Source: Romanomermis culicivorax
Taxonomy: Eukaryota; Nematoda; Enoplea; Mermithida; Mermithidae
Direction: 5' to 3'
DNA: 64,000 nt
Assembly: GCA_963922205.1 (NCBI GenBank)
Contig: CAWUHX010000087.1
Location: forward strand, 558,001-622,000
Positions 1-64,000 of this stretch are shown here, piece by piece. The position numbers were made by a program, and so were the translations under genes. Below the pieces are notes generated by a model. The model made no database searches and was not told the DNA's origin. It was given only the letters and a program-made list of their open reading frames with translations. Position 1 is the first letter of the stretch, and each line of letters opens with the position of its first letter.

Positions 1-235
1 GTTCAACATTATTTTGACGTGTCGCACAAGTAACCCATAAAGTGTGAGCGATTGAGGTCAATGACACAGATGTTGAAACTTCTCAGTTACTAGTTGGCTT
101 TTTTTTCCTGTGTACATGCCAAATGAAACAACTGCTAAGCTGGTGTCTGTTAAAATACATAATGGAGCACACATAATTCGCATATTGCATGTTGCCTCTG
201 AAAATCTCTAAAGATCATGGACAGGAAGCAAAAAA

Positions 236-352
236 ACGAAACCCGAAGCTATCTTTGGTGACACTTTGTAAGCAAATGACCCTTCAGCAAAAAACTGAAA
301 CCCCAAGCTTTCTTTGGTGACACTTTGTAACAAATGACCCTTCAGCAAAAAA
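236..352. repeat. Two-copy direct repeat, about 60 bp unit
   Basis: Two adjacent, nearly identical segments share the core TTTGGTGACACTTTGTAA followed by CAAATGACCCTTCAGCAAAAAA. No coding signal is seen in it. Confidence 0.7.
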
Positions 353-461
353 GCCAAGTTAGAATTTTGTTTCTTCCAGAGCTCAGCTAGGAATTCTTGT
401 GGTCTCTCTCATTTAGAAATCTGTGCATTTTTTAGCTTTCTGTTTGTGTTCTCAATTTTAA

Positions 462-752
462 CCTAATGGTGTCAAAGTCAAAACTACGGATGGGCTTTGC
501 AATATTGCATATGTTCGGGCATACAAAGAAAACATCGACTTTAACCATATATTTGATGCACCAGAGGTAAATTTTCTAGAAAAAAATAGGGCACCTTTGT
601 TATTTATAAACCTTTTAGATCAAAAAGCTCTTCCTTCACAAGTCACTTTCAAAGAATACCAAACCGGAATTTATTTTTGGAGCTCTTCTCCCAGCAGCTT
701 CCATTTTGATGGCTCCTGCTACAATATTAAAAATAACGGTAATTATGCATAG
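462..752 (+). CDS. Unrecognised open frame, possible exon
   Basis: About 96 codons are open between the TAA at 459-461 and the TAG at 750-752, with no convincing ATG. The predicted peptide has ordinary protein composition, for example LLFINLLDQKALPSQVTFKEY, rather than the K/N/F bias of the surrounding AT-rich sequence. It lies upstream of, and in the same direction as, the DUF3987-like remains, so it could be an earlier exon of that gene or a relic of another element. I do not recognise the family. Confidence 0.25.
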   Translation, partial: PNGVKVKTTDGLCNIAYVRAYKENIDFNHIFDAPEVNFLEKNRAPLLFINLLDQKALPSQVTFKEYQTGIYFWSSSPSSFHFDGSCYNIKNNGNYA

Positions 753-866
753 TCATGGCCACACATGTGGGTGCAGGTATTCTGTTGGGTCTCTGGGGGA
801 CCATACATCGGCATTGGAGGGTTTGGTGGGTCTGGACCCTCTTAGCGGTCCGAGTCAAAAAAATTT

Positions 867-1125
867 ATTTTTGAGTGAGGTATTCGAAAAAATAGTTTCA
901 GAGCACAAAACTGATTTTTGAGCGAGGTATTCAAAAAAAATAGTTTCCAGAGCACCAAACTGATTTTTGACTGAGGTATTCGAAAAAAATAGTTTCCGAG
1001 CACCAAACTGATTTTTGAGTGAGGTATTCAAAAAAAATAGTTCCAGAGCATGAAAGTGATTTTTGAGTGGGGTATTCAAAAAAATAGTTTCAGAGCACAA
1101 AACTGATTTTTGAGTGAGGTATTCC
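867..1125. repeat. Minisatellite, about 48-49 bp unit, six copies
   Basis: Six degenerate head-to-tail copies of a unit containing TTTTTGAGTGAGGTATTC, then an A-run, then TAGTTTCAGAGCACAAAACTGA. Copies start near 870, 917, 967, 1015, 1063 and 1109. The reverse-strand open frame across it is only a translation of the repeat. Confidence 0.85.
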
Positions 1126-1224
1126 AAAAGGGTGCCGCACATGTATGGTCATGGCGAAATAAATATTTCTCATGTATGCAAATGAATATCTTTATAGGAA
1201 AATTTGAATGATTACAGCATTTGA

Positions 1225-3309
1225 CCGAATATACTCGTATCTATCATCTGCATTGGTATTAGTGGTTCAGGCAAATCTACGGCATTTAATCAATATTTGC
1301 TGGAACCTCTGAAGGTTATAGTATCGATGAAAAACCTGGAAAATTTTGTTTTCCAACAATTCAGTAAATGTGGCATCATAGCAGTCTTGACCAAAAACGA
1401 TGGTCCGCTACTTTGGGCTTCGGACGAATGTGGGGAACTGTTAACAAAATGTTTTGGTGGCACTGGCGAATGGGAAGAGTTTTGCGGAATGTTGAATAAT
1501 TTTTATTTGGGTTATGGATATTCAAAGAATACGGCTGGGAAAGGTGCCCTCGAAATTGACTCGATGTATTTTTCTATGGTAGGCTTAAATCAGCCCCAAC
1601 CGTTTTGTGATGTCCTGGAAAAATTGGGTGCTACAAAAGATGGATTAGCAGACCGGTTTATTACTGTATCAGCACCTGCGTATCTGGAAGGCACACCTGA
1701 TTCAATAGTGTGGCCGGATGCCATTTTGAATCGCCCAAAAGACTGGCTGCTTATAGCATTATCATATATCTATGATGAACATTCGGTCAATGGAGCCATC
1801 CAGTACAAGTTCAGTGAAGAAGCCCTCGAAGAATTAAAAGCTTTCAGGTAAATTTATCTAATGGTACACAAAGGAAAGATTGTGCATACTCAATGTATTC
1901 TCCAGTCAATTTTGGATGCTCTGTCCAAAATTATCAAAAATTAGTTTTTTGAACTTTTTTTGAAACTAGTGATAATATCTGACTTTTTCAATTTTTTTTT
2001 AATTCAAAAACTACATTTTGTTAAATGTGTTATTTAAAATTTCAGCCAAAAAATTCCCATTAAGCTCCTTACCCCATTTTCCATATACATAGAAACCCCA
2101 TTTTTATCATTCATTCAATATTGGGACTCATTAATCGTGTCACACATGTGACACTGTTGTACGAAAATTGAAACTTCTGTGTGTGTTGAGCCAATACAAT
2201 TTATGCTTACTTTCAGACACATTGAAAAGGAAGAAACTGACAAAATTTAAGGAAGCTGAACAAGTAATCATGCACATATACAATCACTGATGAGAGGTTG
2301 TCTTTCCGATGGCTACGTATTTAACAATTTTCTGAGAAATCATTTTAATATCCACCAAATCAATTGCATTCATTTTACTTGAATATTTAAAAAATTATTT
2401 TTCCTCATTTTTTTGCTAGCTGAAACAAAAATGGTCAATTCTCAAATTTTCCACAATTGAACATAATGCTTAAGTACAGTAATGTTGTCAAGTTTACAAA
2501 TTTTTTTATGATTATGTGAGTTTCAGAATCTGAATTCGGAGTACTTTTTTAAACACAAAGATTTTCAAACTGCTTGATCAATGTTATGTGTGCATTAGGC
2601 CATACTTGAACAACACGATCCAGTTGCATCAACATCGATTTCTGATGATCGTGCCTCGTCAAAGGATATTGACAATGGTCTCCGACTTGCCGTTTTGATC
2701 CACGTAATTAAGCATGCCTTGTTGAAGGCATTACGGATACACGATACAACCATTCCAAAAGTTATATCTCACGAAACTTTTCTTTGAGCTGTAGAGCTTG
2801 TGACTATATTGAAAAAACAAATGTCGTCATACAAAATCGCCGTTTTTGAAGACTGCTTGAAATTACCAACTCTTGATGAAAGCAGAAATGGAGTTATTTT
2901 TGAGAAGCAGTCGCCTGATATCCAAAGTTTGATTCTTGAATACCCGGGTCTGTTTGTGACAGCTCACATGTTGACTCATAGAAAAGGAATCCGTGCACTT
3001 GCTTGTGCTTCTACAATGATGAGTCTTGGATCATTGCCGGAAGCAGATAAAAGTTACATGGGAATGTACAAGCAATTGAAGATAAGTGGTAAGGCCACGC
3101 ATTGCTTTGTTAAAGCAAAGCCAGAAAAAATTAGTGCTATGATGCTACAAAATCTTAACATAACCAAAGCCGTATACAGGACGTTCTACAACAAGGACAT
3201 TAGTCAGGCTGCTCCGAACACCAGTCCCGACTGGCCAAAATACTACAGTGACGTCAAAACTGCTTCAGGTGCTGGACGCCATGATGATAGTAATGATGCT
3301 GAACTATAA
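1225..3309 (+). pseudogene. DUF3987-like NTPase gene, broken
   Basis: The first exon (open from 1225 to the donor at 1847/1848) encodes a Walker A motif, GISGSGKST, near 1255-1281. It continues into a block resembling the DUF3987 primase/helicase-like family (GLADRFITVSAP near 1650). A short exon fits at 2217-2263 and a long one at 2599-3309. The 2263 and 2599 ends join in phase, supporting one gene. The reading frame is damaged: the 2217-2263 exon needs a one-base shift in its AAAATTT run, the long exon has an in-frame TGA at 2785-2787, and the frame is closed just upstream of the Walker motif (TGA 1222-1224). I infer a decayed gene, possibly from a mobile element or gene transfer since the family is mainly bacterial and phage. 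The family call rests on motif memory, not a search. Confidence 0.5.
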
Positions 3310-3574
3310 CACATTAAAATTCTGTGCTCTTACGTTAAAATTAATTTTAATGAAACTTCATCAATTGAGTTTTGTGTGAACTTCACATTATTGCAGTTTG
3401 CTCTCACCAGAAATAACATTTTTGCACAGCTTTTGAATAAACCTTTGTTATTTTAGACTTTTTTCACTTCTTATTACCCATAAAAAAGCAGTTCTGAATA
3501 TTTGCAGCTTGTTTGAAATATTATGCTTCAAAGAACTCAGTTAAATATATCGAATTAATATTTGTTATAGGTCA

Positions 3575-4447
3575 ATGGATTTTGAAGAAATAGTTTGTCT
3601 ATCTCAACATCATGAAAAATTGATACCATTTCTTTAAAAAGAAAATAATTTGCTTGTAAAACAGACTTCATGCAATACCTGTAATTCACCTACGAATATG
3701 GTTAAAAAACAACAATTGAATGACAATTTTATCTGGTGTTGCAAAATTTGCAAGTCACAGAAATCAATTCGAACTGCATTAATTTTATGGGACCTGATGA
3801 CTATTAGACACTGGTTTAATGATCTTTTATTTATTTGCAAACGATTATCCTGCATATTTGGCTCATCGATTAATCAGGAAAAGAGTTACATATGACACTA
3901 TATTAGAGTGGTATGATAAATCTCGTGACATTTGCACAAAGATTATGCTAACAAACCAATTGAAATTTACATCAGACGTCCTTATTAGCCAACAGGAAAC
4001 TGCAGTAGAAATAGACGAGTCCTTCTTTGGAAAAAAAGCAAAAAATGACAAGGGTACCAGCAAACAAATGGCCTTAGTACCTACTGGAACGAAGTGGTAC
4101 ACAGTGAATCCAACAAACTCAAGAGAAATCTTGCTTTCAATAATCCAGAAATACATATCAAATGAGGTTACAATATATCATGATGGTCTGGCCACTTATG
4201 CTAATGTAGATACATATGGATACAATCATAAAGTCATGCCATAATAAGGAATTCGTGACTGAGGATGGCATTCATACAAATACCATAGAAGGCTTGTGGG
4301 GACTAGCAGAGGATATCGAGAATGCATGGATTAATAACAATGGAACGCTTAGTTGCTCATTTGGACGAATTTTCATTTCGTCAAAATTATAAAGATAATA
4401 ATGATTCGATTTGGAAATTTTTTGTGAACTCATTAACAAACTTATGA
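3575..4447 (+). pseudogene. Merlin/IS1016-type (ISXO2-like) DDE transposase relic
   Basis: The frame starts at ATG 3575 and meets an in-frame TAA at 3635. It continues through a zinc-binding block with CNTC and CKIC pairs (about 3668-3755). After a frameshift near 3825 comes the catalytic core: VEIDESFFGKK (first Asp, about 4005-4040), YHDGLATY (second Asp, about 4177-4200), and after a further shift near 4245, HTNTIEGLWG (Glu, about 4272-4300). Another shift near 4310 leads to the C-terminal block AHLDEFSFRQNY, and the last stop is at 4445. DxD..E spacing and the IEGLW motif are typical of the ISXO2-like/Merlin group. At least three frame breaks and one stop make it inactive. I did not find its terminal inverted repeats. 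Confidence 0.8.
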
Positions 4448-4689
4448 TTTTATGTGCACTAAAATGTTTGTTTTACATTGCGCCAGAGTTTTTTTTATTT
4501 TTCCTAAATTTTTTGTGAATTGTTTTATTTTTTCTTTGTCTTTGAAAATAGTTATTTCATTTGATTCCTGTGTAGATTATCGGAACCAGGTAATCATGCA
4601 CTGTGTGATTCTAAGCTTGTTACTCTTTACTTTCTATTGGCGGCCTTTTCTATCGGCTATATTAATGATTCAGCCTACTTTAGCACATT

Positions 4690-5160
4690 AGCCACATTAG
4701 CTGATGCGCCAGACCCATTATTTTTAACACACTGCATTAGCCACATTAGCCCATTGGCCACATTAGCCCATTAGACACATTAGCCCACTAGCCATGTTAG
4801 CCCATTGGCCATGTTAGCCCATTGGCCACATTGGCAAATTGGCCACATTAGCCCATTGGCCACATTAGCCCATTGGCCACATAAGCCCATTAGCCACATT
4901 AGCCGATTGGCCGCATTAGCCCATTGGCCACATAAGCCCATTAGCCATATTAGCCCATTGGCCATGTTTGCCCATTGACCACATTGGCCACATTAGCCCA
5001 TTAGCCATATTAGCCCATTGGCCATGTTTGCCCATTGACCACATTGGCCCATTGGCTACATTAGCCCATTGGCCATATTAGCCCATCGGCCACATTAGCC
5101 CATTGGCCACATTAGCCCACTAAGCCACATTGGCCTAATTCATAAGCACATTTAGCCTAA
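4690..5160. repeat. Satellite of about 17-bp units rich in TTGGCCACATTAGCCCA
   Basis: Some two dozen degenerate tandem copies of a unit close to CATTAGCCCATTGGCCA. The core TGGCCA is a palindrome, so the array can pair with itself. A larger repeat of about 60 bp is visible at 4938-5050. The reverse-strand open frame (W, G, A, N rich) is just repeat translation. Confidence 0.9.
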
Positions 5161-5267
5161 TAGCCAAGCTAATATTTTTGAATATGTATACAAAACACAG
5201 TAGTAGGCTATTCAGGTTGGGTCATAATTTATCTGATGCATATAAATTTCTACTATTCGCTCTTTTG

Positions 5268-5345
5268 AGAAGTCGCTGTAATGAGAATCGTTGTATTGAG
5301 ACTTCGCTGTAATGAGAATCGCTGTTTTGAGTTTCGCTGTATTGG
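5268..5345. repeat. Short tandem repeat, TTCGCTGTAATGAGAATCG type
   Basis: Degenerate alternating blocks GAGAATCG and TTCGCTGTA(A/T)TGAG repeat four to five times. It is followed by A/T-rich low-complexity sequence up to the GLMN stop. Confidence 0.6.
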
Positions 5346-5677
5346 GACAAGTCCCTTGAAATTCTTAAATTTTTGCTCAAAATTCACAAAAAATTTTAAA
5401 AATGAACCCTTAAAATTCAAGGATTTTCCACTAAAATTCTAAAAAATGATCTAGAATTTTGGAAAAACGGAAATTCTAAAAAAATCATTTTCCGTAATTC
5501 TTAAAATTTACAACCAAAATTCGAAAAAATTCTCCGATATTCTGAAAAATGATCTATAACTCAAAAATTTCAGCTTAAAATTTAAAAAAAATACAACAGA
5601 ATCTGAAAAAGAGGTAATTCTAAAACAGGTGAAATCATAAAAAACTATGAAGAAAGTTTTCCAACTTTAAGTTCTTA

Positions 5678-8600
5678 TTATCGATTGTTTATTTCACTTA
5701 ATCTATCACACAAACTACTCAAAAACTGTAATTTACACAACGATAAATCACAATCGATCGATTTTTTACACTCGTCGATCGCTTGTTTCAAATTTTCTAA
5801 ATATCGATCGATTTGGTCAATATAATTAAAATCACCATTTAAATTCAAAAAAATAAATAAATTTAAACACGCGGCAATTTGTTCCTGTTGATCTAGAATA
5901 TCGTGCAATAGGGAAACTTGGCAAAATTTGGGCAAAAATTGGCGTAAATTTTCCCAAAAAATATTTTTTTTATTTTGAACATTGATCCGCAAGTTCCATT
6001 TATAAAAATCGATAATCGATCCACGTATACCGTACAAAATTTGCGTCGAAAGCTTTTCGTTGAAACAATTTTGCCCCATACAGTAAAATATCTTTCTAAA
6101 AATAGAAATTTGTATTTGCGAATCAATTTTTCTTAAAAATTGCCAAAAAACGTCGTAGGATTCTTGGCGACGAATTCTCGATCGCGTTTCGGACATAATT
6201 TTGATCAAATTGATGAATACCGGTGAACAATTATGACTATAATCGACATGTTCATATTGTAACAGAAATTTGCATAATTTCAAACCTGAGCGCCAAAAAA
6301 ATTCGTCGTCGTACTGTAATAATGCGTTACAGTAAACTAAACACGTCCGAAAAATATAATCCTGCGAATAGACGTTCGGTTGACGATTTTGACAAATTTG
6401 GCTACAGTAAACTAGAACGATCAATAATCCTATGGCAAAATGGTCAAACTTTAGCATGGGAAATTCAATAATTTTAAAAATACCGTTCGGATGTAAATCG
6501 TAAATAAAATTTACGCATTTTTCGACTAAAAACCATTTTTCCGAACGTATTTTCGTATTTAAATTGAAATAGATTATGGGATTTGATAGAAATTGTAATA
6601 AAATTGACGTTAAAATTTTAATTTTTTCATTTTTGAATTTCGAAAGTTTTATAATTTGACAATTTTTCAATTCTGAAACGAAAATTTCCAAAAAATTTAA
6701 AGTCGATTTTAAACTATTTTCGTAGTGTAACATTTTTTTGGATGGCCAATTTTCGGATATTAAAAATTCTTGATCATTTTCCACCACGTTGGAATCGAAT
6801 TCTTGTTGGTCGTAGTCGTCGTTTTCAAATTCGAATTTGGTCACGTGATCGTAAAATTTGCATAAAATAAATTCCAACGAATCCAATTGTTGATCGGGTA
6901 ATCGTAAAAAAGTAATTTTCAATAATCTAGTGATTAAATCTATAAAAAAAAACAACATTTTAAAATGAGATAACAATTTGAAATTCAATTTAAAAATTTG
7001 AGATTTTAAAATTTTTTTACAAAATTTCCAAAAAAACTCAAATTAAAAAAAAAACCATTAAAACTTTCACAAATTTTTGCCAAATTTGAGTAAAATCATC
7101 AAAAATTCTAAAATTTTTCCTTTAAAAAGTGTTCAAAAATTTCTAAAATTTTTGAGAATTTTTCTACAAAATTCCCAAAAAATGGTCAGAAATTCGGAAA
7201 AATCCATTAAAAGTTTGATAAATTTTTGCCAAATTAAAAAAATCATCAAAAATTCTAGAATTTTTCGCAAAAAATTGTTCAAAATTCTACAAAATTTACA
7301 GAAAAAATTGAAAATTTTCGCCCAAAATTCTGGAAAATTACACCAAAATTTTAAAATTTTCCAACTATATTTTCAGGAAAGCCCAAAATCCGAAAAAATT
7401 TCATTATAATTGCATTAATTTTTTGTAAAATTTTTATTTTTTAAAAAAATTTTATGAATTTTTTTTTAAACCTTTTTGCACCTAGGTATATAAGCCTAAG
7501 CCCAAGGCTAAGCCTAAGCCTAAGTTCAAGCGCCTAAGTTCAAGCCTAAGCCTAAGGTCACGCCTAACCCTAAGCCCAACCTCAAGCCCAAGGCTGAGCC
7601 TAAGCCCAAGCCTTACTGTGAGTCATCCTAAGCCTACGCCTAGTGCATGTAAACCATACCACCTATGGGTAGAAAATCGATAGGCCATTAAGCGCCTGTG
7701 AGCAGGGTTTTTTTTGCATAGGCCAGGTTGCAATGTGCAACTTGGGGAAAAATTTTGGTTGCACAGATAAATTTTTGGTTGCTCACTCTAAAATCGATAA
7801 ACTTGCTTAAATTTATCGGAAAAATCATTGCAAACTGGTTTTCTTGTAATTTCATTCGATCCGCGTCAGTTTTAAACATTTAAAACCCAATTTTCTGGGA
7901 TTTAGAACACATTACTAAAGTAAAATCTTTTCTAGAACGCTAGAAAATGAATTTTTTCACCTTTTATTTTCCAGATAGAAGGTTAGATTTCTCAGTGAAT
8001 TTAATGAATTTTCAATCGGAAAAACTAAAATTCAAAAATAAGGCAAGCGACTAAGAATTGGGATCTTTCAATCGGCAAAAATTTCTAGCATTGTCTTATA
8101 CTCAGAATGTTTTAATCACACGAAAGTCAAAATTTTTATGAAGATCGCAAAAAATTTTTGGGAAAATGACCAGGAAAAATATTAGTTTTCAATTCGTCAA
8201 AAAAATACAGGATCAAACATTTATCAATAGTATGTTGATAATTTAAACCTATAAGCACTAACTAGAATGACCTATTTTAACCGCGCACTAAAATAATATA
8301 AAAAATCATAAATGAATTGAAACTCGGCGCCAAGTGCCGAAAAATTTTCACTTTTTCCATTGTAGAACGTATAAAAAAATGCATCTCTGGACTAGAGCTT
8401 CACACGACAAAAATTTCGTACCCGGGTACCCGTTTATTCATTTCCCGGGTACCCGAATTACCCGGGTTTACCCGGGTACATGTTAAAATGAGTTGTAATG
8501 TTAATGTACATATATAATATTAGACAGATACACTGTGAAAATAGAATGATGCATTACACACACTCCGTAGTCCCTACTACATAATATTTTTCAACACTTG

Positions 8601-10870
8601 TGTTGAAACACTGGTTGTGTTGTTGTATACAATAGGCTGCATAGGTAAGTATATTGCGAATATAATGCTAGAGATGATGATTGATACACATCATCGACGC
8701 ACCTACGCTGCAAAATACTACACATCACATCACGATAGCTCAATATTATTGACGAGACAAAGCAAAATTTGCATACCTCCAGGGTTTTTTTGACCTACGA
8801 GTCACAAGCCAAGTGGCTTGTTGACCTTAAATTTTACAAGCCATTCCAAATTTTTGCAAGCCAATTTTATAATATCAGTATATGTGAATAAATTCCAATG
8901 CTAGGTTATTTTTTAAAGAAAGGTATATATTGAGCATTACGGCAATCGATCAAAAAAGAGATGTCATCCAACATTTATTCAATAACATTTTAGAGCCGTT
9001 AATTCATTAAAATTCAGGAAACATTTGAAATTTTTGAGTTTGATCGAAGTCTAATCTACAAGCACTGTGGAAAAAATTTTCAGGCAAACTATCCAAGAAC
9101 ATAATGACCTTGAATTACATGAGAAATCGACGGTTAAGTCGTCTATGATGACAAGTGAGAGCCCAAAAAAGCTATTAATCTTTCCTGCCTGAAACGCCGG
9201 AAATTTTTTTCGGTATTGACATTCTGCGATACTGGAAAATCAATTTTCCAACCACTTGTTTGAAGAATTAGTTTCGAATTTTCTGTTCAAAGGTCGTAAT
9301 TTCTAGAATTTCATGTTTGAAAAATTTTAAAACCATTAATTTATTCACACACTCTAATGAACTTGGCCAAATAGATGTGAGCAAGAAGAGTAGAAGTTTC
9401 CGAAAACTATTTCATAAAGCTTTTGGATTGATTTTACGTTGAGAAAAGAATAATTACTTCAAAAAGTTTGCAGACTTGACGTATTGATCTTTCTCAAAAA
9501 AAGTGTCAAGAGAAAAATGTGAATCTTCATTAAATATCAAGATGAAATATTGAAGATTACCAATTAAAACATGAGATAATACGTTTAAGACGATTAAAAC
9601 TATTAAAGATTAAATGATAAGAAAAGGTAGACATGTTAGAACGAAATAAATAATAATGCTTATTTAAGTTATAACCGGCGCGAAGCGCCGGAAAATTTTG
9701 AGATTATGACCTCCTAAAATGCACTAAAATGCATCTCTTCTGTATCCGATGTGATCAAACACATGATTCAGAAAATTCTGACAAGCCATTTTGGCTTGCT
9801 GGACTAAAATTCTACAAGCCATATTGTCAGTCCAACAAGCCATGGCTTGTAAAAGGCTAAAAAAACTATGCATACACCTCTACTCTCAAGTCTACATATT
9901 CTACGTGATACAAAACGGGTACCCGAATTACCCATGTACCTGGGTACCCGGGTAATTCGGGTACCCGGTGTGAAGCTCTACTCTGGCCAGAAAACCCTAT
10001 AACCTAATCAAAATTCAAAAGAGCAGTCAGGGCTCAAGTTGCACTGTGCAACTTGGCTGAAAAAATTTGGTTGCGCAGTGGTTGCTGTGTGCAAAAAAAC
10101 CCTGCCTGTGAGGGGTGCAACCAGTTGGGGGGGGTGTAAACCCATAATTTCAGGGGTAGGGCTACCCAATTCGCGAGTTGGGAGCATACCCGTATCCAGC
10201 ATTTCCAAAAAGGGGGATTTTCCAAATTTTTTTTAGAATTTACTGAATAAAAGAAAATCAAAATCATTTAAAGACGACTTATTTTCAGTTAGTTCATGCG
10301 TGCTTGGATTAGTGGCTAAATTCTATGTTTGACGAAAAGTATGTCAATATAATAATTTGATTTGGGAGTTGTGGTGATGTATATAAGTACAATTATATTA
10401 CTGAAAATGTTATTTTAAAAGAAGTTTAGGAGGGAATTCACCTCCTTACCCTCTAAACACGGGCCTGGTTGGGAGGGGGGAAGTCCCAAAATTTGGGTAT
10501 AGGGTTTTAATAAGTTGGGGGACGGTCTGCTCACTACGCAGGTAATTTTAAAAATTCAAAATTTACCGAAAAATTGATCATTTTTCAACTTTTTATCGTT
10601 CAAAAATTCGATAAAAGCCAGCAAAATTTCTTTCGATTTGCCGATTTTGATCACGTGTTCTAAAATTTGACTGGAAACGTCGAAAAATTGATCATCGACA
10701 AAATTTCCATTTAAAAAATCGCATAAAAATGTTATTAAATCCATAGCGTTGAAAATTACGTAATTTTCATTTTCCGAATCGAAAATTAATTCGAAAACGT
10801 CGTTCGAACGTTTTTCCATTACGAAATTCGTAAATTTGGCTAAAAAATCGATGGATTTTTCCGAATCCAT
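5678..10870 (-). CDS. GLMN: Glomulin family protein, two exons, 521 aa
   Basis: Exon 1 is 10567-10870 (ATG at 10868-10870, donor reads TTCG|GTAAAT). Exon 2 is 5678-6939 (acceptor TTTTTATAG|ATTTAAT). The phase-1 join gives 1566 nt, exactly 522 codons with the stop. The protein is all-helical. Its C-terminal block CLNLFIFLNLNGDFNYIDQI followed by LKQAIDECKKSI matches the layout of the glomulin/ALF4/Ybp2 family. Exon 1 has the expected N-terminal helical-repeat pattern (LEHVIKIGKSKEILLAFIEF). Vertebrate glomulin is slightly longer (about 594 aa). In known systems it binds the RING protein RBX1 and restrains cullin-RING ubiquitin ligases. That role is inferred here from family membership. The intron (6940-10566) is full of transposons, yet both exons are open and in phase, so the gene looks functional. 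Confidence 0.8.
7486..7655. repeat. Degenerate interstitial telomere-like tract (CCTAAG)n
   Basis: About 170 bp of CCTAAGCCTAAGCCCAAGG-type units on the plus strand, equal to degenerate TTAGGC on the other strand. It lies in the GLMN intron. TTAGGC is the usual nematode telomere repeat. Confidence 0.75.
8393..9980. mobile_element. Second-level nested hAT-like element
   Basis: It has a perfect 13-bp terminal inverted repeat TAGAGCTTCACAC and an 8-bp duplication CTCTGGAC/CTCTGGCC (7 of 8 identical; 8385-8392 and 9981-9988). Subterminal arrays of GGTACCCGGGTA-like palindromes occur at both ends (8418-8478 and 9915-9968). The related copy at 22915-23290 reads straight through the insertion point (near 23203) and serves as the empty site. 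Confidence 0.85.
8780..9870. mobile_element. Third-level nested element with AAGCCA-rich ends
   Basis: The ends CAGGGTTTTTTTGACCT and the inverted partner of CATAGTTTTTTTAGCCT are followed by inverted arrays of ACAAGCCA/TGGCTTGT. The flanks CATACCTC and CATACACCTC look like a target duplication with a 2-nt indel. It contains the strong hairpin CCGGCGCGAAGCGCCGG at 9675-9691. No coding capacity was seen. Confidence 0.65.
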
Positions 10871-10891
10871 GGAGTTTATTTAGTTAGCTAG

Positions 10892-10903
10892 CTGAAAAAA
10901 ACG
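10892..10903 (-). promoter_or_regulatory. Probable trans-splice acceptor of GLMN
   Basis: On the minus strand a pyrimidine run ending TTTTTTTCAG lies 21 bases upstream of the GLMN ATG, with no donor or coding exon visible upstream. This fits spliced-leader addition, as in nematodes. Confidence 0.45.
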
Positions 10904-11473
10904 GACGAAATCGGAATTATTTAGCTGATTTGAGGCTACAGTATGCGCGGAATTCGGGTGATGCAACTACTCAACATAATAAACTTGCTGAATGATGAAC
11001 TATTATTGACAAAATTCATCATAGGCTCAATTATGCATCTTGGATTTGATGCAAGCAATAGCTTGTCTGGATTATTCCTTTAAAAAGTATTATCTGAAGA
11101 TCATGCCTTTAATAAGTCTGACCAGTTCGGGATGGGGTGAACCCACGATATTGGGTGGTGGTTCCAAAATTGCGGGGAGGTCAACATTTGGATATAGGGT
11201 TCATCAAGTTTGGGGTCCCCTCTTACCCCCTCCAATAACAGGTGTGCCTCTGTGGTGAAAAATCGGATTGATTCTCAAAATTTAGCGTCAAATTCTAGCA
11301 TTGTTGAGCCACATTTTTGATACAAAATCTCTGGTTTTATTATTGAAATTTGCATCCTGTGGAATAATTTGATGAACATTGGAATGCAAAAAAAATTATA
11401 ATGTAAAAATGATAAAATTCGACGGCATTTTAGTCACTCGACTGTCTAAAATACGGAACAATCCAATTCACAT
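10904..11473. other. Upstream flank of GLMN; no gene seen
   Basis: No supported coding region. A G-rich degenerate repeat at about 11125-11250 resembles pieces at 10440-10520 and 10120-10200 (AAAATTTGGGTATAGGGTT-like blocks), probably decayed short transposons. Confidence 0.5.
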
Positions 11474-11481
11474 TTTTGTTC

Positions 11482-11702
11482 CATACCTGTACCTGGGGGG
11501 GGGGTTGGGGGAGGGGACCCCCCCAACTTGGCCAACCATACACCTAACCCCCCCCCCCCAGTTTGGAAAAAATTAAAAAAATTTGCAAAAAAGTGTATGC
11601 TTTTTGGCTTTTTTGGGAATAATTTCGACTTTTTTCGACCCCCTCCCCCAAATTTCGGATTTACCCCCCCCCCCTCAACTGGTCGGAGGTCTTACAGGTA
11701 TG
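11482..11702 (+). mobile_element. Short hAT-type MITE, CATACCTGTA family, copy 1
   Basis: The element is 221 bp with the 10-bp inverted ends CATACCTGTA...TACAGGTATG and a perfect 8-bp duplication TTTTGTTC (11474-11481 and 11703-11710). The interior has long G and C homopolymer runs and the block AGTTTGGAAAAAATTAAAAA. Copies 2 and 3 are at 18756-18996 and 21186-21394. Confidence 0.9.
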
Positions 11703-12309
11703 TTTTGTTCTACATATTTTTCAGCTCCATTATAGCTATAAAATGAGTCATTTTGAAATTACAGTAAAGCTTTCGATTTCAAGAGACATGATGACAAAAT
11801 TTTAAACTTCTCGACTAAAATTTCAAACCTGACAAATTCTTCGCATGATTGCAAATAATTTAAATTTTTTTAGCGTTTCGAAATTTTTAGCTATGTGAGT
11901 ATGAACAAGCAAACCTTGAATGCTGGTGCAGATTAGCTTATTTTGATACTTGGGCTAGGAATGTGATAAACGGAAACATAGTAATCTTGCCTATTGTTTG
12001 TGTCAATTAATGGAACTGTATGACTAACTTGCAAACTTTTTATCATAAAATGCGGATCAGTAGCTTAACTCCATTTTACATTTGGAAAAATCTTTTTTTG
12101 GGCTGCGAGTTATATAGTTACATTCATTCATACAAAAATTGAGGAAGATCACTGTATATTTCTTGGTTGCAGTGTCAGCAAGAATGAAAAATTGCTCTAT
12201 GTGCACCAGCATTCTTTGGCTTCAGGAATAGTCTTTTTTCCTTACTCTACACACGAAACGATCCAGACCACAAATGAAAATTTTGGCTTCACTTTCATTA
12301 TTTGGAGGC

Positions 12310-12331
12310 ATTTTAGAAAAACAGACTATAG
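12310..12331. repeat. Isolated end of TATAGTCTGTTTTT-family MITE
   Basis: CATTTTAGAAAAACAGACTATAG matches the right terminal repeat of the copy at 62503-62753. The left end of this copy was not found. Between 11711 and here I see no supported gene. Confidence 0.55.
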
Positions 12332-12429
12332 TGCATGTTCTGTGCCTTGAAATCAAATGTCCTGTGTGTGCATCCGTAGTCTTCGTCTCATGAAAATGGC
12401 CAAAATATTCATATTTCACATTATGTTTG

Positions 12430-13597
12430 TTTTTATTGGACAGAAACAGGGCTGGAATGATGCATCCATTTTATCTCAAACAGTCCATTTAGATTCATCA
12501 CAACAATCGAGGAACTCTGAGGACAAAAATCTTTATGCTCCTGACAATGACGATAAAACGATTGCCCATGAAAATGCTGACAATGATGTCAGTGTCGAAG
12601 AAGCAGACTTCAATGCAGTTCAATCTGACAAAGAGAAATCAGAGTGAAACCATTTGAGGTTTGCTGAAGTCAAAATGTTGGATCACAATAGGCCAGTGAA
12701 AAAATCCTGCTGACATGGAGCATTGATGGACTTGAGCCATCACGACAAGATAAATAAATTACATACTAAAATTCCAGATTCGATACTTGGTTATACAATT
12801 TTTAATATAGATCTGATGCAATATTTCTGAACAACTCCATTTCAGGCCAAAAAACTAAAAAAATCGTAAATGCTGCTGAAGTTGCAAAAAATAAAGCTAA
12901 AAACAATGTCATATTGGTCATGAGAAAAGTATGTAATAACCAATTATAAGTGATAATACCTAATTCAAACTCACGTACCCTACTACAATTATTTTTTGCT
13001 GGTTTTGCTTTGAATATTTTGAGTAGCTTTGAATACCAGAATGATTTGCCACTTTTTTCGACCAAACTGCATCATGTGATCACGTTATATGGCCAACAAA
13101 CTAATAGTCAAGTTAGCAATTGTTCACATCATTCCAATTTTTCAACCTAAGAATTCCTTGAGCCATAAACGATGACGTTTTACCAATCAATTGGAGCAAC
13201 TTAAAAATGGTCTATGCTTCAATTTTCATGTCAATGAAGCCTCTAAGGTGTCTGAAGCAAACCATTAAATTTTGTATGTGACCCATTGGATTAGCATTAC
13301 AGAACATCCTTAATACTTATATATATTCATAAATAACCTCTCACAATAAAGTAAATTTGCTGGGAAAATTGATGTGCTGTTAATTCAACACAGCGCCCTA
13401 CGATCTGGTAGATTTGTCTGAAGCAAGCATAATATCAAACATGGCCAGAAATGCCGAAAAAACAAGGCCACTATAACATTGGAATGCCAGTGAAGAAACA
13501 AAAGACATGTGCTGGTAGCAAAAGCGCTGGTGTCCCACAAGAAGGAGAAGATGAAACTGAAAATGAATTAACCTTGGGTGAAATCTTCAAGTTGTAA
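12430..13597 (+). CDS. Unrecognised multi-exon coding remnant
   Basis: Three stretches on the plus strand have protein-like, non-AT-biased composition. The first is 12441-12647, acidic and D/N/E/S rich (for example SVEEADFNAVQSDKEKSE), ending in TGA with a possible donor AGA|GTGAAA just before it. The second is 12846-12928, lysine-rich (NAAEVAKNKAKNNVILV), between TTTCAG and AAAA|GTATGT. The third is 13451-13597, a C-terminal piece with KKQGHYNIGMPVKKQ and TENELTLGEIFKL before TAA. I cannot show that they belong to one gene, and none matches a family I know. They may be exons of a small nuclear protein or a decayed DNA transposon. Confidence 0.3.
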
Positions 13598-13789
13598 AAT
13601 GTTTTTATGATCTATTGTTGTTAAGATCTTAATTTAGAGCTTAAAGCTTTATTGTGATTTGTTGTTGTTACAATCGTAAACTATGTGTTTTAAAATTTTA
13701 TCTTGATTTGTTGAAATGCTGGAAAAAAAACAAAAAAAACCTTAAAACATTGTTGTGATTTTTTGCTGTTATAGTCGTAAGTAGGGCCT

Positions 13790-13935
13790 GAATCAGGCTT
13801 AGAATTTCCGACCCAGCCTGACCCGAAAATTATTTTTAGAAGCCCAAACCTGGCCTGGTCCAAAATCAGGCTTAAACCTTGTGGCCCGGCCCGGCCTGAC
13901 CCAATTAAAAAATCAAGGCCCAAAGCTCGACCCGA
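13790..13935. repeat. GGCCTGACCC-type short repeat cluster
   Basis: Imperfect direct and inverted copies of GGCCTGAATCAGGCTT and CCCGGCCTGACCC within 150 bp. Probably the remains of a short GC-rich transposon. No gene is seen from 13598 to the MITE at 14598. Confidence 0.5.
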
Positions 13936-14597
13936 AAGTTCGATTTTAAGACAGACCTTCTGAGAAAATTCATCTTCTCATACAGAGAGTTGTGATGTTT
14001 AAAAAATTAACCCTAACTGAAAATCACATATTTGGTGTAACTTGGTGCGCTAGGAACAAAAATGATATTCATATCATCTGAAAATGAAAACTTACATAGC
14101 TACAGTAAAACAACAATTGACAATTTTCGATTTTTTCGATTTCTCACATACAGTTCTTTCAACTTTTGCAAATTTAGGTACATCAGACATCGTGTTCTGA
14201 AAACTTACCCAATATTAGGCCAATCGATGGGCCACAATTTACTGTAGGATTCATTATGTAAAGTATGTATTAACAATACAGTGGTGCTCAAAACACCAAA
14301 TTTTGAGGGCGAAAATTGGCATTTTTTCACAAAAATCATTAGTTCTACCGCTAAAGCTCAGAAGCACCAAAAAATTCCCCTTCAATAGATAGTTTATGAT
14401 GTCCTCTACCTGCTGACAAATGATAACGGAAATTCATGTACTGCTAGAAGATCGTAGGACTTAGAGTCATCTTATAATTACATTTCATGATATTGCGAAC
14501 TTTCTTTTTCTGCTTCTCATTATTGACAGTTTAAACTTTTTTGCAGAGTGTAAAATGATCGTTTGTAAAACAATTAGTACATTAAACGATAGTCTAT

Positions 14598-14843
14598 TAT
14601 AGTCTGTTTTTCTTGAAATGCTTCTAAATAATGAAAGTGGAAAGCAAGTAGTATTTCAGATTTTCACGATTTTCTGATAAACAATATATCATATAAGACT
14701 GTAAATTTGTAGGCATACTGACCCAACCTCAGTTTTGAATGAAAAATTCTACAGAAAGAGCTTTTTGTAAACGATCTTGACGACATCACTGATTTGTGTC
14801 ACTTTTCTATTTTGGGAGCATTTTATAAAAAAACAGAAAATAG
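14598..14843 (+). mobile_element. MITE, TATAGTCTGTTTTT family, copy
   Basis: It begins TATAGTCTGTTTTTCTTGAA and ends GCATTTTATAAAAAAACAGAAAATAG. The interior, including TTTCAGATTTTCACGATTTTC, matches 62503-62753. TA at the ends would fit a TA-inserting (Tc1/mariner-like) element. Confidence 0.75.
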
Positions 14844-15750
14844 CTATTTGAATTCTGTAGTACAGATAATTAACGTATCACATGTGGAAGACAATTGCCA
14901 CCTGGAAAATGCAGGCACTTCTGACCAATTTCCACACGTATGCCTTCCTCAGGGCTGTGTGCAGCTCCTAAAATGGTACAGAAATTTTGATGAATCTTAA
15001 CCAATAGAGTAAAAATGCGTGAGCAATAAAATATGAAAATAAAATTCTGTGGCATCCGATGAGAAGGTGCTCGGGAGTGTACAAAAACAATATTTTTTCA
15101 ATTTTGACGAGTCATTTTCGACACTTGTTCAGAAAAGCAATGTGTGAATTTGAATATTCATCTATAGAATGACAACAATCCGATCCAGAAATATCGCTTG
15201 ACTAGCAAGACCACTGAAAAATGCCAAAAAATATCACTCTATGAAACTCAGCGAACGAAACTACCCAAAATATCTGATTTCGAGATATGCTTAATTTTCA
15301 GCTTATCATAGCGAAGGTAGAACATCTCTCAGAAATCGTCTTAAAAAATGTTGTGCATCATGTTCCTAGGTAAAGATTTTTTTCAAGTGGTATATGTAAC
15401 AAATTTTTTCAAGTGGTAACAATTTTTTTCAAGTAGCCTTGTGTATTTCATTACTATACTTACATATTATGCAGCACAGCATGTAAATACGTTGCAAATC
15501 AGTCGAGAAAGAGTGATTCAAACAACCGCTTCATAACTATTGAAGCCTTTGAAAATTCCGCCTTTCTGTATAAGTCGCACAACCAAAAAACTTTGCCGTC
15601 AAATGTCACTGATGAAAGTTTTATATCTCTTGAATCACTGAACGTTCTGCCACGCGTGATATGCAAATGCACAGCTCCTTCGTTAGAGTACAATTGTACG
15701 GTTCTCGCACACTGGGTAGTAGCTTCTCTACCACCGACTGCACTGTTCTA
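14844..15750. other. No supported gene
   Basis: AT-rich sequence with only short, overlapping open frames on both strands. I see no domain, splice structure or clear repeat apart from a twice-repeated AATTTTTTTCAAGTGGTA block near 15375-15430. Confidence 0.4.
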
Positions 15751-17214
15751 GGACAATTCGCCCCAGTAATTTGCCCCCAGCAATTCGTCCCTCGCAATTC
15801 GCTCCTGGTAATTCGCCCCCACTGCAGTTCGCCCCCGGACAATTCGCCCCCAACACAATTCGCCCCTGCGCAATTCGCCCCCAGTAATTCACCCCTGGTA
15901 CTATACTATACCTGGTTTTAGATTTAAAATCAACTCCATGATATGTTATGTAATATATCTCCAGATTTTCTTTTTCCAGCTTTATTTCTTGTAACTTCTT
16001 ATCGTGATCTATGGAGAGCAATTAAGATTATGAAAAAGCATCACAATTATTCTACGTGTGACTCTATCGTGTTCTTCACTATCTTTTTCGTGACAACTTT
16101 TCGGTGTACCAAAAACCAAAAAGAATAAAAGTATAAAAAACAGAAGAAAAACATAAAGGAAAAAATCAGAAAAGGAGAATGAGTAAAAAGTAATCAAAAA
16201 AATGTAGAAGAAACTAAACAAGAAAGATGAAGGACAAAAAAAGGAATAGAAGAAAAAAATTAAACGAAAAAACGAACAAAAAACATAAAAAACAAATGCA
16301 GATCGGAGAACATAAATGACTCGCAATTCTGCCTATGATATCCGTGTTACAAATTACAGTTCTGCGTAAATTCTCCCAGGTATTCACGCCATTAGACTAA
16401 AATTTGGCGTGGTTTTTGGGAATTAGGGCACCATCATTACAAACTTGAAAAAATATAAATTTACAGATTGCCAGAGTTGAGATTTTTCACAAATTTTTGG
16501 TCGAAATTGATTATTTTCAGTCCGATAAACTTTAGCTGCAAGCTTTCATTTTGAACTCGGTCTTTTGAACTCTGATACCTGCTCAAACGCTGTATTGCTG
16601 ACTGTACGAGTAAAAATGCTTAAACTGACTTGGTACTAACCGCATCAGTAAAAAAATCTTAAATTCAAAGAAAATTAAAAAAAAATTATTCATAGACATT
16701 TATTTGGAACATAGCTGTAGATCAGACTACCCCATAGGGAGGGGTATGAGGGGGGTATTACGCCTGCCTAATGTCCTAAAAATTGATCACTAGTTGCCTA
16801 ATTTTAAGACAAAATGACTTGTTTAGTGGATATTTAGCTACACTACCCCCGCAAATTTTCAACTCTACACTTACCTAAAAAATCTGACCTTGGGGAACTA
16901 TACTGTAGATCTTTCTTCTTGTACATAATACTTGCACTCTGCATGCAGAATTCATAAATAAACATGCTATTTCAGCTGGGAAAAATCTATAGGTATTGTG
17001 TATAGATTGTGTAGAAATGCTAATACATAACTGCTAACAACCTAGTGGAATTATTTTTAAATCTGAATTTTTAAATTAAAAAACAGTGAATTGATGGCCA
17101 ATTACTGGGGAAGGATTGTGGGGGGGGGGGGCGATTTGCTCAGGGGCGAATTGTCTGGAGGCGAATGGTCCAGGGGCAAATTGTGGGGGACGAATTGCTG
17201 GAGGCGAATTGTCC
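15751..17214. mobile_element. Element bounded by inverted CAATTCGCCCC arrays
   Basis: The left array (15751-15898) has about ten copies of a 10-15 bp unit with core AATTCGCCCC. The right array (about 17095-17214) has the inverse, GGGGCGAATT. The outermost units are mirror images: GGACAATTCGCC at 15751 and GGCGAATTGTCC ending at 17214. This looks like a foldback-type or subterminal-repeat DNA transposon. The interior (15900-17090) has no transposase that I can see. I found no clean target duplication. Confidence 0.6.
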
Positions 17215-17244
17215 ATATTCCCAACTGCACAGCCCCGCATCACC

Positions 17245-17873
17245 TGTTGTGACTGCTGCAGTAACCGTCACAGGTCTGTGTTATGTTTACTTCTCTGCTT
17301 AGGTCAAAGACGTCAGCAATATAACTCAAGTCCTATTGGCTTCTATTCAATCGATTACTGTAGGTCACTCAAAGGAGCTTCCTGTTAGTAATCAACTAAA
17401 CACAGTGCAACAGTTCTTAAGCGGAAATAAACACAACCTTCAGTCACTAATAAGTAACTGGAAACTCTAACTCTTGCAATTGAAGGGCACTCAGGGTCTC
17501 CCCAGATGCCTCCTAAAGGTTTACACAAATAAAGAGAACTCAATAGAACAATGTCTAAAGGAGCTGGGGCTTTACCTTGGCTTTGGCTCCCATGTAATGC
17601 GGTTTCCCCTTCCGCTTAATGCGCAAGAAATGTATAACAATAAAATAATAAATAATAATAATAATATTATGTAAATTTGGGTGTCAGGCTGTCGACGTTT
17701 GGCTTTACTGGGCGAAAAAGAACAATACAATATAAAACGAACGCGACTCGCCCACGACACACCAAAGTACGAGAATGAATAAACATTGCTCTTTTTGATC
17801 GAATCGTAACTTTGTCGATTCACCAATTTTGCATAGATGTGGGATTGCTACTGCGGTAAGCACATCACCAACA
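17245..17873 (+). mobile_element. Probable LTR with primer-binding site, orphan
   Basis: This 629-bp segment starts TGTTG and ends CAACA, the mirror-image ends of an LTR. It contains TATAAAA (near 17730) and an AATAAA (near 17780). It is followed immediately by TTTGGGCCCGTAACTT, which looks like a tRNA primer-binding site of the BEL/Pao or gypsy type. A (AAT)n microsatellite lies at about 17643-17670. No gag or pol follows, so it would be the 5' end of a deleted element. Confidence 0.5.
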
Positions 17874-18175
17874 TTTGGGCCCGTAACTTGAATGAGAGCA
17901 ACATCAGGTCTACGGGCTCAGAGGAAAATACATGATGGCACCATTCGCGCATTGTCGCACAATGTGATAGAAAGGTTTTTTGAAGATGATCATGTGTTTT
18001 CTTCGAGGAAGCTCAGAAAAACTGCATAACGAATTTTCGATAGATACTTACGATAATTTCTCTGTTTTTGTTCGCCCAATTGATGGAAAGCTCTCTATTA
18101 TTTTTATAGAAAATTGTTATAGCTTGAGTTGATATAAACACATCAATTAACGTTTTTGACGAAGCTATAGACAAA

Positions 18176-18421
18176 TATAGTCTGTCTTTGTTAAAATGCT
18201 TCCAAATAGATAAGTGACACTAATCAATAATGTATTCAAAATCGTTTACATAGAGCTTTACCATAAAATTTTTCACTCGAAATTGTTAAAGATTAGATCA
18301 GTATGCTCACAAATTTCCAGTCCAACATGATGTATTGCTTATCAGAAAATCGCAAAAATCTGAAACACTACTGGCGTTCCACTTTCATTAGTTAGAAGCA
18401 TTACAAGCAAAACAGACTTTA
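18176..18421 (-). mobile_element. MITE, TATAGTCTGTTTTT family, reverse copy
   Basis: It has ends TATAGTCTGTC... and ...AACAGACTTTA. The interior is the reverse complement of the copies at 14598 and 62503 (for example TTATCAGAAAATCGCAAAAA). TA dinucleotides flank both ends. Confidence 0.75.
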
Positions 18422-18503
18422 GATCAACATAATTTGTGATATTCAAAACGTCGCAGTTTTTATTGAATGACGTCTGCAGACAGTAACACTGTACTCATTA
18501 ATT

Positions 18504-18660
18504 CAGGGTTAGCACAAAAAATTTGGAATGGCACAAAAAATGTTGAGTGTTTGTGCATTGGCACAAACTTTTTGAGTGACGGAATTGCAAATGGTCTTGA
18601 TTTTCAGACATTTTAGGCGCCGAAAGCGCAAAATTGTCTCGGCGCGAAGCGCTTCGAACC
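18504..18660. repeat. GGCACAAA-rich transposon end with GC hairpin
   Basis: Repeated TTGGCACAAA-like words precede the hairpin CGGCGCGAAGCGCTTCG (18640-18656). Related GGCACAAA words are found at 21830-21900 and 26975-27020. Confidence 0.5.
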
Positions 18661-18755
18661 ACCGTTTTTTTCCTTAAGTGGGGTCTTTTGAGGAAAAAAA
18701 TTTTGGGTATGGTTCCCATTGTGGAAAAAATTAGCTAAATTTTATAAGTCGCTTC

Positions 18756-18996
18756 CATAACTGTACTTGGGGGGGGGTTGGTCGGGGGAAACCCCCCCCC
18801 AACTTGGCCAACCCTGTACCCAAAATCATTTACCCTCCCCCCAACCCGCCCCCAGTTTGGAAAACATTAAAAAAATTTGCAAAAACGTGTATGTTTTTTG
18901 GCCTTTTTTTGGGGAAAATTTCGACTTTTTTCTACCCCCCCCCAAAAATTTCGGATTTACCCCCCCCCCCAACTTGTCGGAGGTCTTACAGGTATG
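18756..18996 (+). mobile_element. hAT-type MITE, CATACCTGTA family, copy 2
   Basis: It starts CATAACTGTA and ends TACAGGTATG, with a perfect 8-bp duplication GTCGCTTC (18748-18755 and 18997-19004). The internal G/C homopolymers and AGTTTGGAAAACATTAAAAA block match copy 1. Confidence 0.9.
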
Positions 18997-19104
18997 GTCG
19001 CTTCCCGGCCTTCAGCCTGTTGTTTGTTCATTTTGAGCATGGATTTCTGTGACTAGTGAATAGACATTTATTTTTCCTTTAAAATTTTCCTTAGGCTTAG
19101 GCTT

Positions 19105-21027
19105 GTGGAAAAATTATATTAAAAATCGTAGTTATGCTAACAAAAATAGACTGAAACACAATTCCAAAGTCTTGAAAACTGCAATGATCAAATATTATGC
19201 TAGAAAGGAAGAATGTTTGCTAAAATCGAATTCAATCAAGGATTTTTATAGATTTATCAATAATAAAACTCAGTTGAGACACACTATCCCTATTATTGTT
19301 TCTGGTGAGTCTGATATAACTGATGATAAAATGAAAAGTGAAATATTCAACCAATATTTTGGATCAGTATTTATCTTGGGCAATGAAAAAATCCCTGAAT
19401 ATTCTCAAAAGCAGTTTAATAAAGATCTATCTATCAAATTTGATTTCTTAAGAGTCCTATTGACTCTAAAATATTTGAAGCCTACACTGTCTCTTGGTCC
19501 TGATGGTTTTTGTGCCTTTTTCCTGAAAAAATTATATCTAGTCTTGGCGGAACCTTCGAGAACAATTTTTGAAATTCTATTTAGAACTGGACAATTACCA
19601 GATATTTGGAAAACATCAAACGTGGTACCTATTTTCAAAAAAAAGGACCCAGCAAAGGTAGAAAATTATAGACCAGTTTCTTTATGTTGTGTCTCATGTA
19701 AGGTTATGGAAAGTATTATAAATGTAGACATGATGGCTTATTTTGAGTCAAATAATTTTCTGAATGATAGACAGTTTGGATTTAGAAAGAAAAAATCATG
19801 TGTCCTTCAGCTTTTAAGTTATAAAACATTATGGGCTAAAAATTTGGATAAAAAAGTAGGAATAGATTCAATTTATATCGATTTTCAGAAAGCATTTGAT
19901 ACTGTTTCTCATGAAAAACTGTTTGGAAAATTAGCTTCCTATGGCATATTTGGTTTTTTATTGAGATGGTTACATGGTTTTTTATTTAATAGGACTCAAC
20001 AGGTAAAAATTGGCAATTGCTTCTCTAATCCAATTAAGGTTACTAGTGGGGTTCCTCAGGGTAGTGTATTGGGACCAACATTGTTCCTAATTTTCATAAA
20101 TGATATATTTGATGGTACTAGAAGTGAAATTTATCTTTTTGCTGATGATGTGAAAATATTCAATGCTACAAAAAATGCTGAAGTACTACAAGGCGATCTT
20201 GTCAAACTTTATAAATGGTCATTGAAATGGCAATTATCTATTTCTCTGGAAAAATGTTCTGTTTTGCATCTTGGGAGTAATAACCCCAAAGTTGAGTATT
20301 ATATAAACGATTTTCTGATTCCTACTGTTTCAGAGATGAAGGATCTTGGTGTTATGTTTAATGAAAAATTGTCAGCAACTGCCCATTGTAATTATGTGGT
20401 TAAAAAAGCATCTAGGGTAGCAAATTTGATTTTAAAATGTTTATACTCTAACTTCAATGAATTAAAAATCAGGGATTTTAAATCCTATGTTCCCCCTATC
20501 CTGGAATATGGTTCACCACTCTGGAATCCTTGTCTGGTTGGGGTTACTAAATTGGTAGAAAAAGTTCAACGAATGTTTACAAAAAGACTTTTGGATATAA
20601 AGATTTAAGCTATAAGGAGCGCCTCAACAAATCTGGCCTTGATGACCTTGCATTTAGACGTACGTGTATCGACTTATCTTACATGTTCTTAATTTTGAAA
20701 TTTAAAGTTATTCCACCCGACTTATTTTTCACTTTGAGTCCATTCAATTATCGCGCGTCTAACTTATTTAAATTGTATAAATCGAAATATAACTCTAACG
20801 CTTTAAAACAGGATTTTAGCTCGCGAAATATTGATGTTTGGAATTCCCTACCCAATGATATCATTCATTCGAACAATATGCCCTGTTTTCGGTCTTAATT
20901 GAGTCGTTTTTTAAAGCTCAATTCGCACGTGCTTTTGTCACGTCCATGAGCTTTTCTGTATTAGTCGCATTTATTCTTGTATTTATTCGCATTTAATAAA
21001 TTTCTTTCTTTCTCTCTTTCTTCTTTC
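19105..21027 (+). mobile_element. CR1/jockey-like LINE, 5'-truncated, at TTAGGC site
   Basis: It starts inside the reverse-transcriptase frame, with the endonuclease part missing. It ends in a TTTC/TTCTTTC simple-repeat tail (about 20998-21027) instead of poly-A. The left flank is TTAGGCTTAGGCTT and the right flank TTAGGGTACAG; the empty site at 24165 reads TTAGGC-TTAGGC-TTAGGG. Any target duplication is at most a few bases. Confidence 0.85.
19118..20898 (+). pseudogene. LINE reverse transcriptase, one frameshift
   Basis: The frame is open from 19103 to 20608. It carries RT motifs in order: SLGPDGFCAFFLKKL, NYRPVSL, DFQKAFDTVSH (catalytic Asp, about 19885), SGVPQGSVLGP (about 20048), LFADDVKIF (catalytic pair, about 20140) and LGVMFNEKL. 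At the A-run near 20583 the frame shifts, and the C-terminal block LSYKERLNKSGLDDLAFRR continues to the TAA at 20896-20898. The C-terminal motif is typical of CR1/jockey-type RTs. The 5' truncation and the frameshift make it inactive. Confidence 0.85.
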
Positions 21028-21185
21028 TTAGGGTACAGCAGCTGCGCCCCAAGGGCGCATCGCTGTTGAGGCTCTCCCAAATGAAGTTGTTAGTTGAAAT
21101 AGTATCAAGGGTCTTAAAGGAATATAGTGTTTATACTTTATGGTGAAATTGTGTAGCGGTAAACGAATTAAGTCCATATGCTGAT

Positions 21186-21394
21186 CATACCTGTATGACC
21201 TCCGACCAGTTGGGGGGGGGGGGGGGGGGAGAGAAAAAAGTCGAAATTTTTCCCAAGGCCAAAAAACATACACTTTTTGCAATTTTTTTTAATTTTTTCC
21301 AAACTGGGGGGGGGAGGGGTTAAGTGATGTTGGGTACATGGTTGGTTGTGGGTTGGAGGGAGGGTCCCCCAACCGCCCCTCAAGTATAGGTATG
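21186..21394 (-). mobile_element. hAT-type MITE, CATACCTGTA family, copy 3
   Basis: Reverse orientation, ends CATACCTGTA and TATAGGTATG. The flanks ATGCTGAT and AGGCTGAT agree at 7 of 8 positions. The sister copy of the host repeat at 24325 reads CCATAGGCTGGTGG without the insert, confirming the insertion point. Confidence 0.9.
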
Positions 21395-21589
21395 AGGCTG
21401 ATGGATCAGGTTCGATGCTTGAAGTAGGTAGGATTTTTCTGTAGTGACAAGGACTATGTGAGATGTGTGCAGATTTTATGCAAATGAGTTCCTGAATGCC
21501 ATGAGCGCTTGGATTTTCGAACTAATCTGAATAGCTGGCATCTTGAGGAATCCAAAAATGCCAGCTTGGACCATAATTTGGAAGGGAAC

Positions 21590-21900
21590 CGACTTGTAAA
21601 AAAATTCCGCGAATTCTCGCGGCATCATCCGATTTCTTTTCGAATCGTATAAACTGCTTTTTCGATCAGTTTTTCTTATGGCCCTGACGTGCTTAGATAA
21701 AATAGAGTTGGTACGCTTTTTATTCAAATTAGTGCGGCGAAAGTATCTTTAGTTATGGTTTTATCAAACTTTTAGCATATTAAAACTTTTTAAAGGTTTT
21801 CAGTATATTTTTAGGAAAAATTTGTTGTACCATTGGCACAAATTTTTTTGGCCCTTTGTGCCAATTGGCACAAATGTCCGTGCACAAAAAAAACGCTGGT
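21590..21900. repeat. Repeat Y, copy 1
   Basis: Shares TTCGAATCGTATAAAC, AAATTAGTGCGG, AAGTATCTTTAGTT and the tail GCACAAAAAAAACGCTGG with 26575-27020. Probably a non-autonomous DNA transposon. I see no coding capacity. Confidence 0.6.
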
Positions 21901-22320
21901 GTATAACTACATAAGGTCGGAGGGCGGTTTGTTAATAATAGTTATTTTTGATTTTTTCATTCAAGTTTTATATTTTTGCTGCTTATAAATTGTTGAACAG
22001 CAGTTGAAAAAACTTGATTAAAACGTTAATAATAATTAACGATCGGTAATAAAAAAGATCGGTAGTCGGCAGTTTCAGTAGAATGTGCTGAAAAATGAAT
22101 TTTCCGACATTTTAAAGGCCTCGAAATCAAAATTTTTCGGCGCTAGGCACCGAACAAGTTACTCTAGCCAGACTTTTGATTTGTCATCTCACCCAAAACT
22201 CAAGAAATTTAATTTAAAAGTCAGGAACTGACACGAAGTGAATGAAATACAAGGAAAGTAACTTTTGATCATTTTTCTGATGAAATTAAGCAAATTCATC
22301 AATTTTAGAGTGAGCGGAGT

Positions 22321-22490
22321 TTTTACAGATGACGGTGGCCACGCCGAAATTGGCGGTGGCCGCGCCGAAACATTTGGAAGAGCCTCAACAGCGCTGCGCC
22401 CTTCGGGCGCAGCTGCTGTACCCTAAGCCTAAGCCTAAGGAAAATTTTAAAGGAAGGGTAAATTCGGCGGCCACCGCCATCCGTAATTTA
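22321..22490. mobile_element. Short element with about 28-bp inverted ends
   Basis: The left end TTTACAGATGACGGTGGCC is mirrored by GGCCACCGCCATCCGTAAATT-like sequence at 22469-22490. A reverse partial copy of repeat X (22375-22455), with CCTAAGCCTAAGCCTAAGG and a strong GC hairpin (22390-22412), lies inside. The open frame across it is an artefact. Confidence 0.6.
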
Positions 22491-22914
22491 CCCAAAAATC
22501 CTGATGATTGGTTCGAATAATGACTGATCTTATTTGTGAGCCTTATTTTTCTATGTGTGATAAGAATGTTTCAAAAATAATTGATCTGCTTTGCGGGCCT
22601 TTTCTGTGATTTTGAAGAGTGTTTTTGACTAATTTTTTTGCAAAAAACTTTGTTTTTACTACCACATTTATTTACAAACTTTTTAGTTTCGACTTGTTGA
22701 AATTCCTATTGGCCTGTAAAATTTTGACCTTAGGAGCCAAATGGCCTGTCGAGAAAAAAGACTTACAATGCCTACACATAGTGTATGCAACGAAAATTGT
22801 GTCCCAATTGTGTATGTCAAAAACCTGGGAAATTATTTATGGATACCTGGGAAACCTGGCAAATTCAGGGGATTTTTTTTGGCCAGTAGTGTAGGAACCC
22901 TGTATATGTACAGA

Positions 22915-23290
22915 CAGGGTTTTTTTTGCACAGGCCAGGTTGCTATGTGCAACTTAGGGAAAAATTTTGGTTGCACAGATAAATTTTAGTTATTCACTCT
23001 AAAATCGATCTTCGTCAAGAAACAATACAGGATCAAACATTTAACCATAATATGATGATAATTAGAACCTATAAGCACTAAATAGAATGATCTTTTCTAA
23101 CCGCGCACTAGAATAATATAGAAAATTATAAATGAATTGAAACCCGGCGCGAAGCGCAGGAAAATTTTCACTTTTTTCCATTTTAGAACGCATAAAAATG
23201 CATCTCTGGATAGAAAATCCTATCACAAAAGAGCAGTCAGGCTCAAGTTGCACTGTGCAACTTGACAGAAAAAATTTGGTTGCACAGCCA
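22915..23290 (+). mobile_element. Second copy of the outer hAT-like element
   Basis: It starts CAGGGTTTTTTTTGCAC and follows the element at 7703-10104 (GTGCAACTT, ATACAGGATCAAACATTTA, CTCTGGATAGAAAATCC) but lacks the nested inserts. The right end after GGTTGCACAG is missing. Hairpin CCCGGCGCGAAGCGCAGG at 23143-23160. Confidence 0.8.
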
Positions 23291-23297
23291 CAGGTGT

Positions 23298-23460
23298 CCG
23301 ACTTATATTTCACATATAAAAGTCGGACTCGGACCCGGACTTGTAATTTTTGACAGGTCGGACTAGGACTTTAAATTCTTGGCAGGTCGGACTCGGACTC
23401 GGACTTGAAAAATGCTCGGATACCCGAGGTCTCGGACTCGGAAACCCGTCCTATCTCTAC
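23298..23460. repeat. TCGGACT-rich repeat
   Basis: More than ten copies of TCGGACT/TCGGACTCGGACTTG in 160 bp, directly after the truncated hAT-like copy. Probably subterminal repeats of another short element. Confidence 0.6.
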
Positions 23461-23469
23461 CAAAGTGGT

Positions 23470-24111
23470 ATTAAGGGGAGGGCGGCCGCCCTTCCTTTTT
23501 TCATGGATGCGACTGAAAAAATTCACGTATCGCCTATACGTGTTTAGGTAATCGGAGTGAAAATTGAAATTTTCAAAAATTATGCTTCGTCTTGAATATT
23601 CCAAATCGTACATTGCTATAACCGGAATAAAACCACGTTTTTTAAGATTTGAAATTCCCAAAGTTTAAAATTTGTTCTTTCTATGAAACGTTGTATTACC
23701 GAATTTTTCAGACCCCGCAAAAAGCGGGATCAATGACGGTGTTTTATTTGATAAACTGACGGTGTTCTATTTGATAAATTCTGCTTTTCGCCCTGCCCTC
23801 CTTTTCCATCATCCGCCCTGCCCTCCCTCCAGAAAAATCCTGCTACTGCCACTGAAAATCACTATTTTCTATCAGGCGCGGCCGTTAGCATATCTACTTC
23901 CACTTACTAATAAATGTCCAACAGTTTCTTTCAATAAAGTTAGCTCGTCTCATTTTCTAATCGTTAACAGTCAGTATTTGGGTAAAATTCATTTCAGGCG
24001 CAGACTTTTATAGGATTTTCAGACCATGTTGGAAATATTACTCTTTATTGTCGAAATTCAACGAATTTAGAACTCTGATTTGAGTTAAGTATTTTAATAA
24101 TTTCGATTTTC
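23470..24111. other. No supported gene
   Basis: Mixed AT-rich sequence. A twice-repeated GACGGTGTT(T/C)TATTTGATAAA is seen at 23735-23780. No coding signal. Confidence 0.4.
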
Positions 24112-24385
24112 ATTGATTTCTGTGACTAGTGAATAGACATTTATTTTTCCTTTAAAATATTCCTTAGGCTTAGGCTTAGGGTACAGCAGCTGCGCCCCAA
24201 GGGCGCAGCACTGTTGAGGCTCTTCCAAATAAAGTTCTTAGTTTAAATAGCATCAAGGGTCTTAAAGGAATATAGTGTCGATACTTTTTGGGGAAATTGT
24301 GTAGTGGTACACGCATTAAGTCCATAGGCTGGTGGACCAGGTTCGATCATTGATGTAGGTAGAATTTTTCTGTAGGGGCAATTCC
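24112..24385 (+). repeat. Interspersed repeat X, uninterrupted copy
   Basis: Carries TTTCTGTGACTAGTGAATAG, TTAGGC twice then TTAGGG, GTACAGCAGCTGCGCC with its hairpin partner GGGCGCAGC, then a tRNA-like portion (24298-24360). It is the empty site for both the LINE (19105) and the MITE (21186). Confidence 0.75.
24298..24360 (+). promoter_or_regulatory. Possible Pol III A and B boxes (SINE-like)
   Basis: TGTGTAGTGGTACACG resembles a tRNA A box. About 45 bp on, CCAGGTTCGATCATTG resembles a B box (GGTTCGAnnCC). The same pair flanks the MITE at 21186-21394. The match is partial, so a tRNA-derived SINE is only suggested. Confidence 0.35.
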
Positions 24386-25797
24386 GCGCTTTGATAATGT
24401 GCTGGTTGGCTTTCTCAAGTGTCAAACTACTTGAGGAAGCCCAATTTAAGCAAATTTGAGAGTTTCAGTTGAAATATACCCGTTCCCAGTATTTTTTTGA
24501 AAACAGAGATTTTTCATTAATTCTCTCAATTTTTTCTCTCGATGATTGGAATTTTGCTAACGTTTGCAACATGGACTTTTGCGTTTATTGAAGATCGAAA
24601 TTGGAGACATCATTCTAGATTGTGATTTTAAAACTTCTGTACATGAATATCTGTTGGAGAGATTTATTTTCCAGCGTTTTAGAATAAACTAGAAAATTTT
24701 TAATTTTTTTAGGAACTTTCTAGTTTGATTAGTTTGATTTTAATTTATTTCTTAACGTTGTATAGGTTCATTTTAGACCGTTTTAGAGAGTGAAAATCTA
24801 AAAACAGCTCTCCGCGTCGGAGTAAGAGATTATTGGATAATTCTAATCGGAACCACAAAAACGTTAATAGCGAATAAATTCATGAGAACTCTATCGTTAA
24901 CATGCTTTCTCTGCTCCTGCAGAACACCAATACCAGCTTATTTTAACTAACCTAACCAGAATTTTCTCGATTTTTTTCATTATGTTTTCAGGTTTCTGAC
25001 TCCAAAAACTTCAAAACACTTGGGTATGATCCTAAAATTCACAAAAAAGCATTCGTAGCCACATTATGAACGTTTTTAAAAATGTGGAAAATTTTTGGAA
25101 AATGGAGAAAAAAATTTTGGATCCGGTTCTCATGTGGAAAAAATCTTCGATGAAAAAAGTGCTTTGAACGAGCGAATCACCTTCGAGGCTTCGAATAGTA
25201 TATTTTTATCACCGCAGCTAGCTTAGGCCAATGAATGAATAGCAGTTTTGAACTTCCTCTGTTCATTCACTGGGAACCGAAATTTTTATTTTTGGTGTTT
25301 GACTTAAACAGATTTTTGGCACAATTTTTCGACCAAAGATTTATGCAACTTTCGACTAGTTTTCTTCAGGAGAAAGCAATTGTAGATATCCTTAAGTTGA
25401 ATGAACGAATGAATGAAAATATTTATTGCTGTTACAGAAAACAAAATAAAAAGAGAAATGCCAAATGAAAATAATAAGTTTTGTAAATTCTACTCGCTAA
25501 AGATGTATAAATATTTTAAGAAACGGGTAAATCATGCAGCAATAGGGTGCAAAGGTTATTTGAAGAGTAACAACTTACATGCACCCCCCCCCAATTCGTT
25601 ATCAAAGTTCAGAAGTTTAATTAAAGATATCGGATGATAAAGAGTTCCAGACGTTAGTATAACGGTTAAAAAGTCAAACTGACAAGCAGTGGGATGAACT
25701 GACTTTATCGTCAATCTTAGATCATGACTACGACACGTATTGTTGTTGTTTATGCAGAAAAAAGTCATCAGGATTTAAACATATTTTTTGTTATGTT
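24386..25797. other. No supported gene
   Basis: AT-rich DNA with short open frames (for example 25235-25468) of unremarkable composition. No domains, splice pattern or terminal repeats seen. Confidence 0.4.
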
Positions 25798-26550
25798 TTA
25801 CATGGTACAGAGGGCATATTCTAATCTACGAATATCAAGCTTATGTAGACCTAGTCTTTGAAGTCTATCTTCGTAGGACAAGCCAGATTTATAACCAAAA
25901 ATCTTTCTGGTAACCATATGGCTAGCCATTGGGCGACCGCTCCTCCATGGTTTTTCCAATATAATGGCTAGCAATATGGTAGCCGTAGGGACCCCCATAC
26001 TTTTTGTCGGAAAAATACAGAAGAATGTCAATTTTTGAACAAAAAATGGTAAAAAATGTGAATTTCCTGTGCGCTTCGCGTCATGAATACATTTTTCCGG
26101 TCTTTTTAGAAAAAATTACTATTTTTTGAACTATTTTTCGGACTTTTTTCGTGAAAAAATCGATTTTTTTCCGTCAGAGACCCCTTTCCCCTAAATTTTG
26201 GGAATTACTGACCCCCGGCCCCAAAAAAGTCGTCCGACTTCCCCCAGACCTCGGGGCTCCGTTACATGTATGATTGACACGATGGGTTTTTTGCATCCAA
26301 ATACAAGACATAATTTTTTGTAGTAGATATAGCTAATTGCAAAGCGGTAGACCAATTTGAAAGTATCAAGGTCTTGTTGAAAAATTATAAAATTTGTAGA
26401 TACATTGAAAATTTTTAGATCATCTGCAAAAAGAAAAATTTCTTTTTTGATATTTTTAAAAATGTCGTTTATGTATAAGAGAAACAAATTGGACTTAGTA
26501 CACTACCTTGGGGCACATCACTAGACACTTTATCTCATAAATTTCCTGAT
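25798..26550 (-). pseudogene. LINE reverse-transcriptase relic split by a MITE
   Basis: On the minus strand 26545-26273 encodes VPQGSVLSP (with a frameshift), LLYINDIF and FADDLKIF. 25905-25798 encodes the C-terminal block KIFGYKSGLSYEDRLQRLGL. These match the LINE at 19105 in order and direction. The roughly 360 nt expected between them are replaced by the MITE at 25909-26272, so the insertion came with a deletion. Confidence 0.75.
25909..26272 (-). mobile_element. CATACATGTAA-family MITE, left end missing
   Basis: It ends GTTACATGTATG at 26272 and matches 35022-35464 in reverse (ATATGGCTAGCCAT, GGGACCCCCATA, TCAGTAATTCCC region, GCGCTTCGCGTCAT). The 5' terminal repeat is absent. Confidence 0.75.
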
Positions 26551-26574
26551 AAATTCTATAAAAATGTCTGAATT

Positions 26575-27020
26575 CTCGCACAATTCGATTTTTTTCGAAT
26601 CGTATAAACCGGTTTCTCGATCAGTTTTTTTATCTCACTGACATGGTGGTTAGATAAAATATTGTAGGCACAATTTTTATGCAAATTAGTGCGGTAAAAG
26701 TATCTTTAGTTTAAATTTTATCAAACTTTTGGCATACCTTTTTTTAAAGGTTTTCACCATAGTCAGTGGCGGATCCAAAAAAATTTTCGGAGGGGGGAGC
26801 GATGCTCGAAATTAAGAATTTTTCCAAAAAAAATTCAAAAATTTTTCAAATTTGCCTATAGGTATACAGAAAAAAAATCGTTTCAAAAGTTTCGGGGCCC
26901 TCCCTAAATCCGCACTTACCATACTGATATGTTTTTATGGTGAAAGCTTTTTCGTGCAATTGAAGCAAATCTTTTTGGCTCTTTGTGCTAATGGGCACAA
27001 ATGTTCATGCACAAAAAAAA
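26575..27020. repeat. Repeat Y, copy 2, interrupted by MITE
   Basis: Same landmarks as 21590-21900. The MITE at 26764-26917 interrupts it. The tail GCACAAAAAAAACATTCACGG is followed by a reverse fragment of the TGCAACTT/GGTTGCACAG hAT end (27040-27150). Confidence 0.6.
26764..26917. mobile_element. Short hAT-like MITE, CAGTGGCGGATC ends
   Basis: It starts CAGTGGCGGATCC and ends with the near-mirror AAATCCGCACTT. The flanking 8-mers ACCATAGT and ACCATACT agree at 7 of 8. Length 154 bp. Confidence 0.75.
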
Positions 27021-27150
27021 CATTCACGGTCACCCCTGGGCACTGGGCAAGCTTTTTTTGCACACTGCAGCCAAATTTCGGGCTGTGCAACCAAATTTTT
27101 CCTCCATACTTGTACAGTGCAACTGTACAACTATGCAGGAAAAATTTGCC

Positions 27151-27696
27151 CTTACGATTAGGTTATAGGATTCCCTGTCCGAAGATGCATTTTCAGACGT
27201 TTTATATTGAAAATAGCGAAATTTTTCGGCGCTTCGCGTCGGATTTCAAATGATCTAATTTATTTTTGTCAATTCTAAGACACCGTTTGAAAATGTCCAG
27301 CTGGTTTATGCTCATAGCATTTAAACATCAACATTGTTCGGAGAAATGTTTATTCATGTACTTTGTTGACGTATCCGTCAAAAAATAAAGATCTGTATGG
27401 GTAGCACTCATGGCGGACACGGGACACTATTTTCTATATATCTTTATTTTCAAATTATACTCATTACGAGTGCGTACGGAGGAAAATTTTAGTTCAAAGT
27501 TTGGGTTACTATCGTTTCATGAAGAGTAAACTGTTTGAAATTTCCTCATAAATTTACTGATGGAATTCGGCACCAATCATACTTACAAAATATCTTGATT
27601 TTGGTCCCTACTGTTTTTGAAATTCCAGGGGACGTTTTTTTAAATTTGCAGATACCATGTTGATTTTAGTGCCCGGGCTTGTATACTTATGTTGCT
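27151..27696. other. No supported gene
   Basis: Contains the hairpin block ATTTTTCGGCGCTTCGCGTCGG at 27221-27242 (end of a decayed repeat), then unremarkable AT-rich sequence. Confidence 0.4.
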
Positions 27697-27704
27697 CCTT
27701 CCAG

Positions 27705-28704
27705 CAGTGTTGCCAGATGGAATTATTAAAAACCCGTCATTTTTTTCGAAAAAAACCGAAAATCCCGTCACATCCCGTCACATAAATTTTGAAACCCGTC
27801 ACAAACCCCGTCAACGAAATTATAAAAAAAACTAATACATAATCGATACAAACGTGAGAAATAAAATGGAAAAGCTCCGGCCGACCTTCTCGTTTTTGAA
27901 GTATTACTTTAAATTTCTATAGAATTAATTAAAATTTTGGGCTGAACAATCAATTAAGTGCATGTTAAAAAAGCAAAAACCCAAAAAAACCCAAAAGTTT
28001 ACGATTTGTCAGCCCCTGCTAGAAATGCATACCCGTAGATAACAAAAAAAACCAATAATTAACCAATAAATGCAGCATAAATTGGTTCGAAACGGCATCA
28101 TCAACATATATTCACGCCTCACGGGTTCTGATTTATTTTTTAAAGTATGGAATGTACCCATGGTTTCTTTTTTGTGCACAATGCATATTTTTTCAGGTCC
28201 TTGCACAAATTTTTTGCATCTAAATGTGCAATTGTATATACTTATAACGTTACGTGCACAAATTTAAGTGGGTGTGCACAGCCGGTGAACAAAAAACGAC
28301 CAAAATTCGTGCATAAAAAAGAAACACTGAATGTACCTAAACCTACCTTACCAATTACACTTTCACTTTAAAGCATAGTTTTTACTTGCAATCTTAAATA
28401 TAATCACATTTCCAACTTCGCCAAAAAATCGATAATAAAAAAACACCAAAAATAAAAATAAATAAACAGTATACTATGCAATACATCGTAAACCAAGCCA
28501 ACCCAAATGTATGGAAATATCTCAATCCGTCAAAAACTCATTCCCGTCACACAACCCGTCAATATCGTCAGATTCCCGTCAATTCCGTCACAAATAGTGA
28601 AATACCGTCACAAATCCCGTCATTTTTTCATCCCGTCAAACTTCCCGTCAATTGCCTCGTTTCCCGTCAAAATTGACGGGAACCCGTCACATCTGGCAAC
28701 ACTG
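27705..28704. mobile_element. 1.0-kb hAT-like element with CCCGTCA arrays
   Basis: It has perfect 15-bp inverted ends CAGTGTTGCCAGATG and CATCTGGCAACACTG, and a perfect 8-bp duplication CCTTCCAG (27697-27704 and 28705-28712). Both subterminal regions (27750-27825 and 28525-28690) carry many CCCGTCA words, mostly in the same orientation at both ends. No transposase frame, so it is non-autonomous. Confidence 0.9.
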
Positions 28705-28712
28705 CCTTCCAG

Positions 28713-29100
28713 GTTAACCTATGTACATCTTTGGTACATTGCACTTTGCAATAGGATACTAAATTTTTTTCCTATAATCATGGCCGTACATCTACTTGTA
28801 TGATCTGGACCCTGTGATAACATTGGTTTGAGATTTTTGAGCATTGAAAAGACTGTGACGAAGTCGAAACTACACGAAAACTCAAGTTCGAATTATTTGA
28901 TATCAGAATAGTGGTCTTACGCTGTCAGATAGAATTCATTGTAATTATTGTAAGGTTTCAAATTGCGATGAGGAACTCTGGTGCTTGTTTAAGAAAATAA
29001 CCGAATTCTGAAATCTTCTCGCGTTATGGAGAAATGCATGAAATTTTGTGTATTGAAGTTTGACTAAACATTCAAATTTTAATGAGGTTAATCTTTAGGC
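28713..29100. other. Upstream region of PIGO
   Basis: No coding signal. The sequence just before the PIGO ATG reads TTAATCTTTAGGC, a possible trans-splice acceptor two bases upstream of the start. Confidence 0.4.
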
Positions 29101-32100
29101 ATGAAGTATTTGTTGCTTTTATGTTCGGTCGTCTTGGGGTATTTGTTCGGCATATATTTCTACCGAATCGGATTTTTGTTGACTCGAAATGCTATTTTAA
29201 TGAATAGTACTTGCATCGAAGTACAAGCCGAGATTTCCGAAGCGTGCTGGACCAAAGCATCTTATAAACGATCAATTTTAATAGTCATTGACGCTTTACG
29301 TTACGATTTTTTGATTTGGCACAACGAATCGTCCGATAATTGGCCGGAAGGTTCGCATTTTTACCGCAATAAACTGGCATCTGTACAGGAGAAGTTACAA
29401 CATGAACCGGAAAAGACAATTTTGTATAAATTTTTGGCCGATCCACCTACAACAACATTGCAAAGGTTGAAAGGATTAACGACCGGCAGTTTGCCAACGT
29501 TTATAGGTAATTAGCGTTAGATTTTGAGAGAAGACTTCCATGTGTATGTACGTAAAAGTATCCACAATTATATCTTTCACCCGGGAAGTTGAATAAAAAA
29601 CTTTTTTTTTCAAATTTTTTGCTTTTGAATATTTGAAATTAAAATTCGGTGGTTTTTGGTAATTATCTTCTGTTTGCATTTCTTTCGTCTCCAATTCTAT
29701 CTTTTACCTAGAATATACTGATGATTTTTATTTATTTTAGATGCAGGCTCCAACTTCGCTGGTTCCGCTATCGAAGAAGATAATATTGTCGATCAAATTT
29801 TGAAGCAACCCGGCCGCCGTCTCGTCTTTTTGGGCGACGATACGTGGACGTCGCTTTTTCCAGACCGTTTCTTACGCCAATACGCTTTTCCATCGTTCGA
29901 TACGACGGATTTACATACAGTCGATAACGGAATATTACAATATTTAGACGAAGAAATCTCTAATCGTACGGATTGGAGCGTTTTGATAGCACATTTTCTA
30001 GGTGTTGACCATTGCGGACACAGATATGGACCAGCGCATCCGGAAATGGAATTGAAATTGACGCAGATGGATATTGTTTTGAGGTATTAACTTTCATGAT
30101 ACCACGATCCGCGACTTGAAATTATATTGAAAAAATTTATATTTTTCTCTCCTGTACTCAGTTTTCCGGCAAATTTACCTCAGTAGAGCATATCTTGAGG
30201 AGATTGAAGAAACCTAAATTTGATGTTTTCGAAGTTCAGGAAAATTTTGATTTTGTCAATAGGTAATAGCTTCAATCATTAATAAGCAGGAATGTTATGG
30301 ATAGTTTGTCCAGCGATACAATTCTGTTTGTTCTTGGCGATCATGGAATGACCGAAACTGGCGATCATGGCGGCGATAGCCTGGACGAAATTTCATCCGG
30401 ACTTTTTGTTTATACGAAACGAAAATTACATGACGAGAAGGAAAACGTACGAGGCAGCGTATCGCAAATTGATTTAGTTCCAACTTTATCGATGTTACTC
30501 GATTTTCCCACACCGTTTTCAAACCTAGGCGCCGTTTTGACGGAACTTTTTCCAGATTCGGCCAAAAAATTGCAAGCAGCTCAGACAAATATTTTCCAAG
30601 TTATACGGTACTTAGAACATTATTTGGCGAATTTTAATGATGATAACTTGCGAGATAGGTGAGTTGGCAGAGCAATATTCTTGCTATAAGAAATTTCTAT
30701 AACTGAACCAAAGGTTCAAGAGCCAAAAAATGTTTTAGTGATGGTATTTTTTAGATTTCTGCCTATTCTACGTAATTTCTACGCTCTTGACCCTGAAGAA
30801 CTTACAATAGAAAAATCACAGCAATTTGTGCATCGTATTTCGAAATTGTTCGTTGAAACATGGGCCAAATTCCATACTGGCTGGATGATTCTGGGTTGTT
30901 CAACTGTTCTTGAAACATTCTTCTGGTCTTTGTCGCTTTTGATCGACGATAATTCTAGTATCAGCGGCCGCCGCCTATTTTTGAAATTCATTAAATTTTC
31001 TCTATGTTTTTCGACCATTTTCGCCAGAAATGAAAGTATACCTACGGTGATAACGACAATTCTGTTGGCCGAAATCTTGCTCAGTTTTCACATTTGCTAC
31101 AACTTTATTTGTCAAAGTATGATCAAAATGGGCGATTGGAAAATTTTAATTGCGGTTTTTGTAGTCTTTGTACACGGATTATCACAATTTTCAAATAGCT
31201 TTATAATCTACGACGACTGTCTTTCACGATTTTTATGCGCATCGTTGATTTGGCTAATTTTCGGACAAAATTTTGTCGATACGGACGAAAAGTCGAAAAA
31301 AAAGTCGAACGTTTGGCGGAAACTGCACTTCAAAGCAATGGTTTACGGAATTTCGGCATTATTAATAATTAGAATGACATTCTTGTTTAATCGATGCAGA
31401 GAAGAACAATTGGAATGTTCATCAAGTATTTTTACAGTATCTTTTGTCAGTTTATTGGATACGAATGCCAGAAAGTGGCGAATAGTCGGCTCATCCGCAG
31501 TTCTCATTACGCTTACTTTTCTACCGATTAAGTTTTTACAGAGAAATGGACATTTCCAGTTCGGCGAAACATGTTTTTCGTTATTACTGCAGTTTGGCGT
31601 GCCTTTTTGCGCCATTTCCACGATGTTCACTTGGTTCGGAGATCAATTACCGCATTCTTTGGACAAAAATTTCGATTATTTTTCTCATTTTACGAAATTA
31701 GCTCCTTTTTTCATCTACGGGTTTTTATTCCTTTCAATTTTGACGTTTTTGTACAATCCCTTAATGACGCATGTTCACGTTTTGGAGACAAAGTTTTATA
31801 ATCCGATCGAAGCATACAAATATTTGAAAGATCATTGGAACGTTAATAAATCTGAAACTCAAATATTAATCTACGGAGCGGCTACCGTTTTTTCCGGCCC
31901 GATTTTCGGTCAAATTTGGGTATTTTTTTGGTTATTTTTGGCTGTTTTGGGCGACGGTATGGCGGTTAGTTTATTGATGCTATTTTTTGTCATATTTTTA
32001 GCGCTAGAATCCTGCCAATGTCCGCATTTAGCTGTTATTCTATTCGCCGAACTTTCGACTTGTTTTTATTACGCTTTCGGTCACCAGGCGACTTTTACAT

Positions 32101-32606
32101 CTATACCTTGGGATGCAGCGTTTCTAGGTATTCAGAATCTTGATTACGAAATTTTCAAAAATATCCAATTGAAGACAATTTTTCAAGCGATTTTAGTTAT
32201 AGCTAACTTATCGGCAGCCAATGTCATAATCGTGCATTGTCTGCCGCTCGTTGAAATTTGGCCTTGTTTCCCAGAAAAATTGGGATTCTTGGCTTTAAGT
32301 AGAAAAAGTTCTTCTCCAGAAGCCGATTGTTTCTCCCACGCGTCGAAAAATTTTCAATGGAAAGTTTTCCGAATTAATCTTATTTTCGTCACTTTACAAG
32401 CTTGGAAATTAATTTGTATAATAGGCGCATCCATGTTACACAGGCGTCATTTGATGGTTTGGAAAATTTTTGCACCGAAATTTATTTTCGATGGTGTTCT
32501 CTTCATTGTCACTTGCTCTTTATTGATAATTCAGTATTTATTTATTATGCGATTGTCGATTTGCTTCGCCAAGTTTATGAATAATCTGAAAATGAAAATT
32601 TCCTAA
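29101..32606 (+). CDS. PIGO: GPI ethanolamine phosphate transferase 3 (PIG-O)
   Basis: Four exons (29101-29506, 29741-30083, 30290-30658, 30755-32606) join in phase to 990 codons, giving 989 aa (vertebrate PIG-O is about 1,090). PIG-O works in the ER membrane with PIG-F, adding ethanolamine phosphate to the third mannose of the GPI anchor. That phosphate links the anchor to protein. The sequence shows an N-terminal membrane anchor, then a lumenal alkaline-phosphatase-type domain. Visible are VIDALRYDF (metal Asp near residue 64), the threonine cluster before [10 protein letters not shown] (nucleophile region, 117-119), [21 protein letters not shown] and [14 protein letters not shown]. The fourth exon is a long multi-span membrane region. 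No key residue seems lost. The SLC46-like gene follows after only 93 bp. Confidence 0.95.
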
Positions 32607-32699
32607 ACTGTCGTTTTTAAAAGTTATTATACGGTAATTTTCCTATTCTTTTTATCATTGCTTGGGTTTTATATCATTTTCATTTGTATTTAGAAAACC
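32607..32699 (+). promoter_or_regulatory. Intercistronic gap with trans-splice acceptor
   Basis: 93 bp separate the PIGO stop from the next ATG. The gap contains no AATAAA, is T-rich, and ends CATTTGTATTTAG|AAAACC-ATG. This is the arrangement of a nematode operon, where the downstream message gets a spliced leader. Inferred from layout only. Confidence 0.5.
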
Positions 32700-35600
32700 A
32701 TGGAGCTCGGCGATATTTTCTCCAAGATGAAGCGGATAAACGTAGAAATTCCGCTTTTTTTCTTCATGATGGCCTCGTTTCTGCATATGACGCAATTTTC
32801 GCCGTTTATTTTCGAAAAAAGTTGCCGAACGTTGAATTTTAATTCGACAATATGCGATAATTCGACGGCTATCCACGACGATACTCGCATCCAAACATTG
32901 GCCAATCTCGTGTCGTTTTTTTGCAATTTTTGTCAAATTGTGGCGAGTATTCCCGTGACAATTCTGCTCGGTATGTACATATGAAGAACTGAAATCCTAG
33001 ATTTCAACTGAAATTCTAGTTTTCAGTCGTTAACTTTCATCAATTTTGATAAGTCGAATCATTTATGTAAGGCATAATAGATATGTTTTTCAACTTTTCA
33101 GGCGCCCTAGCCGATCGTTATAGCCGTAAATGGGCGATGCTGATACCATTTTTGGGCATCATGCTATCCGATTTGAACTACATCTTACAATCACACGAAG
33201 AGTTTTGGAACGTCCGATACATTATTTTCGCCGACTTTACGTTCGGTTTATTCGGCGGATACCCAGCTTTATTGGCTGGCTTATTTTCTTACGCTTCGAC
33301 TGAATCTTATTTGACGGACGACGGTTCAACATTAATCGGCAAAAGAATGGCTATAATGGAAGGGACAATGGGCGTCGGATCGGTGGTCGGTTTCCTGCTG
33401 TGTTTGCCTTTAAATAAATTTTTAGGCTATAAGTAAATAAATAAGTACAGCTTTTATGTCGTATTTTCCCAAGTGTTGCATATTTATATTTCAGATTGTT
33501 CTTCTTTTTTCGCTTCTTGATTCACATTTTACTGTTTTCGAATCTTTCGATTCGACTAAACATCCAGTCAATCTCCACTGGTTAATTTTCATATAACACG
33601 TTCTGGATATTAAAACATTTCGACTTCGAGGAAAAATAACAGACGAAAGTGTGACCATAACTCATCGGTAATTCACAGAAGAATTGTAGAATCCAATAGT
33701 AGAAGATAACAAATTTTGAGAATGCGAAACATTCTTTGGGGACTTCAATTCGTTCTTTATTTTTCACTGAAGTTTTTCATTTCTAATGCTTCAGTATTTT
33801 AGGTCAGTTTTCGTCGCTGAATTTTTGCTGCATTTGATGGCTTCCTTATACATAATTGCTTGTATAAGACAGTTACAAGTTGCGGAAAAGTAAATTGCGT
33901 GACTCTTTCCAGTACATGACGTTTTCACATATTATTTTTTCCTCTAGGCCAGACGAGGATACGCCAATGCTCAAAAATCCTTACAGTGGAAGGGGAATTT
34001 TCGGTATTTTTTCGAGCTACGTGGGAGGCGCTTTTACGACCACTTGTCGAGCCCGTCCTGGTCATGCAAGGCGAATAATATGGCTAATTTTGCTGTCTTT
34101 CTCCGTTTCCCACTTGGTTTTCAGTGGTGAGCAAATGAACACTTGATTACGCTGATTCCCAGAAATGTATATAAGTGACTAATTTTCCGAATTTATTTTT
34201 CGATAATCTGAAGAAAGCGCCGGTTCAAATATTCTTTGAAATTTAGAATTTATTGCATTAGAATTGAGTAAATAATTAATTATTTATTTTTTTTCGAACG
34301 AATTTGATTCATTTTTATGGATGAAAATCGAAACTTCTGTCGAACTTTTCGAATTAATCTTAATGCTTCGATTTTGATTCAAAAAATTCAGCCTCTGTAG
34401 AGTCAGGTCACCTTTCAAAAGATCAGATCCAACATTTATAGGCCTGCAAGACATTACGTATTATTACTTGCACTACAAGCTGGATTGGTCGCGTACATCC
34501 TGGTCGTATTATACGGGCTTGAGCTACGTTTCTTCCACAGCTATGGTATGCAAAATTCGTCCCACATATTCATTTTTCCTCCGACTGATGCAGTTTTAAA
34601 ATTATAGATCAACTATTTCTGTAGTTGTGAACTTAACTTTGCAATATTCATCTCAAAGCCTCATGACAGAATGATTAAAACAATCACCGATTAAGATTGA
34701 ATAAGTCAACTGAGACTTAATCGACAATTGGCTTAATCGGAGATTAATATTACAGTACTCCGAATCGTAAATCGGTGATCATATAGCTGAAAAATTGCCG
34801 AGTAAATCGGTGATCATATAGCTGAAATGACGACTTGGAAAGTATTTAATCCTGAGTTTTCAAAATGTAAAAAGCTCGTTTTCTGGCAAGGAATGATCGA
34901 CAAACATTGATGCTTTGCAATTCTATAATTTTTTTATGACTTAGCTGAGTGGAGCATGCTTCCAAGTCTTCAATCTCAATTCAATCAAGTTCATCAATTT
35001 TTGAACTCCGTCCCTTCGGACCATACATGTAACGGAACTCGGAGGTCTGGGGGTGGGTTGAAGCACTTTTTTGGGGCCGGGGGTCAGTAATTCCCAAAAT
35101 TTTGTGCGGAGGGGTCACTAGAGGAAAAAAATCGATTTTTTCCATGAAAAATGTCCGAAAAACGGTTTAAAAAGTAGTAATTTTTGTCTAAAAAAGGATA
35201 AAATATGTACTTATGGTGCGAAGCGCCGAGAAAATTGACTTTTTTGACCATTTTTTGTTCAAAAATTGACATTTTTCATGAAAAAAATGACATTTTTCAG
35301 TATTTTTCCGACTAAAACTATGGGGGTCCCTAGGGCTACCATATGGCTAGCCATAGGATTGGAAAATCCTGGGGGGGGGGGTCGCCCAATGGCTAGCCAT
35401 ATGGTCGACGATTTTCTGGGGGGGGGGTCCCATAGCACTTTCCCCCCCCCCAATTACATGTATGCTTCGGACAATCCTAAATTGAATTCGATTTCTTTAT
35501 GATCATACCTTGGTAGGTATCGAAGAGTGAGATCATCTATTGGTTGAATTAGCGGGTTTATACTTTTCGTGTTTTTCGTGGGGTTTATACTTTTGATGAC

Positions 35601-37572
35601 GCTCATTCTCAAGTTTACACAATGAAAAATTACATTTGAATTCTGTATATGCTCGCACATTTCTTCATTAAACGTTCAACATTTTACATAGTAATCGTTC
35701 AGACAAATCGATTTCAAAATGACTCAAAATTGCTGCATGATTTTTTATTACCTTTGTATTTTCAAAAAATAAGCATTTTTTTGTGATTCATGAATTTTGA
35801 TTCATCGGAGACAGCGGGAAAAATTCGTTCTTTGAAACACACTATGCATAGTATAATCCAACAAATACGAATTCGATTATGATCGTTTGTCATTGATTAC
35901 AGGATAATGATGGAGTGGCCGCAACAATCAGTGCACACAGTATAATGGTGAAACAGGGTTTATTGCAGATTTAAACTTGCTGGTAGCAGGTTGGACAATC
36001 TCCAATTAAAGGTGACATTTTTACATTGGAGATTTTTTGAATCGGCTTTGTTTCATATGAAAAAACTAATCGAAGTTTCTTATTTGACTTTGATCAGCGA
36101 TTCGATCGAAGATTGAACCTAGTCGACCTTCTATCATTCTGACCTTATACCTTTAAATAAATAAAATTGCCGTCTACATTATCAAAGATTCGGGAAGGTT
36201 GTCTTGTATAGTCATATTCACAAAATGTAGGTTTTTAGTTTGAAAACAAAATCATATTATTATTATTTATTCCAGTTTGAAATCAGAGCAAAATTTTCTA
36301 CATTATACTATTTTTTCTAGGTACTGTTTGTGTACCCTTTCTTCCGACGCCGGAGCATTTCCGATTGTGCCCTGTCTATTGTCGGCGTTTTGTCCAGAAT
36401 GGCGTGTTCGATTGCTTTGTGTTTTCCATTCAATACTATTTTCGTATTTTTTAGTAAGTCAATAATGTCCGAATAATTGAACACTTTTGGATTAGAAATA
36501 TATAAAAAAATGGGCAAATATCAGGTCTGAAGATAAATTGCTTGATCCATTGATTTCCTGGTTAATGAAATTAGACAGGGTCCTAAGATGGTCAGTTTCT
36601 ATCACTTATTTTTTCTTCTCATCTGGTTTATTCCTTAGCTAGATTATTCACTTAATACATTTAATTGAGAATCATATGGCTAGTCATATGGTAACCACAG
36701 GGACTCCCATACTTTTGGTCGGAAAAAACTAAGAAGATTTAAATGTTTTGATGAATAATAGGCATTTTTGAACGAAAACGGTCAAAAATGTCAATTCTTC
36801 ATCGCTTCGCGTCATAAATACGTTTTTTACGGTTTTTAAGTCAAACATTTTTTGGAATTTTTATGCGCCAAAATTGAAATTTTTCCTCCTTAAAGACCCC
36901 TTAAATTTTAGGCGTAACCCATAAATTCAGATGTTGGATTTCAAGTTAAAAATCTTTCAAATGACTGAATATTTTCTTTATAGTTCCAATCATTTACATG
37001 TTTTACCGTTTCGCGTCAGTTGGTATGAGGGCTATCATTTCGAAACAAGTTTCGGATCACGAGCAAGGTAATTTTTATTCTTAATTGTGTTATTTTGCAG
37101 TATTAGGAAAGTCGTCTAAATAAGTAGTATTTTTTAAAATTTTCTCACTAATTTAAATAATATCTTAAACAATGTAAGCTAGAAAGTATGTCTTAAAATT
37201 TAGAGTTATATTTTTATTAAATGGCTTGAAGGGCATTAAATTTTCTAGGCATTCTTCCTCTAAACCAAACTTAGCGTTTTTATGAACTGAGACAAATTTT
37301 TTATTCTCGAATTTTCGTGAAATTTCATAATGTTTATCCCAAATTTTTTGCGTTTAGGTCAAATTTTCGCATTCGTCGCTTTAGCCGAAGGCGCTTGTTT
37401 TTTGTTGTCGTCTGCGATTTTTAACGTATTTTTCCCGTTTACATTGCAGTTCTTTGCCGAATTATCATTCGTAATATTGGCGATTATAGCAGCTATACCG
37501 TTGATCGGGCTGTTGTATGTTTATCGGTTGCAGAATCTAAACCGTCACGATCGCTTGGACGTAAATCAATAG
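32700..37572 (+). CDS. SLC46-like major facilitator transporter, about nine exons
   Basis: Predicted exons are 32700-32970, 33102-33432, 33495 to about 33580, 33803/33807-33889, 33948-34126, 34442-34545, 36321 to about 36455, 36984-37067 and 37358-37572. Exon 2 carries the MFS loop motif GALADRYSRKW after TM2-3. The central loop, the order of helices and VSDHEQGQIFAFVALAEG near TM10 fit the SLC46 (proton-coupled folate transporter-like) group; the substrate is unknown. Most junctions are in phase. The exon starting 36321 is not: its strong donor (TTA|GTAAGTC) leaves the next exon out of frame, while a donor 4 bases on (GTCAAT) restores it. The end of exon 3 is also uncertain. Its largest intron holds the MITE at 35022-35464. 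Probably functional. Confidence 0.75.
35022..35464 (+). mobile_element. CATACATGTAA-family MITE, complete copy
   Basis: The element is 443 bp with ends CATACATGTAAC and AATTACATGTATG and a perfect 8-bp duplication CTTCGGAC (35014-35021 and 35465-35472). G and C homopolymers, ATATGGCTAGCCAT palindromes and the GTGCGAAGCGCCGAG hairpin lie inside. It lies in an SLC46-like intron. Confidence 0.9.
36672..36925 (-). repeat. Degenerate CATACATGTAA-family MITE
   Basis: Shares CATATGGCTAGTCATATGG, GGGACTCCCATACTTTTGG and CGCTTCGCGTCAT with 25909-26272 and 35022-35464. The ends are decayed. It lies in the intron before 36984. Confidence 0.7.
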
Positions 37573-38145
37573 GAAAATGACGCAAATAATTGAATTTTCA
37601 TGCGCAGCAAAAAATGCTTCGAATTTTATTCTTGAGCACGAAATTCACATTTCGGTGTTATACTCAAGGATCTTATTTATTTTCAAGTTGCGTAGAACAG
37701 ATACATTCAAGTTGAATGCAACTTCTGGATTATGCACTTTTTTGAATGATTCAAAAATTTTCAGAAATTTGTCGACTCCGATACCGCACTCAATTGTGGC
37801 AAAAATCCTAATATATTCTGCCAATAAAAATTCGAAAAATATTAGATTTTTCAACCCTCAAACTCGACATAAGTTGGAAAACCCAACTTCGATAACTTAC
37901 TGATAAAATGTGTTGTTTTGTGAACCATACGATTCCAACTTTTTTTGTTAACTTTTGATCCTTTTTTCACTTTAATTATTATGCCTTATCCGTTTATTTA
38001 TATTTTTTATAATAAATTTTATTTTTATAGCTTTTTCTTTTAATTGTCCCATTGATGCTTCGTGTATTCCATCTAGCGCATCTTTCCCAAATCTTGTCGA
38101 GCATTTGAACCTTTATTTTCAGATCACTGTCAAGGAAGGAAATCG
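37573..38145. other. Intergenic region between the two transporter genes
   Basis: AT-rich, with no supported gene. TTTATTTTCAG at 38112-38122 lies 23 bp before the next ATG and looks like a trans-splice acceptor. Confidence 0.45.
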
Positions 38146-41100
38146 ATGTTAAATTATCGAATATTCCGGATTATCGCCTTTTTAATCGGCATTGGCAACG
38201 TTTTCGTTGCCGGCAGTACGTTCATCGTCCATCTGTACGGTGATTGCCTCAAGAAACAATTCAGTTTGACGAACAGTCAACGTGAGTATGAAATTTTTTC
38301 GGCTCAGTTTATTGCCTCGATTTTTATGCACAACACTAAACTGCTCGATGAATCGGTTCATCGAAATTTCGGGCGAATTCTGAAAACACTGCTTCTTGCT
38401 CCACTTTTCTTTTCCAGTGGGTTTATTAATTAGAAAATGTTGAAGTTTAGTTGACGCGTATTTTTGGAAATTTTCGAGGTTAAAAATTGCAGTCGACGCC
38501 CTTCCACAAATGAGCTGCATTCGCTAACTACCTCCATAAAAAAGCCTCCCTAGCATCAGGTCGCTGTTTCGTTTGTTTTTGTTAAATCTATGCGTTTTCC
38601 AAGTTTACGTCCCACGAATTTTAGAATTTTCGTGGATCGTTTAATGTAGATTATATTCATTTAGGAACTCTGAAGCAAATATTTCAGGTTAGAGGTTTAC
38701 GGATCTGATTTTGAACTTGGAATTCTCGCTGGCTGAAGAGTATAAAAAGCAAACGAATAAAGGCGTATTCATACTGCGCTCGAGGAGGCTTCCTCGAGGA
38801 AAATAGCTGAAAAGTAGCTTCCTTCCTCGAGCAGAGTATGAATGCAACTCTGGCGAGCATACCCTCGGGGGTGAATTAAGTATGAACTTATTCTTTCGGC
38901 AAGCGTTTAAGGTGCTCGAGATGAGATACTAGAGCACAATCCAGAGAGGAAGAAAAAAGAACACGTTCTGTTTTTCTGCTCTCCGCTCGCGTCCGCTTGG
39001 TATATTTTGTGTGCTAAGTTGGTGAGAGGAGTTCTAAAAACGGCCCGCTGTCCACCCATCGTTTTTCCAGCTTATTTAATGCCATCCACGGCTCCCAGGG
39101 CAATCTCGTCCACCACCGCATCGAAAATTCCAATGAAATGGTAAAAATGATAGTCAACAGGTCAAAAATTGTCCGTTTTTTGTTAAAATTATTAAAAGTA
39201 CGAAATTTTTCGGCGCTTCACGCCAGAATCAGCAATTTTTGCGAATTTTTTAAACAAGCCTGCGATTTCCTGGGGTTACTTTTTTTGGAAAAAATTTTGA
39301 CTCCAACTGAACACTCGAGGACTCCCTAAAATTTAGTCGGCTATAAACCCCGCTGACTCCTCTCCTAAAACTGTTATTTCCGTTACCATAATGTGGAAAA
39401 TCTCTGACCAGAAGCGTGTGCACTTCTGAATTATACCGTAATTAAACTTCATTTTGCTTTAGTTAATGTCGTCACAACGTTTTCAATGATCGGTTTCGCA
39501 TTATCTGTGCCGTCCGGTTTGGTTAAATTAAAATTTGGAACGGTCTGGTTATGTACGATCGGATTTATTTTGACCGTTTCGGGGCATCTATTATGCTGGA
39601 GTTCGTTTTTCATTCAAAGAAGTCACCAGTTTCCGTATTTGGCATTAGCAATGGTATATTTTCTGATCGGTAATTCGGTATAGAAATTCGATGAATTTAC
39701 GTAATTTTTATTCAAAGATTTTTAGGTCACGGCTCTACGTACTTGTATCTTGCTAGCGTTTGGGCCAATAGTCGGAATTTTCGGAAATCGCTTAACGCGA
39801 CCATTTTTGGTGAATGATTTGATTTTATAATTTTGATTAAGATTACTATTTATTCGTATTTTAGGATTCTTCAACGGCGTTTTCGTCGCAACGCCTTTCA
39901 TATTGACCATAGCGCACAAATTTTTTTTCGATTTCCAATGGTACAAATGCGATAAATCGGGTTTCGAACATGAAACCGATTTAGCCGATTTCCAACTATT
40001 TTTAGCCGTTTGTTCGGTATTGTTCGGTTTTTTGGGTATTTTGACTTTACACGAATATAAAGGACCTGACGATAATGAAATGACCCGTTCTTTGATCAAC
40101 GAGCGCAGTAATTCTAATTATCCGGATATTCGAGATTATACATCTTCGGCTTACGAATATGGAGGTAAAGCTTGAAAATTTTGCGTGTAAGGTTCTGTAG
40201 TGCATTTCCTTGATTTTCTTAGATTTTTGGTTATTTCGCTTTCTGCCTTGTGTTATTTTAACTTTTTTCCTGCTTCCCTTTTTTGGTTTTTCTGGGTAAT
40301 TAATTTCTTTTTCCTGAGTGTTCGTCTCGTCAAAGACTCCTCTTGTCTAATTTTTCATTATGTTCCCTCATTGTATTTTTGCACATACTCATTATACCAC
40401 GCGCACAGTTTTCGCATAATATTCCCTTGGTTTAACTCCTAAACTTATACAGCTTTTCTTATGTTTCTTGCTTAACGTTCTTCTCGATCATTTTTCCAAA
40501 GAAATTTTCTCAATTCGTCATAAATATTGTTTAGTAATTCCTCATAAGAATTTTTCGTGCATAACGCATTCTATTTTGGGTTTCTCAATTTTAATTTTTA
40601 TGTCTATTTTTTCGGTTCAAGCTGTTTCAGATATCGTCACTTTTCTCCGGATTCGTTATTTTTCTGAAGTTTTGTCGGAAAAACATGGTTCAATAAAGCC
40701 TAGTTGTAATTAAACTAGAATTTTGATAATTAAATACTTTTAATTTAATATGTTTCGCGACATAAATTCGCTTTTTTGCTCATTTTAGGAAATGATTCAA
40801 CCAGGAGTTCATTTTCTGAAGAAGAATCACCCCTGCCTACTGTAGGTTTCGTTCAACCTTCTACTTCTTCGGCTAGTCAGTCTACTATCGTCGATCCGAA
40901 TATTAGCCAATCCGACGTTGTTCCACCCAACATTGAGCACCGTCTATCGCGCGAATCGAACCAATCGTCGGTTGACCACGTCACGGGTTGGAATTTGATT
41001 CGCCGTTTGGATTTTCACCTCTTGTTATGGCCATTTATTTTAATTTCAACGTCGTCGTCAATTTTCTCTTTTAACGTGGACGAAATTCTGGAAAAATTCG

Positions 41101-41573
41101 CTCAGGTCGATCAAACGATCGTAGACGAAGATTTGAAAATTGTAATTTTTCTTCAAATTTTGGCGCCGGTTTTGATCGGCTATTTTTCGGACAAAATGTA
41201 CAATAGTTTACCGCGTGTTAATATTTGTATCTTTTCACTCATTCCTTGCTGTTTATGTTCTTTATTCTTATTTATTTTCCCTAAAGTCGCTTTCGTTTAT
41301 AATTCAACTTTATTTTGTGTCGTTTTTGCTCAAATAGGTTGTTGGACTTGCGTTCCCGGCATAATCAAAGAAAAGTTCGGGTCGAGATTTTTCGCCGTCA
41401 ATTTAACCATCATTTTAACGGCTTGGTGTTTATTTTTCGCATTATTGAATATTTTCTTCCAAAATACTGTGGTGTATGGGGACGAAAGCAGTTTTAAAAT
41501 TTGGCTTGTATTTTTTGATATTTGTTTCATATTTTCTCTTGCTATGTGGATTGTATATGCAAAAAACAATTAG
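38146..41573 (+). CDS. Nodulin-like major facilitator protein, five exons, 503 aa
   Basis: Exons 38146-38281, 39463-39669, 39726-39809, 39865-40164 and 40789-41573 join in phase to 504 codons with the TAA. The N-terminal half matches the nodulin-like MFS pattern: a first helix with FVAGSTFIVHLYGDCLKKQF, then the block containing FALSVPSGLVKLKFGTVWL. Next come IGHGSTYLYLASVWANSRNF and a helix near FVATPFILTIAHKFF. A long serine-rich cytoplasmic loop (about residues 215-295) precedes the second half, which has LAPVLIGYFSDKMYN. Yeast and plant relatives are poorly characterised organic-solute transporters, and the substrate is unknown. It is the third gene in a row in this direction. Intron 1 carries a palindrome and a decayed MITE. 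Confidence 0.8.
38760..38845. repeat. Palindrome with CTCGAGGA arms
   Basis: GCGTATTCATACTGCGCTCG and its mirror CGAGCAGAGTATGAATGC enclose CCTCGAGG-containing arms. It can fold into a hairpin of about 80 bases in intron 1 of the nodulin-like gene, and may be a short foldback element. Confidence 0.6.
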
Positions 41574-41927
41574 TAACGAGTTGAGTACGTAGAGATGGAT
41601 GTATCTTTGTAGCATAGTATAAACGACAGTCGTAAAGACGTCTTGCTGGTTATGATTGTCAAGGTTTAAATTTTCAACTAGGGAGGGAAGTTTCATCCTG
41701 CGTCGTGCGACAGAAAACCTGTTGTCACATTAGATGAAATTGGAGCCATGTCACATTAAGTAATACTGTGGCCAATCACGTTGATGAAAAAACCCATGCC
41801 ATATTGGTAGGAAAATACGGCCATGTCACTGTGAATGACATGCTGTGACCCTGTTGCGTGGCTCGCTTATTTCATCTTGGGGAACCTGAACCAGCTAGTT
41901 CTGGCTATACGAAGGCCTATAGGGTAC
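41574..41927. other. 3' flank of nodulin-like gene
   Basis: No gene seen. Words TGTCACATT(A) and CCATGTCAC recur several times at 41720-41850. It ends with GTAC, the target duplication of element A. Confidence 0.5.
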
Positions 41928-42809
41928 TGTAACGTACCTGCTAAAGCAGTACTGTAAACATGTAGCATACTGTATGTAATAGACATTTATTAGATATTAT
42001 TTTATTTTTCACATTTTATGTCTCAAGGATGTCTGGGATTCACACCCAAACATTCCTACAAAATTACGTGAAGTACTTTATTTTGATCCGTTCACACCCC
42101 GGTAGCCCAATTAAGATGCCCTAATTAATTTGCACAAACGGCAGCTGTTCCCCTAGAATCTACACTAAACTACACATTCCACAGCTACCGTAATCCCCAG
42201 TAAAAATCGTAAACAACACCTGCACACAGTAAAATATGTAGAAGCCCCGCCGTACAGTAGTCTCAAGTGTAACAGTAGCGGCGGCCCCACAAAACGTGTG
42301 TATACAAAGAAACCGATACAGGAAGCATGCACAGAAGCACAGAGGTGTGGCCAAGCCCACCGTAGAAAGCAAGCAAAGCACAGAAAGCATACAGTACCAG
42401 AAAAGCATTAGAGAGGCGTAGTTAAGAAAGCATGAAAAGCGTAGCCGGAAACGACGATTGGCGGAAGAAAATGGACAGAAGCTCGACCTCCCGCAGCGTC
42501 CAGGGAGTGGCCAAAATCGCCGTATAAAAGAAGAAGCAAAGCGTGATTTTGGTCTTTTTATTCTGATTCTTATTCTTGTGTTTTTTCCGCGCTCGCCCCG
42601 TCTTTATACATTTGCAAGCGGCCGATTATTCGAAAGCATTTAAACCGAGGCCCCATCCGTTTTTATTCGAAGCGCGTTTTATTTGTCGACGTTCAAGCGA
42701 CCGTCGAATTAACCGTTGTTGTTGTAACCGTTCGCCCTGCCCCGTATTTGCCCCGCCGTAACGCCGTTGGTTGAGAAGTAAAGTACCTCACTCAAAACTG
42801 GTCGTTACA
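41928..42809 (+). repeat. 5' LTR of element A
   Basis: 882 bp, starting TGTAACGTACCTGCTAAAGC and ending ACTGGTCGTTACA. TATAAAAG at 42523-42530 is the likely promoter. Contains eight or more CAGTA/TACTG words (for example CAGTACTGTA, TACAGTAG, CATACAGTACC). Confidence 0.95.
42523..42530 (+). promoter_or_regulatory. TATA box of element A LTR
   Basis: TATAAAAG, preceded by GTGGCCAAAA. Element B keeps it (43811-43818); element C has GTATTTAAAG at the matching place. Confidence 0.65.
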
Positions 42810-42814
42810 TATTT

Positions 42815-42830
42815 TGGTGACCGTACCGTT
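42815..42830 (+). promoter_or_regulatory. Primer-binding site of element A
   Basis: TGGTGACCGTACCGTT starts five bases after the LTR. The TGG start pairs with a tRNA CCA end. The rest resembles the TGGCGACCGTGAC site used with tRNA-Arg by some insect elements, but I cannot name the tRNA with confidence. Elements B and C have near-identical sites. Confidence 0.6.
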
Positions 42831-43051
42831 ACGTTAACCAGTGGAACTCCCTGCCCCCAGTTAGGTGTACTCTTATCCGGGCGTTTAGAAGCATTAGTAA
42901 TACAGTAGTAATCATTTCCTACAGTAAGACGGTATTCGTATTAAGCAAACTGGAAACCCCCTCCAACGAAGCATTAAGCGATACATTTAAACGAATACAG
43001 CGTGAAGCAAAAATTGAAGCATTTAAGCAGAAATCCCAACGTAAACCGAGA

Positions 43052-43242
43052 ATGACCCACCAAACGCAAGATCATTTAGGAGAAATCGTTAGAGAACAGA
43101 TAAACGATTTATTTTCAGAACATTTTCGTACCCTACGCACACAATTGAATCAGAATACAGTAAACCCTACCCTAATAGACGATCTAAGAACAGCAAACAT
43201 TCGTAATAACATGGCAAACAATTTCTACGCAAAACCTACAGT
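43052..43242 (+). CDS. Element A Gag N-terminus, interrupted by element B
   Basis: 64 codons of the polyprotein from ATG 43052, up to the point where element B starts at 43243. It begins MTHQTQDHLGEIVREQIN and matches B's Gag start (44204). The frame resumes at 47364, after B and the duplicated CAGT, in the same phase. The short extension to 43294 reads into B's LTR and is not native. Confidence 0.85.
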
Positions 43243-44052
43243 TGTAACGTACCTGCTAAAGCAGTACTGTAAATATGTAGCATACTGTATGTGATATTCA
43301 TTTATTAGATATTATTTTCATTTATTAATCTATCGTCTCAAGGGTGTCTGGAATTCACACCCAAACATTCTTATAAATTTATGTGGAGCACTTTATTTTG
43401 ATCTTCCCATACCCCATTGACCCAATTAAAGACGCACATAATTATTTCCACATTGGCACCTGGCCCTCGTAATGCACATGAAGATACACATTCTGTAGGT
43501 ACAATAATCCCCTCCAAAACGCGTAAACACACCTGCCTATGTAGAAAGTACAGAAATTCCGACCCAGACAGAAGATTTAGGAGGAATGCATGGAAGACCG
43601 AAAAACACATGAAAAACTAAAAAAACATAGGCGGCAAAGCATACTGTAGGTCAAAAGGCATGCAAGCGTAGAAATTAGGAGTAAATTAACATGAGGCGTG
43701 GCGAAAGAAGCATACAGTAGGCGGAAACAGGTAAGCGAAGCAGCGATTGGTGGAAAAAGATCGACGGAAACACGACCTCCCGCGACGCCCAGGGAGTGGC
43801 CAAAACGTTGTATAAAAGAGAAGGAAAGCGTGATTTTTATGATTATTGGTCGTGATTATTATTCGTGGTGTTTTTTAAATTCGTGGTTCACGTCCGTATT
43901 TCAATTCGAAGCGCGTTTATCGTCGACGTTCAAGCGACCGTCGATCCCCGTTGTTTATTGTAATCGTACGCCCGCGCCCCCGTCCCGTTATTTACCCGCC
44001 GTACCGACCGATTGGTCCAAGTAAAGTACCTCACAGAAATCTGGTCGTTACA
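43243..44052 (+). repeat. 5' LTR of element B
   Basis: 810 bp, TGTAACGTACC...GGTCGTTACA, with TATAAAAG at 43811-43818. The primer site TGGTGACCGTACCGTACC follows shortly after. Confidence 0.93.
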
Positions 44053-44203
44053 TATTTTTGGTGACCGTACCGTACCGTTAACCACTGGAACTCCCTGCCC
44101 CATTAAGGTGCATCCTATATCCGGGCATCCCTAAGCAGTAATCGCATACAGTAATAATCGTTTCCTACAGTAGGACAGACAATCGTAAAAGCACAAACTG
44201 AAA

Positions 44204-46579
44204 ATGACCCACCATACAACAGACCACTTAGGAGAAATTGTAAGAGAGCAAATCAACGAACTTTTTGCAGAAAATTTTCGAACTTTACACACACAATTGA
44301 GCAAAAACACTATGAATCCCACCCTGATAGACGATTTGAGAACGGCCAACATCCGTAACAGTATGACAAACAATTTTTATGCAAAACCTACAGTATTTAC
44401 GGGAGGAGTAACCCAACATTTCGGCCAATGGAGCAAGCGACTAGAACAGTTCATGATACTACAAGGCATGAAAGATACTGACGAGCAACTCAAATTAGCA
44501 TGTTTTGAAATTCATTTGGGTGGTGCAGCATTAGCAAAATTCAAAAGTTTAGAAAATTCTGAAAACCCACCCCAAACGTATGAACAGTATAAAACTGCAT
44601 TACAAGCATGTTTCCCCGACCACAGAGACACAGATTTACACCAACATTTTTTGCATGAACGGAAACAAAAAAGTTCGGAAACTGTCATTGAATTTTTGTT
44701 TGACCTCGAGCATCTAGCGACCCTCGCCTACCCCAATTTCAATTCAGAGGCGCGAGAAATGATAATCAAACCCCTTTTCATGGAAGGCATGCAGATTGAA
44801 ATTCGAGAGGCACTCAAGTACAAACGATTCACCTCCCTAACAGACATGTCTGACGAGGCAGCTTATGTTGAACAACAAATTTTCAGAAACAGATTGAAAT
44901 CTAGCCCCATACCCCTCATATCCCCTGAATCGGAACCCATTCTTTCATTAGGCAATTACACTGAACAGCAGGGAATCCTACATAAATTAGAACAAGTCAT
45001 GGAGTTGCAATTGCAAATACTGCAAAATTCCCAAGCTCAACCCCATCATGATAACAGTAATTTGAGACAGACCACATGTTTTCAATGCAATCAAGTCGGG
45101 CATTTCGCCAGAAATTGTAATTCACCAGGTACTCAAAAGTCATGCCAAATTTGCTTTAGGAGTAATCACATGACTCGAGACTGTAAAAGCAGATGCATTC
45201 ACTGTTCTCAAACTGGTCACAGATCCAGCCATTGCATATCAAAAAGCTACTCAAATGCAGAATGTTTTCTTTGTAAGCAAAAAGGTCACATGAGTAGATA
45301 TTGCCCCAACCAAATGACCCCTAACGCCCAAAATTGCATTGAAGAGAGACTACCCCCACCACAAATGAACATTGATGTCCCAGTCATGTACTCCACATTG
45401 CCCACTGTCCAGCATCAACCTCAACATGCTTTAAATACAGTTCTGCCCAGCAGTCATAAGCAGTTTGACCCCCAGTATGTCCTTGACATACCCCTTCCTG
45501 ATACAAGCAGCACTTCAAAAATTGCATCACCAAAAAGCAGTGACATGTTGAAATCCAAACTCCCCCAGCCTAAAATTGCACAGAAACATAAACATCCTGA
45601 AACCAGTGAGACGTCCAAACCTGACCCAGCATGCAAAAAGGAACGCCCAATGTTTTCACAATTGCAGCACCTTCCCACAGACCCCAACACATTCCCCAGG
45701 CGAAAAACTTCTCTTCCTACCCCCAAAGCACGAAAAAATCGTAAAATTCATTTTGCAGCTAGCATTTTCCAAAGTAAAAATAGTGGTATCTGCAGTCCTG
45801 TCTCAAACGACGTCAGCAAGATCCAAATCCCCCATCCTGATACATGCATCGACCCTGTTTCTTGTCCCCTCCCAATGACAGACCCCAACACATTCCCCAG
45901 GCGAAAAACTTCTCTTCCTACCCCCAAAGCACAAGAAAATCGTAAAATTCGTTTTGCAGCTAGCATTTCCCAGAGTAAAAGTAGTGGTATCTGCAGTTCT
46001 AGCTCAAACGACGTCAGCAAGCCCCAAATCTCCTATCCTGATACATGCATCGCCCCTGTTTCTTGTCCCCTCCCAGCGAAAAATTCAACCGCCCAATCTC
46101 ATTTTCCCACCCAAAACAAACAGAAACGTTTTCATACATTCCCATGGGTAAAAGGCAAAGTAGAATCGACCAAAACTGACAGGATTGAAACGGAAAAAGC
46201 TGAGTTAATCAATTTCTTATCCAAATATCAGCTCCTTCACACTGAGTCAAAAACACATGTGAGTCACAGGCCACTTGTCTCCCACAGCATTGGTACAAGT
46301 AATTATAAACACAGACACAGACCCCTTTCTCGAAAACCACCAAAAGCAAAACAAAGCATCAAACACAAAGTTGAGCAACTTAAGAAAGCTGATGTTATCA
46401 ATCAAAGCACATCCCCTTCATGTAAAACAGGCAGTTCAATCGTTCAGACAAATTCCCCAATTCCCCCTATCCCTCCAAGTCTTCGACCTCAAAACCCTCT
46501 CTCCCTCGACCCCCTTGAACGAGGACGTTCAACTCCAGAAGGAGGGAAATGTAACGTACCTGCTAAAGCAGTACTGTAA
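44204..46579 (+). CDS. Element B Gag-derived protein, 791 aa, intact
   Basis: Starts MTHHTTDHLGEIVREQIN. A retrotransposon Gag capsid-type region follows (RLEQFMILQGMKDTDEQLKL near residues 85-105, FLHERKQKSSETVIEFLFDL near 145-165). Then come four consecutive CX2CX4HX4C zinc knuckles (about residues 290-365) that would bind RNA. The C-terminal half is proline-, serine- and lysine-rich. It carries a 201-bp in-frame tandem duplication (45680-46081) and remnants of the linker between protease and RT (LVSHSIGTSNYKHRHRPLSR). All enzymatic domains are gone, but the frame is unbroken and ends at 46577-46579, inside the 3' LTR. An intact frame suggests the Gag product is still selected or the element is very young. 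Confidence 0.85.
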   Translation: MTHHTTDHLGEIVREQINELFAENFRTLHTQLSKNTMNPTLIDDLRTANIRNSMTNNFYAKPTVFTGGVTQHFGQWSKRLEQFMILQGMKDTDEQLKLACFEIHLGGAALAKFKSLENSENPPQTYEQYKTALQACFPDHRDTDLHQHFLHERKQKSSETVIEFLFDLEHLATLAYPNFNSEAREMIIKPLFMEGMQIEIREALKYKRFTSLTDMSDEAAYVEQQIFRNRLKSSPIPLISPESEPILSLGNYTEQQGILHKLEQVMELQLQILQNSQAQPHHDNSNLRQTTCFQCNQVGHFARNCNSPGTQKSCQICFRSNHMTRDCKSRCIHCSQTGHRSSHCISKSYSNAECFLCKQKGHMSRYCPNQMTPNAQNCIEERLPPPQMNIDVPVMYSTLPTVQHQPQHALNTVLPSSHKQFDPQYVLDIPLPDTSSTSKIASPKSSDMLKSKLPQPKIAQKHKHPETSETSKPDPACKKERPMFSQLQHLPTDPNTFPRRKTSLPTPKARKNRKIHFAASIFQSKNSGICSPVSNDVSKIQIPHPDTCIDPVSCPLPMTDPNTFPRRKTSLPTPKAQENRKIRFAASISQSKSSGICSSSSNDVSKPQISYPDTCIAPVSCPLPAKNSTAQSHFPTQNKQKRFHTFPWVKGKVESTKTDRIETEKAELINFLSKYQLLHTESKTHVSHRPLVSHSIGTSNYKHRHRPLSRKPPKAKQSIKHKVEQLKKADVINQSTSPSCKTGSSIVQTNSPIPPIPPSLRPQNPLSLDPLERGRSTPEGGKCNVPAKAVL
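45680..46081 (+). repeat. In-frame tandem duplication in element B
   Basis: Two 201-bp units, each starting with the DPNTFPRRKTSLPTPKA coding block and ending with CPLP. Part of the unit corresponds to A's linker between protease and RT (KVHFAACIS, LYPGTCIGTVSC). Confidence 0.85.
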
Positions 46580-47359
46580 ATATGTAGCATACTGTATGTG
46601 ATATTCATTTATTAGATATTATTTTCATTTATTAATCTATCGTCTCAAGGGTGTCTGGAATTCACACCCAAACATTCTTATAAATTTATGTGGAGCACTT
46701 TATTTTGATCTTCCCATACCCCATTGACCCAATTAAAGACGCACATAATTATTTCCACATTGGCACCTGGCCCTCGTAATGCACATGAAGATACACATTC
46801 TGTAGGTACAATAATCCCCTCCAAAACGCGTAAACACACCTGCCTATGTAGAAAGTACAGAAATTCCGACCCAGACAGAAGATTTAGGAGGAATGCATGG
46901 AAGACCGAAAAACACATGAAAAACTAAAAAAACATAGGCGGCAAAGCATACTGTAGGTCAAAAGGCATGCAAGCGTAGAAATTAGGAGTAAATTAACATG
47001 AGGCGTGGCGAAAGAAGCATACAGTAGGCGGAAACAGGTAAGCGAAGCAGCGATTGGTGGAAAAAGATCGACGGAAACACGACCTCCCGCGACGCCCAGG
47101 GAGTGGCCAAAACGTTGTATAAAAGAGAAGGAAAGCGTGATTTTTATGATTATTGGTCGTGATTATTATTCGTGGTGTTTTTTAAATTCGTGGTTCACGT
47201 CCGTATTTCAATTCGAAGCGCGTTTATCGTCGACGTTCAAGCGACCGTCGATCCCCGTTGTTTATTGTAATCGTACGCCCGCGCCCCCGTCCCGTTATTT
47301 ACCCGCCGTACCGACCGATTGGTCCAAGTAAAGTACCTCACAGAAATCTGGTCGTTACA
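46550..47359 (+). repeat. 3' LTR of element B
   Basis: 810 bp, same length and content as 43243-44052. Preceded by the polypurine tract AGAAGGAGGGAAA. Confidence 0.93.
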
Positions 47360-47363
47360 CAGT

Positions 47364-50300
47364 ATTCACGGGCGGCGTGACCCAACATTTTGGTGAATGG
47401 AACAAAAGATTAGAACAATTCATGGCACTCCAAGGCATGAAAGATACAGACGTACAGTTAAAGTTAGCATGTTTAGAAATTCATTTAGGAGGAGCCGCGT
47501 TAGCTAAATTCAAAAGTTTAGCAAATTCTGAAAACCCTCCCCACACATACGAGCAGTATAAAGTCGCATTACAGACATTTTTCCCAAACAATAGAGATAA
47601 TGAGCTACATCAACAATTCTTACGCGAAAGAAAACAAAAGCGATCAGAAACAGTAACGGAATTCTTATTTGATCTAGAACATCTCGCAACCCTCGCCTAC
47701 CCTAACTTTAACACAGACGCACGAGAAATGATCATAAAACCCCTCTTTGTAGAAGGCATGCAAAACGAAATCAGGGAAGCAATTAAGTATAGAAGGTTCG
47801 CAACTCTAAAAGAAATGTCAGACGAAGCAGCTTACATTGAGCAGCAAATTCTTAGAAATGAGTTAAAGTCTAACGCCCTTCCCTTCATACCCCCAAAACC
47901 CGAACCCATCTTTTCCCTCACCAAAAATACAGACCAACAGGATCTTTTGCATCAGTTAGAACAACAAGTAAAAGATTTACAGTTGCAGATCAAACAAAAA
48001 CCTCAACCCCCACAACAAAGTAGCTACAACAATTTCAGTAACAATACTTTAAACAGGAGTAATGCTTACAGGAACAATACCACCCCTAGGCAACCCACAT
48101 GCTTCCAGTGTGGACAAATCGGACACGTAGCTCGTAATTGTAAATCAGTAGGCACCCGAAAATCATGTGAAATCTGTTTCCGTAATAATCACAGTACACG
48201 TGATTGTAAAAGCCCATGCATCCACTGCTCCCAAACAGGACATAGATCAGATAACTGCCCTTCAAAACCCCACTCCAATTTTCAATGTTTTATATGCAAG
48301 CAGAGAGGTCATACAAGCAGGTATTGTCCAAATCAGCAGAGTCGCAATATTCAAAATTGCATTGAGTATAGGCAACCCCAACCCCTCATGGACATTGATG
48401 ATCCCGCATTTTACTCAAAATTACCCGCCATAACTAACGGCCCTCAGACTACTTTAGGAACTATCATGCCCAACACCCACCGCCGCAGTGACGAATACGT
48501 CCTTGATCTGGACGTACCCGATTGGTGCGCCATGTCACCACCCCCCACGCCTGAAGCCGAAAAAATCGAAAAATCGCCGCCCACCATCCCCGTAGGCTAC
48601 AAGATCCCCCGAAAGCAAGACACAACGCCGCCCAACGCCCCCGAAACCCCGTCGAAAACAGGTCGCAACTTGTTATCCCTCCTCCATGGCCTGACCCCTG
48701 AACCCTACCAATTTCGCCCCCGCCAAACATTGCTACCGACCCCCGCAAGTAAGCAAGTCCAAACCCCATCCCATAACTCAATTTCTAAAATTTTACAGAA
48801 CGCTCAGATTTCAAACCGGCCACCCCCCCAACGCAAAATCGCAAAACGACAACACCAAAAGCCCCAACACCAAACCGGCCACAACGGAAACATACAGTGC
48901 CCCGCCGCCTCCACTAAAACATTCTATTGGCCGATGTTTTGTATTTTTCTTTGTATAATAATCCCCACATCGTGTAGTGCCCAATTTCAGATGTGTGGAA
49001 CTTCATTGAGCGGTCACTCAGTCAGCATACCAAAACTTGTATCATGCATGCCCCCTTCCACAGTAGACAAACCCGTACAAACATTCGGAAAAATCTATAT
49101 CCCCTCCACTAAGCCCCACATTACAGACGCATACAAATGCAGTGTTCGCAAACGCAAAATTTGTACTAATACAGGATTTTTTGGATCAAAAGGTATTGTC
49201 TTCGACCAAACCGAAATGCAAAATCTAACCCCACATGTTTGTAAGGCAATCGTTATAGACAAAGAACACAACGGTCAAAAATTATACGAAACCCAACCAG
49301 GATTTTGGTCAACAAATAACTCCCTAAGCGTAGAATACACATGGTGTTGTACAGACCATTGTACCTCAGTCACTAACGTCATCATAGAAATAGGACAAAT
49401 AGCATCTTGGAATGGAAAATCTATGACAGGTACATTAGGTGACCTAGGGTCATGCAAACCAACATCAGGCCATTGTGTCACAGCCGACGGATCCATTATC
49501 TGGAATGAAACAGCATTTGAAAACTTATGCCCCTTCGAATACAAAAATACACATCCCATCAAACTCACACAAACACACATGATAATAGAAGAGCTACAAG
49601 GTGCATTTTCGGTTAAAAACACACTCTTTTCAAACCCCAATTGCCCAGAAATCCAAGACAGCATTCTAACCGAACAAGGCATTATTGTACAATTAGACAA
49701 AAGCACCCCACATCGTAATGCATTTTTAACCCCAAAAACCAACGAAACTCATACCACATTATACGATTTTGATGATTTTGAACCCATCAATGCAAAACTA
49801 AACTATCTAGCAGACAAAATACAGGAATTCGAAATTCAAAATTTCAAAAACGTATGGAATGAATTATGCAGACAGGCACAGCGTCACCTTGATCTCGTAT
49901 GGCAAATTTTACGTCTTGATGCAACCCTTGGAGCGCGTGCATTCCTACAGCGAACTGACATAATAGCAGAATTCACAGGAGAAGCCCTCACAGTCTGGCC
50001 CTGCAAGCAGGTAAATGCATCCAAAGTCTTTTACAACCATAAAATCAACCAAACATGCTACAAACTTTTGCCCATTCTCGTAGGAACTGAACTCATGTTT
50101 TCAAATCCAGGAGGCAACGATTTGACCCCTTTTTCACAAACAGTTGACTGCCATCACATGCATGTAGCCCTTTACAAACAGAATAATACATGGGTCAGTG
50201 AAACAGGATCCCCACATGTCACAAACTTACCCTTAGAAATTGTCTGGAACCAAAATTTTTCCCTTTTCCATTTTAATACACCCGCCATTTTTCATGATCA

Positions 50301-53300
50301 ACTTGCAACTATTTCAACCAACTTACTCTTTTTGAAACAATACATTTACAAAACTCACACACTCGAAAACACTGTCAACAAACTCGTCAATTATACCGCC
50401 CAAATGTCTCTCAATTCCGATACAGTTTACAACATGATCTCAGGCACTGGCCAAGCACTCGGAAATACACTCTCTGGCGCCGGTCAAGGCATAGAACATG
50501 TAATAACCGGTACCACCCAAAGTCTCACGGACGGATTAAACAATTTACTCAAAGGACCCCTGCAAATCATTATAAATCTAGCCGTTATTACTGTAGTTAT
50601 TGCAGGCGTCTTTTATTCATTCCTCATTCTTCGAAAATATTTCCCCTCTCCAAAGCATCATGCAACAAACGAACATGCATACGAAATACCATCAAACAAC
50701 AGACATTTACATGAGGCCATACCCCCATCATTCGGCCATGCCCTCTTAGAATTAGCTAATCGTCGTGGGGCACAAACACAACAGAAATACGTCCTTGTCG
50801 ATATTGATACCCCCCGAACTCCTGCAATCGAACTCATTAATCAAATTCAGCAATCTGCATCAAATAAGCCACCCCAAAACGTGCCTGAAAAACATACCCC
50901 TCACATCCCGATTACACTTAACGGCAAATTAATGACAAAAGGCATGATTGACACTGGTGCAGTTTACTCACTCATTGATTCCCGAGTCGCTCAACTTTTA
51001 CAGTTAGACATGAAACCCCCGCTAGTCCAAGCAAAAGCAGCAAATAATCTCCCGATTCACTTTGTAGGAACCACTTTTGTCACAGTGACAGCCCAAACCA
51101 TCCAGGAAACAATCATGGTCCATGTCCAAAACGATTGCACAGCAGACATCCTTCTAGGCAAAAACTTTCTCAGTCGATTTTCGGAATACACTATCAACAA
51201 TCAAAAATCACAGGTCAAATTTGGCAATGTTATACTACCTTGTGATGGCCTAGAATATAGCCCTCTTTCAACTCGTGGTGGAACTTATTTGGACGAAAAA
51301 TTAGAATTACCACCCCGTACCGTAACCGAATTTACTGTCCCCTTGCCCAAATCCTACTTACAGGTCAAACAGCTTGAATTCACCCCAAAACCCAAACAGA
51401 ATCCCAAAGTCCATTTCGCAGCTTGCATCTCTGAAAATCAAAACAGTCGCATACGCATATCCGTCCTAAACACACAAGAAACAGCTCAAATTCTTTATCC
51501 TGGAACATGCATTGGTACAGTCTCATGTTACATCCCAAAACAAAATACTCCCGCTAACGTAACCCCTTCAACGCAAAACCAGCCCAACCGTTTTGATACA
51601 TTCACATGGTTAAAAGAAAATGTTAATTTAACCTCCAGTGACCTCACAGAAACCGAGAAAATGCAACTCCTACGCGCCCTATCGAAGTACCCTACATTAT
51701 ATGCTAAATCCAAAATGGATGTAGGTAGAACCACCCTCGTTTCACATACAATTGACACCAATGGCTCCCAACCAGTACGTAGACAACTTTATCGGACTTC
51801 CCCAAAAGAAAAGCAAATCATACAGGCAGAAGTTGAGCAACTCGCAGCAGCAGGTGTCATAAGCCAAAGCAATTCCCCATGGTGTACCAACACAGTTTTA
51901 GTTCCCAAAAAAGACGGAGGCCATCGTTTATGCATTGATTTTAGAGGCCTCAACAAAGTCACCAAAAAAGATACATACCCCCTGCCCCGCATAGACGAAA
52001 TTTTAGACACCCTACGTGGAATGAAATATTTCACGTCCCTTGACCAATCTAATGCATACTATTCCATCCCCATAGCACAAGCCGACAGAGAAAAAACGGC
52101 CTTCAATTGCTCAGCCGGCCAGTATCAATTCAATTACCTCCCTTTTGGACTCACCAATGCCCCAGCCACATTCCAAAGGTTAATGGATGTTATTCTTTCG
52201 GGTCTGCAATGGAACACATGCCTTGTATACCTCGACGATGTTTTAGTATTCGCAGACTCCCATGCCCAAATGCTGGAACGTTTAGACACTATCCTTGCCC
52301 GATTCTCCCAAGCAGGCCTTAAGCTAAACATCCAAAAATGCAAATTCTGCCAGCCCCAAGTCCAATACTTAGGCCACGTCATTTCCCAGCAAGGCATTTC
52401 ACCAGACCCCCATAAGGTACAGGCAATCTATGACATACCCACGCCCAAAAGCTCAAAAGAAGTTAAATCATTCCTTGGCCTACCCTCATATTACCGCAGA
52501 TTCATTCCAAATTGCTCTCAAGTTTCTAGCCCACTCACATCGCTACTCAAAAAGAACTCAGAATTTTCCTGGGGCCCTGAACAGCAAAATGCATTCACTA
52601 AGCTAAAAGAATTACTCATTCATGCCCCAATACTGCAGCATCCAGATTTCACCAAACCGTTTATTCTGCAAACTGACGCCTCAAAACTCGGCATCGGCGC
52701 CATTCTCAGTCAGCTAGATAGTAAAGGTCAGGATCGCCCCATTGCTTTTGGGAGCCGCACATTGAAACCCGCAGAACGCAACTACCCGATCACTGAGCTG
52801 GAAACCCTTGCAGTAGTCGAATTTGTCAAGTATTTCCGCCCTTATCTTTTCCAGCAACATGTTATTGTACACACTGACCACACAGCAGTTCAGGCAGTCT
52901 TACAAAAAGAAAACCCGTCCCCTCGCATTGCCCGTTGGGGATTAGCCCTCTCTGGTATTCAGCTAGACATTCGACCCAAGAAAGGCACTGCTAACCGCAA
53001 CGCAGATGCAGTTTCCCGATTCCCCTCACAGACAGCAAAGCAATCCTTTGATATTGAGCAATTAGAAACCCGCCCCGAAATATCAACCATCAATTCAGTT
53101 TTGGAAGCCGAAGCAACTGAACAAGAAGAGCAACAGAAAAACTTTGCCGAACTCCAACGCACTGATCCAACTGTCAAAAGTATTTTAGCAAAAATTGCCC
53201 AAAAACACCCCCTTACTCTGATCAAATTCGCCGTGCATCAAAACATTCTCTTCCGTATAGTCGACAAACAGGCAAAACTATACATTCCCAAGTCCCAAGT

Positions 53301-54402
53301 CCAGCATCTCATCGCTTCACATCATGACAGCAAGTTCACAGGTCATTTTGCAGCCCGGAAAACCCTACACTTGCTCAGACAGAAATATTTTTGGCCCCAA
53401 ATGAGCCGTGATATCAAACGTTACTGCAAAACTTGTCACCCATGCCAGACACAGAAAGCCCTCCGACACAAAGTGCATGCAAACTTGGTACCAATTCAGC
53501 CGACTGGCCCCTTTGATAGAGTCGGTGTTGATTGCATGGGACCGTTACCCCTCACAGAAGACGGCAACCGATTTATTGTCGTTTTCATCGATTATTTCAC
53601 AAAGTATGTAGAGGCATTCCCGACCCCTGACATCACTGCAGCCACTATTGCCAAGCTATTCGTAACCAAAATTGTTTGTCGTCATGGGTCCCCAAAAATC
53701 ATCCATTGTGATCGTGGCACCGATTTTGTATCCGACCTCTTCTCACGGATCACCAGTTTATGCAATACTCAAAAAATTCACACTACCCCATATCATCCCA
53801 TTGCCAATGGAGAAGTTGAGCGTTGCAACCAAACCCTAGCCACCCGTATCCGCATGTACATCAATTCAAATCACACTGATTGGGATACTTATCTGCCCTA
53901 TGCCGTTTTTTCGATCAACATCCATAAAAATGATAGCACATCATATCCCCCCTTTGAATTACTCCACGGTCGGCAAGCTAATCTGCCGTCAGATGCAGCT
54001 TTAAGTTTCTTCCCCACATCCTACATGGTTGATTTAAATGATTACGCCCTTCGTGTAAAATCGCATTTTACAGAAGCCCTCTCAACTGTGCAGAAAAGTT
54101 TGCAAAAAGCCCAAGCCCACTATACCCGTCAGTATAACAAGCACGCTCAGAACATACATTACAAGGCAGGTGATCTTATTCTTTATAAAAATCATTCGTG
54201 TAAACAAGGGTTGACTCCCAAATTCCTCCCTCGCCAAAACGGCCCCTATACAGTTACAAATTTCATGTACCCCAACGTTACACTCAAACACCCCCATAAG
54301 AATATTACATTTACGGTGCATGTAAATGAGACAACCCCTTTCTACCCTCGGAAAGCAACTATCGAATCTACCCCCACCCTTCCTCAACCCCGAAAGCCTT
54401 GA
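47364..54402 (+). CDS. Element A polyprotein: Gag-Env-like-PR-RT-RH-IN
   Basis: One open frame continues A's Gag start (43052-43242). Positions here count from codon 47377. Gag: capsid-like region, then four CX2CX4HX4C knuckles at 242-255, 264-277, 281-294 and 304-317. Envelope-like part: Met 520 leads a hydrophobic signal-like stretch (FCIFLCIIIPTSCSA), a cysteine-rich ectodomain with at least eight N-glycosylation sites, a glycine-rich membrane-proximal stretch, and one transmembrane helix at about 1062-1085. Protease: DTGA at 1192, ILLGKNF later. RT: LCIDFRGLNK and YLDD at 1618-1621. RNase H: TDAS Asp near 1767. Integrase: HHCC zinc site from about 1982; DDE at about 2052, 2112 and 2148; GPYTV box. 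No chromodomain. No stop or frameshift separates the envelope part from its neighbours. All catalytic residues are present. Confidence 0.9.
48934..50700 (+). other. Envelope-like glycoprotein segment inside the polyprotein
   Basis: Features visible: a signal-type hydrophobic run after Met (48934-48978), many paired cysteines, N-x-S/T sites (for example NETAF, NASKV, NQTCY, NNTWV, NYTAQ), a basic RKRK cluster, then a Gly/Thr/Gln-rich stretch and the helix LQIIINLAVITVVIAGVFYS (50560-50631). A tail of about 100 residues leads straight into the protease. It is envelope-like by architecture. I cannot assign a fusion-protein class by eye. Element C keeps a diverged copy. Confidence 0.75.
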
Positions 54403-54420
54403 ACGAGGACGTTCAACTCC

Positions 54421-54433
54421 GGAAGGAGGGAAA
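54421..54433 (+). promoter_or_regulatory. Polypurine tract of element A
   Basis: GGAAGGAGGGAAA, thirteen purines directly before the 3' LTR; the likely plus-strand primer. Elements B (46537-46549) and C (61457-61469) have equivalents. Confidence 0.85.
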
Positions 54434-55315
54434 TGTAACGTACCTGCTAAAGCAGTACTGTAAACATGTAGCATACTGTATGTAATAGACATTTATTAGA
54501 TATTATTTTATTTTTCACATTTTATGTCTCAAGGATGTCTGGGATTCACACCCAAACATTCCTACAAAATTACGTGAAGTACTTTATTTTGATCCGTTCA
54601 CACCCCGGTAGCCCAATTAAGATGCCCTAATTAATTTGCACAAACGGCAGCTGTTCCCCTAGAATCTACACTAAACTACACATTCCACAGCTACCGTAAT
54701 CCCCAGTAAAAATCGTAAACAACACCTGCACACAGTAAAATATGTAGAAGCCCCGCCGTACAGTAGTCTCAAGTGTAACAGTAGCGGCGGCCCCACAAAA
54801 CGTGTGTATACAAAGAAACCGATACAGGAAGCATGCACAGAAGCACAGAGGTGTGGCCAAGCCCACCGTAGAAAGCAAGCAAAGCACAGAAAGCATACAG
54901 TACCAGAAAAGCATTAGAGAGGCGTAGTTAAGAAAGCATGAAAAGCGTAGCCGGAAACGACGATTGGCGGAAGAAAATGGACAGAAGCTCGACCTCCCGC
55001 AGCGTCCAGGGAGTGGCCAAAATCGCCGTATAAAAGAAGAAGCAAAGCGTGATTTTGGTCTTTTTATTCTGATTCTTATTCTTGTGTTTTTTCCGCGCTC
55101 GCCCCGTCTTTATACATTTGCAAGCGGCCGATTATTCGAAAGCATTTAAACCGAGGCCCCATCCGTTTTTATTCGAAGCGCGTTTTATTTGTCGACGTTC
55201 AAGCGACCGTCGAATTAACCGTTGTTGTTGTAACCGTTCGCCCTGCCCCGTATTTGCCCCGCCGTAACGCCGTTGGTTGAGAAGTAAAGTACCTCACTCA
55301 AAACTGGTCGTTACA
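54434..55315 (+). repeat. 3' LTR of element A
   Basis: 882 bp, equal in length to 41928-42809; the translated frames inside both copies are identical. Confidence 0.95.
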
Positions 55316-55496
55316 GTACTATGGTGCTGTCCTGGGGTTCTGCTGTAGAGTAATGTACAATGCAACCAGAGGTCAGGGGTGGCAATCCCTGGTCCCATTC
55401 AGTGAGAACGAAGGACAAGGCCACTCGTAGAGTGACCTAGGGGACCCGATTGTAAACTTAAATCCCCTTTTAGCCCTAAACAAGAGGTGCAAGGGC
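55316..55496. other. Host spacer between elements A and C
   Basis: 181 bp of non-repetitive sequence beginning with A's GTAC duplication and ending with C's GGGC duplication. No gene. Confidence 0.7.
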
Positions 55497-56402
55497 TGTA
55501 ACGTACCTGCTAAAGCAGTACTGTGAATATATAGCATACTGTATGTGATAGACATTTATTAAATATTATTTCATTTTCGTATTGTACCATCTCAAGGGTG
55601 TCTGGGATTCACACCCAAACATTCCTATAAAATTACGTGAAGTACTTTATTTCGATTCGTTCACACCCCCGTAGCCCAATTAAGATGCCCCAATTAATTT
55701 GCACAAACAGCAGCTGGTCCCCTAGAACCTACACTAAACTACACATTCCACGGCTACCGTAATCCCCTGTAAAAATCGTAAACAACACCTGCACACAGTA
55801 AAATACGTCAAAGCCCCGCCAGACAGTAGTCTCAAGTGTAACGGTAGCGATGGCCGAACCAAAACGTGTGTATACAGAGAAACTGATTTAGGAAGCATGC
55901 ACAGAAGCACAGAGGTGTGGCTAAGCCCACTGTAGGAAGCAAGCAATACACGAAAAGCATACAGTACCAGGAAAGCATTAGAAAGGCGTGACTAAGTAAG
56001 CATGGAAAGTGAAGCAGGAAGCGATGATTGGCGGAAGAAGATGGACAGAAGCACGACCTCTGGTGACGCCCAGGGAGTGGCCAAAAACGTCGTATTTAAA
56101 GAGAAGCAAAGCGTGATTTTATTATTGGTGATTATTGAATTCTTCGTTTTTCAAACCACACTCGTCTCGTTTTATATTTGCAAGCAGCCATTTTTACGAA
56201 AGCAGTTAAACCGAGGCCCATTCATTATGTGCAAGCTGAGGCCGTGTTCTTTCATTATTTGTTGTCGACGTCTCAAAGCAGCCATCGATTAGTATCTGTA
56301 TTGCCCCGTATTGTCCAATGGCCCGTCTCCCCTGCACCCCGTTTCATTGCCCTAACGTTCATTTGGTTAAAGTAAAGTGCTTCACAAAATCTGGTCGTTA
56401 CA
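55497..56402 (+). repeat. 5' LTR of element C
   Basis: 906 bp, TGTAACGTACC...GGTCGTTACA; TATTTAAA near 56093-56100. The primer site TGGTGACCATACCGTACC follows. Confidence 0.92.
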
Positions 56403-56604
56403 TATTTTGGTGACCATACCGTACCATTAACCACTGGGATTCCCTGTCCCCAGTTAGGTGTACTCTTATCTGGGCATTTCGAAGCATTAGATAATACAGT
56501 AGTAATTACTTTCTACAGTAAGACAGTATTTGTAGAAAGCAAACTGGAAATCCCCTCCAATGAAACATTAAGGGATACATTTGTACAAATACAGCGAGAA
56601 GCAA

Positions 56605-59600
56605 AAATTGAAGCATTTAAGCAGAAATCCCACCATAAACCAAGAACGACCAACCAAACGCAAGATCATTTAGGAGAAATTGTTAGAGAACAGATAAACG
56701 ATTTATTTTCTGAACATTTTCATACTCTATGCACACAATTGAATCAGAATACAGTAAACCTTACCCTAATGGATGATCTAAGAACAGCAAACATTCTTAA
56801 TAACATGGCAAATAATTTTTAAGCGAAACCTACAGTATTCATGGGTGGCGTGACCCAACATTTTGGTGAATGGAATAAACGTTTAGAACAATTCATGGCA
56901 CTTCAAGGCATGAAAGATACAGATGTACAGTTAAAGTTGGCATGTTTAGAGATTCATTTAGGAGGAGCCGCGTTAGCAAAATTCAAAAGTTTAGCTGATT
57001 CCGAAAACCCTCCCCACACATATGAGCAGTATAAAGTCACATTACAGGCCTTTTTCCCAAACAATCGAGATAATGAGCTACATCAACAATTTTTACGAGA
57101 GAGAACTCACTCAGCATACCAAAACTTGTATCATGCATGCCCCCTTCCACAGTAGACAAACCAGTACAGACATTTGGAAAAATCTATATCACCTCCACTA
57201 AGCCTCACACTACAGATGCAAACAAATGCAGTGTTCGCAAACCGAAAATTTGTACTAATACAGGATTTTTTGGCTCAAAAGGTATTGTCTTCGACCAAAC
57301 CGAAATGCAAAATCTAACCCCACATGTTTGTAAGGCAATCGTTATAGACAAAGAACACAACAGTCAAAAATCATACGAAACCCAACCAGGATTTTGGTCA
57401 ACAAACAGCTCCCTAAGCGTAGAATACACAGGGTGTTGTACAGACCACTGTACATCAGTGACTAACTTCATCATAGAAATGGGACAAATAGCATCTTGGA
57501 ATGGAAGATCTATGACAGGTACATTAGGTGACCTGGGGTCATACAAACCAACATCAGGCTATTGTGTAACAACCCAAGGATCCATTATCTGGAATGAAAC
57601 AGCATTCGAAAACTTATGCCCTTTCAAATACAAAAATATGCATCCCATCAAACTCACGCAAACCCACATGATAATAGAAGAGCTACAAGGTGCATTTTCC
57701 CTTAAAAATACACTCTTTTCGAACCCCAACTGCCCAGAAATTCAAGACAGTGTCCTAACTGAGCAGGGCATTGTTGTCCAGCTAGATAAAAGCACCCCAC
57801 ATGGAAACGCAATTTTAACCCCAAAAACCAACGAAACTCATACTACACTCTATGATTTTGACGCTTTGGAACTGATTAATGCGAAACTAAATTATCTAGC
57901 AGACAAAATCAAGGAATTCGAAATTCAAAATTTCAAAAATGTATGGAGTGAATGGTGCAGACAGGCACAGCGTCACCTTGATCTCGTATGGCAAATTTTG
58001 TGCCTTGATCCAACCCTTGGGGCATGTGCATTCCTACAGCGAACCCACATAATAGCAGAATTCACAGGAGAAGCCCTCACCGTCTGGCCCTGTAAACAAG
58101 TAAACGCATCTAAAGTCTTCTACAACCATAAAATCAACCAAACATGCTACAAACTTTTACCCATTCTTGTAGGAACCGAACTCATGTTTTCGAACCCAGG
58201 AGGAAACAATCTGACCCCTTTGTCACAAACAGTTGACTGCCATCATATGCATGTAGCATTTTACAAACAGAACAATACATGGGTCAGTGAAACAGGATCC
58301 CCACATGTCACAAATCAACCGTTAGAAATTGTCTGGAACTAAAATTTTTCCCTTTTCCATTTTAACACACCCACAAATTTTTATGATCAACTTGCAACAA
58401 TTTCGACAAACTTACTCTTTTTGAAACAATACATTTACAAAACTCACACACTCCAAAACGTTGTTAAAAAACTCCTCAATTACACCACCCAAATGTCCCT
58501 TAAATCAGATACAGTTTACAATATGATCTCAGGCAGTGGCCAAACAATCGGAAATACCCTCTCTGGTGCTGGTCAAGGCATAGAACATGTAATAACCGGT
58601 ACCAGCCAAGCCTCACGAACAGACTAAATAATTTACTCAAAGGACCCCTGCAAATCATTATTAATCTAGCCATTATTACTGTAGTTATTGCAGGCATCTT
58701 TTATTCTTTTCTCATTCTTTGAAAATATTTCCCCTTCCCAAAGCATCAGGTCACAAATGAACATGCGTACGATATATCATCACACAACAGACATTTACAT
58801 GAGACCATTCCCCCATCATTCGGTCATGCTCTCTTAGAATTAGCTAATCGCCGTGGGGCACAAACACAGCAGAAATACGTCCTTGTCGATATTGATACCC
58901 CCTGAACTCCTGCAATCGAACTCATTAATCAAATTCACCAATCTGCATCAAATAAGCCACCCCAAAATGTACCTGAGAAACATACCCCTCATATTCCAAT
59001 CACACTTAACGGCAAATTAATGACAAAAGGCATGATTGATACTGGTGCAGTTTACTCACTCATTGATTCCCGAATCGCTCAAATCCTACAGTTAGACATG
59101 AAACCCCCGCTAGTCCAAGCAAAAGCAGCAAAGAATCTTCCGATTCACTTTGTAGGGACCACTTTTGTCACAGTGACAGCCCAAACAATCCAGGAAACAA
59201 TCATGGTCCATGTCCAAAAAGATTGCACAGCAGACATCCTTCTAGGCAAAAACTTTCTCAGTCGATTTTCGGAATACACTATCAACAATCAAAAATCACA
59301 GGTCAAATTTGGCAATGTTATACTACCTTGTGATGGCCTGGAATATAGCCCTCTTTCAACTCGTGGTGGAACTTATTTAGACGAGAAATTAGAATTACCA
59401 CCCCGTACAGTAACCGAATTTACTGTCCCCTTGCCCGAATCGTACTTACAGGTCAAACAGCTTGAATTTACTCCGAAACCCAAGCAGAATCCCAAAGTCC
59501 ATTTCGCCGCTTGTATCTCGGAAAATCAAAACAGTTGCATACGTATATCCGTCCTAAACACACAAGAAACAGCCCAAATTCTTTATCCTGGAACATGCAT

Positions 59601-61438
59601 TGGTACAGTCTCATGTTACATCCCAAAACAAAATGCTCCCGCTAATCTAACCCCTCCAATGCAAAACCAGCCCAACCGGTTCGACACATTCGCATGGTTA
59701 AAAGAAAATGTCAATTTAACCTCCAGTGACCTCACAGAAACCGAGAAAATGCAAATCCTACGCGCCCTATCGAAGTACCCTACATTATATGCTAAATCCA
59801 AAATGGACGTAGGCAGAACCACCCTCGTTTCTCATACAATTGACACCAATGGCTCCCAACCCGTACGTAGACAACTTTATCGGACTTCCCCAAAAGAAAA
59901 GCAAATCATACAAGCAGAAGTTGAGCAACTCGCAGCAGCAGGTGTCATAAGCCAAAGCAATTCTCCATGGTGTACCAATACAGTTTTAGTCCCCAAAAAA
60001 GATGGAGGCCATCGCTTATGCATTGATTTTAGAGGCCTCAACAAAGTCACCAAAAAAGATACCTACCCCTTGCCCCGTATAGACGAAATTCTAGACACCC
60101 TACGTGGAATGAAATATTTCACCTCCCTTGACCAATCCAATGCATATTATTCCATTCCCATAGCACAAGCAGACAGAGAAAAAACTGCATTCAATTGCTC
60201 AGCCGGCCAGTATCAATTCAATTACCTCCCCTTTGGACTCACCAATGCCCCAGCCACATTCCAAAGGTTAATGGATGTTATTCTTTCGGGTCTGCAATGG
60301 AACACATGCCTTGTACATCTCGACGATGTTTTGGTATTCGCAGACTCCCATGCCCAAATGTTGGGACGTTTAGACACTATTCTTGCCCGATTCTCACAAG
60401 CAGGCCTCAAGCTAAACATACAAAAATGCAAATTCTGCCAGCCCCAAGTCCAATACTTAGGCCACGTCATTTCTCAGCAAGGCATTTCACCAGACCCCCA
60501 TAAGGTACAGGCCATTTATGACATACCCACGCCCAAAAGCTCAAAAGAAGTTAAGTCATTCCTTGGCCTAAACTCGTATTATCGCAGAACTTAAGACGGC
60601 AACCAATTTATTGTTGTTTTCATCGATTATTTCACCAAGTATGTGGAGGCATTTCCGACCCCTGATATCACTGCAGCCACTATTGCCAAATTAATCGTAA
60701 CCAAAATCGTTTGCCATCATGGCTCCCCAAAAATCATCCATTGTGACCGTGGCTCCGATTTTGTATCTGATCTCTTTTCAGGGATCACTAGCTTATGCAA
60801 CACTCAGAAAATTCATACCACCCCATACCATCCCATTGCCAATGGGGAAGTTGAGCGTTGCAACCAGACCCTAGCCACCCGTATCCGCATGTATATCAAT
60901 TCAAATCACACTGATTGGGATACTTATCTACCCTATGCCGTTTTTTCGATTAACATTCATAAGAACGATAGCACCTCGTATCCCCCATTTGAATTACTCC
61001 ATGGTAGACAGGCTAATCTTCCATCAGACACAGCTTTACATTTTTTTCCCCACATCCTACAAGGTTGATTTAGATGACTACGCCCTTCGTGTAAAATCAC
61101 ATTTTACAGAAGCACTCTCAACCGTGCAGAAAAGCTTACAAAAAGCCCAAAACCACTATACCCGTCAGTATAACAAGCATGCTCAGAACATACATTACAA
61201 GGCAGGTAATCTTATTCTTTACAAAAATCATTCGTGTAAACAAGGGCTCACTCCCAAATTCCTCCCTCGCCAAAACCAGCCCTATACAGTAACAAATTTC
61301 ATGTACCCCAATGTTACACTCAAACACCCCCATAAGAATATCACATTTATAGTACATGTAAATGAGACAACCCCTTTCTACCCTCGTAAAGCACCTATCG
61401 AAACTGCCCCCACCCCTCTTCACCCTCAAAAGCCTTGA
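56605..61438 (+). pseudogene. Element C polyprotein, broken
   Basis: The Gag start codon is changed (ACG) and a TAA follows at about 56819. Capsid-like Gag runs from 56841 to about 57106, where a deletion joins it to the envelope ectodomain, removing all zinc knuckles and the signal-like segment. Envelope-like sequence runs 57137-58342 (stop where A has Gln), then 58343-58690 with a frameshift near 58615, including the transmembrane helix. Protease and RT are open from 59020 to 60594 (DTGA; HLDD where A has YLDD). A second deletion removes the rest of RT, RNase H and the integrase zinc site, and integrase catalytic sequence resumes at about 60596-61060 with a frameshift near 61045. The C-terminus reaches 61438. 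Confidence 0.88.
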
Positions 61439-61469
61439 ACGAGGACGTTCAACTCCGGAAGGAGGGAAA

Positions 61470-62401
61470 TGTAATGTACCTGCTGAAGCAGTACTGTAAA
61501 TATATAGCATACTGTATGTGATAGACATTTATTAAATATTATTTCATTTTCGTATTTTACCGTCTCAAGGGTGTCTGGGATTCACACCCAAACATTCCTA
61601 TAAAATTACGTGAAGTACTTTATTTTGATCTGTTCACACCCCAGTAGCCTAATTAAGATGCCCCAATTAATTTGCACAAATGACAGCTGGTCCAATTAAT
61701 TTGCACAAATGGCAGCTGGTCCCCTAGAACCTACACTAAACTACACATTCCACGGCTACCGTAATCCCCCGTAAAAATCATAAACAACACCTACATACAG
61801 TAAAATAAGTAAAAGCCCCGCCAGACAGTAGTCTCAAGTGTAACAGTAGCGACGGCCCCACAAAACATGTGTATTCAGAGAAACAGATACAGGAAGCATG
61901 CACAGAAGCACAAAGGTGTCGCTAAGCCCACCGTAGGAAGCAAGCAATACACGAAAAGCATACCATACTAGAAAAGTGTTAAAGGGCATGACTAAGTAAG
62001 CATGAAAAGCAAAGCAGGAAGCGACAATTGGCGGAAGAAGATGGACAGAAGCACGACCTCCCGTGACGCTCAGGGAGTGGCCAAAAACGTCGTATTTAAA
62101 GAGAAGCAAAGCGTGATTTTATTATTAGCGATTATTGAATTCTTTGTTTTTCAAACCACGCTCGTCTCGTTTTATATTTGCAAACAGCCATTTTACGAAA
62201 GCAGTTAAACCGAGGCCCATTCATTATGTGCAAGCTGAGGCCGCGTATTTTCATTATTTGTTGTCGACGTCTCAAAGCAGCCGTCGATTAGTATCTGTAT
62301 TGCCCCCTATTGTCCAATGGCCCGTCTCCCCTGCGCCCCGTTTCATTGCCCTAACGTTCATTTGGTTAAAGTAAAGTGCTTCACAAAATCTGGTCGTTAC
62401 A
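61470..62401 (+). repeat. 3' LTR of element C
   Basis: 932 bp; longer than its partner mainly because of a local duplication of CCAATTAATTTGCACAAAT at about 61662-61710. Confidence 0.9.
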
Positions 62402-62502
62402 GGGCTCCTCTCTAACTGAGACGAATCTCAAGGGAAAACCGACTTAGGAAAGGGTTCCCCAAAATACACTCTCAACAACAATAATCCCCTGAAAAGACTT
62501 AC

Positions 62503-62753
62503 CTATAGTCTGTTTTTCTTTAAATGCTTCTGAATAATATAAGTGGAAAGCAAGTAATATTTCAGATTTTCACGATTTTCTGATAAACAATATATCATAT
62601 AGGAATGGAAATTTGTGTACATACTGGCCTAGCCCTTAGTAATTTTTCTAGTGAAAAATTTTACAATAAGAGCTCCATGTAAACGATTTTGACGATGATA
62701 CTAATTTGTGTCACTTCTCTATTTCGAAGCATTTTATAAAAAACAGACTATAG
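62503..62753 (+). mobile_element. MITE, TATAGTCTGTTTTT family, best copy
   Basis: CTATAGTCTGTTTTTCTTTA and its mirror TATAAAAAACAGACTATAG form inverted ends of about 25 bp ending in GAAGCATTT. Copies at 14598-14843 and 18176-18421; an isolated end at 12310-12331. Confidence 0.85.
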
Positions 62754-64000
62754 TCCTGTTCTCTAGTATGATTCGATGCACAGGGACTGGTCCTTGTTGA
62801 TTCATGAGTATCTGTCAGCAGGAGTGGGGAGCGGCCACAATCTGGTGGGTTCAGCGAGGTGGGTGAGCTCAGGAGGTTGGAAGGCGATGCTCAAGCATTT
62901 CATGGATGGAAAGGCAGGGGTAACTAGGCGCTAAGGGGGGATGGATAGGTTCCTCTACAAGAGTGGGGCGGTGGATGCAGTGGACAAGGAAACATATGCA
63001 AATTTATTGAAGAGAGGTAAGAGGGCAGACACAATACAATGTAGTAAAAATATATGTAAATTCGACGACAACAGACGCAGAGCTAAAGACAAAAGCAAAA
63101 GTTGGAGAGCCCAAAAATAAGACACAAAGCTAACAAAACAGACCCTTTTAAGTACCTCCTAGGCCTACAGTATGCCCTGGGCAGAGCTAACGATGCCCAA
63201 GCTAACTTCTGCAGCCGAAATTGGTGCAGAAGATGCCTATGGTCATATCGACATTTTCCAGTTCAAATACATTAAGCATTGGGAATGAGTTTCACTCCCA
63301 TGCTAAATATATGAATGTCTTTTGATGAGAACTTCCAAACCAGTCATTTTGCATTGCAAAACGTCACTAGTTTTCACTGATAAGGGGTGCATGTGATGTT
63401 CCAATTATGCCCATGAGCCAGTAGAGCTATCTGGCAGCAATTCTGATTAAAGGGTCACATACTGTAGTCTATGTGCTGAATAGAAAACAACAAAAATGAC
63501 ACACAAAATGCATGTAAAACAAAGTGAATGAAATGAAATAAAAGTAAGTAACTGTTAAACAAAAAGTGGCAAAAAACATAAAGTGATATAAAATGATATA
63601 AATCACGTGACATTGGGCAAAATTGATCGGCAGGTGACACTGTAAGTACATTCAAAAAGTCCTACGACTTTTTGAATTTGGTCCTTTTGCAAAATTTGGG
63701 ATAGGAAATTGAAATGTAGGACTGTTAACCGCAATTTTTCATCATCCCCTACAAAACTTGCTTATGTGGGGCAAGCCGTACAGTACTATGCATGCATCAC
63801 TAAAATGCATGTGTGCATGATGCAGCAGCGATAATATCTTGGACACGGTTTTTGATGCTTACAGGGTGAATTTTCATTTGCTACAAGTGAATGATGTGAA
63901 CAGAGTGTCCCAAACGAAACACCCCAAAACTTTATCCTCCAATTGATTAAACTGAGTCTGAATCAAGGATGTTACAAATTATGAGTCTGACCGCTTGAGT
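62754..64000. other. No supported gene
   Basis: Less AT-biased host DNA. Short reverse-strand frames at 63455-63655 are F/H/L-rich and unsupported. No terminal repeats, RNA gene or domain recognised. Confidence 0.45.

What the first reader, a model, noticed from the sequence alone, without database searches (positions are those of the whole stretch)
47364..54402. LTR retrotransposon with an envelope-like gene between Gag and protease in one reading frame
Retroviruses and env-carrying Ty3/gypsy or BEL/Pao elements normally place env after pol, usually expressed from a spliced RNA. Here a segment with signal-type hydrophobic run, cysteine-rich glycosylated ectodomain and single transmembrane helix sits after the Gag zinc knuckles and before the DTGA protease, with no stop or frameshift on either side. 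The polyprotein would have to be membrane-inserted in the middle: cytosolic Gag, lumenal envelope, cytosolic Pol. That implies either a very unusual virion assembly route, in which Gag and Pol are membrane-tethered through the envelope, or internal initiation or splicing at Met 48934. The copy is young and all enzymatic motifs are intact.
Basis: partly seen in the sequence, partly recalled or inferred. Interest (0 to 1): 0.93.

Follow-up and report, generated by a model that had tools for sequence, protein, structure and literature searches.

The report
Retroelement with envelope gene mid-polyprotein
A young virus-like jumping gene in what looks like an animal genome carries a membrane-fusion envelope gene in frame between its capsid and enzyme genes, an arrangement we found reported only once before, so its proteins may have to be threaded through a membrane midway.

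Summary
The core observation holds. An LTR element (X, 41928-55315) of Ty3/gypsy type has one open frame Gag - Env - protease - RT - RNase H - integrase. The Env segment has a signal-type run, a membrane helix, and a core matching viral class III-type fusion glycoproteins (Pfam Monjiviricetes_fusion, 5.7e-19). It is not a one-off: an older insertion (Z, 55497-62401) keeps env between gag and protease, and X-Z differences show purifying selection in Env (dN/dS 0.16). Z has lost the gag-env junction, so that junction is seen in X only.

Corrections: the element starts at 41928, not 47364. A young Gag-only relative (Y, 43243-47359) sits in X's gag, so this copy is broken although its LTRs are identical (882/882). 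Sequon and cysteine counts are not above expectation. The order has a precedent: planarian Burro elements (2019). New here is a compact version (about 9.3 kb) without Burro's extra domains, with evidence of selection. Splice-like sites are at chance level, so I favour one membrane-threaded polyprotein; this is untested. Host unknown; structure prediction failed.

The parts
41928..42809 (+). X 5' LTR, 882 bp, TGTAAC...GTTACA; TSD GTAC at 41924-41927
42810..42850 (+). X primer-binding-site region (TTTTGGTGACC..., alike in X, Y and Z); priming tRNA not identified
43052..43242 (+). X gag, first 63 codons (ATG 43052), then interrupted by Y
43243..47359 (+). Y: nested, young, non-autonomous Gag-only relative (LTRs 43243-44052 and 46550-47359 identical; ORF 44204-46579); TSD CAGT 43239-43242 / 47360-47363
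47360..48933 (+). rest of X gag (first 4 bases are the second TSD copy of Y): capsid-like region, CCHC zinc knuckles, proline-rich tail
48934..48981 (+). signal-type hydrophobic run (Met 48934, ...SCSA | Q); cleavage point judged by eye
48982..50565 (+). Env ectodomain; class III-type fusion-glycoprotein core about 49738-50274
   Evidence: PF24664 5.7e-19, 1.8e-19 on a core piece with sub-cut-off BDV_G and gB
50566..50622 (+). membrane helix followed by basic residues (type I orientation)
50623..50949 (+). Env tail and linker to protease, in frame
50950..51200 (+). aspartic protease (DTGA at 50950; end approximate)
   Evidence: PF13975 7e-9
51640..53020 (+). reverse transcriptase and RNase H piece; closest solved relative by sequence is Ty3
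53284..54402 (+). integrase (H2C2 zinc domain, rve core), stop codon 54400-54402
54421..54433 (+). polypurine tract GGAAGGAGGGAAA
54434..55315 (+). X 3' LTR, identical to the 5' LTR; TSD GTAC at 55316-55319
55497..62401 (+). [not shown]

Best explanation
X is a Ty3/gypsy-type endogenous retrovirus-like element whose single polyprotein is Gag-Env-Pol, with a class III-type (mononegavirus-type) fusion glycoprotein between nucleocapsid and protease. Shown: gene order and open frame in X, homology of the core, a second insertion with env between gag remnant and protease, purifying selection on Env and on the Env-protease link. Inferred: the full-length RNA is translated as one chain; the internal signal run is recognised when it leaves the ribosome, Env is put into the ER lumen, signal peptidase cuts after SCSA, the helix at 50566-50622 stops transfer, and protease, RT and integrase are made on the cytosolic side, where the protease frees Gag from the signal peptide and Pol from the Env tail. 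This is the topology of a flavivirus or alphavirus polyprotein (analogy recalled, from no call). The released Env would serve entry into other cells, for example germ cells. This particular copy is disabled by the Y insertion in gag.
For: Frame without stop from knuckles to protease, 0 of 2000 shuffles open, 47 and 45 stops in the other frames. Homology in X and Z, at matching distances from the N-terminus (protein 268-446 to profile 295-467 of 653). X-Z dN/dS: gag 0.06 (89 codons), env 0.16 (593), PR piece 0.09 (164), PR-RT linker + RT 0.06 (400), integrase 0.10 (280); Env helix-and-tail stretch 50520-50805 0.19 (94). Differences by codon position in env 42/18/103. Ty3-type RT (7q5b 3.4e-94, 4ol8 4.1e-94). 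No excess of splice-like sites. Other elements have one frame without a gag-pol stop: Cer1 (PMC3315495 passages, PMC10309623 passages and sections 7 and 9), or one frame that includes Env: Atlas (PMC9094657 passages).
Confidence: 0.58

Rival explanations
1. Env is made from a separate spliced RNA: a donor in the leader (GTAAGA at 42924, kept in X and Z) joined to an acceptor before Met 48934 (for example one ending at 48798), so that Met 48934 is the first ATG; the full-length RNA gives Gag-Pol with Env as passenger, or Env is removed by a second splice.
For: No ATG in the 135 bases 48799-48933; the leader donor-like site is the same in Z, not in Y. A spliced RNA exists in Cer1 (cerv; PMC10309623 section 9).
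Against: Acceptor-like and donor-like sites in 47364-54402 are at Markov expectation (8 vs 7.35 and 11 vs 9.68, 60 simulations), and the leader site scored below the 5.5 cut-off of the scan. A message starting at 48934 would still read into protease and polymerase without a stop. Met 48934 has a C at -3. The Y breakpoint is near a donor-like site (48749), but by eye its other end does not sit on an AG acceptor.
Confidence: 0.25
2. The Env segment has been turned into an internal membrane anchor or assembly domain and no longer mediates entry.
For: Fusion to Gag and Pol in one chain would suit a tether; the one basic cluster of the ectodomain is not conserved (RKRK at 49147 in X is RKPK in Z).
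Against: The best-conserved part of Env is the fusion-glycoprotein core (dN/dS 0.09) and not the helix and tail (0.19).
Confidence: 0.12
3. A chance rearrangement or pseudogene insertion of a viral glycoprotein in one copy.
For: Chuvirus-type glycoproteins are integrated many times in mosquito genomes (PMC7642597, abstract and passages).
Against: Two separate insertions with different TSDs carry env before protease, and Env is under purifying selection in frame.
Confidence: 0.03

Closest known systems
Burro (GYPSM1) giant gypsy-like elements of planarians (PMC6431247, passages and section 7 read)
   Same: Gypsy-type; Gag with CCHC knuckles; env in frame between gag and PR; the env region hits arthropod and fish mononegavirus fusion glycoproteins.
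   Different: Burro exceeds 30 kb, with ORF1 of 4873 aa (5140 aa in Dugesia tigrina), BCL2, BIR, ankyrin, MATH and other domains and a dUTPase between PR and RT. X is about 9.3 kb without Y, and none of these domains was found in its scanned pieces. Sequence comparison with Burro was not possible.
Cer1 of C. elegans (PMC3315495 passages, PMC10309623 passages and sections 7 and 9)
   Same: Ty3/gypsy; one long frame of similar size (2272 aa) without a stop between gag and pol.
   Different: No env is mentioned among its products in what I read; it has a spliced regulator, CERV.
Atlas virus of hookworm (PMC9094657, passages)
   Same: Single frame that includes an envelope related to another virus family's.
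   Different: BEL/Pao element; class II (phlebovirus-type) Env at the C-terminal end after Pol.
Tas of Ascaris and Anakin of mosquitoes (PMC9094657 and PMC7642597, passages)
   Same: LTR elements with a gB-like (Tas, by PMC9094657) or chuvirus-type (Anakin) envelope.
   Different: BEL/Pao; for Tas the env is stated to lie downstream of the polyprotein (PMC7642597). The two papers disagree on Tas: PMC7642597 derives its env from a phlebovirus.
Gypsy/errantiviruses and Metaviridae in general (PMC7879559, whole text)
   Same: LTR, PBS, PPT, PR-RT-RH-IN order, Ty3-type RT.
   Different: [quoted passage not shown]

Membership tests
Ty3/gypsy (Metaviridae) | LTRs with PBS and PPT, short target-site duplication | tested here: met
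   [not shown]
Ty3/gypsy (Metaviridae) | PR-RT-RNase H-integrase order and RT nearest Ty3 | tested here: met
   (nearest among solved structures; no tree was built)
Ty3/gypsy (Metaviridae) | Gag with capsid-like and CCHC domains | tested here: inconclusive
   CCHC met (zf-CCHC 5.1e-10); Retrotrans_gag 4.9e-5 is just below Pfam's cut-off (23.9 against 24.1 bits) and Ty3_capsid 4.9e-4 below its own; capsid model too poor
Errantivirus-type env arrangement | env downstream of integrase (PMC7879559) | tested here: not met
   31 bases between integrase stop and 3' LTR; env lies before protease
Class III-type fusion glycoprotein (Monjiviricetes) | sequence match above the curated cut-off | tested here: met
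   68.0, 70.4 and 69.6 bits against 27
Class III-type fusion glycoprotein (Monjiviricetes) | signal peptide and C-terminal membrane helix | tested here: met
   the only two hydropathy peaks above 1.2 in 48703-50958 are 48931-48987 and 50566-50622; no dedicated predictor was run
Class III-type fusion glycoprotein (Monjiviricetes) | class III fold with two fusion loops | tested here: inconclusive
   AlphaFold2 pLDDT 30.0; N-terminal part without match
Burro-like elements | env in frame between gag and protease | tested here: met
Burro-like elements | giant size, apoptosis/ubiquitin domains, dUTPase between PR and RT | tested here: not met
   13388 bp with Y, 9267 bp by subtraction of Y and one TSD; no such domains in the pieces (47377-54399, E up to 1) or in 48388-48981; the first 63 gag codons were not scanned
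Burro-like elements | common descent of RT and env with Burro | not testable with these tools
   no Burro sequence was reachable

The most novel reading that the evidence does not exclude
A compact Ty3/gypsy lineage, separate from Burro, independently placed a class III fusogen inside its polyprotein and makes all virion proteins as one membrane-threaded chain in equal amounts, like a flavivirus, so that capsid, envelope and enzymes assemble at the ER while joined by the envelope.
Probability: 0.25. Interest if true: 0.78.

Novelty: new variant of a known kind. Interest (0 to 1): 0.52.

Why it matters
It suggests that the odd Burro arrangement is a recurring solution and not a freak of giant planarian elements, gives it in a normal-sized element that can be studied, and raises a sharp cell-biology question: how a retroelement makes Gag and polymerase on one side of a membrane and Env on the other from one frame, without the usual splicing or frameshifting to set their ratios.

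Tried and rejected
Env after pol: rejected for X, no room. Single-copy rearrangement: made unlikely by Z. Splicing out of Env: one donor/acceptor pair (48749/50605) keeps the frame by hand count, but would leave part of the membrane helix, and site counts are at chance. Y as a product of a spliced RNA: its breakpoint near 48749 is next to a donor-like site, but by eye the join lies in a shared ACCCC and not at an AG acceptor, so a template-switch deletion is likelier (old and ambiguous). Glycosylation and cysteine counts as evidence: not above expectation. Structure route: both AlphaFold2 jobs too poor, so no fold search was run. Relatives: viral contigs gave no pattern match for Env, 13 matches for PR-RT and 6 for RNase H-integrase, none confirmed; genome contigs gave 10 for Env, none confirmed. 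These collections hold viral and prokaryote records, so the misses say little about animals. NCBIfam had nothing for Env; Rfam and tRNA scans of the window were empty. Literature: 10 searches, of which searches listed only the best 15-20 of 46 to 4574 papers; only Burro turned up with this order; most subscription papers are not held, so further cases may exist. Two scripts stopped with an error part-way; the lines printed before the error are used, the LTR figures were rerun, and the RNase H block and the gag X-Y rate were never obtained. A translation from 43053 was one base out of frame and was repeated from 43052.

Full report

The reading frame. From 47377 to 54402 the frame is open for 2341 codons. 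Read in four pieces it holds: Gag with zf-CCHC (5.1e-10) and a Retrotrans_gag match just below cut-off; a segment with a hydrophobic run at Met 48934, an ectodomain and a membrane helix; a protease with DTGA at 50950 (7e-9); RT (4.7e-39), RNase H (1.6e-37), and integrase H2C2 and rve (1.3e-21 and 5e-9). RT with RNase H is closest among solved structures to Ty3 (3.4e-94); integrase matches foamy-virus and Ty3 integrases. Between the knuckles and the protease no stop occurs, 0 of 2000 base-shuffled versions are open, and the other two frames hold 47 and 45 stops. Thirty-one bases separate the integrase stop from the 3' LTR, so there is no room for a gene after pol.

What the middle segment is. 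It matches Pfam Monjiviricetes_fusion in X (68.0 bits, 5.7e-19) and in Z (70.4 bits, 1e-19), cut-off 27 bits. The core alone gives 1.8e-19, and below cut-off bornavirus G (5.9e-4) and herpesvirus gB (1.3e-3; 1.8e-6 in Z); an unrelated family reached 0.0037 in the same scan, so on X these two weak matches carry little weight alone. That gB is a class III fusion protein is stated in PMC9094657 (passages); that the Monjiviricetes family is of this class is recalled. The match lies at like distances from the N-terminus in protein and profile (268-446 and 295-467 of 653). The other parts of the ectodomain match no fusion family, and no solved structure matches by sequence. The only two hydropathy peaks above 1.2 in 48703-50958 are at the signal run and at 50566-50622; the latter is followed by basic residues, as for a type I membrane protein. 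Counts of sequons and cysteines add nothing beyond expectation. AlphaFold2 with two sequences gave pLDDT 30.0 and was not used.

How it probably works. There is no stop, frameshift or convincing splice signal to separate Env from its neighbours: acceptor-like and donor-like sites in 47364-54402 number 8 and 11 against 7.35 and 9.68 expected. The simplest reading is one polyprotein, as the single frames of Cer1 and Atlas also imply, with the internal signal run inserting Env into the ER and the helix returning the chain to the cytosol for protease and polymerase. Cleavage by signal peptidase and by the element's own protease would give separate Gag, Env and Pol. Apart from the counts, this paragraph is inference. 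A spliced Env message cannot be excluded: no ATG lies between 48799 and 48933 and a donor-like GTAAGA in the leader is shared by X and Z, though it scored below the cut-off of the scan and such a message would still run on into protease.

Against what is known. [quoted passage not shown] X shares this order and apparently this type of fusogen, but is about a third of the size and lacks the extra domains. A gB-like envelope in Tas and chuvirus-type ones in Anakin are reported in BEL/Pao elements (passages of PMC9094657 and PMC7642597; the second derives the Tas env from a phlebovirus instead and places it downstream of the polyprotein). So this is a new variant of a known kind. Ten full-text searches turned up no other case in what they listed, in an open-licence library only. 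Also opened: PMC5408684 (passages), PMC9646362 (one passage, not relevant), PMC11952523 (outline and abstract).

Limits. The protein database was off, the genome search machine did not complete (7 calls), and the contig collections gave no relatives.

Noticed in passing
43243-47359: Y is a young non-autonomous element with an intact 791-aa Gag-type ORF but no env, protease, RT or integrase match, presumably moved by enzymes of X-like elements, and it has landed in X's gag. It keeps pieces of the protease-RT linker in a 198-bp tandem duplication (45677-46075).
   Followed up: partly
56837-61437: Z lost two internal stretches relative to X, gag end plus signal run (X 47633-49015) and the RNase H / integrase zinc region (X 52501-53557), while its LTRs remained about 94% alike.
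   Followed up: partly
1225-1851 and 3801-4244: A DUF3987 fragment and an IS1595/ISXO2-like transposase fragment close together.
   Followed up: no
19064-20898: A reverse transcriptase ORF (RVT_1 3e-35) that looks like that of a non-LTR element.
   Followed up: no
29092-32606: A multi-exon gene resembling a GPI phosphoethanolamine transferase (Phosphodiest and sub-cut-off Sulfatase matches on two exons; the name is recalled).
   Followed up: no
48990: The strongest acceptor-like site of the ORF (AATTTCAG) is directly followed by an in-frame ATG just after the presumed signal cleavage point; probably chance (1 observed, 0.67 expected at that score).
   Followed up: partly
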